In this document: positions 1 to 64,000 of the stretch, in pieces
How the letters are laid out: each line of letters starts with the position of its first letter
Position numbering within the stretch: position 1 is the first letter of the stretch
Assembly: GCA_946894095.1 (NCBI GenBank)
Contig: OX335642.1
Span: 9,187,021 to 9,251,020, forward strand
Length of the DNA stretch: 64,000 bases
Reading direction: 5' to 3'
Origin: Incurvaria masculella
Lineage: Eukaryota; Arthropoda; Insecta; Lepidoptera; Incurvariidae
Translations under genes and position numbers: made by a program
The notes under the pieces: model-generated
Told to the model about the DNA's origin: nothing
Database searches by the model: none
The model's input: only the letters and a program-made list of their open reading frames with translations

Positions 1-1265
1 TTAAATAGTGGAGAAGTACTGTTATTTTTGAGGTTTCCAATGTGAAATCGTAAAAAAATATTTTTTTTTCCGCTTACATTTCAAACGCAGGCTGAACCCT
101 ACGAGATTTATCAACAGTTAGGTAAAAATCTGGTCTGTCCCGTAAATACGTTGGAAGTATAAATAACGGTTCCATTTTTTAAACAATAATATATTTCCCA
201 GCTATTTTTAGGTTAACTCACTCCCAAACTCGATGTACTAAGTATTGTACACATTGAAAAGGTCTACAGTAAACTCCGCGATGGTATATTTCTATCTCTT
301 ATGGATATCCCACAATAACATTTTATTGTCATTTCCTTTTTACGACAAATTATGGCTAATTTTCGAAGCGATTTTAACCAATACAGCATTAATCCTTATC
401 CAATTAAATATCTTAATACATTGTTGATTTAATATAGATCTATATGGCCCATTACAGCATATGATTTAAATAAATATTTTCGAAGATATTACAGATTTAA
501 AAATTGCGGGACGTAGCGTTTGCGGCGGTACCGGCCGGACGGGGCGGCGGGAGCCATTCCGATTTATTTCATACCCGTGCGAAGCCGGAGCGGGCCGCTA
601 GTTTTTTTATAAAATAAAATATTCTACGCAAAAATCAAAATTTCCGTAAACCTCTATAATTTTTTATTTTACTTTAATTATCGAAAAATAAATCTAAATC
701 AAAAAACATTTTATTATAGTTAACAATATAGTGAACAAAAAGTTTTCGGCACCGGTCTGTAAATCTCACCGGTGAAGTGCCGGCCATATTCTATATTCTA
801 TGGTGCCGGCATTCTTATTCTGTGGCGCCGGCAAAGCGAACGCTTACATACTATTTGGTGCCGGCGAGTGATAATTCTACCATAGACTACGGATCTCCGT
901 GAGCCGGACAGACATACGAAATCATTGTTTTCCAAGCTGAAACGTTCACTCGCGCTTCGCTCTCGCTCGGCTATAAAAGTAAACGAGGTCTTAAAGTATG
1001 TTTGGAAAATATATTTTCATGAGCATCTATTCGAGCAAGACCCATATTCATTACAATTGTTTACATTATACTTAAATTATTATAATTTGTATACCTAATA
1101 TAATACAAACAATATAACCGATTACTTATTTTATTTAAACGGCTCATTTCAATTTTTTTAAGTAAGTCTCATTTTTGCACACGCAACGACTAAAAAGGAT
1201 TTTAATTTTGACATGACCGTACTAACATTGAATGATCGAAACGGTCCCAGAAATTGCACGTCCAA
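1..1265. other. Intergenic, repeat-derived; no gene seen
   Basis: No convincing coding sequence. Bases about 62-605 match, in inverted orientation, 38525-39090, so this is a dispersed element. Bases 730-870 carry several spaced GGTGCCGGC-like motifs. A TTTATT at about 1130 (AATAAA on the minus strand) is a possible polyadenylation signal for the protease gene ending at 1266. Confidence 0.6.
62..605 (+). repeat. Dispersed repeat, copy 1 (inverted partner at 38525-39090)
   Basis: Several blocks are shared with 38525-39090 read on the other strand: the CGCAGGCTGAACCCTACGAG block, the ATTTAATATAGATCTATATGG block, and GGGACGTAGCGTTTGCGGCGG. The end near 605 resembles the 'cagcccgtcccggctttgcacgggc' terminus seen at 38530. 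No coding potential remains. Confidence 0.7.
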
Positions 1266-1490
1266 CTAACACCGATTGAAACAATTTTTGCAACAGTGAA
1301 TGTGGGAATGCGGCTCGAAGTCCGTATTTCCAGCGATTTCGCGCAGGATCCAGCGTGCGGCGGCCGGTACTGAAGCGAACGAGTTGACAATCAGCCCGGA
1401 ATGCCTCACGCGACATCCTTTGGGGTGGAAAACTTCGGAAACCACCCCAGCGAGTCGCCCGCTGACGACAAATGGACCTCCAGAATCACC
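1266..1490 (-). CDS. Gene A exon 5: catalytic Ser and C-terminus
   Basis: Acceptor TTTTGCAG|GGTGATTC. The exon encodes GDSGGPFVVSGRLAGVVSEV, then a Cys-containing loop, NSFASVPAAARWI (terminal helix), and a Cys/His-rich tail ending CCKNCFNRC and TAG. The tail of about 20 residues after the helix is longer than usual for S1 proteases. Confidence 0.9.
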   Translation of the reverse strand, partial: GDSGGPFVVSGRLAGVVSEVFHPKGCRVRHSGLIVNSFASVPAAARWILREIAGNTDFEPHSHIHCCKNCFNRC

Positions 1491-4400
1491 CTGCAAAACG
1501 TAACATTGAAATTGAATCGGCTGTTTTGGGAAGGGCACAAAGTCCATAAGACAATATTTCCAGGAAACGCAAAAAACCTTAAAAAAAAAGTTTATTAGTG
1601 GTGTACAATATTCCTTCCCGCTCGACTCCCCATACAAACGTGGAAAGAAGATCATGCCCATATTTCTTGTCAGAGATCCCAAATTTTTCGAATTTTTCGC
1701 GCGTTTTATACAATAACTTTGGAGGTGAATTCTCAACAATAAAGTAAGAACCTCTTAAACTTACCTAGAATAAAAGTCTAGATTAGACATCAGACATAGC
1801 TTGCTTCATCAAGGTTTATAATCAATTTGGTTTTTGTTACATTGTTGACTACAGCACGCGCTTTACTTTTAGCTATAAGTAGTTTTGTAATTAAAATTTT
1901 CGTAAATCTTACCAAATCATACACTATGCACATTGTCTGCATTGTAGACATGTTGCGTCTTCCACATCACGGAGCCTGTCTTTTTTTTTTAAACAGTCAA
2001 GGTCAACGCAATATCATGGTTTTGTACCGTGCCCGCGAATGAGTTAGTCCCGCCAGGATGGGCCACTTTAATGCAGATTTATAGACCTATCCAATACATT
2101 AGTGTATACGTTATTTTTGGTGTTATTCATTGGAAGCAATAATAATAATAATATAAACGCATGGACTTGTTGCCTCTGGGCTCTCTTTTCGCTGCAAATA
2201 CAATTGCCTGTATAAACACCTGACATGGGTCACACACTTTCATTATACTCATGTTCTATTTATACGGGGTGTTAACGGAGGTATGGTCCAAAAGCTAACC
2301 ACGTATTCCTTGGTATATTTGGAGCAAAGCAGGTAGAAAACATTTTGTTGCACGAATTAAAAATAAATCGTCCTCCACATAAAAATGTGTAAATACTTAC
2401 ACAAAAAAACGTAAGAAAATGTTATCTACCTTTTTGGCTCCAAATATGCCAAGAAATATGTAGTAAACGTTTGGACCATACCTCCGCTAACATCCCTGTA
2501 TTATAGTTTGACTTTATTCCTGGTTCGTAGCTAATAATATTTAACTACCCAGAAGCCATGGATTAAAAACATGTGATCCTTGCAGTGGAGAGACAAATGA
2601 TCACCATTGAATAACGATGAATAAAATAAAGTAAAGGCGAATCATATGCCCTTTTCATAGTAAATACTTTTGAAAGGCACTACTAACACTGATATTAAAA
2701 AAATGGACTCAAAATTTAGAATCAATAGAGCGCTTTGATACATTTTATAGCACATATAATAAGTCATACTTATAATTAAGTTTCAGTAGTGTAAACCTAT
2801 TTAATTGTAGCTAATTTTGGTTTAGTTATTTTGAAGAAGGGCCATTTATTTCTTATTTTATACTTGTTTTGATTTACATTGTATTTAATAAAACATTAAT
2901 TTTTGGTTATCCTATTTGGTCGGGTGCAAATTTTATATTTTTACTATGGGAAGTTGCATGACATGTTGAATTTTAGATTGTATTAGAGATTTTGCAGCTA
3001 CTGTTTTCGTAAATACATAGATAGATCTTTTTGTAATGTGTATATCGATCTTCGCGTGTTTTTATCATATTCATCATATTCATTATCAGATTGTAGGTTT
3101 AGGCGTTTATTAGCTGTTGTCATTCACAAAAAACATTTGTCATTCCCGCTTTGACCATATTTCATTTACCGCGATTGAGATAACAATTGGGGCGGATTCT
3201 ACCACCCATAACCGAGAGTTTTACATGGCGGAACCCATGTAAAACTCTCGGTTTCCGCCAATCTCCTACTGTATATTCCGAAATGCGTATATTGCAGAGA
3301 TTGCATAGAAAGCGGATGCAGTGAATACGTATGTCCAAATTGATATCAGTGCTCACAGCCACAATTGTACGATATCAAATCGGAACGAATCTGAGCAGAC
3401 ATATGTGTACTAACCTAACTACCTCGTAAATGCCTTGTAAGTCTCGAGAGTGGTTAATCCAGGCCTATAATTGTCTAATATATTTTTTTTTTATGTGACT
3501 GGACATGGATGGCTAATACCACAAGTTCTGTCATGGTATTATCCCAACACACCACATGGGAACTAGGTGCCATGCCAGGACCTTCCTTATATTGCACGGC
3601 TACACTGAACTGGATGGAAAACACGGACAATTTTCATTGCCGCTTCGACCATCGTTCATCCAATGCGATGGTACCAACCCGGGCGGGATAAACCCTACCA
3701 CCTAGTAAGTAAGGAAGGGGACCTACAGCTTAACGTGAAATCCGAACCACGGCCAGCCTCTCTCAACGGTCGAATGGTCACCCATCCAAGACCAGACCGG
3801 ACCCAGCGTTGCTTAACTTCGGAGAGCGATCGCCGAAGTGTCGCGCCACTGGGTCACTGAGGCTGACAAAATAGACTAACAAAACGAGGAAAGGCCTTCG
3901 TTATTTACAGGTGCATAGGATCTGGGGTCTACTCTAAGATTCTCACCTGTGAGTCACAACGCTTTCGTGCTAAATTACAGCCACGAGTCATGTTGCCCTT
4001 TTCTAATAATTCTAATTAGAGTGCAATGACACAAACATATCTTATGTTTGATGACGTCAGGAGAAAACGTTTCACTTTCATCTCTGAGTAACTCGTTTTC
4101 AATTTCCTGAGTAGATATGCAGAGAACTACGCATAAAAAACGCTTCATAACCACTCGACAACAGCCATCTGACAGCGTACACAGCGCGTATGCTCTTAAC
4201 CGTGCGCGCTTTGTACGATCTGTGTTTGGTCTAGAGTCACGTCCACGAGCAATTCAGAACAGCCGTGTACGCGTATATTGCTGCAATCTCTGCAATATAA
4301 GCATTTCGGAACGTACAGCTAGGCTATTGGCCGCTTTAAAAAATAAATAATTATACAAACTTACGTGGCACCCGCTTTGGGAAAGACTTCTCTCGCTCTG

Positions 4401-7400
4401 CGAGCAAATTGTGTATTTCCTGTAAGACGGGATCAATATTTCAGGCAGCGTGCTGTTCTCGTCTCGCTTTCCTTGCTCGCATGTCTCCATATCCGTTATG
4501 GTGAGCTGTGCCTTCAGCAACGGGTAGTGCCAATCTAGAGGATTGCCTGCCATCTGCAGGTATAAGTAGGGAATGAGTTAGACCTTACGTGTTATCGTGA
4601 AATCAGCTTCAGTTTACGAAGACATAGACTTGCCTAATAAATTAGCGCGAGAAGATAAAATATAAAAACAATTATTTTCTTTGTTATTATTATAATAACA
4701 AATGACTAGGGGTGCTATTGCTGGACCCCGAGAAGCAAATATAAGTTTTCAGGGCGATCAGCGAAGTAAATTTTGTTGATGAGTCATATTGGTTGGGGAA
4801 AAAGTTTCTTCGCATTTTTTAAGAAAATTCAAAACATTTTTTAATATGGTTTATTTACATTTAACTAAAGTATGTAGGTACCATTTTGTTCGATAACTTT
4901 TTGCCATCTTGTAGGTAGGGACATGATCCCATTGCTATAGAAATATTGGAACTTCTGATCAATATACCGCGACAAGTGGTTTTGGCAGTCCTCTCGTGAT
5001 GTTAACCTGACACTGCCTAAAGTCAGCCTCAGTGGCCCAGTGGCGCGAGACTTCGGCGATCGCTCTCCGAAGTTAAGCAACGCTGGGTCCGGTCTGGTCT
5101 TGGATGGGTGACCATTAGACCGTTGAGAGAGGCTGGCCGTGGTTCGGATTCCACGTTAAGCTGTAGGTCCCCTTCCTTACTTACTAGGTGGTAGGGTTTA
5201 TCCCGCCCGAGTTGGTACCATCGCATTGGATGAACGATGGTCGAAGCGGCAATGAAAATTGTCCGTGTTTTCCATCCAGTTCAATGTAGCCGTGCAATAT
5301 AAGGAAGGTCCTGGCATGGCACCTAGTTCCCATGTGGTGTGTTGGGCTAATACCATGACAGAACTTGTGGTATTAGCCATCCATGTCCAGTCACATAAAA
5401 AAAAAAAAAAAAAGAATTCTGAAGAGACCTAAACAGGTGGAAATCTGAAGGTGCAAGGTCAGGACTATACGGCGGATGCATTAACACCTCCCAGCCAAAC
5501 TCTCTTAGTTTTTGCTGAGTGGCTAAAGATGTGTGAGGTCTAGCGTTATCATGATGAAAAACCACACCCCTTCTGTTGATTAATTCCGGCCGCTTTCTCT
5601 CAACTTCTTGCTTTAATCTCATCAGTTGTTCGCAGTAGAGTTCAGAATCGATGGTCCTGCCTGGTGGTAACAGCTCATAATGAATAATGCCCTTCCAATC
5701 CCACCACACACACAGCATCACCTTGTTGCGAGTTAACCCGGGTTTCGCCACAGTCTGTGAAGCTTGACCGGCCTTTGACCACGACCTTTTTCGCACGTTC
5801 ATCACCAGTTATCAGCTTCTTCAAAAATGGTTCGGTTTCATTACGTCGTAATAAAGAATCACAAATGAGTACACGGTTCATTAGGTTTCTTTCAGTGAGC
5901 TCGTGAGGTACCCAAATATCGAGCTTTTTTGTGTACCCAGTTTTTTTCAAATGCGCCAAAACTGTTTTGTGGTCAATTCCTAGTTCTTCAGCTACGTCGT
6001 AACTACTGATATGCCGATCTTGCTCCACTTTTTCAAAAATGGCATCCATTTTATCCGTAATAGGGCGACCAGAGCGACGTGCATCTTTGACATCAAAATT
6101 TCCGGATTGAAAACGCTTAAACCAAATTTGTGCTACTCTCACAGACACTGCACTAGGTCCATAAACATCGCAAATTTTTTTCGCGGCTTGCGTTGCATTT
6201 TTACCTTTTTTGTAGTAAAATTTTAAAATGTATCGAATTTCTTCATTAGATTCACTCATTTTGACAGTACAAAAAACAAATGAGAATCACACATTTTCCT
6301 AATTTGAATTTGGAATTATGTTCTTTAAAATTTAAACTTTCAATGATACCAAAACCAGCCAGATACAAATAGTATAGCCAAAGAGATTTTATTACAAGTT
6401 CATACATACTATAATGCGAAAAGACTTTTTCCCCGACCTATTATATCATCATCATATCATATATCAACGCTTGGTTCGGGTCACCTCTTCCCCTAAAATA
6501 TGGTTGAGAGAGGCGATGGCTGGACCCGGCGTGATGCTCGTGAACGGGTGCTGTTTGTGGGGACTGGCCTGCTTCAATTGGCAACATGACGGACATGACT
6601 TTGCAGAATAAACCGATATTTGTCATGAACTGTTATTATATTGCCGCTTCGACCATATTAATTTAATGTATTGACATAAACGGGTACCAATAACCCGTAT
6701 TTCTGTAAGCAGTGGCAAACAAATTTGTAAACTTAGACTAAGTGGACGTTGAAAAAAATCAGCGAAGTTTCGTGCCAGTTCTTCTTCGCCGTGAATACTG
6801 AACTGGCTAATGATAAAATATGACAAATCCGAGTGCAGTGTGCTGCCTGTGGATGATGAATAAACAATAAACAATAAACAATATTATTTTTAGACATACA
6901 ATACATAACACAGTCCGGGCTCTTAACGTAAACTTAAATAAAGACAGTGTCCCACTCGGATGAGTGCTTAGTAATTACCAAAAACATGGCCAAATTAGAC
7001 TGTAAGTACTAACGTTCTAATAGGAGTAACTGTTGATTTATAATTAACTTAATTTTCTAGGCCAAATATCATGCTAGATGATATTATAGTTAAACAGACA
7101 AATAATTTATTTAAGGGCTTCAAACTTTTTTTTTTTTAAATAAATTGAGGATCTATCGATCTAAACTATGATTGGAATTCCTTACTAAATTGTACACACG
7201 TAGAAACGAAAGGGTTATCACGAATCGGGTAGGTAGTCCAAGAAAGATTCAAACGCATCTTGCGGTACGACTTCTAGGCACCAAACTCGTGATGCTATTA
7301 TGCTATTATGAGCTCGCCCCATTCCGAGAGCGCGCCCCCTCAGCTCCATATGACGCTAACCTCCAATATTTTGAGTTTATTTTCATATTATCTCAGCGTC

Positions 7401-10400
7401 GGTTAAGAACTAACAAGAATAATAATAAATCGAATTATCAAAGTTTAGACTATTATCTTGTGTATGACCGTAAAACGGTTTTAAAGAGTTGCTTACATTC
7501 TTCAAAAAATAAATGTTTGTAAACACCTACTAGATTTCAAGCCAGCGCGCGGCGACTCTTGGAAATTATACATTATTTAGACACATATCTTTTTTTTTCG
7601 TAAAAGGTCACACATTTATCTAGTGAATAAGCGTGAAACATATATTAATTCAATTTAAAAAGTAGACTTTATAGGTCAAAAACCTAAATTTCGCTTCGTC
7701 GCGCTCGATTTTCACGCACATATAACAATGAACCCTAACGCAAACTCAATGCTTCCGGAGATCGCCATTATCGTTTGTTTGCTAAACGCTGGAGTCAGTT
7801 GGAGCCGTAAATGTTCCTCATCACGTTAACCTACTCCCACGTGATGGGGTTTCAAATATGGTCAATGGGGGTAAAAAATACATTCGATACACCGAGATCG
7901 CAGCCTACAATTTTGGGTCGGCAGCCATCAAAACCGTTTCCGACTGTCAAATTTGACATTTGTTCCATACATTTCATGTCAAAACTGACAGGCTTTGTTT
8001 TGAATAAGGTTTTGTGTGGTTTATAAAAATAATAACCACAAGTTAATTTATGGAAGACGCGGATCGGTAGCGATCCTTTCGTGCCCTATCTATAAATTAA
8101 CCTTTTTGCTTCCGAACCAGGTGTCGTGTTCATTCCCCGGAGTTGTAATCAAAAGATTCTCACCGCATAGTCCATGTGTGAAAATCCACGTCCGACTAGA
8201 GTTCCGACAGTGCCTTTCCTTACGTCACCGCTCCTGCCGAGCTTAATCGCAGATACTCTAGAGTTGAACTGTATAGGCTCCTTCGACCTTAGGAGAGCGT
8301 AATCGAAGACGTAGTGTGAGCGGTCGTATCTTGGGTGCTCTATTATCCGACCGACTGCGTAGTCTCTGCCTGGATTGACATCATCACTTCCCACTTGAAC
8401 GATCGCATGTTTGGGACTCCGTGAGCTGAAATAATTATTACAATAACTAGATAACCTTAAAAAATGATTTTATATGACCCGCAGTGCAATTACGTAGCGC
8501 GACATGAGGTGTAGGTGCCGCACCTACCCCAAATTGACGGCAAACGGACGGCTTTCGATTACAAAATATGTCAGTTTTGGGTGCTAACCGCACTTAATTT
8601 CGCACTTCGTAATCGCACTGCGGTTACTTCCATATCGTTATCGCAATTTAGCTGTTAAATACAACCAAACTCCCCCGTTTCGTGCTTCGTAATCGCACTG
8701 CCGGTCCAGACGCTGGCACAAAGTTGTTTTTCTATGTTAAGAGAGGCGTTATCCTATCAATTCCCCATAATAGGGTTGATAACGGTTGTCATGGTCTTAT
8801 TGTTTTACTAGGTTTTTTTAAATTTTTGATTCTTAAAATATGTTGTCAAATTAACGTCTGTATGTTTTAATGTGTTCAATATACCTTTTAAATTGGAAAA
8901 TATTGGCTAAAACATTGGATTAAAGTGGTCTCTTTTACCTTAATGTATATATCTTTTTTACTAAAAAATACAAATATTAACAAAAAAATAAAATAAAGCA
9001 TAAATACGAATGAAGCTTTCTAAAGTGATTAAAAAAATTAAAATCTGGCAACGTGTATATGAGTAGGGAACCTTTTGGGCCTGGAAGAAGATTTCGCTAG
9101 TTTAATGGCAGTCGCCGTGCAAAAGTCCTTGGCCAATAGACAAAGAATGCATTTCTTAAAAAAATCAAATTTTCTATTTCCGCTGCCTTCACGACAGGCC
9201 ACGCCTGGCCCTCACACAAGAGGTGCCCGACGACGCGACGAGTCGGACTCGCACACGAAGGGTTCCGTACCGTCGTACAAGATCTACACAAAAAAACCGG
9301 CCAAGTGCAAGTCGGACTCGCACACGAAGGGCTCCGTGCCATCTTTCAAGATTTTTCAAAATATCACGTTTTTGTTCTGGGGTTTAATGTTTAATATTTT
9401 TTTATTGTAGCTATTTAAGTAAATATACTTTTTCATACTAAGCAGGTACGTCGCTTATTTCAAGGAATGTTACATGTATGTATGTATAATCGACCGTGAA
9501 TATCGCTATTTGTTGTTATAGCGGCAAAATAAATACACATTCTGTGAAAATTTCAGCTACCTACCTATTACGGTGCATGAGATACAGAACGGACGGACGG
9601 ACGGACAGCGGAGGCTTAGTAATAGGGATCTGTTGGCACCCTTTGGGTGCGAAACCCTAAAAAATACATACATGGTGCAGTGGGCAGCTGTCAAGACCCA
9701 CGTATTAGATATAATGCTTCCTCCACAGAACTGATAAGGGTGCGAGAAATTTATCTTGACGTAGAATGGAAAATCTTTTATTGACGCCTTATCTCCATTG
9801 ACCACTCGTCGCACTCCTGTAACATACAAATCAACGATAATATTGTATTTTTACTTACACGGGCGATATCTTGTGGTTCAACGGTGGTTGGGGGGGTAAG
9901 GATGTCATTGAATGAACGATGGTCGAAGCGGCAATATAAGGAAGGTCCTGGTATAGCACTAAGCTCCCACGATATATATTGGGCTAGTATCATAACATTT
10001 GGTGTGTTATGAGCGATGGTTATGAGCCATCCATGTCCAGTTATATTACAAAAGATCACGTAAGATATCACACCAAAGTTACTATTAGGCACAAACGTTT
10101 TTTAAACAAACAACTACAAAGTCTACCTGAACGATATGTTCACGGAATCGAAAGTTGAGAAATAAAGTGGTTTGAAGAGGAGCTTTGCATTTCAATTGAC
10201 ATAGTGTTTTAAAAAACCGGCCAAGTGCGAGACAAACTTGCAAACGAAGGGTTCCGTACCATCGTCCCAGATTTAACGCGAAATAAACGCTGAAAATTTC
10301 AGCTGCCTACCTATTACGGTTCATGTGATACAGCCCTGTGACAGACGGACAGCAGAGGCTTAGCAATAGGTTTCTGTTGGCACCCTTTAGGTACGGAACC

Positions 10401-11600
10401 ATAAAAAAGAAGCATAACGGTGAGGCAAAACATCGTGAGGGAACCCACTCAATGGGTGTTAGTTTTTCAAGCAAAAAGCAAGGTGACACAGCAAAGGGCT
10501 CGCCAACATTGTTGGCCTAAGCATGACTCGCATGAATCGCCGACTTGCTCGGGAGCCGGAAGTGACACAAGTAATGATATTTTTTTAACGGGGTGGTGAT
10601 AAGAGCCAGAGCCGGTTGCGTTAAGTTTGATATGGGCGTAAGTATAACAATATTTAATTAACTATATTTAAAAATAACCACAAGCAATTTCAACAATCAA
10701 AAAAGTAAATAATATGTAGATAGTCTTATTCAGAGTGGGCGGACTAAATTTTACAAGCGGATTATGCCCGGACTAAGCTGGTTTTTGTATGGTTAGTCTG
10801 GTGCTAATCCAGTACTAAGTTTTGACAGGTTCACTCTGAATACGACTGTAAGTCTCTGGTTTTTTTTATGTAACTGGACATGGACTAACTGACCGTCCGA
10901 TATTAGCCTAACACACCACATGGGAACTAGGTGCCATGCCAGGACCTTCCTTATATTTCTCGGCTAAATTGAACTGCATGGAAAACACGGCCAATTTTCA
11001 TTGCCGCTTACACCATTGTTTTTTAAAACCTCCTTGTAGCCCAGCGGAGACTACGAGAGGTCTTGGTGCTTTGTGTTCTCCAATGAGGCAAACATTTATA
11101 AACTATTATAAAATAAGTCTAACATCTAACATAAAATATGAGTGTAAAATATTTATCGTAATCGCCCGGACCGAATGCCGGACTGACCTTTATACGGTCG
11201 GAAATTACTATTATAAGGTGGTTGAACGGTAGTGTTCAAAGAGTAATAAAAGCTGAATAAGCGGATTCTCGATATGTAGTGGACTCGGAATGTAGTTTCC
11301 GAATGTGGTGGACTCAGAATGTGGTGGGTCCGCAATGACCCATGGCTGGTGGAGTTCCCAAAGATTCCAGTTATATGAGAACTTTCACGTAGTACATACC
11401 CATAAAACCTTAGCCAGACCTTACCATGAATTCGGACTTTTATGAAAATTCAGTAGCAGAAAGTGAGCCCCTACACGAAGTAGTAATAAGTATATGTAAT
11501 TGATTTGCATACTTGATAATTGGGCAGTCCCCTGGGCTGACTCTGCAAGGCCAACCGCGAGCGCGGCTAAAATTAATTTTAATGAAATTATTTTCACCAT
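1266..11600 (-). CDS. Gene A: trypsin/chymotrypsin-like (S1) serine protease, five exons
   Basis: Secreted S1-family endopeptidase, likely digestive or haemolymph. Exons on the minus strand: 11600-11513, 9816-9672, 8425-8164, 4553-4365, 1490-1266. Phases 1, 2, 0, 0 join cleanly to about 302 residues ending in TAG. The protein has a signal peptide (MVKIISLKLILAALAVG), an activation site R|VVNG, catalytic His in TAAHC, catalytic Asp in FDYALL and catalytic Ser in GDSGGP. The residue six before the catalytic Ser (position 189) is Ser, with Gly following, so the S1 pocket is not trypsin-like; chymotrypsin- or elastase-like specificity is inferred. Position 216 appears to be Val. Introns are swollen by a mariner, SINEs and MITEs, yet every exon is open and splice sites are canonical. 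Gene B (57456-62495) is a paralogue with the same architecture. The gene model is by eye, without transcript support. Confidence 0.85.
2265..2498. mobile_element. Foldback MITE with about 85-bp terminal inverted repeats, TA target
   Basis: Left end CGGGGTGTTAACGGAGGTAT mirrors right end ATACCTCCGCTAACATCCCTG. Similarity continues inward through the TTTGGAGC/GCTCCAAA blocks to about 85 bp. TA dinucleotides flank both ends (2263-2264 and 2499-2500), as expected for Tc1/mariner-type insertion. No ORF. Confidence 0.8.
3211..3252. repeat. Perfect 18-bp inverted repeat with 6-bp spacer
   Basis: ACCGAGAGTTTTACATGG (3211-3228) is exactly mirrored by CCATGTAAAACTCTCGGT (3235-3252). It would form a strong hairpin. 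The arm resembles part of the SINE body ('ccatgtaaaact'), so it may be a SINE remnant. Confidence 0.9.
3260..3910 (+). repeat. Dispersed repeat interrupted by a 5S-headed SINE
   Basis: 3260-3482 plus 3868-3910 resemble the continuous stretch 48325-48580 (shared blocks include GCCTTGTAAGTCTCGAGAG and AATTGTCTAA). The SINE at 3483-3867 therefore sits in this repeat, and 48.3-48.6 kb acts as a paralogous empty site. Confidence 0.7.
3483..3867 (-). mobile_element. SINE with 5S rRNA-like head, copy 1
   Basis: Read on the minus strand it starts GTCAGCCTCAGTGACCCAG, contains CCGAAGTTAAGCAACG and TGGATGGGTGACC (5S rRNA A-box and C-box-like), and runs through the shared body to a poly-A tail (poly-T at 3483-3492). 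Confidence 0.85.
4365..4553 (-). CDS. Gene A exon 4: S1 pocket base
   Basis: Acceptor CTGCAG|ATGGCAGG. The exon encodes LKAQLTITDMETCEQGKRDE and then, at its end, SLSQSGCH before GTAAGT in phase 0. The Ser of QSGCH is position 189 (chymotrypsin numbering); the Cys pairs in the conserved loop before GDSGGP. Confidence 0.88.
4866..6259 (-). pseudogene. mariner transposase, frameshifted and SINE-interrupted
   Basis: Reading from 6259, the N-terminal part has the helix-turn-helix region with RSGRP and the WVPHEL motif of mariner transposases, ending at ITGDE. There a short stretch is missing and the frame changes near 5805. The next frame resumes at NVRKRSWSK and carries HHDNARPH and the catalytic signature SPDLAPSDFHLF (D34D-type). 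The SINE splits the sequence after FRSLQNS, and the last segment resumes at LTSREDCQNHL and ends RWQKVIEQNGTYIL. The first catalytic Asp is kept in ITGDE. Two lesions make it a pseudogene. Confidence 0.9.
5022..5414 (+). mobile_element. SINE with 5S rRNA-like head, copy 2, inside mariner
   Basis: Starts GTCAGCCTCAGTGGCCCAG and has CCGAAGTTAAGCAACGCTGG and TTGGATGGGTGACC. The body contains GAACGATGGTCGAAGCGGC and a terminal run of about 18 A. Removing it restores the mariner reading frame (QNS then LGSV), so both borders are defined to within the A-run. Confidence 0.9.
8164..8425 (-). CDS. Gene A exon 3: catalytic Asp
   Basis: Acceptor TTCAG|CTCACG. The exon is 262 nt, the same length as gene B exon 3. 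It encodes VQVGSDDVNPGRDYAVGRII, HPRYD, then FDYALLRSKEPIQF with the catalytic Asp, and ends in VGRGFSHMDYA before GTGAGA in phase 0. Confidence 0.9.
8484..8800. other. Intronic (gene A), partial repeats
   Basis: No coding sequence. GTAGGTGCCGCACCTAC is a short palindrome near 8510. The block around 8735-8790 (TATCAATTCCCCATAATAGG) matches 13825-13860 in inverted orientation, so it is a small dispersed repeat. Confidence 0.5.
9236..9661 (+). repeat. 'Lepidopteran CCGT' dispersed repeat, copy 1
   Basis: Begins with AGTCGGACTCGCACACGAAG (present twice, at 9239 and 9311), passes through GCGGCAAAATAAATACACA, a short GGAC microsatellite, and CAGCGGAGGCTTAGTAATAG, and ends with GCGAAACCCTAAAA. The same layout recurs at least nine more times in the window. 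Its class is not known to me; no ORF is evident. Confidence 0.75.
9672..9816 (-). CDS. Gene A exon 2: activation site and catalytic His
   Basis: Acceptor TTACAG|GAGTGC. The exon encodes RVRRVVNGDKASIKDFPFYV, then FCGGSIISNTWVLTAAHC, the S1 N-terminus and catalytic His. The donor is GTATGT after CAT, leaving phase 2. It matches gene B exon 2 (60971-61109) in phase and sequence. Confidence 0.9.
9900..10060 (+). mobile_element. SINE body fragment
   Basis: Contains GAACGATGGTCGAAGCGGCAA, GGAAGGTCCTGGTATAGCAC and CCATCCATGTCCAGTTA, the shared SINE body and tail without a head. Confidence 0.75.
10211..10410 (+). repeat. 'Lepidopteran CCGT' repeat, copy 2
   Basis: AAAAAACCGGCCAAGTGCGA at the start and GGTACGGAACCATAAAAAA at the end, with the internal CAGCAGAGGCTTAGCAATAG block. 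Confidence 0.75.
10722..10847. mobile_element. Small MITE with short terminal inverted repeats
   Basis: Left end GTCTTATTCAGAGTG mirrors right end CACTCTGAATACGAC. A related copy lies at about 60487-60585. No coding content. Confidence 0.65.
10862..11010 (-). mobile_element. SINE tail and body fragment
   Basis: Poly-T then TATGTAACTGGACATGG and CATGGGAACTAGGTGCCATG, the 3' half of the SINE on the minus strand, truncated at 5'. Confidence 0.75.
11513..11600 (-). CDS. Gene A exon 1: signal peptide
   Basis: The ATG at 11600 begins a hydrophobic leader, MVKIISLKLILAALAVGLAE, followed by SAQGTAQLS. The donor is GTATGC at 11512 and the exon ends in phase 1. Exon 2 begins with GA, completing an Arg codon. 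An in-frame upstream ATG exists (11648), but starting at 11600 gives the typical leader length. Confidence 0.75.
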
Positions 11601-12780
11601 ATTCTCACTCGGTGGTAACACAATGAACGCAAAGGTAAAACTGGACACAAATGAATGTTGGAATGATTTAAAATCGGTTTATATTAGGTAACATGCGAAA
11701 TTACTCATTGAACCTAATTTGGAAACGTTTAGTGCCATTTAAGGCTGTCATGAAGGCAGCGGAAATCGAATTTGGTCATCAAGGCACAATTTTGCACGGC
11801 GCCTGCCATTAAACTATCGAAATCGTCTTCCAGGACCTCACGGTTCCCCCACCCTAAAAGTTGTCAGATTTTCATCAAACATTTTTTATCACTTGAGAAA
11901 GCTTCATTCTATGTCCGTTTTTAGGGTTCCGTACCCGAAGGGTGAAAACGGAACCCTATTACTAAGCCTCCGCTGTCCGTCCGTCCGTCCGTCCGTCCGT
12001 CCGTCTGTCCGTCCGTCTGTCCGTCTGTCCGTCCGTCTGTCCGTCTGTCACAGGGCTGTATCTCAGTAACCGTAACAGGTAGACAGCTGAATTTTTCACA
12101 GAGTGTGTATTTATTTTGCCGCTATAACAACAAATAGGTAAGATTAAAAAATAATTAAAATTAAAGGGGGCTCCCATACAAAAAACGTGTATTTTTGTTT
12201 TTTTTACGATGGTACAGAACCCTTCGTGTGCGAGTCCGACTCCCACTTGGCCGGTTTTTTAGGGTTCCGTACCCAAAGGGTACCAACAGAAGCCTATTAC
12301 TAAGCCTCCGCTGTCCGTCCGTCCGTCTTTCACAGGGCCGTATCTCATGAACCGCAATAGGTAGGTAGCTGTAATTTTCACAAAGAATAAAATAATCAAC
12401 ATCAAAGAGGTGCTCATACAAAAAATGTGGTTTTTTTTTGTTAAAAACTTGTACTATGGTACGAAACCCTTCGTGTACGAGTCCGATTCGGACTTGGCCG
12501 GTTTTTTTTTTGTAAATAACTTGTATTATATGTATAAAAATAATAAATTGTATTTTTTAGTGAAAAAAAAACATAAAATAAAGAGAAAAAAAGACAACTT
12601 TTCCAATTGTGTTCAATTAATATTTTCCAATCTAAAAGGTGTTAAAAGAAATTACATGCAGTCGATTTTGTCGACACATTTAAGAAACTTAATTTCACTT
12701 AATCGGACTCGAGTTGAATTTCGAAATTGAATTCTCGTCGGTTCTGTTCTAATCCCGTCACTCGTTGACGCCGAGGTCGC
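11601..12780. other. Upstream of gene A; two 'CCGT' repeats, no gene
   Basis: Two copies of the CCGT repeat lie nearly end to end on the minus strand (11921-12262 and 12259-12515), each with a (CCGT)n tract. The remaining sequence is AT-rich with no recognisable coding region. The promoter of gene A should lie just above 11600, but I see no convincing motif. Confidence 0.6.
11921..12515 (-). repeat. 'Lepidopteran CCGT' repeat, copies 3 and 4 in tandem
   Basis: Each starts TTTAGGGTTCCGTACCC, has CCTCCGCTGTCCGTCCGTCC and ends with ACTTGGCCGGTTTTTT. The first has an expanded CCGT/CTGT array at 11975-12050. Confidence 0.8.
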
Positions 12781-13765
12781 ATACTCAGTAGAGGCGAGGG
12801 ACGCCTGGTGGACTCCCTGTCCGAATGAGCCGATTCCTCTCTATCCAAATGGACAAAAAGGCTGGGACGTACCGATCATCAAGTCCGTGCGCAGTGTTCT
12901 CTCGCTGAATGGCAGCGACGTAGACAGAGCGCGCCTCCTGGCGGCGTCGGAGATGGAGTCCGGAGCGTGGCTTAACGTCTACCCATAGATAATATAATAT
13001 TACTGCGTAATCTTCTACCCCTCGCCCCATCTCGGTACGCTTCTAGACCGGGTTACGCTACGCACCGCGTTCTGCCTCCGATTTGGCGTTAGGATTTGTG
13101 AGTGACACATATGTGTGTGCGGCCAATCGGTGGGAACGCTCGAGCACCACGGTCTTTCATGCTCCAGGAGTGCTGGGAGGTTTTACCGCTATGCTGACAT
13201 CAACCGTATACTCAAGCGTTCCCTTGCTTCCGCACGCATACCCAACGTTTTCGAGCCGGTTGGCCTGGTCCGAGACGACGGAAAGCGGGCAGACGGCATG
13301 TCGTTGCTGCCATGGAAGCAAGGGAGGGCTCTTGTCTGGGATGTCACATGCGCGGATACATTAGCCCCCTGTCACATAGGCGGCTCTTGTCAGGAAGCTG
13401 GCTATGCCGCGGCAAAGGCGCAAACCGTAAAACATAGAAAGTACCGTGACATCAAAACTAATTACGAGTTTGTTGCTTTTGCCGTGGAGACCCTTGGAGC
13501 ATGGAGCCTGGACGCCAAAGAACTGGTACAGCAGTTGGGCAAACTGCTCATTGAGGAGTCCGGAGACCGTCGTGCCAGAGCGTTCCTTACCCAAAACATA
13601 AGCTTGGCCATTCAGCGGGGGAACGCTGCTTCGGTCATTGGGACAATGCCAACGGTCCCAATGGAAGAGCTATTTTAATTTAATTATTTAGTTTTATATT
13701 CTCTGAATTTTATCTCCTTATTTCTGTTTATCCTTTTATCCTATTAAATACATACATACCTTAAG
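12781..13765 (+). pseudogene. 3' fragment of a reverse-transcriptase element (zinc knuckle and endonuclease-like C-terminus)
   Basis: An in-frame block at about 12860-12988 reads WDVPIIKSVRSVLS, DRARLLAASEMESGAWL, a pattern I associate with the C-terminal region of LINE-like RT proteins. After a break and an in-frame TGA near 13100, 13115-13678 stays open: a CCHC-like CGQ...HGLSC, ILKRSLASARIP, EPVGL, then RADGMSLLPW and WDVTCADT, reminiscent of the PD-(D/E)XK nuclease of REL-type non-LTR elements. It ends RGNAASVIGT. An AT-rich 3' end with TACATACATAC follows. The RT domain itself is absent, so this is a 5'-truncated dead copy. The clade is uncertain. Confidence 0.6.
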
Positions 13766-14394
13766 CATTTTAGAAACCAACATTTCATAATTCCCAAAAA
13801 CATTAAGAGCGTGTAAACAGTTATCGCCCGTATTATGGGGAATTGATAGGTAACGACTCTCTTAATCACCTGACATAAATATCACGTTGTAAGGAAACAC
13901 CTGGAGGTTTTTACTACACCAAACATGGCTTGAATCGTGTAAATATGAATGATGGAAATATACGTGGTGAGCAATCAACCATGGCTTACACAAGCAACAC
14001 TGTAAATTGGAATAAAATGCCAACGAAAATTTCCGCGAATAATTTTTTGCAAAGCATTTACATGTTGCTATAAGAGAAGAGCAGATCGACTCGTAGCTCA
14101 GGGGCGGGTGGACTTGCCTTCCATGCCAGAAATCTAGCTTCTCTTTCTGAATAAAACATATTTAATTATATCTCAATATTATATTATTCTGAATAAAAAA
14201 GACACGTGCTAATTCACCCATGTGTTTTTGTAATAGGAAATGTGTGTCATGTCCTGCTATACACTCTGCCTATCTACAGGGAGTCTACTCATGAAAGCGA
14301 AAAGGGAAAGTTCTCTTATTCGCTTCTGTCAAACTCTATACAGAAAAAAAGTAGGCATCTCGTTTATAAATAGGGTTTTCCTGAGAAGATTGGC

Positions 14395-14565
14395 AGTTTG
14401 TTGTTATAGCGGCAAAATAAATACACACTCTGTGGATAATTCAGCTGCCTACCTATTAGGTACGGTTCATGAGATACAGCCCTGTGACGGACGGACGGAC
14501 GGACAGCGGAGGCTTAGTAATAGGGTTCCGTTGGCGCCCTTTGGGTACGCAACCCTAAAATATTG
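14395..14565 (+). repeat. 'Lepidopteran CCGT' repeat, partial copy 5
   Basis: Contains TTGTTATAGCGGCAAAATAA, GACGGACGGACGGACAGCGG and GGTACGCAACCCTAAAA; the 5' part is missing. Confidence 0.75.
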
Positions 14566-14581
14566 TTAACATCGCTTTGTG

Positions 14582-14983
14582 CAGCTCGTGGTCTAGGGGC
14601 TAGTGGACTTGCCTTTCATGCGAGAGGTTGTGGGTTCACATTCCCGCCCCGAGATTTATTTCCCTTTTTGAGGTGGATAAGTGCAATTCATTTCGAATTC
14701 CAGCTTTTCCGTGGTTCGGAACCCATGTAAAACTGCTTGTCTCCCTGCTTGTAACCCCCCGGGTTAAGCACGCCCGGGTTGGTACCACCGCATTAGACGA
14801 AACTATATGTATATCTATGTAACTAAAATTGTCCGTGTTTTCCATCCAGTTTAATGTTGCCGTGCTCATAAAGGGAAGGTCCTGGCATTGCACTTATTCC
14901 TTCGGGAATGCGGTGTCTTGGGCTAATACCATGACGGTAGTTGTGTGGTATTAGCCATCCATGTCAGGTTGCATAAAAAAAAA
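14582..14983 (+). mobile_element. SINE with tRNA-like head, copy 1
   Basis: Head GCTCGTGGTCTAGGGGCTAG with a B-box-like GGGTTCACATTCC. The body shares TTGTCCGTGTTTTCCATCCA and AGCCATCCATGTCAGGTTGC with the other copies; A-rich tail. Confidence 0.85.
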
Positions 14984-14992
14984 CCGGTCTTT

Positions 14993-15268
14993 TTTGAGTT
15001 CCGTATCCAAAGGGTCCCAACTGAACCCTATTACTAAGCCTCCGCTGTCCGTTCGTCCGTCCTTCTGTCACAGGACCGTATCTTATTAACCGTAATAGGT
15101 AGGCAACTGAAATGTTCACCGAGTGTGTATTTATTTTGCCGCAAATAGGTAAAACATAAAAAAAACCTACAAAAGATCCCCATAACGTGATCTTTTGTGT
15201 TAAATCTTCTACGATGGTACGGAAATATTCGTGTGCGAGTCTGACTTGCACTTGGCCGGTTTTTTACT
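14993..15268 (-). repeat. 'Lepidopteran CCGT' repeat, copy 6
   Basis: TTGAGTTCCGTATCCAAAGG at the start and CACTTGGCCGGTTTTTTAC at the end. It abuts the SINE tail at 14983. Confidence 0.78.
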
Positions 15269-16170
15269 ATTGACATTGCACCTTTTTACTAACAATCCTA
15301 TGTATTAAGCATGTTTCGTGGATAGACAGGATGCAGTTACCAGAGATTGCAAACAGCCGCGCGCGGCTAAAGTACAGTCGAACAAAGAGTTTAGGATACA
15401 CATCCGGTTGAATGAAAAGATGAACAGTCGAAATACTTTGACTTTTGGAAACAATTATAGTGTTGAGTATAGATTCAAACATATTTGAGGATGTCTACTA
15501 GCTACTGAGTTAACAAAACCCTAACAAAATTGTATCAGAGGTTGTATTTAAATGCCATTCATTTTTACGTTTAACCGGAAGTGTATCCTTTAAACTTTGG
15601 TTGACTGTACATACATTCACTATACCTACATGGATAGTTTTTAAATGAGTAAATTATGCTTTAATTAAGTATGTGCGGAGCGCATCGCCCTCAACGTAAC
15701 AGTAGGAGTTGGCATCTCACAGTAAAACGTATGAGGGTCAAAGCTTGCAAAACGATCCCGTTTGTACCATCGCCGACGTAAGTCCAGTAGCACCCTACGG
15801 TCGGGTTTGTTTTGCACATGTGGTGTACCCCTTCCCCCGCCGACCGGTCTTCAGGTGGGGCGTCCTACCGTAAGCCGCGCGAACGGTGCTATCCCCTCCT
15901 CCCGCTTCACCTCCGCGCGATGCGAGCGCTACACAGCAATTTCATTGGAATGTGTTACTGGACTTTTGTATGCGACTATACCAACAGGTTTATTCTGCTG
16001 ACTGTTACAAATTACAAAACGGGTCCAATCGTTTGCGTTTATATTTTTTTATTTGCTTCTATGTTCAATAAATCTAGATAATGAAACCTACTCTTCTCTG
16101 GAATTGTTGTGCGTGCATGGTTTTTAACTCGTCGTAAACAAGGAAACGATCTTTTTCCTGGACAGGTAAG

Positions 16171-16553
16171 TTTTTTTTTTATGTGACTGGACATGGATGG
16201 CTAATACCACAAGTTCTGTCATGGTATTAGCCCAACACACCACATGGGAACTAGGTGCCATGCCAGGACCTTCCTTATATTGCACGGCTACATTGAACTG
16301 GATGGAAAACACGGACAATTTTCATTGCCGCTTCGACCATCGTTCATCCAATGCGATGGTACCAACCCGGGCGGGCTAAACCCTACCACCTAGTAAGTAA
16401 GGAAGGGGACCTACAGTTTAACGTGGAATCCGAACCACGGCCAGCCTCTCAACGGTCGAATGGTCACCCATCCAAGACCAGACAGGACCCAGCGTTGCTT
16501 AACTTCGGAGAGCGATCGCCGAAGTGTCGCGCCACTGGGCCATTGAGGCTGAC
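16171..16553 (-). mobile_element. SINE with 5S rRNA-like head, copy 3
   Basis: Poly-T at 16171, TGTGACTGGACATGGATGGC, and the 5S-like GGTCACCCATCCAAGACC and CGTTGCTTAACTTCGGAGAG on the plus strand; ends GAGGCTGAC. A short (CA)n tract follows at 16554-16571. Confidence 0.85.
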
Positions 16554-16848
16554 AAACACACACACACACACATACGAATATATATCTCTGTTGTAAACTA
16601 TTTGAGGGCTCTTCCGATCTTCATTACAGTGTCATGACCACAGAACATATAATATCCTAGTCATCACAATCTAACTAGAATAATTAGCAGCTGGGTGACT
16701 CGTGGGTGTCATTTCATGAGTATGAAAGCCTTGTGAATCACCGGTGACTCACAGGTGAGAATCTCAAGAGTAGACTCCCTGGTAGCCATTTTAATAAAGA
16801 GTGCTATTCCGATCTTCATTGCCGGTACTGTAGGTCTACGCGGCTTTG

Positions 16849-17258
16849 AGCGGCTCGTAGCCTAGTGGCGCGACGACTGGCCTAGCGTACCAGAGGCCTG
16901 GGTTCAATTCCGACATGCACCACTGTCTTTCTCTTTCCGAGTTCGACAAGTGCATTTCGTCACGAATGCGAGCTGCTCCATGTTTCGGAATCCATGTAAA
17001 ACTGTTGGTCTCCTTCCCCTACTAGGTGGTTGGGTTTAAGCCTGCCCGGCTTGGTACCATCGCATTGGATGAAAATAGGGTCGAAGCGGCAATGAAAAAT
17101 TGTCCGTGTTTTCCATCCAGTTCAATGTAGCCGTGCTCATAAGGGAAGGTCCTGGCATAGCACCTAATTCCTTTGGGAATGTGGTGTATTGGGCTTATAT
17201 CATAAAGGTAGTTGTGTGGTAACGTATTAGCCATCCATGTCAGGTCGCATAAAAAAAA
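16849..17258 (+). mobile_element. SINE with tRNA-like head, copy 2 (best head)
   Basis: Head GCGGCTCGTAGCCTAGTGGC gives a pol III A-box (TAGCCTAGTGG), and GGGTTCAATTCC is the B-box. The body shares CATCGCATTGGATGAA, GTCGAAGCGGCAATGAAAA and CCATCCAGTTCAATGTAGCC with the 5S-headed family. Tail CAGGTCGCAT then A-run. Confidence 0.88.
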
Positions 17259-17819
17259 CTCAAGACAATCTCACCTGTGAGGATGACTCACATAACTATC
17301 TTCGTGGCCGTAATTTCATGTCTACGAAAGTTTTGTGACTCACCGGTGACTCACAGGTGAGAATTTCATGAGAAGACCCGCTGCAGTGATGGATCCGGAC
17401 TTTTTCGATGAATTAAACTGGATTTTATTCGGATTATATACGGAGACGTAATTTACGAATGACCAAACCTAATCGAGCCTATCTAGCCATATCTAGCCGG
17501 CCTACGCCCGGCCTAGTCATTCTATGGGAAACCCGCCACTTCATACATACGAGCTAGACACAAACGGCATCACCCTAGACGCCACACTCGACTTTGACCC
17601 ACATACGTGGTCCTTGCAAATGCAAATGCCTACTGTGGCACCGCGCCGGGGGTGATGGGCTCTGTACATGATATGTGACTTGCAAAGTATGTCCTTCTCC
17701 AAGGTCCGACATCTCTATAGATCGCTATATCAAAATTAATTATAACTAATTGGTAGCTGTTTAGGCGTGAAAATGCAACAGACATACAGAGTTTATACTT
17801 TCGCATTTATAATATTAGT

Positions 17820-18790
17820 ATGGATTCCAATACTAAAATAATCCAGATTTTTTGATGATTTGAATTGTTTTCATAGTTTTTAAGGTTTCGTATCCAAAGG
17901 GTGAAAACGGATCCCTATTACTAAGCCTCCACTGTTTTTCCTCTTAATTTTTTTTTAAGTTTTTAAGTTTTAAGGTTAGGTCGCTCATTCCAATACTAAA
18001 ATAATCCAGATTGTTTATTGACTAACGATGATTTGTATTGCTTTCATAGTTTTTAAGGTTCCGTACCCAAAGGGTGAAAACGGAGCCCTATTACCAAGCT
18101 TCCACTGTTTTTCCTCCTCAATTTTTCTTATAAATTTTTCGCAGGCTGTAAATGTTTTCCCGATCAATGGGGGATTTTTTTTTCATATGGTAACTCTTTA
18201 AAGACAGTGGTGCCCTCAGCCAGGCGCAAAATTAGCAATGTGGAACTTTATTAAACTTGTTAAAAACTTGAGAAAAAAAATTGCTCACCGAACTGAGACA
18301 AATGTTTCTCCGTCTTGAGATATCCCTTATATTTGTTGGAATACAAACAAAAGCCCTTATTTTCCTCTAAACCTAATTCTAACTGCACCATGGAGTACAT
18401 TTTTCATCTAAAAACATCTAAATCAAACTTGACAGCAATTACAGTTTTTAGGTTTTAAGGTGAGGTCGCTCATGCTACATCATAGCTTTGAGTTTTCTTG
18501 CCAATTCCTGCTTAGATTTCGCGTTACACCTCGTTAAGAAAACAAAACTAGCGGTAGTAGCCCGACTTCTACCACCCACATTTTTCTATTAAAATGATGA
18601 AATATGTAATTTAGTTTTATTTTGAATAATATTATTAACCTGAAACGGACATTTTTATTTCCTCGATTTTTTTTCTTACTGCAGGTTTTACATGTTTTCC
18701 CTATCAATTGGTGATTTTTTATGTGGTAATCCTAAAAAGACAATGGTGCCCTCAGCTATGCGAAAAATAAGCTATGTGGGACTATAGCTA
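17820..18790 (+). repeat. Diverged direct repeats (two to three units)
   Basis: CCAATACTAAAATAATCCAG recurs at about 17827 and 17990, and TTCCACTGTTTTTCCTC-like text at about 17930 and 18100. A second unit type, GCAGGCTGTAAATGTTTTCC ... GGTGCCCTCAGC, recurs at 18140-18230 and 18680-18765. Parts of the CCGT repeat (AAAGGGTGAAAACGG) are embedded. No gene. Confidence 0.65.
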
Positions 18791-20205
18791 TACAACATTG
18801 TTACAACACCTAAAAACATTGTGTTATTTTGGACCACTCTGTATCCCAAAGGACGACTATAATTTTGCGCACAAGTTATAACGTATACAACTAATTATAA
18901 TTTTTATTCGTATTCATTCCATAGCGCTCAGAAAAAAACGCCTGACATACAGATGGACGGCGAGCTATTGTAATGGTCATTTTAAAAGTAAAAACATCCT
19001 CATGACTAACCTAAACCACAACATATCGAACAAACAAAAAATACCTCATCCTAAAATTAATTATCAGTGGTGAAAACGTTTTAAAATGGAATTATTTCCC
19101 ATTTATTTCCTTTTCGGCCTCGAACAACGTTCACACCTTTAAAACAATCTCTCGAACTCTACTTTTGTAGACCATAGGCATGATTTAACGCGTTAAAATT
19201 CTGAAAAACATTCGACAAAGACAGAGGACAACGTGACTGCGGCTTAGATGAAGGGCACTTGTTTGAACCATATTCTTTTGAGCTGCCCAATTACCCTAGC
19301 TCCAAATTTTTCCTTCAAAATTCCTCTTCCTACTAATATCGAAACTATTCTCTCCGCTAGAAATATGCGTGTTAACAGATTCATTTTAAAATGTATTAAA
19401 TTAAACAATATTAAACTTTAATTATTAACCTACCCATAGCCGTTAATGAATATTGTGTATTTATTTTCTACCTGGCGCCTGCTCCATGGTATTGATTATT
19501 TATTTTTGACACATTCTATACAACACAGAGCTTACGAAAGTAATCTAATAAATCAACGCAAAATTCAAAAAACCTTTTTAATATCTACATTTATTCCGAT
19601 TATACCGTGCTTTGCTTTTACTCGACACTGGCAGAAATACGCAAAACATCAATCACGCTTGCGTGATTTCCAAAAAGACTAATCCACCAGCCTGGTGTGA
19701 AGCCTTTAAAGAAGAAGAAGAACAGGACAGCGTATGGGGAAATCCATAGACCTAGCATGCGCGATCCTATTTCTATGGGGAAATCCGATAGCCCAATGAC
19801 GTTCAAGATGGCGACCGTTCAGTTCCGATTTTCGCCACGCGCAAAAAGAGCTATGTGAGACCTTATATTCTGTGTTTGTATATTATCTGTGATCTGGCGC
19901 ATGCGCTTTTGCATTTCGCCACATTTCGCGGGTTTAATTTTTCTTGCTCTTAGATATTGGAGGGAACTCGCTGACTGTGTTTTTAACTTCTTAGGGTTCG
20001 TCGTGTAATTATTCGGACAGGTCTGTTATTTTTTCATTCGCATATCCAATATGTTCGTGTTATGCCGAAAAGGTATTAGCTGTCGTTAGAATCTCCTGCG
20101 TGGCTCGCTCGCTGGGCTCTATGTTAGCGGGAAACCATTTTGCAGCGCATGCTCTGTGGTGCTTGCTACCTATAGTGTTATTTGCTTTATAATTATTCAG
20201 GGAAC
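18790..20205. promoter_or_regulatory. Upstream region of the PRDM9-like gene; possible 5' UTR exon
   Basis: No coding sequence is recognised. A splice-acceptor-like TTTATAATTATTCAG| ends at 20200, only five bases before the ATG at 20206, so a non-coding first exon upstream is likely. GCGCATGCGC at about 19908 is a palindromic motif that could belong to a TATA-less promoter. This is inference. Confidence 0.35.
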
Positions 20206-20298
20206 ATGAAATTCGTGCCTCCCCGCAAGGCCTCGCGCCCAGCGGCTGCCCTCAGCTCGCCTCCAGCCACCGCACCTCCCGCTGCCATCGCTTCTACC
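20206..20298 (+). CDS. PRDM9-like exon 1
   Basis: The ATG at 20206 opens [20 protein letters not shown] and further Ala/Pro-rich sequence ending IAST, then GTAAGC. It is 31 codons, phase 0. Low-complexity composition makes family recognition impossible; it is chosen because its GC-rich open frame and donor fit the downstream exons. Confidence 0.55.
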
Positions 20299-23200
20299 GT
20301 AAGCAGTTCATTCATAGATCGAGTTCTTGTATTAAGAATTCTCATAAGAATCTAATAGTCTGGACCTCACATTCCGACTAATGCAGATTCCGTGATCCGT
20401 GGGCTTATACCTTGTTCCCGCAATAAAGAATATGTAGGAAAATCTTATAACGGTAAGTATAAGGCAATTTTCATTGGACTTTACTCCTCCCTATTTTCAC
20501 CGCGTTTCACGCCATGCCATTACAATTCTTTTACAGTAAACTGGCGCATTGAAACCTTGGGCATTTGAACAACCGCTTATCCGAGCCACCAAAAAACTGA
20601 TAAAAATTCTGAAGCTCCGGCACAGTTTAAGATCAAACATTTATTTAATTGTTTACATAATGTATGTACTACATGCTTACATGTGTGAATAAAACAATGT
20701 GTCGTAAATATGTATCTTAACGTAATAACTTTAATTGTAGTGTAAATAAGAGGTCACTTATCTGTAAAAATCGATTATCCGAACACCCATGTCCCCCAAT
20801 TAGTTCATATAATCGGCGCTCTACTGTATTTGAGTAAGGTTAAATTGATCTGGATGGATAACACAGTTGATTCTTAACCATAATTCATTGAATGTGGTGG
20901 TATCAATCCGCCCGGCATCTAGTAAGCAGGGAAGGACACTAGACACTCCCCAAGGTGCTTTGGACTGTATAATAAGCTAGTGTATAATGTTGCGTTGCCT
21001 GTCCTCACAGAGTACTGCACCTGCAGCGGCGGCAGACCAGTAAGTATCATCTTACCCTACGATTTTTAGGTTGATGGTTTAGTAGCATGCAGGGTGGGTA
21101 GGAATCCCTGGACCCTGGGTTTGATCTACAGCAAGACCCGTTGATGCACAACTTCTCAAAAAAGCTTTACACTTGTTGCATGGCGGAGTCCAGACATATG
21201 CCACTCCCAGGCCAGGCTGCTCACAGTAGGAGTTGTATGTGGAGTCAGCAAGAAATTGTATTTTGACTGATTATTACTAACTAGTACTATTGTACTGTTT
21301 GGGTACCAGAAAAAATCTATACATTTTTATGCATGTACAAATAATGGTTTGGAGAATGCTGCTTCCCCCAACACCGAGTTTGCAGTGAATGTGATTTTTT
21401 CAAAAGATGGTGCCATGTCGGCCTCTTCCTTTTATTGCATGTAGTCATTAAAATGAATTGAAAATTTAGACAATTTTTAATGCTGCTTCTACCATGTTTC
21501 CGAATATGCGTGGAATTATGATAGTGAGTAGGTATATTGTAAATTTATTAACTGTAAGCTTGTTTTTCACCAAGTGCTGATTTATTTTAATTGACATTTA
21601 TTACTAAAGTGATGATTATGTTCTACTGGTATAGATTGCGAGATGGCATGAAAGCCCCTTTAATGCACGGATTAAGCTAAGCAGTACTTGGTGGAAGAGA
21701 CCCTAAGAATGATTTGTTACTATCATAGCCACTTAGCAAAAAGTATTCAAATTCAAATATATTTATTGCATGAACTAGCTCTCAACTAAGCCAGGCTTAT
21801 TATGAATTATCTTAATTGTTTTGCTAGGCCCAATTTACAAATGACATTTGATGTTTAATTTAATATTGAGTGCAGAACCTAAAGTTGTAATGTTTTGTTT
21901 CAGGACGAGCGATGGTGCCTCAGGTATTGTTATTTCATATATCTCATAAACATACTTATGTACAGTAGGCGCATAACTTAAATGCCGCTGTATGTACCTG
22001 CGCAGTAGCCGAATTTTAGATCGGTGTGGTGTGTGCGGGTCGCGGGGCGGGAGAAATGACGCGCTTGCCCCCGACGCTACCGCGTTACCTTTACAACCGC
22101 TTATTTGCGCCTGCGCCTTCCTTGCAACTATCCCCGCACTCCGTACTCTGTCTATGTAGCGAGCGCTTGTACACTCAGAGAAATAGTTAGGCAGTGAATC
22201 TTGGGATTTAATTTATAACACTTTCGGTACCTACAATTTAACTGTTTAGTTTGCGAAGTAACTAACACCTGCAACTACAAAAATCCCAAAGTTACCTTGC
22301 GGTTACACCATGTAAATATGCAATGTAACCGAAAGTTACTAATCGAATTTCAGGTAACTAGATTACAGTCATCGATGTATTAATCACTTAAACGAATACT
22401 TGCGATAAATACAAGAATATTTATATTTATTTTTTATAAAGGAGAAGTTCAATTTCTAAGCATTTTCCACTGAGGATTGCTGTTTCTTTTGTTCTTGTTG
22501 TTTGCTTTAAGCTGTTCTACCAATGATTGTTTGGCAGTAGCAATTAGATCTAAGTATGTATTTCATTACTTTGGATGGAAAACCAGTAAAGTTTCTTTAC
22601 AGATTCTTCTTTCATGGTTGATAGAATCCGCAAATCTATAAGTTTTTGTCGTAACTTGTGTAGTTTAACTATCAAAAATTTTTTAATAAATTAAATGAAA
22701 ATCCACTTTTTTCCATAAATTAAATCCGACATGTCCTGTAGTTCTCACTTACCCCCGTTTTTACCATTGTAAAAAATAAATAAAATAATTGTTTAAAAAT
22801 CCTTGAAATTAATAAAAAATACGGCTTAGTACTAAGCAAGTCTACCGCTTATTTCAATGAATATGATATGTGTGTATAATAAACCATGTAGCAAGCAGCC
22901 ATTTATCAAAGAAAGAAAGCTGTAAAAAAAACAACTTTATAAACATACTGCAAGGCTGGAATTTAGCCAACATGCAAACCCTTCCGGACAGTGGGTTTTC
23001 CTCTATTCTTAAAGTAGTTTTTTTTTCTTAAATCATTTGCCTTTACTTTACGTTTCATTATACACGTTGTACTCGTGCTTATGTGCTTGAATATTCGTTA
23101 AAATTTTGGCAATTGTACACTTAGCTTGACTGTACATGCGCGAGCCCAGCGATCGAGCGGCATTAAAGATTTGCGCATACTGTACATACATGCATCAATC

Positions 23201-26200
23201 GATTTCCAGAGGAGTAGGCACAAATGATGAAGCACCATAGGGCATAATTCTACTGCTTCTACCACATACACTAGGACTTGATGAAATTTTTCGATAAGAT
23301 CAGGTACTTAGCCCTGTAATAGTAGAGCATGTATAAATGTATGTATCTCTATAGAGGAAGTAACAGGAGTACCTATGCTGTGACCGTACCGCATAGCGCT
23401 TTATCATCTCTGCCTACTCTTCTGGGAAATATTTGTATTTTTTTGGTCTTTCTGAAACACGGTTTGCTTGGATTTTCACTGTTAGTATACATGCATAATA
23501 TTTATTTTAAAGTAACCAATGAACAATATAAGGCTTACTTTGCCCATCGGGGGGCTACCATGGTAAGTTTACTCGCTGGGTGAACAGGCAAGTGAGTTAT
23601 TTAATCTGGTTTTGTTGCATTTTGACCACGCTGACTGTCAAACGATGTGTTATTCGGCCAAATAAACTAAAATTTACCCTTTAGCATGGTACTAAATGAA
23701 ACTAAACGTCAGATATAATCACTCATTTGTTCATTCACCCGTGTCAATTTACTATGGTAACCCCCCTGGTCATAGTACAACTCTGCATGTGGAGACTATC
23801 CTTTCTCTCTCATCACATTCTTGAAACAACATCTGTCCAGGCGGTGGACACCGCTACAACTGCCGGCCGCATCGCCCCGTGTGCTATGTCGACTATGAAG
23901 AACCTGATTTCGACGAATTTATATGTGAGTTCTATATAGCAAATTGTATGCTAGATAAAAATAATTACAAACTTAAAAGGAGAAAATGTGAAGTCTTCCA
24001 TTCTACCTTTGGAAGATATGTAAAACATTCAACTGTACACAAAGGAAAAATATATTAATCATTAAAGTCATGGTAAATCATTTGTGGCAGCTGTGACAGA
24101 ATGCTTTTGCAATGTACTAACCCTAGAAAGTGCAATGCACTATCATCTTGCTGATCTTCTGATCGTTGTAAGTCTGATCTTACTGTCAGACTTACTACGA
24201 GTCATATATTGCATGTATATTTTTGTGAACACTCCTACTGTACATACTTTGTCTTTGTACGGTCTAAATACTTGACGTAGAATCATTCGTTTGTTTCACT
24301 TTCGTTTTTATATTATTGTAGGTTACCCTCTTCTCAAAACACATGTCCTGTTCTTCATACAAACCCAACTTCATAGATAAATAGAAACCGTATTATGGAG
24401 TGTGTGCACTAGGCGACGAACCGCTCAAAAAATCTTATCATACAAGTATTTTTTTAACCGCTCAATGATACAATGTGATCTGAGTGGGCAGTCTGAGTTC
24501 TTACCGAAATTGGCGTTTACGGCAAACCGATCGACTGGCGTTTTCTCTAAACTCCATAAAAGTTTTTACTAGATATTCTGTGGTTTTACTTCTTCAAGCT
24601 GTCAAAGTCAAACGCGGACTTCCGATTTGTATGAAAACGCGGAGTGGACGTAAACGGCAACGTCGACGTATTTACGGCAACGTTGAGTAAGCTGTCAAAT
24701 CAAGCTCGGACTCGCAAATGTTAGTTCGCTTAACGCCCGCTGCGCGCGCTCTTCAATTTCTCCATACATTTGAAAACGCCAGTCGATCGGTTTGCCGTAA
24801 CGCCAATTTAGGTGACAACTTAGACTACCGGCTCAGGCCATGTCATCAACATATTAAAACAACAAAACATTTCTGTATATATTTGTTATGTTTTGATTGC
24901 AATCAAAACATTTCTGTATATATGCGTCATTATGGTACACATAAGTGTTCCTGACATTAAATTTTAATTTATCTGCATATGCTTATATTTGACCATAGCT
25001 CTAACAAAGAACATTATAAACATTTTACACTTCTTATGGTAAATAACCTTAAATAAAATGTTATAGACAAAATAACACAATTATTTACGGATAACAAACC
25101 TTTTGCATCATTTCATTTATTAAAACTTTTTTGGTAGGCAAAATACAACTAAGCTACGTCATAAACTGAATGATGATTCGATCAACTCAGTGAAGAAGAA
25201 CCCGCAAAGAAACTTTACGAGTTTTCCGTCCATCCTTGTACACTAAGAGCCTCAAACTAAACTATTACCTCTTATCTACCTACCTATCCTTGGTGCTCTT
25301 GTTCCCTCTTGTAGATCCAGTGCCAATGTCTGCAGTGTTTACGTGCTCTATTTAACTCATGGGGAAGCGCTATTAGTAATCTAATTGTGAGATGACTTAG
25401 TGAAGTTTGATTACCAGAAGTTGAATGATTAAACGTACTGAAATTAAATAAAAACAATCATACCACCACCAATCTCTGAGTACCCGCCCTCCAGCCTGCT
25501 AACTCCTCGTGTGTTGTGTGGGTGTGCAGATTGCGAGCAGTGTGCCGACTATGTGTACGAGTACTGCTCCATACACTTGCCGCTCATCGTGCTGCCCGAC
25601 CACAAGGTGAGTCTCTCTGATGTACTCAACTTTGAGTAGATACACACATACAAGTTAATGTTCCACCAGAGGCATAGCAGTCTGCGTCAAAAATGTCGAC
25701 CCCTCTATAGGATTGACAGTTGTTGTCAAACAAGAAAAATAAATTTGTGGTTGGGACGGTCTGCACCTTGAAAGTTATTGGAAACGCTCAACAAAATATG
25801 CATTGCATGCATATTGGAAGGTAATTGATTGTAGTCATGGATCAACCTAATTTTATAAATGAACTTCTGAATCAATTTGAATCCTCACACCTAGGCATAC
25901 TGAACATAAACAATGCTATAAAAATATTCTAAGAAGCACATTATTAGTTGGTATTTCGGTAGCAATTACAATACCTTTCCGAAATATATTGCCTAATTGG
26001 TAATATTGTGAAATATTTGGTGAAAACAATACAGCATACCTATGACAGCAGACTAGCGATCCTCAACTTTTTATTTTTTTTATTATTGTCTCGATACACT
26101 AGCAGCTTAAAGCTGATGCGTGTACATCTGAGTTGGTAACTGGGGGTGCACTTGTTTTTTTTTTTTTTTTTATTCCTATAAAAAGTCTAAAGTTTATGAT

Positions 26201-29200
26201 TTTTTGTATAAGTGTCAAGTTTGTTTTTAAAGCTGTTCACTGAAGCGGCAATAATCACTTCCTCCGGGAGCCTGTTGTAATATATTGAGCAAATTTACAA
26301 AATACTTTACAAGTAATACCATTTACTTTTTGTTGTAGAAGATGAACTTCTACCCAAGTGTTTAACAGCTTCTCTTTAAAAGCGATGAAATAGTTGCGAC
26401 TTTTTTGCGATATCAGAAAATATTCAAGATACCGCAGTGATAAAGACAAACCTCATGTTGAGTATCGGTGTCTGGTAATGGTTGCCCTTGCCGGCACACT
26501 CCCCGCAGGTTCCGGAGCAGATCGACAACTTCAACCTGACGCGCGCCGAGCTCTCCCTCCCCACTCCCTTCCTGCACATCGCCCCCTCCACCATACCAGG
26601 TACAACCGACACCGTTCCTTATCTGGCCCAAATCTCCCTCACCTGACCCGACCAGGAGGGGTTTGCAGTTAGAACTTCAGGTCGGACTGTTGTGATCAGG
26701 GTACTGGGGATGTTTCCAAGAGCCTTCTCTAGGGTACTTAAGGCCGCGTATGAAGCTAGACAAATTCCCGATTTCCCCCCCACCGCTCCGCTAGACGCCG
26801 AAGCGGCAGTGGCGCCGTGAATCTTAGGATAAAACTGAAATGAGATATTGTTAGAGCGACACCTATACGCCGTCGCTGGAACTTCGTGAAAGTTGTATCG
26901 ATCCCGCGGCAAGTCGTCAATGATCATACAACCAATCACAAGGCTCGAGATCACCCGCCATATTATTCACATTGCTGCTAGAAAACAGCAACCATTTCGT
27001 CAGATCTCTACTTCATGAAAGGATTTACTATTTTCACATTAATCGTCAGTAGCTGGTTGGTGTAGCGCGTGAAACGTCTTATCTACAGTTATTGTTCGAT
27101 GGGGGATGTCGGTTCGAATCCTGTAGGTTACAAATTTTTTTTTCTGTTTTTTTTTACTTTTTATTGTTAATGGTGTATAGTATATAATTATAGCGTGGGT
27201 TAGACTTAATTGATTTACACATATAAAAAAATATTACATAATAATAGGTTTTGGTAAAAGTTTTTACCTGATTAACAATTTTAAAAAGTATAAACGTCAT
27301 TTGATACAATAAAAAGTAAAATAACACTTTTAAAAAGGATAAACGTGAGACGATGGAGAAATAATTTCCATGCAACGAGCGCGCAAAAAATGACGCCACG
27401 CGACTTACAACATTATATCGCCGTTCATAGCGCCGTAGCGCAGTGATGAAAACGGAGAAAAATCTAATTTTTTGTCTCCCAAATTGATAGGTAAATTGAT
27501 AAAAATAAGAATTATTTTTCAATAAACCTGATGGTCGTTACGTCATTATTCATTAGTAGTGAGAGCCGAAACAAAAGCCAAATTCCTCCTGCGGCACAAG
27601 TGAAGTAAATTTACTTTTTTGTACTAAGCAGGTACCTACGTCGCTTATTCCAAGGAATGTGACAAGTAGTGTCGACACTTTTTAGGGTTCCGTACCCAAA
27701 GGGTGAAAACGGAACCCTATTACTAAGCCTCTGCTCTCCGTCCGTCCGTCCATCCGTCCATCCGTCTGTCCGTCCGTCCGTCCGTCCGTCCGTCCGTCCG
27801 TCCGTCCGTCCGTCCGTCCGTCCGTCCGTCCGTCCGTCCGTCCGTCCGTCCGTCCGTCTGTCACAGGGCTCTATCTCATGAACCGTAATAGGTAGGCAGC
27901 TGAAATTTTCACAGAGTGTGTATTTATTTTGCCGCTATAACAACAAATAGGTAAATTAAAAAAATATATAAAAATTAAAGGGGGGGCCATACAAAAGTAA
28001 CGTGATTTTTGGTGTTGATGGTACGGAACCCATCGTGTGCGAGTCCGACTCGCACTTGGCCCGTTTTTTTAGTTCACTTTGCTCTCCTGTGGTCGCCTGG
28101 TATGCAGTATCCTCTATTTAGCTGCTATTTGCCGCGGCAGCGAGTGCCGCGTCTTTTGTCGTTTGAACATCTTTTTTTCGACGTTGGCGACGTTGTCGTC
28201 GTTGTTCGTCGTTGTTGATGTCGAAAACGGAACCCTATTACTGCGTGCAATTGTATTCGGTGCGGTGCGTACCTAGTTATGCGCAATATGCGCTGCTCGT
28301 CGATTGTGCGCGGCGCGTACAATTGCGTGAGGTCGCGTATGCGCGCTCGTCGATTGTATCTCGTTCACTCGCGTCAGTCGCGCGGTCGCCCCGCGCCGAA
28401 GTGTCTTATAATATTTGGACGCTCGTCCGCTTCGCTGTAGCGCCACAGAGCAGCGCTGTGCAACAATCGAATAACGTAGATTTGTATTCGAATGAATCGA
28501 ATAACGGGAACAATCGAATAATTCGATTGTTTTTGTTCGCAATCGCCTATCGCTAGTCTACGACCAGTGTTTCCAATGATAAAACGAAAACAAATTTTGA
28601 CATGACAGACAGGTAGATTAGGTCGGGGCGTTTATTTTGAGTGGTCGCATGATGGGTCTACGACCAGTGTTTCCCATGATATAACGAAAACAAATTTTGA
28701 CATGACAGACAGGTAGATCAGATCGGGGCTTGATGGGTTTGACATGACAAACAGGTAGATCAGGTCGGGGCGTTTATTTTGAGTGGTCGCATGATGGGTC
28801 TAAGACCAGTGTTTCCCATGATGTAACAAAAAACTATTTTGACATGACAGACAGGTAGATTGTCGCATGATGGGTCTACTACCAGTGTTTCCCATGATAT
28901 AACGAAAACAAATTTTGACATGACAGGAAGTTAGACCAGGTCGGGGCATTTATTTTGAGTGGTCGCATGATGGGCCTACGACCAGTGTTTCCCATGATAT
29001 AACGAAAACAAATTTTGACATGACAGGAAGTTAGACCAGGTCGGGGCATTTATTTTGAGTGGTCGCATGATGGGCCTACGACCAGTGTTTCCCATGATAT
29101 AACGAAAACTAATTTTGACATGACAGGTAGATCAGGTCGGGGCGTTTATTTTGAGTGGTCACATGATGGGTCTAAGACCAGTGTTTCCCATGATATACCA

Positions 29201-32200
29201 AAAAAAAATTTGACATGACAGACGGGTAGATCAGGTCGGGACTTTTACTTTGAGTGGTCGCATCATGGGTCTACGACCAGTGTTTCCCAAGATATAACGA
29301 AAACTAATTTAGACATTACAGACGGGTAGATCAGGTCGGGACGTTTACTTTGAGTGGTCGCATCATGGGTCTACGACCAGTGTTTCCCAAGATATAACGA
29401 AAACTAATTTTGACATGACAGACAGGTAGATCAGGTCGGGGCGTTTATTTTGAGTGGTCGCATCATGGGTCTACGACCAGTGTTTCCCAAGATATAACGA
29501 AAACTAATTTTGACATGACAGACAGGTAGATCAGGTCGGGGCGTTTATTTTGAGTGGTCGCATGATGGTTCTACTACCAGTGTTTCCCATGATATAACGA
29601 AAAAAAATTTTGACATGACAGGAAGTTAGATCAGGTCGGGGCGTTTATTTTGAGTGGTCGCATGATGGGTCTGCGACCAGTGTTTGCCATGATGTAACGA
29701 AAACTAATTTTGACATGACAGACAGGTAGATCAGGTCGGGGCGGTTATTTTGAGTGGTCGCATGATGGGTCTAAGACCAGTGTTTCCCATGATGTAACAA
29801 AAAACAATTTTGACATGACAGACAGGTAGATTGTCGCATGATGGGTCTACTACCAGTGTTTCCCATGATATAACGAAAAAAAATTTTGACATGACAGGAA
29901 GTTAGATCAGGTCGGGGCGTTTATTTTGAGTGGTCGCATGATGGGTCTGCGACCAGTGTTTGCCATGATGTAACGAAAACTAATTTTGACATGACAGACA
30001 GGTAGATCAGGTCGGGGCGGTTATTTTGAGTGGTCGCATGATGGGTCTAAGACCAGTGTTTCCCATGATGTAACAAAAAACAATTTTGACATGACAGACA
30101 GGTAGATTGTCGCATGATGGGTCTACTACCAGTGTTTCCCATGATATAACGAAAAAAAATTTTGACATGACAGGAAGTTAGATCAGGTCGGGGCGTTTAT
30201 TTTGAGTGGTCGCATGATGGGTCTGCGACCAGTATTTCCCATGATATAACGAAAACTAATTTTGACATGACAGACAGGTAGATCAGGTCGGGGCGTTTAT
30301 TTTGAGTGGTCGCATGATGGGTCTACGACCAGTGTTTCCCAAGCTATAACGAAAACAAATTTTGACATAACAGACAGGTAGATCAGGTCCGGGCGTTTAT
30401 TTTGAGGGGTCGCATGATGGGTCTACGACCAGTGTTTCCCATGATATAACGAAAACAAATTTTGACATGACAGGAAGTTAGACCAGGTCGGGGCGTTTAT
30501 TTTGAGTGGTCGCATGATGGGCCTACGACCAGTGTTTCCCATGATATAACGAAAACTAATTTTGACATGACAGACAGGTAGATCAGGTCGGGGCGTTTAT
30601 TTTGAGTGGTCGCATGATGGGTCTAAGACCAGTGTTTCCCATGATATAACAAAAACTAATTTTGACATGACAGACAGGTAGATCAGGTCGGGGCGTTTAT
30701 TTTGAGTGGTCGCATGATGGGTCTAAGACCAGTGTTTCCCATGATATAACAAAAAAAAATTTGACATGACAGGAAGTTAGATCAGGTCGGGGCGTTTATT
30801 TTGAGTGGTCGCATCATGGGTCTACGACCAGTGTTTCCCAAGATATAACGAAAACTAATTTAGACATGACAGACGGGTAGATCAGGTCGGGGCGTTTATT
30901 TTGAGTGGTCGCATGATGGTTCTACTACCAGTGTTTCCCATGATATAACGAAAAAAAATTTTGACATGACAGACAGGTAGACCAGGTCGGGGCGTTTATT
31001 TTGAGCGGTCGCATGATGGGTCTACGACCAGTGTTTCCCAAGATATAACGAAAACTAATTTAGACATGACAGACGGGTAGATCAGGTCCGGGCGTTTATT
31101 TTGAGTGGTCGCATGATGGGTCTACGACCAGTGTTTCCCATGATATAACGAAAACAAATTTTGACATGACAGGAAGTTAGACCAGGTCGGGGCGTTTATT
31201 TTGAGTGGTCGCATGATGGGCCTACGACCAGTGTTTCCCATGATATAACGAAAACTAATTTTGACATGACAGACAGGTAGATCAGGTCGGGGCGTTTATT
31301 TTGAGTGGTCGCATGATGGGTCTAAGACCAGTGTTTCCCATGATATAACAAAAAAAAATTTGACATGACAGGAAGTTAGATCAGGTCGGGGCGTTTATTT
31401 TGAGTGGTCGCATCATGGGTCTACGACCAGTGTTTCCCAAGATATAACGAAAACTAATTTAGACATGACAGACGGGTAGATCAGGTCGGGGCGTTTATTT
31501 TGAGTGGTCGCATGATGGTTCTACTACCAGTGTTTCCCATGATATAACGAAAAAAAATTTTGACATGACAGACAGGTAGACCAGGTCGGGGCGTTTATTT
31601 TGAGCGGTTGCATGATGGGTCTACGACCAGTGTTTCCCATGATATAACGAAAACAAATTTTGACATGACAGACAGGTAGATCAGGTCGGGACGTTTACTT
31701 TGAGTGGTCGCATCATGGGTCTACGACCAGTGTTTCCCAAGCTATAACGAAAACAAATTTTGACATGACAGGAAGTTAGAACAGGTCGGGGCGTTTATTT
31801 TGAGTGGTCGCATGATGGGTCTACGACCAGTGTTTCCCATGATGTAACGAAAACAAATTTTGACATGACAGGGAAGGTAAATCAGGTCGGAGCGTTTATT
31901 TTAAGTGGTCGCATGATGGGTCTACGACAAATGTTTCCCCAGATATAGCGAAAACATATTTGGTCATGACATGACATGTACAACACATGAAATTGAACTG
32001 AACCGTTCCTCCGAGATTAATATTGGAGTTTCTTTTCGTCATAGAATTTATTTTATTTTATTTTATTATATTTTTAATTTTTATTATAATTTTATTTTAG
32101 CTATTTGTTGTTATAGCGGTAAAATAAATACACACTCCGTGAACATTTCAGCTGCCTACCTAAGGCCCTGTGACAGACGGACGGACGGACGGACAGCGGA

Positions 32201-35200
32201 GGCTTAGTAATAGGGTTCCGTTTTCACTTGGGTACGGTAGCCTGAAAACGAACCAACAAAACAAAACATATTATTTATGTCATTTATTCTTTTCACGGAG
32301 TTTTCCTTCTGTTCATGTTATTAATTATTCTGTGCCGCCGACAAAAACTACAAAAATCCGCCCGCCGAGCTATCTGCCAAGGTCATGTGACTTGTCCTGT
32401 TGCGACCCGTCCGCAATGGACGTACTTGCAGACGCACGTTCCACGGGGAGGCGGATATTTGCGGCCGCCCCAATACTCGTAGTGCCCGCTAGGCTTGAGA
32501 AGGAGAATTTAGCATAATTACGTAACGACAGTCGTGGCACAATGGTTTTAGTGTCGTATTTTTGCTGCGAATTTGAGAATCACACATATCGAAGTTCGGT
32601 TCCTGGAAACATCTCTTTTTTTATATTATAACAAATATTTTATTTATTTATTATATTTTTATTTATTTATATTTTGCTAACCGAACGTTACTAACCAGTG
32701 TCAATTATTTCGGCTTTAGACCTCAATAACATTTGATTGAGAATTTTACAGCGCCATCTATGAAGTTCAGCTGATGCTCGTAGGAATTTGGTTCGGAACT
32801 TTGTTACTGTCGCGATCCCGAAAGCGATCTCCGCGTGCGGAGAGTCGTGCGGAGAGGCGTGCGCCCGCTTCGAAACATCGCAGCGGACTGAGGCTACCGA
32901 AATGGCGATAGATAGTCGCCAAGAGAACGAAAGGGAAAGGGATACTTCACGGTGCTCAGAAATTTTGTCGTAAGTCCAAAATTCATTTTTTTGATGCTTT
33001 GAATGAAAAATTGTGTCCAAATGCAATAATAATCATTCAAAAATTTGAAAATCATGATGCAAATATAATGTGAGATTACTAGCACTGTAATTAATACCAA
33101 TTCTGAGAAATAAAGCATAATGTGAAAAAATCGACCTATTTTCGCGATTTTTTTCTATCGGGTCAATGTTATGATATTGGAACAATAATCATTCAGATTA
33201 AGCGGATATAAGTGAAGTTTCATATCACGCAATTTTAGCATGATTAGTTCAATATTCTCTGAGAAATTAAGACAAAGCTAAGTGCGATTTAGCGTCATAC
33301 GGAGCCTTAATGGTATAAGGTTCCCAATGATAGCCCAGCAAAGGTTACTGGCATTTGGTAGCACAGGTAAGAGTATGCTGTTGACAGACAAGCGAGTGCA
33401 TCCGGGCTTCCCTTGGGTTTTATGAGCGAAGCGTGTCGCGAGGCAACTAAGCTGTCGCTCTCGCCAGGTTTATCGGTCTGGTCTGCAACTCCATGTAGGC
33501 ATCTGAATTAAAAGTGCTAGTTGTGGAGCAACCAGTCATGTTTTTCTTGCAACCAGACAGGGATTGCTAATACCACACAACACCGTTATGATATTAGCTC
33601 AATTTCTTTCAATTCGTTTGTTTCTCTGTTCTACAATATACATATACTGCTTCGTCCTACTACTTTTGCTAAACTTGTGAAATACGAAGCTGGACTAACA
33701 ATATATTAAAACTTATATTAAGTTTTCTATGTTACTCTGTTTGTTTTTCCTAAAATAAATAAATAAATAAAAATCAATACACCACATCCCCGAAGGAATT
33801 AGGTGCCATGCCAGGCCCTTTCCTTTATGAGCACAGCTACACTGAACTGGATGGAAAACACGGACAGTTTTTTAATTGCCTCTTCAAGCATAGTTACATC
33901 CAATGTGGTGGTACAACCCGGGCTCAACCCTACCGCTTAGTAGGGAAAGAGTACTTACAATTTTACATGGGTTCCGAACCATGGAACAGCTCGCATTTGT
34001 AATGAAACGCACTTATCCAACTCAGAAAGAGACAGAAAGTGGTTCATAATTGGGGCTAGGATTTGACCCATAACCTCTCCAATGAAAGGCAAGTCCTCTA
34101 GCCCCTGCACCTTGAGCTGTACACCACGAGCGATGTCATAAATTACCGAAAAATATTCTTATTCAAAACACCCCTGCGCTATTTCTTATACCTTTTTAGT
34201 CCTACATGCTTTTTTATCATACATGTCCAGTCCCACAGAAATGTGTTTCGCCCACTGTCCTTGTATCTTCCATTGATAATGATATTATTATTATAAAATC
34301 ATAAACTTTAGTAAATTGCCTACAAATCTAACCTAACCTAACATAACTGATCTATGTCCAGTAAAAGTTCAGTGAGTTCACTATACAGGGTGTTGTAACG
34401 GCGCAGACGTTGTGAAATAATGATGTATGACGTATTTGTGTACAGGAGCTGGTTTGGGCGTGTTCACCACGTTGCCGATGCCCAAGGGAGTAAGGTTCGG
34501 GCCCTACAAGGGAGAGCTCCAGCCGGACAACGACAACAGCCCCTACTCGTGGAAGGTGAGTTGTTGCAGACTCTCGGCAGTGCAGGAGCTGGTTTGGGCG
34601 TGTTCGCCACGTTGCCGATGCCCAAGGGAGTGAGGTTCGGGCCCTGGAAGGGAGAGCTCCAACCGGACAACGACAACAGCCCCTACTCGTGGAAGGTGAG
34701 TTGTTGCAGACTCTCGGCAGTACAGGAGCTGGTTTGGGCGTGTTCGCCACGTTGCCGATGCCCAAGGGAGCGAGGTTAGGGCCCTGCAAGGGAGAGCTCC
34801 AGCCGGACAACGACAACAGCCCCTACTCGTGGAAGGTGAGTTGTTGCAGACTCTCGGCAGTACAGGAGCTGGTTTGGGCGTGTTCGCCACGTTGCCGATG
34901 CCCAAGGGAGCGAGGTTCGGGCCCTACAAGGGAGAGCTCCAGCCGGACAACGACAACAGCCCCTACTCGTGGAAAGTGAGTTGTTGCAGACTCTCGGCAG
35001 TACAGGAGCTGGTTTGGGCGTGTTCGTCACGTTGCCGATGCCCAAGGGAGCGAGGTTCGGGCCCTACAAGGGAGAGTTCCAGCCGGACAAGGACAAAAGC
35101 CCCTACTCGTGGAAGGTGAGTTGTTGCAGACTCTCGGCAGTACAGGAGCTGGTTTGGGCGTGTTCGCCACGTTGCCGATGCCCAAGGGAGCGAGGTTCGG

Positions 35201-38200
35201 GCCCTACAAGGGAGAGCTCCAGCCGGACAAGGACAACAGCCTCTACTCGTGGAAGGTGAGTTGTTGCAGACTCTCGGCAGTACAGGAGCTGGTTTGGGCG
35301 TGTTCGCCACGTTGCCGATGCCCAAGGGAGCGAGGTTCGGGCCCTACAAGGGAGAGCTCCAGCCGGACAACGACAACAGCCCCTACTCGTGGAAGGTGAG
35401 TTGTTGCAGACTCTCGGCAGTACAGGAGCTGGTTTGGGCGTGTTCGCCACGTTGCCGATGCCCAAGGGAGCGAGGTTCGGGCCCTGCAAGGGAGAGCTCC
35501 AGCCGGATTACGACAACAGCCCCTACTCGTGGAAGGTGAGTTGTTGCAGACTCTCGGCAGTACAGGAGCTGGTTTGGGCGTGTTCGCCACGTTGCCGATG
35601 CCCAAGGGAGCGAGGTACGGGCCCTACAAGGGAGAGCTCCAGTCAGACAAGGACAACAGCCCCTACTCGTGGACGTTGAGTTGTTGCAAACTCTCGGCAT
35701 TCAACCTAATGTTACTCAGGTTATCATCATAGGTTAGTAGGTAGAGAATGCCCTGAAACAAAATAAAAGGAAAGCTCATGGAAGTCATCATTATATATCA
35801 TTCTGTCCCGGCGTCTATTTTCAACACTTCAAACCGTACAGTCTAATAATCTACACTGTGACTATGAGCTATTTTATTTTAAGAGGACCACTACAACGAA
35901 TTTGACTGAAAAACCTTGTTGCCTTGGCCATCCTTTATTCAATGCAGTGATACTGACCTGGGTGGGCTTAACAATACCGCCTAGTACGTAGAGCAGGAAC
36001 CTTCAGTATGACAGGTCTCTTGAACCATAAAGTAACTAATTGCACATTTATACTAATATATTCAAGCTGAAGAGTTTGTAGGTTTTTTATAACACACCGG
36101 AATGAATGAAAAATAATTTTAGCATTTGAGCCCAATTCTTAACGAAGGTTATATATTTATTATTTAATATAATCCTACGACCTTTTGGAGCTGAGCAAAA
36201 AGGCATGAAGTCAGAAAGAGCCCAAAGCGAAAGCAATCGCTCGGGCGGACGAGGCGACGATGTGGATCGGGCTCAGAGAGTGCCTTTTACAGGGCCCTGC
36301 ACTGGTGATTATCCAATATTCCCAGCTCTGACCCGAGCAGAGCTGGGAACCTCCGCTATCTTGGATATAACAAAGAGGTCCGCATCATACATTCAACAAT
36401 CTTCACAGCTAGTGTACATGTTTCTGTGATTCCAGATCCACGGAACTTCAATGAGGAAGGATTGCCTGATCAACGCCGAGGATCCGAACAAGTCAAACTG
36501 GATGCGCTACGTTAATTGTTCGCGCAACTGGTTCGAGCAGAACTTGGCGGCTTTTCAGTATCAGGGCCAGATATACTACAGGTAATTAGCACGACTTACG
36601 GTGACTTGCCTTCCATCCCAGAGGTCTGGATTCAAATCCATGCTCAGTTCTCACACCACTTTCTCGTATCTTTCTGAGTTGCATAAGTGCCTTTCGTTAT
36701 AAATGCGAGCTATTCCATTGTTCGGAATCCATGTAAAAATTTAGGTCTCTTCCCCCTACTAGGGGGTAGGGTTAAGCCCGCCCAGAATATAATAATTAGC
36801 CGTGTTTTAAATTAATTTCCATGCTCATAAAGGGAAGGTCTTGGCATAGCAATGTGGTGTGTAAGACTAATATCATGACGGTGAGTGAAATATTTGCCAT
36901 CCATGTGCAGTCACATAATAAAAAGATTTACCTGAAGCATATACATTTTATTTGGAAATCAAAAGTAAAACATGGAAATGTTTTCCCACTACTTAAAAGT
37001 ACAAAGCTTCTTGCTACAGTCCAAAAGCGTATTAAAAAACGCAGAAAGAAATTAATAGATACATTCCACTGTGAAACACTAGACTACAGACTGCATTGAA
37101 CTCATTGGTTTATCGTTCTGGATGTAGGTCCGACACTGTTGGTATGCATTGATTACGAGAGGAGGGACCGTATGACTGTTAGAGCGAATGGCGAAATTGG
37201 TAGGCGCAATACCCGCGAAAGGTGGTAGAAGCCGTGTTGATGATCGCTAAGAAGTTCATTGCTCTCTAGATACTTCATCAACTGAGAGTTAATGATGCGC
37301 TCCATCACTTTGCAGAGGTAATGGCTATGGGACGGTAGTTGGCCGGGTCTGATCGTTCGCCTTTTTTAGGCACGGGCTGAACGTTGGCCGATTTCCAAGC
37401 AGCAGGCACACATCCAGTAGAGTAGGACAGGCGGTAAAGGCGGGTCAGAACAGGGGCTAATTCTGGAGCACATTTCTTCAACACCAACGCAGGAATACCA
37501 TCCGTACAGCTCTCTGGCGGAATTGTATGCTCGGCATAGAGAATTCGCACCCAGGAATCATCCAGGCGAGAGTTTCCCGCAAAGATGCCCACGAGAAGGT
37601 CGGCCTTCTCTTTGGCGAAAAAAGCGAGTGATAAAGCGAATACTAAACGTATATAGTGGTACTAATTATTATATTTTTTAATGCAACCTGACATAGATGG
37701 CTAATACCACACATAGTTATGATATTAGCCCAATTCCCGAAGGAATTAGGTGCCATGCCAGGACCTTCCCTTATATGAGCACGGCTACATTGAACTGTAT
37801 GGAAAACACGGACAATTTTTCATTGCCACTTCGACCATCTTTCATCCAATGCGATGGTATCAAACCGGGCGGACTTAAACCCTACCACCTCGAAGGGGAA
37901 AGGGACCTATAGTTTTACATGGATTCCGAACCATGGAGCAGCTCGCATTTGTGACGAAATGCATGTATCTAACTCAAATTGAGAAATAAAATGGTGCATA
38001 AACAGGGCGAGGATTCGAACCCAGACCTTTGGAGGCCTATTCAGGTAAGAGTGAGTTCGAGTTCGGGAGTGAGTTACTGGGACATAACAGATTTTTACCA
38101 AACTGTATTGATGTTCAAGAAGTGTGGAAAAATTGACTATTTAAAAAAGTGAGTTGATATTTAATGACGAATTCAAACTCACCCTTACCTGAATGGACCC

Positions 38201-41200
38201 CTTAGTATGCTAGTCTAGTCCCCGCACCACTAGGCTACGAGCCGCACATATATCTATACACATAATACATAAATATATAATAGTCACTCGAAGCACATTA
38301 TGTGCTGCAGGACAATCAAGAACATCCCGCGAGGCCGCGAGCTGCTCGTGTTCTACGGAGGGGAGTTTGCCGAGCGGCTCGGCATCGACCTGCTCATGTA
38401 CAACGCTCCCCGGGTCACCCACACTGGTAAACATACTTCATCTTATGAACGCTAGTTAGTTAGTTAGTTGGGCAAAATGTTTTCCGCGCTAAGCCTACTT
38501 CAGAGAAATGAACATTATATTATATACTAGCAGCCCGTCCCGGCTTTGCACGGGCATAATATCATTTAAAACAATATTATTTTGACACAATGATACACAA
38601 ATAAACCCTTTTTACGTAGATTTACCCTTTTTACCTACATTGAAATATTTGAAATAAAAAAAAACTTAGATATTATTATTAGACCGATCGCTGCTAAATT
38701 CAAAGTGCTATAGGGAGAACGGCGGCCTCCGACGCACTATTTATAGGCCTCCCGTCGCCCCGACCGGCCGGTACCGCCGCAAACGCTACGTCCCGCAATT
38801 TTTTAATCTGTAATATCTTGTGTTGTAAAGGGCCATATAGATCTATATTAAATCAACAATGTATTTAAGGTATTTAATTGGATAAGGATTAATCCTGTAT
38901 TGGTTAAAATAGCTTCGAAAATTAGCCATTATTTGTCGTAAAAAGTAAATGACAAAAAAATTTTATTGTGGGATATCCATAAGAGATAGACATATACCAT
39001 CTCGGAGTTTTCTGTAGACCTTTTAAATGTGTACAATACATAGTAAATTATTTTGAAAAATCTCGTAGGGTTCAGCCTGCGTTTGCATGTAGTAATAATG
39101 TTTTAATTATGATGTTCTTTGTGAGCAGTAGTAATCAATCAATCACTGTAAACTAGTTTGTAAGTATTAATGGAAAAAATATACAATGACCAACCTGATG
39201 AAGTTTCTGGTCGGCTCTTCTTCGCCAGAAGTATCCGAACCAATAGGAAAAAAAAGGGAAAAAATATTACGAATCCGAGTGTGTAATATACATCTAAAAG
39301 GGAAACTGAAACAAATGAGGCCATTGTGCGGAACAAAAGTGACTATGTAAGTCAGCCCAGCTCGTCCCAGAAGTCCAGCATACCCTTTACATTCCCACAG
39401 GCCTCTGTAAGAGATCCCAATGCTCTCAGGATCTGCCCCCGTTGGTCGGCCACACTCTTGCACTCCAACATTACATGGGCGGTTGTTTCCGTTGTCTCCA
39501 TGCAGCCACGACATAGAGGGCTGTCCGTTCCCCCAAGTTATGGAGGTGCTTTTTAAACAAATAATGTCCAGTCATTGTTCCCACCATTGTGCGTAGATCA
39601 TTTCTCTTCAGATGCAAAAGCTTGTGCGGAGGCTCCCTTACTCTGGCTTGCCTGCAATCTACCAGGTGTTTCCATTCGGTATTTTTTTTCGGTAGTTTTT
39701 TAATCGAAAAAGTTAAGGAACGCTAGGTTATGATTGGGTAAACTACTGGTTTAGTTTACCGAATCATATCCGTATAGGTGTCTTTGCCTGTCCACACAAT
39801 GTGACTATGACACAATAGTGTCAGTCTTTCCCTGTAAGAGGGCTGTGTTTGTGTGTCCTCTTGGAACCCTACCGCGTGTTAAGGTTCTGACAATGGCAAT
39901 GCCGGCCGTGTAGATGTAAAGGTAGTCCTATGCGTGCAGTGTCAGCGATTAAGGCGACGAAGTGGGGCTACCATGGTAAATTATCTCGCAGGGTGAACAG
40001 GCAAGGGAGTGATTAAATTTGACATTTAGTTGCATTTTGTACCGTCATAATTGCTAAACTTCAGTTCACTTGACCGTATAACACATTGTCAGTTAGCATG
40101 CTACGAAATGCCAGTAAACGTAATCTTCATCAGTAATTGTCAGTACACTCGGCGAGTTAATTTATCATGGTAATTAAATAGGGAGCGACGCCAGCAGCAC
40201 TAAGACGCCGAACATCGAGCGTCGATTGGTGAGGAACCGAACTGTGATCTGTATCTTGGATACTTTAGGGTTCCCTGCTGACAATTGGCGTCCCACCAGC
40301 GCAGCACTGTATGAGATGAGACCGCCTGTAACACTATTTTACGGCCCGATTGCACCACGGCTAATCAAATGTTATCTGTTGTGATAAAATTTCATAGTGA
40401 AGCTAGTTGTTACAAGCTATCCCATACAATTACAGATTGATAATTTTCGCTTTTTTTTTTCAATTCCCAACTGAGGCAAGCATGGTTAGCAACACAGTTA
40501 TAATTTATTTTTGAAAAACATGTTTCCTTTGAATAAAACTTCATATCTTTAATATGTAAGGTACTATCATAAATATAATTAATCTATGGTACTATATTGT
40601 ATAAAGTTATAATCGTAGATATGACTTATTTTATAAGAACTCACATTAGGAAATAGTCCGTTGAGAATTTTCTAAGCGACAACTGACTACTTTTAAACTT
40701 TTTGTATGAATCTGTGAACCGGATGACTATTTACCATAATAGCCATACTTCTTTGCTGCGAAAAGCTGATTTTAACTATTTGTATCACAAAGTTGCATGT
40801 ACGGGAGTGTGCGGGCCGACGTTTCTACATGACCCTCAGCGGGGCGCGGTAGTGCCGCAGCCTGCTCGCGTTGACACATTGGTAAGTAACATCATGTGCT
40901 TATGAGGATAATGAGGTGATCAAGTTACATACAATGACTCGTGCCTGTTTCCTCAGTCAAAGTAAGATTTTTTTTGTGAAATTTTGCACATCAAGTAAAT
41001 CAACTGGGAACTACGTCTGTACGTTTTGGTTTTTTTGATAAGTTACCACCTTTTATTCATGATTAGAATCACACACTCAAAGGAATCTTCGGGCCGATTT
41101 TGATAAACAATAAATTCCATTTTGTGATGTAATGTTCAATGTTAACTACAGAAAAGTGTTAATTTTTAAAAAACTGATTCATATTTTCAAGTATTTATGC

Positions 41201-44058
41201 ATTACCCATACATTCAATTAAACAGTTTGGATTTTTTCGTTCTAAGTGTAGTTATTAATTATAAAGGACCTTAAACAATTAACATTCAGCTCTGCACATG
41301 CCTCCAAAGCATAACCTAAAAAGTGAAACTTACACAACTTTCTTCAAACCCTGGGAGAGAAGTTTGTAGCTGGCGGCGACTATAACACAAAGCACGCTGA
41401 CTGGGGATCAAGAATACAACTACGAAAGGAAGAGAACTTAAAAAGACATTCCTACAACTGAATCTAAAAGTTGCATCTACTGGCGAACCGACATACTGAA
41501 GTGCTATCAAAAAGAAACCACACTTTTTCTTTGCCAGTAAAGGTCTACTGATATCGTTCCTGAGTTGCAACTCTTGTTTTGAACTATCTTCTGATCACTC
41601 TGTTATACTAGCAGAGCTACACAACGGCTAAGGTTTTAAAAGAATTAGCTGACAACAGCATTGCATTCCTGACTACGTTATCCTAAGACAACAGTTCATC
41701 CCCACACAATGGAAAATAGCAGAAAACTCATACTTAAACCTGGCAAGGAACTTGATAATGTCGCTTCATATCGACCCATAAGTCTGCTTCCCATCACGTC
41801 CAAAGTTTTAGAAATTCTCCTCATGAGAAGGCTATCATCTGAGATTGCCACATCAGAACTCATTCCTTCGCATCAATTTGGATTGGATGGGCCAATGACG
41901 GGTTGCATAAAAAAAACCAATGTAAATTCTGTCAGCCTCGGTAGCCAAGTGGTGCGACGCCTGGCGATTCGATAAGCCGGTGGAAGCACCTCTGAGCGCG
42001 GTTGGGTTCTTGATGGGTGACCATTTTCAACCGTTGGGGCTGGCGGAGGTAAACATAAAACTGTAGGTCCCCTTTCATAATTACTAGGTAGTAGGGTTAA
42101 TCCCGCCCGGGTTGGTACCATCGCATTGAATGGACCATGGTCGAAGCGGCAATGAAAATTGTCCGTGTTTTCCATCCAGCTCAATGTTGCCGAGTAATGT
42201 ATAGAAGTTCCTGGTATGGCACCTAGTTTCCATGTGGTGTGTTAGGGTCATATTTGACGGCCAGTTTGGTATTAGCCTTCCATGTCCAGTTACAAAAAAA
42301 TTTGAAAATTGAACGATTATGCATTTGTAGCAAAAAATGTGAATACCTGTTTGTATTTATGTATTTATCTACATCTAACCTTCTTTGTGTAAAATTATTT
42401 ATACAGGGTGTCCCATAAGTCGACGATAAGCTAAGCTTTTTGTTTGCTACTTTATAGATATAAATACTATACTTACTTATTAAAGTCACTTACCAATGAT
42501 AAGACATTCCACTTTTGTGCACATTAATCTCGGCGGAATTGTTTTTTCACACATACACAGAGCACACGGGAATTTTAAACAGGAGCTAAAATCGTGAGCG
42601 CGGGCCGTCGGCAGACTAGCGAGCCAGCGTGCGATTACTATTAGGACGTGTTACACTGCCGCGCGCTGTGTTAGGCGCACATACCTGTTTTAACGTTCTT
42701 GATGATTTTAGTGATCATCTCAATATATAGATTTTTCCTTTTTTTTCAAGTCCAAGATTATTTTTATATTTTTCTGATAGCTGCTTGCTTACCCCTGATT
42801 TCACCACCTCCAGCTGCCGGAAATCCGATGGTTAGCTTTCGGATATTGAATATTTACATGGTGTAACCGAAAAATAACTTTGGGATCTTTGTAGCTGGAG
42901 GTGGTGAAAACGGTCGTTAGTCTATCACCTGCTTCCAGCTTATCGTCGACTTGTGGGACATACTGTATACCTGTACACTGTAATGCAAATATGTTTTGTT
43001 CAGTGACGTCATCATACATTTTTGTTTTATTCCAGAACCAAACGAAACCAAGCCCCACCAAGTTGCCGGCTCATATTCCTGAAGCACTTCTAATGCCTCA
43101 GGTTTCTACACATCTTAATGATATGAGTTTTCCAACATGTAACTCGGTTGATGTTAGTCTTAGCAACGTTAATCCAAGAAAGTTCATATGTGATTGTTGC
43201 CATAAGGTATTCTCATGGAAATCTAATTTGCTGGGTCACATGAGAGTACATAATCATAAAACATCTTTTCAAACCATCACTACATTTTCTCAAAAAGATC
43301 GAAACATAGCAAATCAAGGCGAAACCACGATCTTTCGTAATAAATCTTATTTGAATAAGCAAGTACATATTAGTGAGAATTCCTTACAGTGCAAATCTTG
43401 CAGCAGGAGATTTAATGATAGCTCGGTCTTAGTTTCGCACATACGAATCCGTACTGGTGAGAAACCATTTGAATGCAAATCATGCGGCAAGAGGTTTGAC
43501 ACCGGCTCATATTTGATTACGCATATGCGAATCCATACTGGTGATAAACCCTTTGAATGCAAATCTTGCGGCAAGAGGTTTACCCAGAAGATAAATTTGA
43601 CTAGACATATGCGAATCCATACTGGTGAGAAACCCTTTGAATGCAAATCTTGCGGCAAGAGGTTTAACAACGGCTCACATTTGACTAGACATATGCGAAT
43701 CCATACTGGTGAGAAACCCTTTGAATGCAAATCTTGCGGCAAGAGGTTTAACGACGGCTCACATTTGACTAGACATATGCGAATCCATACTGGTGAGAAA
43801 CCCTTTGAATGCAAATCTTGCGGCAAGAGGTTTAACACTAGCTCAAATTTGGCTACTCATATGCGAATCCATACTGGTGAAAAACCCTTTGAATGCAAAT
43901 CTTGCGGCAAGAGGTTTAACACTAGCTCAAAATTGGCTACTCATATGCGAATCCATACTGGTGAGAAACCATTTGAATGCAAATCTTGCGGCAAGAGGCT
44001 TAAAACCTGCTCAGATTTGACCACGCATTTACAAATCCATACTGATAAGCTTCTGTAA
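20206..44058 (+). CDS. PRDM9-like histone methyltransferase with C2H2 finger array, about 11 exons
   Basis: Nuclear protein predicted to bind DNA through zinc fingers and methylate histone H3 through its PR/SET domain; vertebrate PRDM9 marks meiotic recombination sites, but no such role is shown for insects. Exons: 20206-20298, 21011-21039, 21904-21923, 23841-23924, 25530-25606, 26509-26599, one of nine copies starting at 34446, 36436-36581, 38311-38426, 40793-40881, 43036-44058. All phases match, giving about 625 residues. SSXRD-like text lies at about 50-75, a zinc knuckle uses C77, C80, C88 and H91, and PR/SET spans about 115-255. Y152, Y216 and Y232 align with human PRDM9 Tyr276, Tyr341 and Tyr357; the 16-residue spacing of the last two is identical. 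Nine C2H2 fingers follow from about residue 335. No KRAB domain is visible. The tandem PR/SET exon is the oddity. The first three exons are the least certain. Confidence 0.85.
20840..21520 (-). mobile_element. Degenerate SINE body remnants in introns 1 and 2
   Basis: 20880-20940 (TCATTGAATGTGGTGGTATC, CCGCCCGGCATCTAGTAAGC) and 21410-21500 (GGTGCCATGTCGGCCTCTTC, AATGCTGCTTCTACCATG) are old copies of the SINE body flanking exon 2. Their decay suggests an early arrival compared with the copies at 5 and 16 kb. Confidence 0.5.
21011..21039 (+). CDS. PRDM9-like exon 2 (micro-exon)
   Basis: CCTCACAG|AGTACTGCACC ... GACCA|GTAAGT, 29 nt encoding STAPAAAD plus two bases of a Gln codon. The strong acceptor and donor and Ala-rich continuation of exon 1 support it. 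Confidence 0.5.
21904..21923 (+). CDS. PRDM9-like exon 3 (20-nt micro-exon)
   Basis: TTTCAG|GACGAGCGATGGTGCCTCAG|GTATTG. It completes the split Gln codon, encodes TSDGAS and leaves one base, matching the phase of exon 4. It is very short and so needs transcript support. Confidence 0.45.
23549..23766. mobile_element. Foldback MITE, family M1 copy 1
   Basis: GGGGGGCTACCATGGTAAGT at the left mirrors TTTACTATGGTAACCCCCC at the right. Inner motifs GGTGAACAGGCAAG and TTCATTCACCCG are also complementary. It lies 75 bp before exon 4 of the PRDM9-like gene. Copy 2 is at 39964-40175. Confidence 0.8.
23841..23924 (+). CDS. PRDM9-like exon 4: SSXRD-like stretch
   Basis: GTCCAG|GCGGTGG ... TTTATAT|GTGAGT. 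It encodes [20 protein letters not shown] then PDFDEFI. The RYN-R...Y...EP-D-D-Y pattern just before the knuckle matches the end of the SSXRD region of vertebrate PRDM9. Confidence 0.85.
24485..24834. mobile_element. Foldback MITE with about 65-bp terminal inverted repeats
   Basis: AAACCGATCGACTGGCGTTT (24524) mirrors AAACGCCAGTCGATCGGTTT (24774); outer parts GGGCAGTCTGAGTT and AACTTAGACTACCGGCTC pair with mismatches. Intron 4 of the PRDM9-like gene. No ORF. Confidence 0.8.
25530..25606 (+). CDS. PRDM9-like exon 5: zinc knuckle
   Basis: TGTGCAG|ATTGCGAG ... CACAAG|GTGAGT. It encodes [20 protein letters not shown] and VLPDHK. The C-x2-C-x7-C-x2-H spacing is the same as in human PRDM9's pre-SET knuckle. 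Confidence 0.9.
26509..26599 (+). CDS. PRDM9-like exon 6: start of the PR/SET domain
   Basis: CCCGCAG|GTTCCGG ... ATACCAG|GTACAA. It encodes [20 protein letters not shown], then [11 protein letters not shown], equivalent to the RSALSLPPGLRIGPSGIP segment of PRDM9. Phase 1 at the end matches every copy of the tandem exon. Confidence 0.9.
26600..28555. other. Intron 6, first part: dispersed repeats
   Basis: 27050-27130 has a tRNA-like GGTTGGTGTAGCGCG and GGTTCGAATCC (A- and B-box-like), probably a SINE head. 27340-27560 is an inverted copy of 55600-55810. 28130-28480 is rich in CGTCGT and GCGC motifs and is of unknown origin. Confidence 0.5.
27681..28075 (-). repeat. 'Lepidopteran CCGT' repeat, copy 7, with about 130-bp CCGT array
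   Basis: TTTAGGGTTCCGTACCCAAA at the start, a nearly pure (CCGT)n run at 27737-27858, and CTCGCACTTGGCCCGTTTTT at the end. It is the longest CCGT tract in the window. Confidence 0.85.
28556..31975 (+). repeat. Satellite array, 100-bp monomer, about 34 copies
   Basis: Monomer contains GTTTATTTTGAGTGGTCGCA, ACCAGTGTTTCCCATGATAT, TTTTGACATGACAGACAGG and GATCAGGTCGGGGC. The period is 100 bp over most of the array (for example 29411, 29511, 29611). Some monomers lack about 24 bp after GACAGGTAGAT, giving 76-bp units; two 100-bp plus one 76-bp monomers form a 276-bp higher-order unit repeated at about 29671 and 29947. Variants GGAAGTTAG and GACGGGTAG alternate. It fills part of intron 6 of the PRDM9-like gene, between exon 6 and the tandem exon 7. 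Confidence 0.95.
32097..32255 (+). repeat. 'Lepidopteran CCGT' repeat, partial copy 8
   Basis: TTTGTTGTTATAGCGGTAAA, GACGGACGGACGGACAGCGG and AGGGTTCCGTTTTCACTTGG, just after the satellite. Confidence 0.75.
32256..33539. other. Intron 6, second part; no gene seen
   Basis: 32525-32610 holds a weak tRNA-like pair of boxes (TGGCACAATGG and AGTTCGGTTCC). 32780-32975 is an open stretch of mixed composition, but I see no family motif and do not call it a gene. The rest is AT-rich. Confidence 0.4.
33540..34118 (-). mobile_element. SINE with tRNA-like head, copy 3, interrupted
   Basis: Tail at 33540 (ATTGCTAATACCACAC), body resuming at 33779 (ATTAGGTGCCATGCCAGG) and head at 34050-34118 (GAGGTTATGGGTCAAATCC on the minus strand). 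33601-33778 is an insertion ending in (AAAT)n. Confidence 0.75.
34446..34555 (+). CDS. PRDM9-like exon 7, copy 1 of 9 (PR/SET N-half)
   Basis: GTGTACAG|GAGCTGG ... TGGAAG|GTGAGT, 110 nt. It encodes [20 protein letters not shown] then [17 protein letters not shown]. It is the only copy whose acceptor is preceded by sequence outside the array, so it may be the ancestral or preferred one. Its Tyr in GPYKGE is the human Tyr276 equivalent. Confidence 0.88.
34446..35705 (+). repeat. Nine-copy tandem array of PR/SET exon 7 (140-bp unit)
   Basis: Exon copies start at 34446, 34586, 34726, 34866, 35006, 35146, 35286, 35426 and 35566; each is 110 nt, followed by 30 nt (GTGAGTTGTTGCAG... to TACAG). Copies 1-8 keep AG acceptors and GTGAGT donors. 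In copy 9 the donor is damaged (GGACGTTGAG). Residue at the GPY position: Tyr in copies 1, 4, 5, 6, 7, 9; Trp in copy 2; Cys in copies 3 and 8. Other changes: GARL in copy 3, VTLP and GEFQPDKDK in copy 5, SLYSW in copy 6, DYDN in copy 8, GARYG and LQSDK in copy 9. Copies 4 and 7 encode the same residues. 110 is 2 modulo 3, so splicing two copies together breaks the frame; reading through a unit meets stop codons. Single-copy, mutually exclusive use is inferred. Confidence 0.95.
35900..36040 (-). mobile_element. Degenerate SINE body in intron 7
   Basis: CATCCTTTATTCAATGCAGT and CTGGGTGGGCTTAACAATAC match the SINE body with many substitutions. Confidence 0.5.
36436..36581 (+). CDS. PRDM9-like exon 8: PR/SET core
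   Basis: ATTCCAG|ATCCACGG ... TACTACAG|GTAATT. It encodes [28 protein letters not shown], nearly the same as the [17 protein letters not shown]... core of vertebrate PRDM9. Tyr216 matches human Tyr341. Phase 2 at the end. Confidence 0.95.
36596..36925 (+). mobile_element. SINE with tRNA-like head, copy 4, decayed
   Basis: GGTGACTTGCCTTCCATCCC, a B-box-like GATTCAAATCC, CGAGCTATTCCATTGTTCGG and CCATCCATGTGCAGTCACAT in order. It starts 15 bp after exon 8. Confidence 0.75.
37140..37630 (-). pseudogene. LINE reverse transcriptase fragment (CR1/Jockey-like)
   Basis: On the minus strand, [60 protein letters not shown] and [10 protein letters not shown] are typical of LINE RT blocks 1-2. A one-base shift then leads to [29 protein letters not shown]. 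Both ends are lost, so it is a dead fragment in intron 8. Confidence 0.8.
37674..38245 (-). mobile_element. SINE with tRNA-like head, copy 5, with nested MITE
   Basis: Tail AATGCAACCTGACATAGATG at 37680, body through TGGAGCAGCTCGCATTTGTG, B-box GAGGATTCGAACCC at 38008, then an insertion (38030-38205) and the remaining head TAGGCTACGAGCCGC at 38231-38245. Confidence 0.8.
38030..38205. mobile_element. Small MITE with about 30-bp inverted repeats, inside a SINE head
   Basis: CTATTCAGGTAAGAGTGAGT at the left mirrors ACTCACCCTTACCTGAATGG at the right. It splits the SINE between its A- and B-boxes. Confidence 0.75.
38311..38426 (+). CDS. PRDM9-like exon 9: PR/SET C-half with catalytic Tyr
   Basis: GTGCTGCAG|GACAATC ... 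CACACTG|GTAAAC. It encodes [38 protein letters not shown]. The Tyr in VFYGGEF aligns with human Tyr357 (VWYGDEY). Confidence 0.95.
38525..39090 (-). repeat. Dispersed repeat, copy 2 (inverted partner of 62-605)
   Basis: Starts ACTAGCAGCCCGTCCCGGCT and includes CCGGTACCGCCGCAAACGCT, GCCATATAGATCTATATTAA and TCGTAGGGTTCAGCCTGCGT, all present in 62-605 on the other strand. Confidence 0.8.
39190..39690 (-). pseudogene. LINE C-terminal fragment (post-RT CCHC region)
   Basis: The minus strand encodes [18 protein letters not shown] and [13 protein letters not shown], then after a one-base shift [35 protein letters not shown]. This is the usual end of insect LINE proteins after the RT/RNase H region. 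Frameshifted and incomplete. Confidence 0.7.
39964..40175. mobile_element. Foldback MITE, family M1 copy 2
   Basis: GGGGCTACCATGGTAAATTA and CTCGCAGGGTGAACAGGCAA at the left; GGCGAGTTAATTTATCATGG at the right. It matches 23549-23766. Confidence 0.75.
40793..40881 (+). CDS. PRDM9-like exon 10: linker
   Basis: Encodes [30 protein letters not shown] and joins in phase to exons 9 and 11; donor TTG|GTAAGT. The acceptor could be ATCACAAAG (40792) or GGGAG (40807); both keep the frame and differ by five residues. No family motif is seen. Confidence 0.6.
41330..41900 (+). pseudogene. Jockey-like LINE remnant (endonuclease and RT pieces)
   Basis: 41333-41460 reads [25 protein letters not shown], an APE-type endonuclease motif. 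41709-41880 reads [44 protein letters not shown], an RT motif. The sequence between is decayed. The fragment ends in a SINE tail remnant (41885-41918). Confidence 0.75.
41931..42300 (+). mobile_element. SINE with 5S rRNA-like head, copy 4
   Basis: GTCAGCCTCGGTAGCCAAGT start, a degraded 5S-like head keeping TGATGGGTGACC, then the shared body and CCATGTCCAGTTAC plus A-run. Confidence 0.8.
42404..42965. mobile_element. 562-bp TIR element with TA target, next to the finger exon
   Basis: CAGGGTGTCCCATAAGTCGA mirrors TCGACTTGTGGGACATACTG; inverted repeats reach about 29 bp (24 matches). TA flanks at 42402-42403 and 42966-42967. It ends 70 bp before exon 11 of the PRDM9-like gene. An internal block (42835-42910) resembles 22255-22340 inverted. 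No transposase. Confidence 0.8.
43036..44058 (+). CDS. PRDM9-like exon 11: terminal exon with nine C2H2 fingers
   Basis: TTTATTCCAG|AACCAAACG starts 340 codons ending TAA. A linker of about 49 residues is followed by a divergent finger (CDCCHKVF...H), a second whose last His is Arg (HIRIR), then seven near-identical 28-residue fingers with [15 protein letters not shown] linkers at 84-bp spacing (Phe codons at 43468, 43552, 43636, 43720, 43804, 43888, 43972). Residues at helix positions -1/3/6 are T/Y/T, Q/N/R, N/H/R, D/H/R, T/N/T, T/K/T, T/D/T. The whole array in one terminal exon matches the PRDM9 plan. Confidence 0.95.
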
Positions 44059-44518
44059 ATTTAGCCAAAGTTCACATTTGTGTACATTTTTATGTGCCTT
44101 ACACACTCAGGTAAACCAATCAAACATAAAGCTAGCACAAGTTAGAACATACTTTAATCCTTTAAAATCAAGATCAATTTGACTTACACAAGTCTAGTAC
44201 ATTATCATACAGCTGATATAGTCATACTGACATCTGCGAGTGCAGACACTATCACAAGATTCAGTATTCCCGGGCCCATAGCTTCTGAGGAGGAATCAAA
44301 GAGATTATTAAAAAAAACTGAAAATAATTCTGAATGCGTACTGTGAATAGATAAAGCTAGGCTTTTAGTATCACACAACGGCGTCTGCATATAACCTAGC
44401 TGAACATATTGCCTGCTGCAGTGCAAGCCCGGGCCTATAAGACGTTAATATTTGCTGGCTTATAGGAGTAGTAAATGAGTACGCAAATGAAAACAAGCAT
44501 TGTACTCCAAAACATTAT

Positions 44519-44524
44519 AATAAA
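44519..44524 (+). terminator. Candidate polyadenylation signal of the PRDM9-like gene
   Basis: First clear AATAAA downstream of the stop at 44058, about 460 bp away. A 3' UTR of this length is plausible; no transcript evidence. Confidence 0.35.
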
Positions 44525-44794
44525 ATGGAAACTTTATTAGCCTTTGGCTTATTGTGTGTATTTTGTGGTATCAGATACCAAGTTAACAAGCTAGGTTAGA
44601 ACTTGTAACTGATTGCTCATGCAAACTGCAAGATATGAGGAAAGTCCGTATGCATACTTCTATACTTCATGAATAGGAGTTGTTCGTAAGGTCCATCTTT
44701 TGTCTACTCTTTGTGTGAGCCCAAGCTTCATAGCAATGAGATAACAATTAATCAGACTTTCTGTCAAATCCTTTATTTCTTATTCATCTCTTAA

Positions 44795-45370
44795 CACTCT
44801 TACTGCCGGCAATATTAACCCACTTCTAATACAGCACGCCGTGGGGTCCGCTGAGACTGTAATAATCATAAAATTTTTTCTTCAAATGAAAAAAAAATAG
44901 GTCGATCGGGCCATTCTGTATGTAGTGTAAAACTGATAAACAAACATCGAAATATTCACATTATTTGTGTGGTACAAATGAAAGAACAAACAATTCCTAA
45001 AATGTTACTTATGACAATGAATATTCGCAAATCGTCGGGCAGGTGTATCGTGTGAGTTTTTTGTTTCGATGCTTGATTTTCCTTAATTTTGCTAAAGTGG
45101 TAGCAATATATGCACTTAAGTGCACGATTCGGTCTCGATGATCAGCCAAGGGAAAAGTACGTACACAGCAGGCCATGGGGGCGGCCAGTGGCTGAGTGAC
45201 CGTTAGTATGGTTTGCGTGCTGATAGATATGTGATTTAAATGGCGGCGTACAAAAATAATTTTATCGGGAGCAACCCCACAGCTTCTAGATAAAGTTTCT
45301 CTAAATTACCCGTGGTGCACCGCAACAAAATACTTTGGGCCCGCCGGCGGATTACATGGCAGTGAGAGTG
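44795..45370. mobile_element. piggyBac-type MITE with TTAA target duplication
   Basis: Termini CACTCTTACTGCC and GGCAGTGAGAGTG are inverted repeats of 13 bp (one mismatch) and are flanked on both sides by TTAA (44791-44794, 45371-45374). The element is 576 bp without a transposase ORF, so a non-autonomous piggyBac-like element is inferred. Confidence 0.8.
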
Positions 45371-45805
45371 TTAAGTGAAAAAAAAAATCTACAATACTTC
45401 TCCACTTTTTACTACTGTTAAGCTATCTTATCACTTTATACTCCAACGTAACATAAAATCTTCGTAAAACAACCTTTCTGTATTACGTAATTTGGTAACA
45501 TCAGCTGTATCAAAAGTGTGCATAGGTACTGTGGTCAAATTTTTGCCATGAGACAGTGTCTTCCTCATAGACGCTGACATGTTACCGAGCCAGAAAGCCA
45601 TAACGCTTGAACACCTTAATTTGGCGAGTGTATAGGTACACACAGTATATTACAGGTACATTCAGTGTTTTCGGTCACATGGCATCAATGTGAAACCCAC
45701 GTATTGCTCACCATACGAATCTGCACCGTCAGCTCAGGTGGATGAAGTACTAAATGAATTTTGAATTTTACTATGTCGCTGTTCTTGGCCAATTTTTTTT
45801 AGATG

Positions 45806-46042
45806 CGTTTTTTATTTTAATTAATTTCATATTGTCCTGATATCTCTGGAATTATTAGTTGTGTTATGTTAAAGGTGTGTTAGTATATTAGAATCTTTCG
45901 ATTCGAATTTTGTGTTGATTTTCTTAGATTAGTTTTTTATTTAATTAATTTCATATTGTCCTGATATGTCTGGCATAGTTGTGTTATGTTAAAGGTGTGT
46001 TTGTATTTTAGAATCTTTCGATTCGAATTTTGTGTTAATATT
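45806..46042 (+). repeat. Two-unit direct repeat, about 124 bp
   Basis: TTAATTTCATATTGTCCTGA at 45821 and 45945, and GAATCTTTCGATTCGAATTT in both units. Similarity is high, so the duplication is fairly recent. Confidence 0.85.
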
Positions 46043-48324
46043 TTTTTTTTCTTTTAACTTGTAGGATAGTATGAAGCAGGGTTTTACCTTGCATACAATG
46101 AGCGCGGAGGTTGTGTTATTAGTATTTTTTAATTAAAGCGTAGACTTAAGCTTTGTTGCCAACGTACTTGCTTTTCAACACCTATTTACATAATACAAAA
46201 CATATCATCACGCCTTTAATCCCCATGATCGAGTTAGGTAGAGTATGAACTCGGTAATATTTTGAATAAAATTTAGACTTATTGGCCAAGGCTGCCTAAG
46301 TAGAATAAATAGATAAAATGTTCAAAAACCACCACCACTGTTATTGCATAGGAACTGCCCATGTTTGCTACAATCATTACATGATTGTAAACTCGATTCA
46401 AAAGCAGTGCAGATGGAATACGAACAATGAAATCTTTAACATTTGTAATAACTGTTCAAATTTGTGAAGAAAAGAGACCTATATTAACTGATTCCGAATC
46501 ATTCCGGATTTCTGGAACCAGTCAATATAGTTCAATTGTATTCATATTATATATTATACAATTATACAATATAATACAATAATATATATAATAAATGTTT
46601 AATATTTAACTTCCCATACTTGTTTATGATACTTCAGTTTCTTATTTTTTTTTTTAGTTTGTATTTGTTAACTTCTTAGTACGCAACAAATATATCTGTC
46701 TTGAAAACAATCACTGAGTATTCAGTCTATGGACTCATAATATTGTACTGTCGATGTTGACTGAGGCTAAGATAATTTATGGTAACAGAAGCTAAGGCTA
46801 ACGAAAAGCAGTACTTTGTGACATCACTTTGACACATTTTGTATGGACGAAATGTCAAATTAATGCAAAAGTAGTACATTTCATTAGTCTTAGTTTATGT
46901 CACGACTATTTATCTCAGCCTTAGTAACTAAAACACAAAAACATTTTTGGCAAGTGATATTTTTCTTTACCATCAACTCGAAATTTACTTGCCTAAAAAG
47001 AAAAAAAAACTTACTTTAACTAATGATAACACGATCTATAATATATAATATTTTAACTAATGATAACTAATATCGTCAATGTACCGATATGTTGATGTTC
47101 ACTGATATGGGTTTCTTAGAAAGCATCTGCTATTGCGGTGCAACGCTACTATCCTTATTGCTACCTATGTGCCCATGTTAACATTTTTTATAAGGTGATT
47201 TGTTATTGCTTCATATGTTTGTAATTTAAATTTGAAGTTATAGTTAAAATTTTATTTTAGTACATACCATATTTCTTCATTAACCATTCATAGGTTATTA
47301 TAAGTTTTTATAATAAATATTTTTACTAGAGAAAATCCATTTATTTGAAAAGCATGTACATGTTGCCAATTTCACACAGATTTTCTTGGACTTTTATAAT
47401 ATCCTACTAATATTCTAAAACGGTATATAATAATAATAATAATAATAATGTTTAATATTTGTAGTTAATGTCTGCAATGCAGGTAAAGCGTTCAATCACT
47501 GTATTAGTAGGTAGCATCGATTACGGGTGGAGGGATTGTAGGATTGAGTATAAGCAGGTGACGAAGTTGGAAGACGCAATACCCGCGAATGGTATGTTTT
47601 GCTGGTTTGGGTCCAGGCTTGCAGTATATTCGCAAAGTAGTTCTTTCTACAGGGCTCTTTATAGCTTCACGGTCGATTATACATACATACATACGTACAT
47701 ATCACATTCCTTGTAAAAAGCGACGTATTTGCTTAGTACGAATAAGTATAATCTACTAGTATTTACATGCATCAACTAAAGGTTTTTTAATGTACCTGGA
47801 CATAGATAATAATTAAGTAATGTAGTTTTCGCCCCAGTAAATCAAGGAAATGATGATCAGGTGAATCATGTTAACTAAGTGGTAGGACATCTCTAATGTG
47901 ATATAAATAGTTCCACAGATTTACAAACGTTTGGTTTGGTACTATCGGCACCGTAGTTTGTCCTACGAAGACATCCCAGGAATCTATGCATGAGGTTCTG
48001 GCGATACGAGCGGTTCTGATTTTCTTGACGGAAAGCCGTCGATACGGAAAGCACCGTGCTATAAATGACAGTTTATCGGCTGAAAGCTGCCTAGGTAAAC
48101 AACTACCTACATAGCAATTATTTATCTGATCGTATTTATTGATACATATGTTGCAGTTTTTTTATTGTAAATACTCTTATGGTGGCTGCCACTATTTTAA
48201 GGATCAAAGTTCTGCCAAAATGTCTTAGCAACGTTTACAGATTCAGATTACATGTAGACAAGTATAATAATAAGTCATGTGTGGTCTTAGCACTGTACTG
48301 ATACGCTAAATCAGCGACATCTAC

Positions 48325-48580
48325 CCATGTTCCGAATTGCGTACAGTCTACACAGCGAATACTGTGAATAGGTATGTCCCGAATTGATATCGCTGCTCAC
48401 AGCCATAACCTTTACGATATCCAAAGCGGAACGAATTTAAGGACATATATGTGTCAGAGCCTAACCTAACCACCTCGAAAACGCCTTGTAAGTCTCGAGA
48501 GTTAGTATTTGCATCCTAGAATTGTCTAACTAGACTAATAAACGGCGAAAAGCATCGTTATTTTAGAAATACAAGTGCAC
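48325..48580 (+). repeat. Dispersed repeat (uninterrupted paralogue of 3260-3910)
   Basis: Shares CTCACAGCCA, GCCTTGTAAGTCTCGAGAG and AATTGTCTAA with the 3.3-kb copy, but has no SINE. Confidence 0.7.
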
Positions 48581-49639
48581 GATCAGATAAACTACAGATA
48601 AACACGCTTCATGTTAACCATTTAAGGGGGGGCCCGTAAGCATCCGAAAATTACGCTCCCCATGCAAACGTAGTTTACTAATCATTTGAAAACCACTCTT
48701 CCAATTTGCTTGATATTTGGGACTTAATATCAAGCAAGACTATCTATGTCTGCACGTGTTTGTTTTTTCGAAAAATGTATCCCTGCGTCACATAACAGAG
48801 AAATTGAAAATTTGTATGAAAATTTTCTTTGGCCTGTTATTTGACTGGCTTTACATTTTTCAGAAAAACAAACACGTGCAGACCATGGAGGTGAAGAAAT
48901 AACAGGAGAACGAATGGAACTGAAAAAATGGCCTAATATCAATTGTGCCGCGGAGGGCTGTCTTATTGACAGAACCTGCGGCCATTTTGGTCTTATTTTG
49001 ACGCGTTGACATTTAGCCGGCGCGGTTATGTTTGACGCAAGATCGAATTGTAATTGAATATGCCGTCGTGCATTGTAAAATGGTGCATAAACAACTCGAC
49101 GAGACATAAAAACATTCAGGGATATCATATTACATGTAAGCATACGCTAAATATTCGAAATAGTGGATATTTCACTTGAAAACATTTCTATGGGGATGGT
49201 GTTATGCCATCAATCAACACGAACTCAAAATAATCTCAATTCGCTACCTATTTTCATTTCTTTGAAAAAATCCTTTAACTATTTCTCCAGAAATAGATAA
49301 TATATAGCACGAAATTGGTATGTCTGTTTGTCTATTGAAATGTGTACTGCTGGATTTATGCCTTCCCTTCTTATACTTCTTAAATTATATTTAATGTTAT
49401 TTGCATGAACCAACCTAAAATAAAACTCTTACTTGAATATACATAAGTCTGAATATGCGCGATAAAATGTTGATCTAATAAATTTTTGTACTCAAGAGTT
49501 GTACCTTATATTTATAATATACTAAGTCTAGCATTATGAAATGATATTTGACAAATATTTTAAAGATAATTGCGTATTTGTAGCAAACAGTGCCAACTTA
49601 TTTTGGTAAAAATTTTGGAAAATTTGGCTGTTAATAATA

Positions 49640-52600
49640 TTAATAATAATAATAATAACAATAATGGGAGAAAGCGGGGGAGGTCGTCGCTATAATCTCC
49701 GGCGACGACTTCAGGCCTCTACATTGGCGGTGGAACCTTCGGATGACTCCGATGAGCCTGCCACCGCCAGTGAAGTTGCCACCCCGGCCTTAGGGAGGTT
49801 TGACCTGGGAACAACATCTCCACCGGCCGGCATGGGTTTTGCAGCACCAGCTGCAATTTCGAACCCCGCCACCGGTGGAAGCCCAGTACGCCGTCGCATG
49901 CACTGGACTAAAAGCATGAATATTAGTGTCATGCGGGCGTACTACCGAGCTACGGAGGCAGATGCTTTCCGTTCCGGTTTTCGTAACCGCATAGCGAGAG
50001 AGTGGAACCTGCTTGAACCCAATATCGATGTCACGGGGCAACGCCTAGCAGACCAAGTTAGGACAATAAAAATAAGAAAATTTCTCACAGATATAGAAAT
50101 TGAAGATCTCAGACTTGAGGCATTTCAAGCTCAACCACAGCAACCAGCGCAAGTGCAAATAACACAACCATCGACGTCACAAACACAACACAGTGCTCTT
50201 TTAGCACAAGGGACCGATGATGATGAGTCGGATGATATTGCCGTGAATGAGTTGGAAGTGTCTCAAGAGGACCTAGAGCCTGTCAGAAGTATATTTGAAG
50301 AGTTTATGCTGACTTGTCGGTCGTATTCTGTAACAGAACGTCCGTATTTACCCAACTACCCGTACTCGACTAGGTGCATGCATATTGTGAGGAAGGTAAA
50401 TGCAGTGGCCTTTGAATATTTTAAGAAAAGCACATCGCTCGAGGAAACTCATTTGTTGTTGTATTGTTCTGCTCTTACCGCCTGTCGCTTGGCAAATATT
50501 GACCTCCCAAAACCAACAGACCACAGCCCGACAGGAAGTAGGAGCACACCAATATGGCAACAAAGAATCCAGCAACGAATAGCAAAGGCCCGTACCTTCC
50601 TCGCTAGACTTATCTGTTTTAATCGCGGTAACCACCGACCCAAAATCATGCGATCGGTAAGAGAAGCTTTTATTTTAAATAATATTGAACCATCCAGATT
50701 TAACCTTACCGATCGCATAGATGACTGTATAGATCGCCTAAAACAGAAGGTCGCTGCACTTGGTCAGAGAATACGGCGTTACAGAACACGTTACGACCGA
50801 CATAGACAGAATAAACTCTTCGAGCGTAACCAAAAGAAGTTTTATTCGGAAATGGAGGGTACAAAGAACTCTATCGGGGACCTTCCGGACCGGACCAAAA
50901 TGACTGAATTTTGGTCCGGTCTGTGGAATGTTCCCATTGCACACATAGAGGGAGCATCCTGGATTGAGAGTGTTGAGGAAAACTATAACAATCTAAGACC
51001 GATGGCTGCAATGCATATCGACCAAAAGGATGTGCAGGTGGCAGTTAGGAAAATTCAGAACTGGAAACATCCTGGTCCTGACGGCCTGCACAACTTTTGG
51101 TTGAAAAAAATGGTTGCAGCCCACGGAACACTCGCCTCACAATTTCAGGATGCCATTGACACCGGTACCCTCCCAAACTTCTTTACCACTGGTGTTACGT
51201 ACATGCTCCCTAAAATACCAGGTGCCACCGAACCCACACACTTTCGGCCTATAACTTGTCTCCCTACAATTTACAAATTATTGACATCCATTTTGAGCAC
51301 GAAGATAAACAACCATTTATTACAATATTCAATAATGGACGATGCTCAAAATGGATGTCGAGTGGGTTCACGTGGCACCAAGGAGCTGCTTCTGATTGAC
51401 AGTGTCATTTGCCAACAAGCTCGTCAAAAGAAACGTAACCTTTCAATAGCGTGGATTGATTACAAAAAGGCTTACGACTCTGTACCGCATTCCTGGCTGA
51501 GGAAGGTTTTGGAGATATATAAAATAGATAATAATCTGACAAACTTCCTCAGCCAGTGTATGGATTGTTGGAAAACTGTAATCTCCACCAAAGGTTATGT
51601 TTCTGAGCCAATACAGATTAAGCGGGGAATATTCCAGGGTGATAGTCTTAGTCCACTCTGGTTCTGTTTAGCACTTAACCCTTTGAGCTTTTTACTGAAC
51701 CAGACTGGATTAGGCTATCAACTGCAGAGAGGTGGACAAAAACAATCACACCTCTTTTACATGGATGACTTGAAACTAGTAACATCAAACGAGGTACACC
51801 TAGCTGAACTCCTGAGCGTAACATTAACATTTAGTAACGCTATACGTATGGAGTTCGGCCTCGATAAATGTGCAGTCATTCATGCTAGAAGAGGTGTTGT
51901 CCAGAGCTCGCCCGACCTTGCTATCACGGATGAGCACGCGATTCGAGCCCTCTCTGCAGGAGACTCCTATAAATATCTAGGTCTTAACCAATCACTATGC
52001 CTTAATCACGGGGAGGCGAAAACAACTGTGAAAGCAAAGTTTTGGTCTCGCACAAAAGCCATATTTAAGAGCCACTTAAGCGGTGCGAACAAACTTCGAG
52101 CTTTCAATGGTTGGGCAGTACCCGTGATTGGATACACCTTTGGCATAGTGCGTTGGTTTAAGACCGAGCTGGAGGCCCTGGATCGCAAAGTTCGCACTAC
52201 TATGACCACTTTCCGTATGCACCACCCGCGGTCGTCTGTCATGAGGTTGTACATACCTCGGAAACTGGGAGGTAGAGGAATGCTTAATCTCACAAACCTC
52301 CATAATTCCAAGGTACGTAAACTTCGTGACTACTTTTTGACGGCTGCGGAAAACAACAGACATATCGACGTAGTGGCGTGCGATTCCAAGCTCACCCCGC
52401 TTAATCTGTTCGACGCGAGCTTTACGCTTCCGGTTGTTAGCACTACTGAGCGAGTGGAAGTATGGAGAGCCAAGGAACTGCATGGACGGTTTCTCCGAGT
52501 ACTAGAGTCGCCAAACACGCATCTCTTGGATTCAGTTCAATGGATGCGGTTTGGTGACCTATTCGGAGAAACCGAAGGCTTCGTTTGTGCCATTCAGGAC

Positions 52601-53415
52601 CAAATGATCGTCACGCGTAACTTCCGGAAGTATATAATGAAGGATGGATCGGTCGATACCTGCCGAGCCTGTGGCCAACCAGGTGAGACCATCCGCCATA
52701 TTACTTCCGGTTGCTCGCGCCTGGCGAGCGTTGAGTACCTGGAGCGGCACAATCAAGTAGCAAAAATAGTTCATCAGCAACTTGCCTTTAAATACGGCCT
52801 CATCGACTCAGTGGTGCCATATTATAAATACAAACCGGAAGACGTGTTGGAGAAAGGTGGTACTAAGCTCTATTGGGATCGACCAATACAAACCGATAAG
52901 ACAATTAAGTGCAATAAGCCCGATATTGTATTGGTCGATCCCAAGTCTAACGAGATCTTCCTCGTAGACATAACAATACCACATGACGAAAACCTCGACA
53001 GGGCCGAAAATGAGAAACTTATGAAATATTTAGACCTGGCCCACGAGGTTACCGCCATGTGGCGTGCACGGAAAACCACCATCGTGCCTATTGTTATGTC
53101 TACGAACGGCGTTGTCCCAAAGAATTTGGCCAAACACTTAAGAAGTTGTCCCAAAGAATTTGGCCAAAATTAGGTATCGATATTGGGCTCCGATTCCAGA
53201 TGCAGAAAGCGGTTCTACTCTCGAACACGAGAATCGTTCGGCGGTTTCTGTCTCTGTAGCTCGGAGCGGTCTTACAGGATTTGTCCCAGGTGGGACCTCC
53301 GTAAGGTTTTCCAGTTTTAGGTTTATATTTTTTAAGGCTTATTTTTGTATTTTTGTATTAAATAATGTAAACCTAAAATTTGATAATAAATATATACTGT
53401 GAATAATAATAAAAT
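49640..53415 (+). mobile_element. Dong/R4-clade non-LTR retrotransposon, nearly full length, in TAA repeats
   Basis: One long ORF is bounded by (TAA)n-like repeats: AATAATAATAATAATAACAA directly upstream of the ATG, and GTGAATAATAATAAAA at the 3' end near 53400. Dong of Bombyx is known to insert in TAA repeats, and the RT plus C-terminal restriction-enzyme-like endonuclease layout fits the R4/Dong clade. There is almost no 5' UTR, so the 5' end may be slightly truncated or the ATG may lie at the true start. Confidence 0.85.
49664..53173 (+). CDS. Dong/R4-type retrotransposon polyprotein (RT and REL endonuclease)
   Basis: Replicates the element by target-primed reverse transcription. In 1169 residues: an Arg-rich N-terminus, a Myb/SANT-like block at about 77-150 (HWTKSMNISVMRAYYRAT, LADQVR), RT at about 450-750 with HPGPDGLHNFW, PTHFRPITCLPTIYKLLTSI, IDYKKAYDSVPHSWL, GIFQGDSLSPLWF and the catalytic FYMDD, then a CCHC knuckle (CRACGQPGETIRHITSGC, about 1006-1023), and the nuclease motif KPDIVLVDP...FLVDITIP near 1085-1110. 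This REL domain, not an APE nuclease, places it with R2/R4-like elements. All catalytic motifs look intact. The ORF stops early: a conserved-looking tail (QMQKAVLL, TRIVRRFL) lies in the next frame at about 53180-53259 beyond a short direct duplication. Confidence 0.92.
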   Translation: MGESGGGRRYNLRRRLQASTLAVEPSDDSDEPATASEVATPALGRFDLGTTSPPAGMGFAAPAAISNPATGGSPVRRRMHWTKSMNISVMRAYYRATEADAFRSGFRNRIAREWNLLEPNIDVTGQRLADQVRTIKIRKFLTDIEIEDLRLEAFQAQPQQPAQVQITQPSTSQTQHSALLAQGTDDDESDDIAVNELEVSQEDLEPVRSIFEEFMLTCRSYSVTERPYLPNYPYSTRCMHIVRKVNAVAFEYFKKSTSLEETHLLLYCSALTACRLANIDLPKPTDHSPTGSRSTPIWQQRIQQRIAKARTFLARLICFNRGNHRPKIMRSVREAFILNNIEPSRFNLTDRIDDCIDRLKQKVAALGQRIRRYRTRYDRHRQNKLFERNQKKFYSEMEGTKNSIGDLPDRTKMTEFWSGLWNVPIAHIEGASWIESVEENYNNLRPMAAMHIDQKDVQVAVRKIQNWKHPGPDGLHNFWLKKMVAAHGTLASQFQDAIDTGTLPNFFTTGVTYMLPKIPGATEPTHFRPITCLPTIYKLLTSILSTKINNHLLQYSIMDDAQNGCRVGSRGTKELLLIDSVICQQARQKKRNLSIAWIDYKKAYDSVPHSWLRKVLEIYKIDNNLTNFLSQCMDCWKTVISTKGYVSEPIQIKRGIFQGDSLSPLWFCLALNPLSFLLNQTGLGYQLQRGGQKQSHLFYMDDLKLVTSNEVHLAELLSVTLTFSNAIRMEFGLDKCAVIHARRGVVQSSPDLAITDEHAIRALSAGDSYKYLGLNQSLCLNHGEAKTTVKAKFWSRTKAIFKSHLSGANKLRAFNGWAVPVIGYTFGIVRWFKTELEALDRKVRTTMTTFRMHHPRSSVMRLYIPRKLGGRGMLNLTNLHNSKVRKLRDYFLTAAENNRHIDVVACDSKLTPLNLFDASFTLPVVSTTERVEVWRAKELHGRFLRVLESPNTHLLDSVQWMRFGDLFGETEGFVCAIQDQMIVTRNFRKYIMKDGSVDTCRACGQPGETIRHITSGCSRLASVEYLERHNQVAKIVHQQLAFKYGLIDSVVPYYKYKPEDVLEKGGTKLYWDRPIQTDKTIKCNKPDIVLVDPKSNEIFLVDITIPHDENLDRAENEKLMKYLDLAHEVTAMWRARKTTIVPIVMSTNGVVPKNLAKHLRSCPKEFGQN

Positions 53416-54147
53416 TATTTATTTTCACACACAACAGTACAATAATTGGTATAGAGTGGCAAATAAAATTAAAAACAGTAGTGGGAAACAAGTAAAGAAA
53501 TATCAATCATGCGTTGTGTGATGTGTGAAAAATGGCTGTGGCTAAGTTGGATGTCAGTAGGGGCGAACCCGCTGGCCGCTGGTCTTCCGCCACCACCACC
53601 TACAGAAGCATCAGTGGAAGTGTGTACACATTTTTAGATTGCCAATTTTAAAGATTTATTTAAGATCTAAATATTTGTTAGTGATGTTGGGCGTTTGAGT
53701 GAAGCTTGAACTATACGCAATTTGCAAAAAATATATATGTGCAGAAGTAGGTAAGGAAAGATAAATAATCATAATAATGATATATATGTCCAATACGAAA
53801 AGTAAAAATTGTTACATGTCTAAATAATGTGTAAGTGTAGTATGGAGCTAGCAAAAAATATGAGGTGAAATTTAAACTGCTTTTTGTGTTAATAATAAAG
53901 TTTTCTTACACATTAAACGAAATCGTCTAAAATTTTATCAAAGGACAAAAATCGGCTTCCATCATTGAGACAAAAACTAAATAAAATCACGCTTATGAAA
54001 AGCCATTGAGGACTTGAGTGGGCACTCTGCTTGGAGAACTGAAATAACGCAAGTCTATACGATAATTACGTAAAGTTCAAGGTCAAGATAATTACGTAAA
54101 GGTGGTACCTGAAAGGAGTGCGCCTGCACCGGAATCAGTAACCAAAA

Positions 54148-54455
54148 AACCAGCGAAGTGCGAGTCGGACTCGTACACGAAGGGTTCCGTACCATCTTAC
54201 ATGATTTCACCCAAAAAATCACGCTCCCCCTTTAATTAATATTTTTAATATTTTAATATTTCAAAATGTTTGCTATTTGTTGTTATAGCGGCCATAAATA
54301 TACACAATCTGTGAAAATTTCAACTATTTACCTATTATTGTTAATGAGATACAGCCCTGTAACAGACGGACGGACGGACGGACAGACGGGCAGATAGATG
54401 GACGGACAGCAAAGGCTTGTACGGGTAAAGGTTGGGTACGGAACCCTAATAAAAC
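54148..54455 (+). repeat. 'Lepidopteran CCGT' repeat, copy 9
   Basis: AAAAAACCAGCGAAGTGCGA start, GACGGACGGACGGACAGACG, and GGGTACGGAACCCTAATAAA end. Confidence 0.78.
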
Positions 54456-55599
54456 CGAATTCAAACACTAAGGGCCGAGTGCACGAAAGGACAAAAAATC
54501 AAAATCAACGTCAAAGTATGATCAAACACGTCACTTTGTGTGGAAAGTATGGAAGGAACTCTATGCAGATCACTAAAAGTGACGTGTTTGAACATTGATT
54601 AACATGGCTGTCTCTTCGTTCGGGGCTAAGAAGTGGAAAATAACACCCATTTTTGGGTCGGTGACATAGTGGTGTTATTCTTTGGTTGGTTAGCACCGAC
54701 CCCAAAAATCAGGTATTTTCCACTTTTTAGTGTTTGATGTCGGTAAAAACTAAAACTATGCTTATGTTGATTGATGATTGATTTGAATTAAGGCCTCTCT
54801 GTCTTACTGTTAGACAATTTTGCCAGTGTCCAGTTGGGCTTAAATACGGGATTAGTGCTACATTGGCGCATTTAACAGAGAATGCATTTCACACACTTAC
54901 GTATATTTGTTAGTCATTGTCTGTTCTCGCTACAAATTCTGATGAAACAGCATTTCTTCCGAATTAATCTTTGATTAATGCAGAGATGGTAATGAAAAAA
55001 CCTTTTTCTGATTATTTTCAAAATTTGATTACCTACCTAGCTTCAAATTCAATTGTCGCTGAAACTTAAATTATTGAAATAACGGTAAAGTCGTATCCAT
55101 TAGATACATAAAATTATCGAATTCAGGCAGTTTACAAACTTAACATAATTGTTTAATAAAAAAACCGACATCACAAACCCAATATCCATAGGCTATGTAA
55201 TCGCCTAAATTTATTTTTATTTTTGGAGATTCTCTTTCATTATTTTCTAATTACGATGTGTTACATATACATATAAGAACATGCAAATAAAACGCCTTTT
55301 CAAAATATTTGTTTGTAATTCACTATTTCAGAAAAGTAATTACGAACAACACTTTACAAATGGATCCATGGACGGTGATGTTTTCATCCCGCTCAGCGCC
55401 GCGGCATTACCCCCAGCTTCACTTGCCACCACGTTGCTCTAATGAGCAATATTTTTGCTAATTTTCGCAACCAAATTATTTGTTGGCTATGGTTTGCATA
55501 ACATCTTTCTAACTCATGTAGTTTTCAATGGGTTTGACGGCCGTATTCAGCCAGTATTTTTATTAGATATTTTTGACTCGGCACTCGCTGTCATCATCA

Positions 55600-55810
55600 C
55601 GAATGAGGAATGACGTAACGACCATCTGGTTTATTAAAAAATAATTCTTATCTTTATCGGTTTACCTACCAATTTGGGAGACTTCAAATTTGATTTTTCT
55701 CCGTTTTCATCACTGCGCTACAAATTTGTACGGCGATATAATGTTGTAAGTCGCGTTACGTCATTTTTTGCGCGCTCGTTGTATGGACGTTACTTCTCCA
55801 GTAATTTCTT
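55600..55810 (-). repeat. Dispersed repeat, inverted copy of 27340-27560
   Basis: TCCGTTTTCATCACTGCGCT and ATATAATGTTGTAAGTCGCG are the complements of blocks at 27395-27460. Confidence 0.75.
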
Positions 55811-56033
55811 CACCTCCATGGTGCAGACACAGATATTTATTGTAGAATATTAGATACCAAATATCAAACAAATCGGAATAGAGTTTTTCAAATAATTAGT
55901 AAACTACGTTTGTATGGCGAACATAGCTTACGGGCCGTTCTTAACAGCGTACACGACGCACTTATGCTCTCATAGCATGTATCTCATCTCTTGTACGATC
56001 CGGGGGTCTAGGCACTCATGAAAGCGAAAGCAA

Positions 56034-58083
56034 AATAGACCGGGATAGATACAGTTTGAGAAGCACATGAAATCCAAAATGAACTTTTTTTTCTCAGAAA
56101 TATATACATAATTTCATGTTCATATGCTTACATTATGCTTGCAACATTTACCGGGGCCCGGAAGATAGAAAAAAAAATGTATTAAAAAATATATATCTCC
56201 TAAACAAATATTTAGAAACGGTATTAACATTTTTTATAAGTTAAGTCTTTTAAGGCGTAATGTAACTGTGAATTTGCAACAATTTTGTAATTACGGAAAT
56301 GTATTTAAAAAAATGTTTTTCCAAAAAAAAATCTATGCCGCGAACCTAACTTGCTATTGCTATATTTCTTTCTAGAATATGTAAAAGAAAATTAAATTCT
56401 TTAAAAACTATACAACGAACAATTTTATATGTATTTCGAATTTTTTGGTTAGCTATTATATTATAAATGAAAAAAAATGTGCTTCGAATATTTGCAACAT
56501 TTTACAAATTTCACAGAATATAGAGTTTGCGGTCAGTTATCATTTTTATCGAGATATCATTTTTTAAACATATTTCATATTTTATTTCTAACTTCCGGAC
56601 CCCCCAAAATGTTGCAAACTTAATGTACACACGTCCACATGAAATATTACGTTTACGAGAAAAAAAATTGCATTTCGGATTTAATGTTTTTCTAAGTGCT
56701 GATTTAAGGCTAAAGTTCCTGGAGTAAAAGGTTCTCGTGTTCGCTTCTGTCAAACTCTATACAGAAATTATAGACATATTTTCTTCTACATACACTGCAT
56801 TCCGAAATGCGTATATTGCAGAGAATGCAACAATGGACGCGTACATGACCGTTCCGAATAGCTTAAATATTCACTCCCGTGACGTCATGTTGACATAAGG
56901 GACGTGACTCTATGTAGACAGCACACAGATCGTAGACAGCGAGCACGAAGAGTTTCTAAATGTGATATGTAAGTGCTCCATTATGCAGTTAAATTAAGGT
57001 TTAGAGAAAAAGAAGAGGTTTTGTTTGTCTTATTGTTTTTTACATATAGTACTTAACCAGCACAATGTTTGAAACGAAATATTATATTTTATGTTTTTGT
57101 GATATTTTCTGTCCAACGAATCATTTCATTAGCATAATTTGGTACAATTTATTTTTGGAATAACATGGAGTATAATTAGTTATTTCAATTACGTACATAG
57201 GTACACAGATTGAGTAAATACAATTTTCGAATCCATTCTTTTTCAATTTGTATGGTATTCGACAGATTGACAGATTCTTTAGGTCAGGTCGCCTAGACAC
57301 CACCTGTCGTGATAAATTAGCAGTTTTTATCTCCATATAATTAGCTGGCGCACAAAAAATAATTTTCAAGAAGAACATGTAATCAGAAATTAGCAGGTCA
57401 TACTTCAGATGATAGAGGTCGCTGTTTAACCTCAAGTTAAATGTATTTTTATGGATCACTTGATATTGGCCACGCGTTGTATCCAGCTCTTGACGGCTGG
57501 CACGGACGCGTAGGCGTTAACCACAGGCTCCACCAGCGGCAGCCTGCAGGCGCCGCGCCGTCGCGGTAGAACGCCTCCGATGCAACTCCGCACAGTCGCC
57601 TGTTCACGATGAATGGCCCTCCGGAATCACCCTGCAAACACAATTGGTGTGTTCATGCAGGCTGCTCCGTTACTACACAGAACAGAAACACTTGGATACC
57701 CATCATTCCAGTATATCCATTCCGGAGTGAAATTATAGCCACTAAATAAAATAGAATTTTCATTATTTGCATTGCAGATATTATGAAAATAGTACAAAAA
57801 AAATATATTTACACAGTTCCGTAAATAAGAAATTGTTGCAAATTCACAGTAATATTACACCTAAATTATTTTGCTAACATATAACATTTTTAAATAATAT
57901 TTCTAAATATTTGTTTAGGAGATATATATTTTTTAATACATTTGAATGTTTTTTCTATCTTCCGGGCCCCGCTAAATGTTGCAAACTTAATGTAAGCATA
58001 TGAACATGAAATTATATATTTCTGAGAAAAAAAAATCATTTCGGATTTCATGTGCTTCTCAAACCGTATCTATCCCGGTCTAT
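56034..58083. repeat. Long inverted repeat pair (arms about 265 bp) around gene B exon 5
   Basis: Left arm 56034-56300 starts AATAGACCGGGATAGATACA; right arm 57815-58083 ends TGTATCTATCCCGGTCTATT. Shared internal blocks include CATATGCTTACATTA/TAATGTAAGCATATG and ATATCTCCTAAACAAATATT. The arms are probably two oppositely oriented copies of one transposable element; part of a third copy lies at 56580-56700. Confidence 0.75.
57456..57631 (-). pseudogene. Gene B exon 5 with frameshift
   Basis: TTTGCAG|GGTGATTC encodes GDSGGPFIVNRRLCGVASEA, FYRDG, then GCGGCGCC (57549-57556) shifts the frame. In the shifted frame CRLPLVEPVVNAYASVPAV aligns gaplessly with gene A and ends at TGA 57456. The original frame runs on to TAA at 57449. 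Confidence 0.8.
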
Positions 58084-61000
58084 TACTGGACATCCGCATT
58101 GCAGAGGCATTCAATCGCTCTTTGTACAAATAGTAGTTTTATAACGTTCTCGCCCCGAACTATACTCTGATCATGGTGTTATTAGCCTGGCAATCACTTA
58201 CTGGACATCCGCTCTGCAGAGGCATTCCATCACTCTTTGTACAAATAGTAGTTTTCCTGTAGTACGGAACTGTTATCATGGGGAGTGGATGGTTTTCCTC
58301 TCTCTTGCCTTGCTCACAATATTCTGCATCCGTTATGGTTAGTTCTCCTTTCAGGAACACCTGTATTATGATATATGTAGTGTGACTTATGTTGTTCTTA
58401 GCTATTTCTGCTATAGTGCCCCAAAATAGGAAATTACAAACTAAATCTGTATTGACGAGTACAACGTGTTGTTAACCATTGAGCCACCGTAAATATGTTG
58501 GACATTGCGAATTGGTACCTACTTATCTATTTCATTTTAATTTCATTTCATTTACTTAAACGTTTTTTGCTAGTCAAACTACACTAAGTAAAAACTAATA
58601 GATCCGTGGATTCTTTCAACAAAAGAAGAATCCGAAAAGAAACTTTACTGATTTCCGTTCACAGTAATGAAATACATACTTAGATCTTAATGCTACTGTC
58701 AAACAATCATTGGTAGAACAGCTTGTCGCAAAAAACCAGAACAAAAGTAACAGCAACCCTCAGTGCAATAGGATTAGAAATAGAACTTAAATTTCACGAG
58801 AATCGGTTGAAAAATGCAACCTGTAGTGGAGAACACCCGGACAGACATACGAAAACATTTTTGCCCAAGCTGAAACGGAGACATCAATAAATGTATGTCA
58901 TACAATTATTTAAAAAAAACGTTAAAAAACACTAGCTATTTTTGAGGACTTATAGCAAAAATATTAACGAAAGACTTCATGTAAATGGTCCTAAAAACTT
59001 CAAAATTATTTAGCAAGTAGGTATATCCGCCTAGCACATAGGCCGGCTCGTAGCACAGGGGCGCGGGGACTTGTCCCATCAGGGTTCGATCTCCGCCCCG
59101 TTCTTTATATTTTTGAGTTAGATAAGTTCGTTTCGTTACGAATGCGAGCTGTTCCATGGTTCGGAACCCATGTAAAACTGTAGGTCCCCTCTGCTGTAGC
59201 GTTGAATGTAAAGATAGTCGAGCGGCATTGCAAAATTTCCGTGTTTTCAATCCAGTTCAATATTGCCGTGCTCATAATAGGAAATTGGCATGCCAACCAA
59301 ATGCTTCAGAAATGCGATGACTTGGGCTTATATCATGAAGTGGATGTCGTATTTGCATAGATTACCTCTATGTTATTCGCCATATCATGTCCAACTACAA
59401 AAAAATATGTTAATATGTGTGTTTTACATTAAACATTCACCTTGAAGCCAAGATGCGAAATGCCTCGACCAACGACAGTGCCAATCGCTCCGTATTGGAT
59501 ATCGCCTATTGTGCCAAGCTCGATTGCGTACACTTTGGAGTTAAAACTCAATCGTATCGCTAACTTTAGCAGAGCATAGTCGAATAGTGCATCTTGCTGT
59601 ATGTATCTGGGGTGTCGAATGAACCAGGCGACAGAGTAAATTCTACCGTCATTGTGGTTGTCGCTTCCCACTTTAACTGTGAGTTCTTCATTTCTAAGTA
59701 TCCTAAAAGAGACACAAAATTACACAACCTCATCGTAACATAAAAAACCGGCCAAGTGCGAGTAGGACTCGCTCACGAAGGGTTCCGTACCATCGTACAA
59801 GATTCAACACAAAAAATCAAGTTTTTTGAACCCCCTTAATTTTTTATTTTTACATATTTGTTGTTACAGCGGCAAACAACAAATACACACTCTGTGAACA
59901 TTTCAACTGTCTACCTATTACGGTTCATAAGAAACAGCCCTGTAACAGACGGACGGACGGACGGACGGACAGCAGAGGTTTAGTAATAGGGTTCGGTTGG
60001 CACCCTTTGGGCACGGAAGCCTAAAAATATTGTCGTGATAGCTTAGCAGCAGTGAAAATGTAATCCAAAAGTCAAAGGTACGAATCCTGCTTCCGACGAA
60101 TGTCAAGATCGAAAACGTTTTCTGATTATTTTCAGTATCTGATTACAATGCTTAATGGAGATGTCGTTGAACCTCAGATTAATGATGTAACGGTAAATAC
60201 CTAAAAAATTATCAAAACTAAAAATTGTTTTTGGAACGAAGTTCCTTATCGCTAGGACGAAAAATGTGTGAGCTATAATACAAAAGCCCAGTCGTTGTTT
60301 TAAATTAATTAAATCAATTTTGCGTGTAAGCGAGACTCGTAACAACGGATAACCAATAACAAATAAATGATTGCAATTTAACTTTCGATTTTGAGTTACA
60401 TATATGATATGGCTATCAAAATAAAATATTTATGTTCGGGCAAGGAAGAAATCTGCTAATTTAATTAATGAAAACTTCAAAATATAAAAGTCGTATTCAG
60501 AGAGCACCTGTCAAAACTTATTACGAGATTAGCACCGGACTAACCGTGCAAAAACCGGTTTAGTCCGGGGATTAAAGTTTGAGCTGTCGATTTTTATTTT
60601 AAAATAAGGTAGGTACTCATTAGGTGTAAACAACCAGTTAACACCTTGAGCATAGACTACAGAGGAAGGGATAAACTGCTAACGTCACAACAATGTTGTA
60701 ATTCACATTTAAGAATACATTCAATATAAACCAATGAATATCAATATTTTTATTTACAATGACATTACTTAATTTATATTTAAACTGTAACATTTTTATC
60801 GCCCCTACCTAGGCAACTTTTTGAATCAAGCTTAGTTTAATCACGGTGTAACTAGTTCTGGCAGTGACGGGAGATGGCGCTGGTTAGTAAGCAGCAGCGA
60901 AAATAAGCAGTTTTGTACGTTGTATGACGTTAGCTATCTAACCTTCCTCATAATCTATGCCTTGACGTACCAGTCCGTGCAGTGGGCAGCTGTCAAAATA

Positions 61001-62495
61001 AAATCTCTCGATATGATGCTTCCCCCGCAGTGTGGAATGCCCTTTGCTAGCAGTGACACATAGAACGGATAGTCTTCTATCGCGGCCAGAACCCCATTCA
61101 TCACGCGACCTGTAAATGGATAGGAAATTACTTGCTCGATGACTTTAAAAGAATCATGAAGTGAACAAGTTCCTGTGCCTGTTCCTCAGTTAAACGAAGA
61201 AATATTATTCTGAAATGTTGCACATCAATAAATTAACGGCTTTTTGGATAGCTCAACTCGTATCCATGCATAGGCCTATTTCTACAAATTGTCATGCCTT
61301 CGCATTTGTCAGCCTCGGTACCCGTTGAGGTGAAGAAATAACATTCTTCACCTCCATGTCGGTACCCCAGTGGGGCGACGTCTTGCGATTCGTAAGTTGG
61401 GTTCTGGATGGGTGACCATTATTAACCGTAGATTCTGGCCGTGGTTCGGGTTCCACGTAAAACTGTAAGTCGCCATCCTTACTTACTAGGTGGTAGGGTT
61501 AAGCCCGCCCGGGTTGGTACCATCGCATTCAATGAACGATGGTCGAAGCGGCAATGAAAATTATCCGTGTTGTCCATTTGGTTCAATCTAGCCGAGCAAT
61601 ATAAGGCAGGTCCTGGTATGGGATCTAGTTCCCATGTGATGTGTTAGGGTAATATCTGACGGTCAGTCTGGTATTAACTATCCATATCCAGTAACATTAA
61701 AAAAATATATTGTCTTATAACCATTTTAATTAAAAATAATTGATACAATTTAATGTACAGCTCGTGGTCTAGGGGCTAGAAGACTTGCCTTTCATCCGAG
61801 AGGTCTGGTTTCAAATCCTCGCCCGGGCATGCACCACTTTCTTTCTCTTTCTGAGTTGGATAAGTGCATTTCGATACGAGCTGTTCCATGGTTCGGAACC
61901 CATGTAAAACTGTAGGTCCCCTTCCCCTACTAGGTGGTAGGGTTAAGCCCGCCCGGGTTGGTACCAATTGTCCGTGTTTTCCATCTAGTTCAATTTAGCC
62001 ATGCTCATAAAGGGAAGGTCCTGGCATGGCACCTAATTCCTTCGGGAATGTGGTGTATTAGGCTAATATCATAACGGTAGTTGTGTGGTACTAGCCATCC
62101 ATGCCAGGTTGCATAAAAAAACAATTTATGAAAAAAATATAGTATTTGTGGCATGCCAACTTTTTATACACACCTCAAAATGCACCCCCGGTTGTGCATG
62201 CATTCGATTGTGAGAATCGAAGCAAAACCAAGCGATAGTAAACTAGCTCAATTGAATCAGTCTAACGAGTGTTATTGTTTGCAATTTAGTGTTCCAAGCG
62301 ACGTATTGAAGTAGAATCAAATTGTATTTGTGAGTTTACGAGTACTTGGGAATCATTTGAAATAAAGGAAAAAATTATCTAATCTACACCCCACACCCGA
62401 CAACAATACTTACGCGAAGACAGTGCTGTTTCTTCTCTTGTTAGCGAGAGGCTGCAGGTTAGCATGGTCAATACACATAGATATATTAGCAACAT
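57456..62495 (-). CDS. Gene B: S1 serine protease, paralogue of gene A, frameshift in last exon
   Basis: Secreted S1-family protease. Exons on the minus strand: 62495-62414, 61109-60971, 59702-59441, 58360-58202, 57631-about 57456, with phases 1, 2, 0, 0 as in gene A; exon 3 is 262 nt in both. There is a signal peptide (MLLIYLCVLTMLTCSLS), activation site R|VMNG, catalytic His in ILTAAHC, Asp in LFDYALL and Ser in GDSGGP. Position 189 is Ser (QSGCP). In the last exon the frame opened by GDSGGP does not carry the terminal helix: that helix (VVNAYASVPAVKSWIQRV) and its TGA lie in another frame, behind an apparent 8-bp insertion at 57549-57556. As read, the protein ends in unrelated sequence at TAA 57449. 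It could be a recent pseudogene, a variant allele or an assembly error in GC-rich sequence. Confidence 0.8.
58084..58142 (-). pseudogene. Partial duplicate of gene B exon 4 3' end
   Basis: ACTGGACATCCGCATTGCAG, GGCATTCAATCGCTCTTTGT and ACAAATAGTAGTTTT repeat 58200-58256 with a few changes. Its donor reads GTAATA, not GTAAGT. It abuts the right arm of the inverted repeat (ends 58083). Confidence 0.85.
58202..58360 (-). CDS. Gene B exon 4
   Basis: ATACAG|GTGTTCC encodes VFLKGELTITDAEYCEQGKR and ends MPLQSGCP before GTAAGT. It is ten codons shorter than gene A exon 4, near its N-terminal end. Confidence 0.88.
59040..59405 (+). mobile_element. SINE with tRNA-like head, copy 6
   Basis: CCGGCTCGTAGCACAGGGGC (A-box-like) and AGGGTTCGATCTCC (B-box-like), body with TCCGTGTTTTCAATCCAGTT, A-rich end. 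It lies 36 bp downstream of gene B exon 3 in transcript order. Confidence 0.8.
59441..59702 (-). CDS. Gene B exon 3: catalytic Asp
   Basis: CTTTTAG|GATACTT encodes ILRNEELTVKVGSDNHNDGR, HPRYI, then LFDYALLKLAIRLSF and VGRGISHLGFK before GTGAAT. Confidence 0.9.
59742..60030 (+). repeat. 'Lepidopteran CCGT' repeat, copy 10
   Basis: AAAAAACCGGCCAAGTGCGA start, GACGGACGGACGGACGGACA, TTGGGCACGGAAGCCTAAAA end. A tRNA-like stretch (ATAGCTTAGCAGCAGTG, GGTACGAATCC) follows at 60030-60105. Confidence 0.8.
60971..61109 (-). CDS. Gene B exon 2: activation site and catalytic His
   Basis: TTTACAG|GTCGCG encodes RRVMNGVLAAIEDYPFYVSL, then CGGSIISRDFILTAAHC and TD before GTACGT, phase 2. Confidence 0.9.
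61308..61705 (+). mobile_element. SINE with 5S rRNA-like head, copy 5, with 36-bp insert
   Basis: GTCAGCCTCGGTACC start, GATGGGTGACC, shared body, CCATATCCAGTAAC and A-run. A 36-bp palindromic insert at 61323-61358 is flanked by TCGGTACC direct repeats. Confidence 0.82.
61323..61358. mobile_element. Minimal foldback insertion with 8-bp target duplication
   Basis: GAGGTGAAGAA and TTCTTCACCTC face each other around TAACA; TCGGTACC occurs directly on both sides (61315-61322, 61359-61366). The arm text GGAGGTGAAGAAATAAC also occurs at 48887-48903 and inverted near 55800. Confidence 0.75.
61758..62121 (+). mobile_element. SINE with tRNA-like head, copy 7
   Basis: AGCTCGTGGTCTAGGGGCTA, a B-box-like GGTTTCAAATCC, the shared body (TTGTCCGTGTTTTCCATC), ATGCCAGGTTGCAT and A-run. 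Confidence 0.88.
62414..62495 (-). CDS. Gene B exon 1: signal peptide
   Basis: MLLIYLCVLTMLTCSLSLTR then EETALSS and the first base of an Arg codon; donor GTAAGT at 62413. Phase 1 agrees with exon 2. Confidence 0.8.
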
Positions 62496-63803
62496 GTCCC
62501 CGATAAGATTGAATTCATTCTTACATGAACCAATCAACTGAAATACTTTAATAATGTTTACGCATGTTTTCAGTTCTTTGATTCTTACTTGCATGACGTT
62601 TTTTTTGTGTTTTATCGCTACTTAAGGTGCGTAACGTATTTGTTCTAGATTTGAGTATTTTCAATCACTGTTAAGAACATTCTGCGTGGTTTTTAGGATC
62701 ATCTGTGCGAAATAGAAAGTCTGTCGGTGACGTCCGCTAACGTACTTCCGCATGACACAATTGGAAGTCAAAATTATAATCAAAAACCATTTATTTCTTA
62801 TTGATAATTCGAAGACTAGGAAATTAAATACTTACGCACACGATAACATATTTTATATGCTGATTTATTTTGATAGACACTTAAAGGGCATTTATTACTG
62901 AAGTGCTGATTATCTTGTACTGGTATCGTTTGCGAGATGGTAGGACCTTGGTGACCCTTAAGGTTTAGGTGAAACCAGGCTACATTCTCTTTTATATTAC
63001 AGCCTACTCACATGCTCTCAGTTTTGGGAATGGGTGAAAATGGCATTCATTGGTATCGTGTCTATGAAGGTACATCTGCAATACATGAGTTGATTATTAG
63101 CCTGGTTTTCACCAAGTGCTGATTTAATTTAATTGCAATATCAGATCATTATTACACAGCTATATACAAACGGCACCACGTCACATAGTCGACCCACATA
63201 CGTTTCGTTGTAAACGCCTACTGTGACGTTGAGGTTGATATTTGGGTAAAATTATACATTTCAGTACATTCTGTATGAAACAAATGTCTCAGCCGTCAGT
63301 TCACTTTTTTATGTTTTATTATTCAAATTTTTCTATAGTATAACCAGACATTCGCCGTACTTCATTGAATCTACTAGACATGCGCCTTAACCAGGGCATC
63401 ATTATAACTCAGTAACCAATTTTCACGGACGGTAAAATTATAAAGAGTGTGAAAATCTCGCTTTGATTACACGGGTAATTTATGTCGTATGTGTAGGTAT
63501 TATATTCTAATTAGCTTATTTTTTATGTATTTAATGCATATGACATTTGCGTTATCTCATTAACTTGAAGTTATGCAACGGAACATGGATTGAAGCATTG
63601 TAATCAAATCTAATATCATAATCAGATTGCGTTTTTGGTCTAGACCTCATGGTCTGGACATTCCTATGAAGCGGATTTCGAACTTGCGACCTTATATAAC
63701 CACGCTTCGCACGATAATATGCTTTAACTATGTATTTATTATTTTTTTAATTGCCACCCTCACTGTGAACTTAAAAAAATAATTAGAAATTAATCTAATA
63801 TTC
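62496..63803. other. Upstream of gene B; no further gene seen
   Basis: AT-rich. A repeat block (GTGCTGATTATCTTGTACTG, TTTGCGAGATGG at about 62910) also occurs near 21600-21650, and CACCAAGTGCTGATTTA at about 63110 and 21575. Gene B's promoter should lie just above 62495; no motif is obvious. Confidence 0.5.
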
Positions 63804-64000
63804 GAGCGGCCTGTAGCCTAGTGGCGCGGGGACTGGCCTAGCGTACCTGAGGTCCGGTTTCAATTCCTCGCCCCGACATGCACCACTTTCTTTCTCTTTC
63901 TGAGTTGCATTGAAGTGCATTTCGTCACGAATGCGAGCTGCTCCATTGTTCGGAATCCATGTAAAAGTGTAGGTCCCCTTCCCCTACTAGGTGGTAGGGT
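63804..64000 (+). mobile_element. SINE with tRNA-like head, copy 8, cut by the window end
   Basis: GAGCGGCCTGTAGCCTAGTG (A-box) and CGGTTTCAATTCC (B-box), then ATGCACCACTTTCTTTCTC and the body to the last base. Confidence 0.88.

What the first reader, a model, noticed from the sequence alone, without database searches (positions are those of the whole stretch)
34446..35705. Nine tandem, mutually exclusive copies of a PR/SET-domain exon
The sequence shows nine 110-nt exon copies at exact 140-bp spacing, eight with intact acceptor and donor. The 30-nt spacers are shorter than introns normally spliced in insects, 110 is not a multiple of three, and read-through meets stops, so joining copies is disfavoured by both size and frame. 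This would be a Dscam-like choice of exon inside a histone methyltransferase. I know of no such arrangement in a PRDM gene; it could also be non-functional expansion with one copy used.
Basis: partly seen in the sequence, partly recalled or inferred. Interest (0 to 1): 0.93.

Follow-up and report, generated by a model that had tools for sequence, protein, structure and literature searches.

The report
Ninefold exon array in PRDM9-like gene
One exon of a gene resembling PRDM9, the enzyme that places genetic recombination in many animals, has been copied into a row of nine, but the row looks more like a decaying DNA repeat in which only the first copy has its original splice signal than like a menu of alternative exons.

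Summary
The array is real: nine 110-nt exon copies at exact 140-bp spacing (34446-35675); all nine keep the acceptor AG, eight keep the donor. It is one exon of a partial PRDM9-like gene: knuckle, PR/SET, homogenised zinc fingers. A Dscam-like choice is not supported. (1) The unit starts 6 nt before the exon, so copies 2-9 lack the native upstream intron; the AG-free stretch before their acceptor is 3 nt, against 37 for copy 1 and 15-44 for six other exons. (2) Differences look neutral: 14 of 19 changes nonsynonymous, 14.3 expected. (3) The FGPY motif is altered in four of nine copies; the Y276 equivalent is lost in three. (4) No spacer-intron RNA pairing beyond shuffles in four tests. Most likely only copy 1 is used and copies 2-9 are a passenger minisatellite. 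Transcripts, relatives and the own genome could not be examined, so exon choice is not excluded. KRAB/SSXRD were not found, and the join to the zinc-finger exon is out of frame in my model.

The parts
23841..23924 (+). exon: pre-knuckle segment ([27 protein letters not shown])
   Evidence: acceptor/donor and frame; its end ([10 protein letters not shown]) aligns with the start of the PRDM9 chains
25530..25606 (+). exon: PRDM9-type zinc knuckle ([15 protein letters not shown])
26509..26599 (+). exon upstream of the array, ends phase 1 (..STIPG), donor GTACAA
34440..35699 (+). 140-bp x 9 tandem array: 6 nt of acceptor + 110-nt exon + 24 nt downstream
   Evidence: TRF
34446..34555 (+). copy 1: only copy with the unique upstream intron; FGPY intact; donor GTGAGT
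34586..34695 (+). copy 2: Y276-equivalent changed to W
34726..34835 (+). copy 3: FGPY changed to LGPC
34866..34975 (+). copy 4: one synonymous change from consensus at the last exon base (AAG to AAA)
35006..35115 (+). copy 5: A to V, L to F, N to K twice
35146..35255 (+). copy 6: N to K, P to L
35286..35395 (+). copy 7: identical to array consensus
35426..35535 (+). copy 8: Y276-equivalent changed to C, N to Y
35566..35675 (+). copy 9: donor destroyed (ACG|TTGAGT), FGPY changed to YGPY; followed by the unique downstream intron
36436..36581 (+). exon: PR/SET middle ([27 protein letters not shown]341 equivalent kept)
38311..38426 (+). exon: PR/SET end ([13 protein letters not shown]357 equivalent kept)
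43036..44058 (+). terminal exon with C2H2 zinc-finger array, 84-bp units
   Evidence: Pfam; TRF. Its frame does not join directly to 38426, so an exon or another splice site is missing in the model, or the gene is broken there

Best explanation
A PRDM9-like PR/SET + C2H2 zinc-finger gene in which a 140-bp stretch containing one 110-nt SET exon, 6 nt of its acceptor and 24 nt of its donor-side intron expanded in tandem to nine copies. Splicing most likely runs 26599 to copy 1 (34446-34555) to 36436: copy 1 alone has the original upstream intron, and its own donor is intact. Copies 2-9 are then removed as part of the following intron and drift neutrally, with some exchange between copies. Shown: array, gene context, truncated acceptor surroundings, neutral-like substitution pattern, altered motif and lost donor. 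Inferred: the actual splice choice, that the gene is expressed, and that copies 2-9 are unused.
For: Array and boundaries. AG-free zone before the acceptor: 37 nt for copy 1, 44, 33, 44, 21, 15 and 30 nt for the other six exons, 3 nt for each of copies 2-9. T-N-A motifs 15-45 nt upstream: four for copy 1, one for each of copies 2-9, which lies inside the previous donor (the six other exons have 1 to 4, so the number alone does not separate). 14 of 19 distinct codon changes are nonsynonymous against 14.3 expected by simulation. FGPY is hit by 4 distinct changes, mean 1.6 expected, so not depleted (P of 4 or more = 0.056); 4 of 9 copies are affected. Copy 1 is unchanged at all 17 residues identical to human PRDM9 in this exon; 5 of the 8 other copies (2, 3, 5, 8, 9) are changed at one or two of them. 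Copy 9 donor is TTGAGT. Four-gamete pattern at sites 46 and 61 fits exchange between copies. The intron between 26599 and the array also holds a 100-bp satellite.
Against: Donors of copies 2-8 are GTGAGT like copy 1's; all copies have AG, and none has a stop in the PR/SET frame (no stop has P = 0.41 under neutrality). Pyrimidine counts do not separate copy 1 (9 of 17) from copies 2-9 (8 of 17), two of the six other exons also have 8, and copy 1 lacks a strict YTRAY branch consensus. Two regular exons (25530, 26509) also have only one T-N-A motif. Spacers vary less than exons (1 against 15 changes in copies 1-8, P = 0.11), which could hint at selection on spacers or diversification of exons. 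Copies 4 and 7 carry no amino-acid change from the array consensus, and copies 4, 6 and 7 are, like copy 1, unchanged at the 17 human-identical residues.
Confidence: 0.78

Rival explanations
1. Functional mutually exclusive exon cluster: one of eight copies is chosen per transcript, giving PR/SET isoforms, some with altered or no methyltransferase activity.
For: 110 nt is not a multiple of three, AG and GT are kept in eight copies, 30-nt spacers are very short for splicing neighbours together; arthropod Dscam shows that large clusters exist (PMC5740500, passages). Exons vary more than spacers, though not significantly.
Against: Copies 2-9 lack native acceptor surroundings; neutral N:S ratio; FGPY altered in four of nine; non-adjacent copies are 170 nt or more apart, so size does not enforce exclusivity; spacer-to-intron pairing not beyond shuffles: 11, 47, 56 and 94 of 100 shuffles as good or better in four tests.
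Confidence: 0.08
2. Assembly or haplotype artefact: true copy number is one or few.
For: Tandem arrays are hard to assemble (general knowledge); no reads could be examined.
Against: Copies differ pairwise by 1-9 bases; copy 9 has its own donor loss and runs into unique flank.
Confidence: 0.07
3. The whole locus is a decaying pseudogene, so no copy matters.
For: The frame does not join between exon 38311-38426 and the zinc-finger exon in my model and a Pfam scan found no extra exon; no KRAB or SSXRD found on the + strand of 4101-24001 or by motif on 1-24000.
Against: The PR/SET exons have AG/GT splice sites and join in one open frame; Y276, Y341 and Y357 equivalents are kept with copy 1; the zinc-finger ORF is open with eight regular fingers.
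Confidence: 0.07

Closest known systems
PRDM9 (Meisetz) of vertebrates and some invertebrates
   Same: knuckle + PR/SET with the three named tyrosines + terminal exon of homogenised C2H2 fingers varying mainly at and around DNA-contact positions; best match among solved structures, 138.6 bits, against 83.7 for PRDM11
   Different: no KRAB/SSXRD found in the stretches scanned; one PR/SET exon present nine times
Mutually exclusive exon clusters (Dscam type)
   Same: tandem homologous exons, frame-shifting length
   Different: copies 2-9 without native acceptor surroundings, no selector/docking signal found, neutral-like divergence, one dead donor
Tandem exon duplications, including unannotated ones (PMC9013439, passages)
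   Same: exon copies lying in an intron beside the parent exon
   Different: nine copies in a regular 140-bp minisatellite; that paper reports expression for at least some of its unannotated copies, which cannot be tested here

Membership tests
PRDM9 | PR/SET domain closest to PRDM9 | tested here: met
   comparison among solved structures only, the protein database was off
PRDM9 | catalytic tyrosines Y276, Y341, Y357 | tested here: met
   with copy 1; residues named in PMC5519329 (passages); numbering assumes that the 4ijd chain starts at residue 195 (recalled), and all three positions then fall on Y
PRDM9 | C2H2 array with diversity concentrated at DNA-contact residues | tested here: met
   share at -1,2,3,6 = 0.52 (6 units) or 0.60 (5 units); the separate first finger, the degenerate one after it and the shorter last finger were left out
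PRDM9 | KRAB and SSXRD domains | tested here: inconclusive
   no Pfam hit at E up to 1 on + strand 4101-24001, no motif hit of note on 1-24000; diverged forms or exons outside the window possible
PRDM9 | PR/SET and zinc fingers on one transcript | tested here: inconclusive
   frame mismatch in the model, no transcript data
Mutually exclusive exon cluster | each copy has complete splice sites | tested here: not met
   copy 9 donor dead; copies 2-9 AG-free zone 3 nt; simple motif counts, no trained splice model
Mutually exclusive exon cluster | joint inclusion breaks the frame | tested here: met
   110 nt
Mutually exclusive exon cluster | selector/docking RNA pairing (where used) | tested here: not met
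   regions 33600-34439 and 35700-36435 only
Mutually exclusive exon cluster | alternative junctions in RNA | not testable with these tools
   no RNA data

The most novel reading that the evidence does not exclude
A PRDM9 homologue that chooses among about eight SET exons, three of them lacking the Y276-equivalent tyrosine (two C, one W), so that splicing would switch its histone methylation strength or product specificity in meiosis.
Probability: 0.06. Interest if true: 0.92.

Novelty: new member of a known kind. Interest (0 to 1): 0.4.

Why it matters
If only copy 1 is used, this is a clear case of a coding exon captured by a minisatellite without loss of the normal transcript, because the expansion left the first acceptor and first donor intact; it shows how an exon array can mimic a Dscam cluster. 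The host gene itself, PRDM9-like with a homogenised finger array, bears on how widely PRDM9-type recombination control reaches among animals. If several copies were used, a recombination-specifying enzyme would have a splice-selected active site.

Tried and rejected
Docking/selector RNA pairing for the spacer: no excess over 100 shuffles in any of four tests; the upstream intron before 33600 was not tested. KRAB/SSXRD search upstream: none by Pfam or motif. Missing exon between 38426 and 43036: Pfam gave only the known PR end and weak reverse-transcriptase traces. Telomere-like repeat runs as a hint to the organism: none of three or more units. Literature on PRDM9 in insects or on exon duplication in PRDM9: ten searches; of titles and abstract openings listed I recognised none that describes this. 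The lists were capped in several (25 of 36, 12 of 207, 12 of 745, 25 of 35, 10 of 57, 3 of 7,866) and the library is partial, so this is no proof of absence. Selection for diversity (exons vary more than spacers): P = 0.11, not pursued.

Weak points: branch-point and AG-zone arguments are simple motif counts; the neutral test has only 19 changes, scored one site at a time against the array consensus (one of them, the second change in codon TAC of copy 2, scores as a stop alone but gives W in the real copy); direction of change is unknown without relatives.

Full report
Observation. The window holds a tandem array at 34440-35699: 9.0 units of 140 bp, 96% matches, 0% indels. Each unit has a 110-nt exon copy; copies 1-8 are followed by a 30-nt spacer beginning GTGAGT and ending ACAG (GCAG after copy 1). 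AG precedes all nine copies; eight of nine have GTGAGT, copy 9 has TTGAGT. Two frames, including the PR/SET frame, are open in all nine copies. Read-through from the PR/SET frame ends in the next copy or at its donor. Pairwise differences are 1 to 9 of 110. The finding's description is accurate, except that repeat similarity ends at 35699.

Gene. The copies are one exon of a partial seven-exon model: 23841-23924, 25530-25606, 26509-26599, 34446-34555, 36436-36581, 38311-38426, 43036-44058. The joined PR/SET part matches the Pfam PR domain of PRDM2 (E 1.6e-38) and SET (1.3e-10) and, among solved structures, PRDM9 best (138.6 bits; PRDM11 next at 83.7), with the match extending over the zinc knuckle. 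The three tyrosines that PMC5519329 (passages) names as catalytic in human PRDM9 are all present when copy 1 is used. The terminal ORF has eight regular C2H2 fingers; in six complete 28-residue units of the array 52% of amino-acid diversity lies at helix positions -1, 2, 3 and 6. PMC2779102 (passages) describes concerted evolution of PRDM9 fingers in sea anemone, snail and polychaete, and PRDM9 as lacking in the Drosophila melanogaster genome. PMC8835667 (passages) says that ancestral KRAB-A family members are known from protostomes such as insects and mussels. PMC13186367 (passages) says that full-length PRDM9 homologues occur in diverse animal clades including cnidarians and sponges. A PRDM9-like gene outside vertebrates is therefore not new in itself.

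Limits of the gene model. KRAB and SSXRD were not found on the + strand of 4101-24001 by Pfam or on 1-24000 by motif. The exon at 38311-38426 leaves one base over, the zinc-finger exon is in phase 0, so a direct join is out of frame; a Pfam scan of 38300-43051 found no missing exon. The organism is unknown to me; the own-genome search was busy in 8 of 8 attempts and the protein database was off.

Splice anatomy. The repeated unit begins with GTACAG, 6 nt before the exon. Copy 1 has the unique intron upstream; copies 2-9 have the previous copy's donor and spacer instead. The AG-free stretch before the acceptor is 37 nt for copy 1, 44, 33, 44, 21, 15 and 30 nt for the six other exons, and 3 nt for each of copies 2-9. 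T-N-A motifs 15-45 nt upstream number four for copy 1, one for each of copies 2-9 (inside the previous donor), and one to four for the other exons, so the number alone does not separate. Pyrimidine counts are alike (9 against 8 of 17; the other exons 8 to 13), and a strict YTRAY motif occurs at one of 15 acceptors only, not at copy 1. The case against copies 2-9 thus rests on the competing AGs and on the only branch-like site lying in the previous donor. The duplicated segment kept the donor side, and copy 9, which is followed by the unique downstream flank, has lost its donor.

Exclusivity. The 30-nt spacer should prevent splicing of neighbours, but copies 1 and 3 would leave 170 nt. PMC5740500 (passages) lists short donor-to-branch distance and frame shift among proposed means of mutually exclusive splicing. 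Frame here disfavours inclusion of two or three copies. Pairing of the spacer, with and without 20-nt flanks, to 33600-34439 or 35700-36435 is matched or beaten by 11, 47, 56 and 94 of 100 shuffles.

Selection. Against the array consensus there are 19 distinct codon changes, 14 nonsynonymous; simulation expects 14.3. FGPY is hit by four distinct changes, 1.6 expected, P = 0.056 for four or more, so it is not protected. The Y276 equivalent is W in copy 2 and C in copies 3 and 8; F of FGPY is L in copy 3 and Y in copy 9. Copy 1 is unchanged at all 17 positions identical to human PRDM9 in this exon; so are copies 4, 6 and 7. Absence of stops is uninformative (P = 0.41). Spacers of copies 1-8 carry one change against 15 in their exons, P = 0.11. 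Sites 46 and 61 show all four combinations, which suggests exchange between copies or repeated mutation.

Verdict. The simplest account is a minisatellite that captured an exon together with its donor but not its upstream intron. The first copy keeps the old acceptor and its own donor, so the normal transcript can be made and the rest is intron. The same intron carries a 100-bp satellite at about 28.6-32.0 kb. A working exon choice remains possible but has no positive evidence beyond AG, GT and frame.

Noticed in passing
28556-31980: A 100-bp satellite array (with 76-bp variants) fills over 3 kb of the intron upstream of the exon array.
   Followed up: no
43036-44058: PRDM9-type zinc-finger array with 84-bp units, 1 and 3 differences between two neighbouring pairs, variation mainly at and around DNA-contact positions.
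   Followed up: partly
49643-53170: Long open frame of 1176 aa with a reverse transcriptase domain (RVT_1, E 6e-27): a retroelement, perhaps non-LTR.
   Followed up: partly
5347-6286: Mariner/Mos1-type transposase pieces in two overlapping minus-strand frames, hence apparently frame-shifted.
   Followed up: no
1266-1754, 8149-8469, 9557-9850, 59429-59719: Trypsin-like serine protease pieces on the minus strand on both sides of the PRDM9-like gene.
   Followed up: no
38426-43036: Frame mismatch between the last PR/SET exon and the zinc-finger exon: a missing exon, another splice site or a break.
   Followed up: partly
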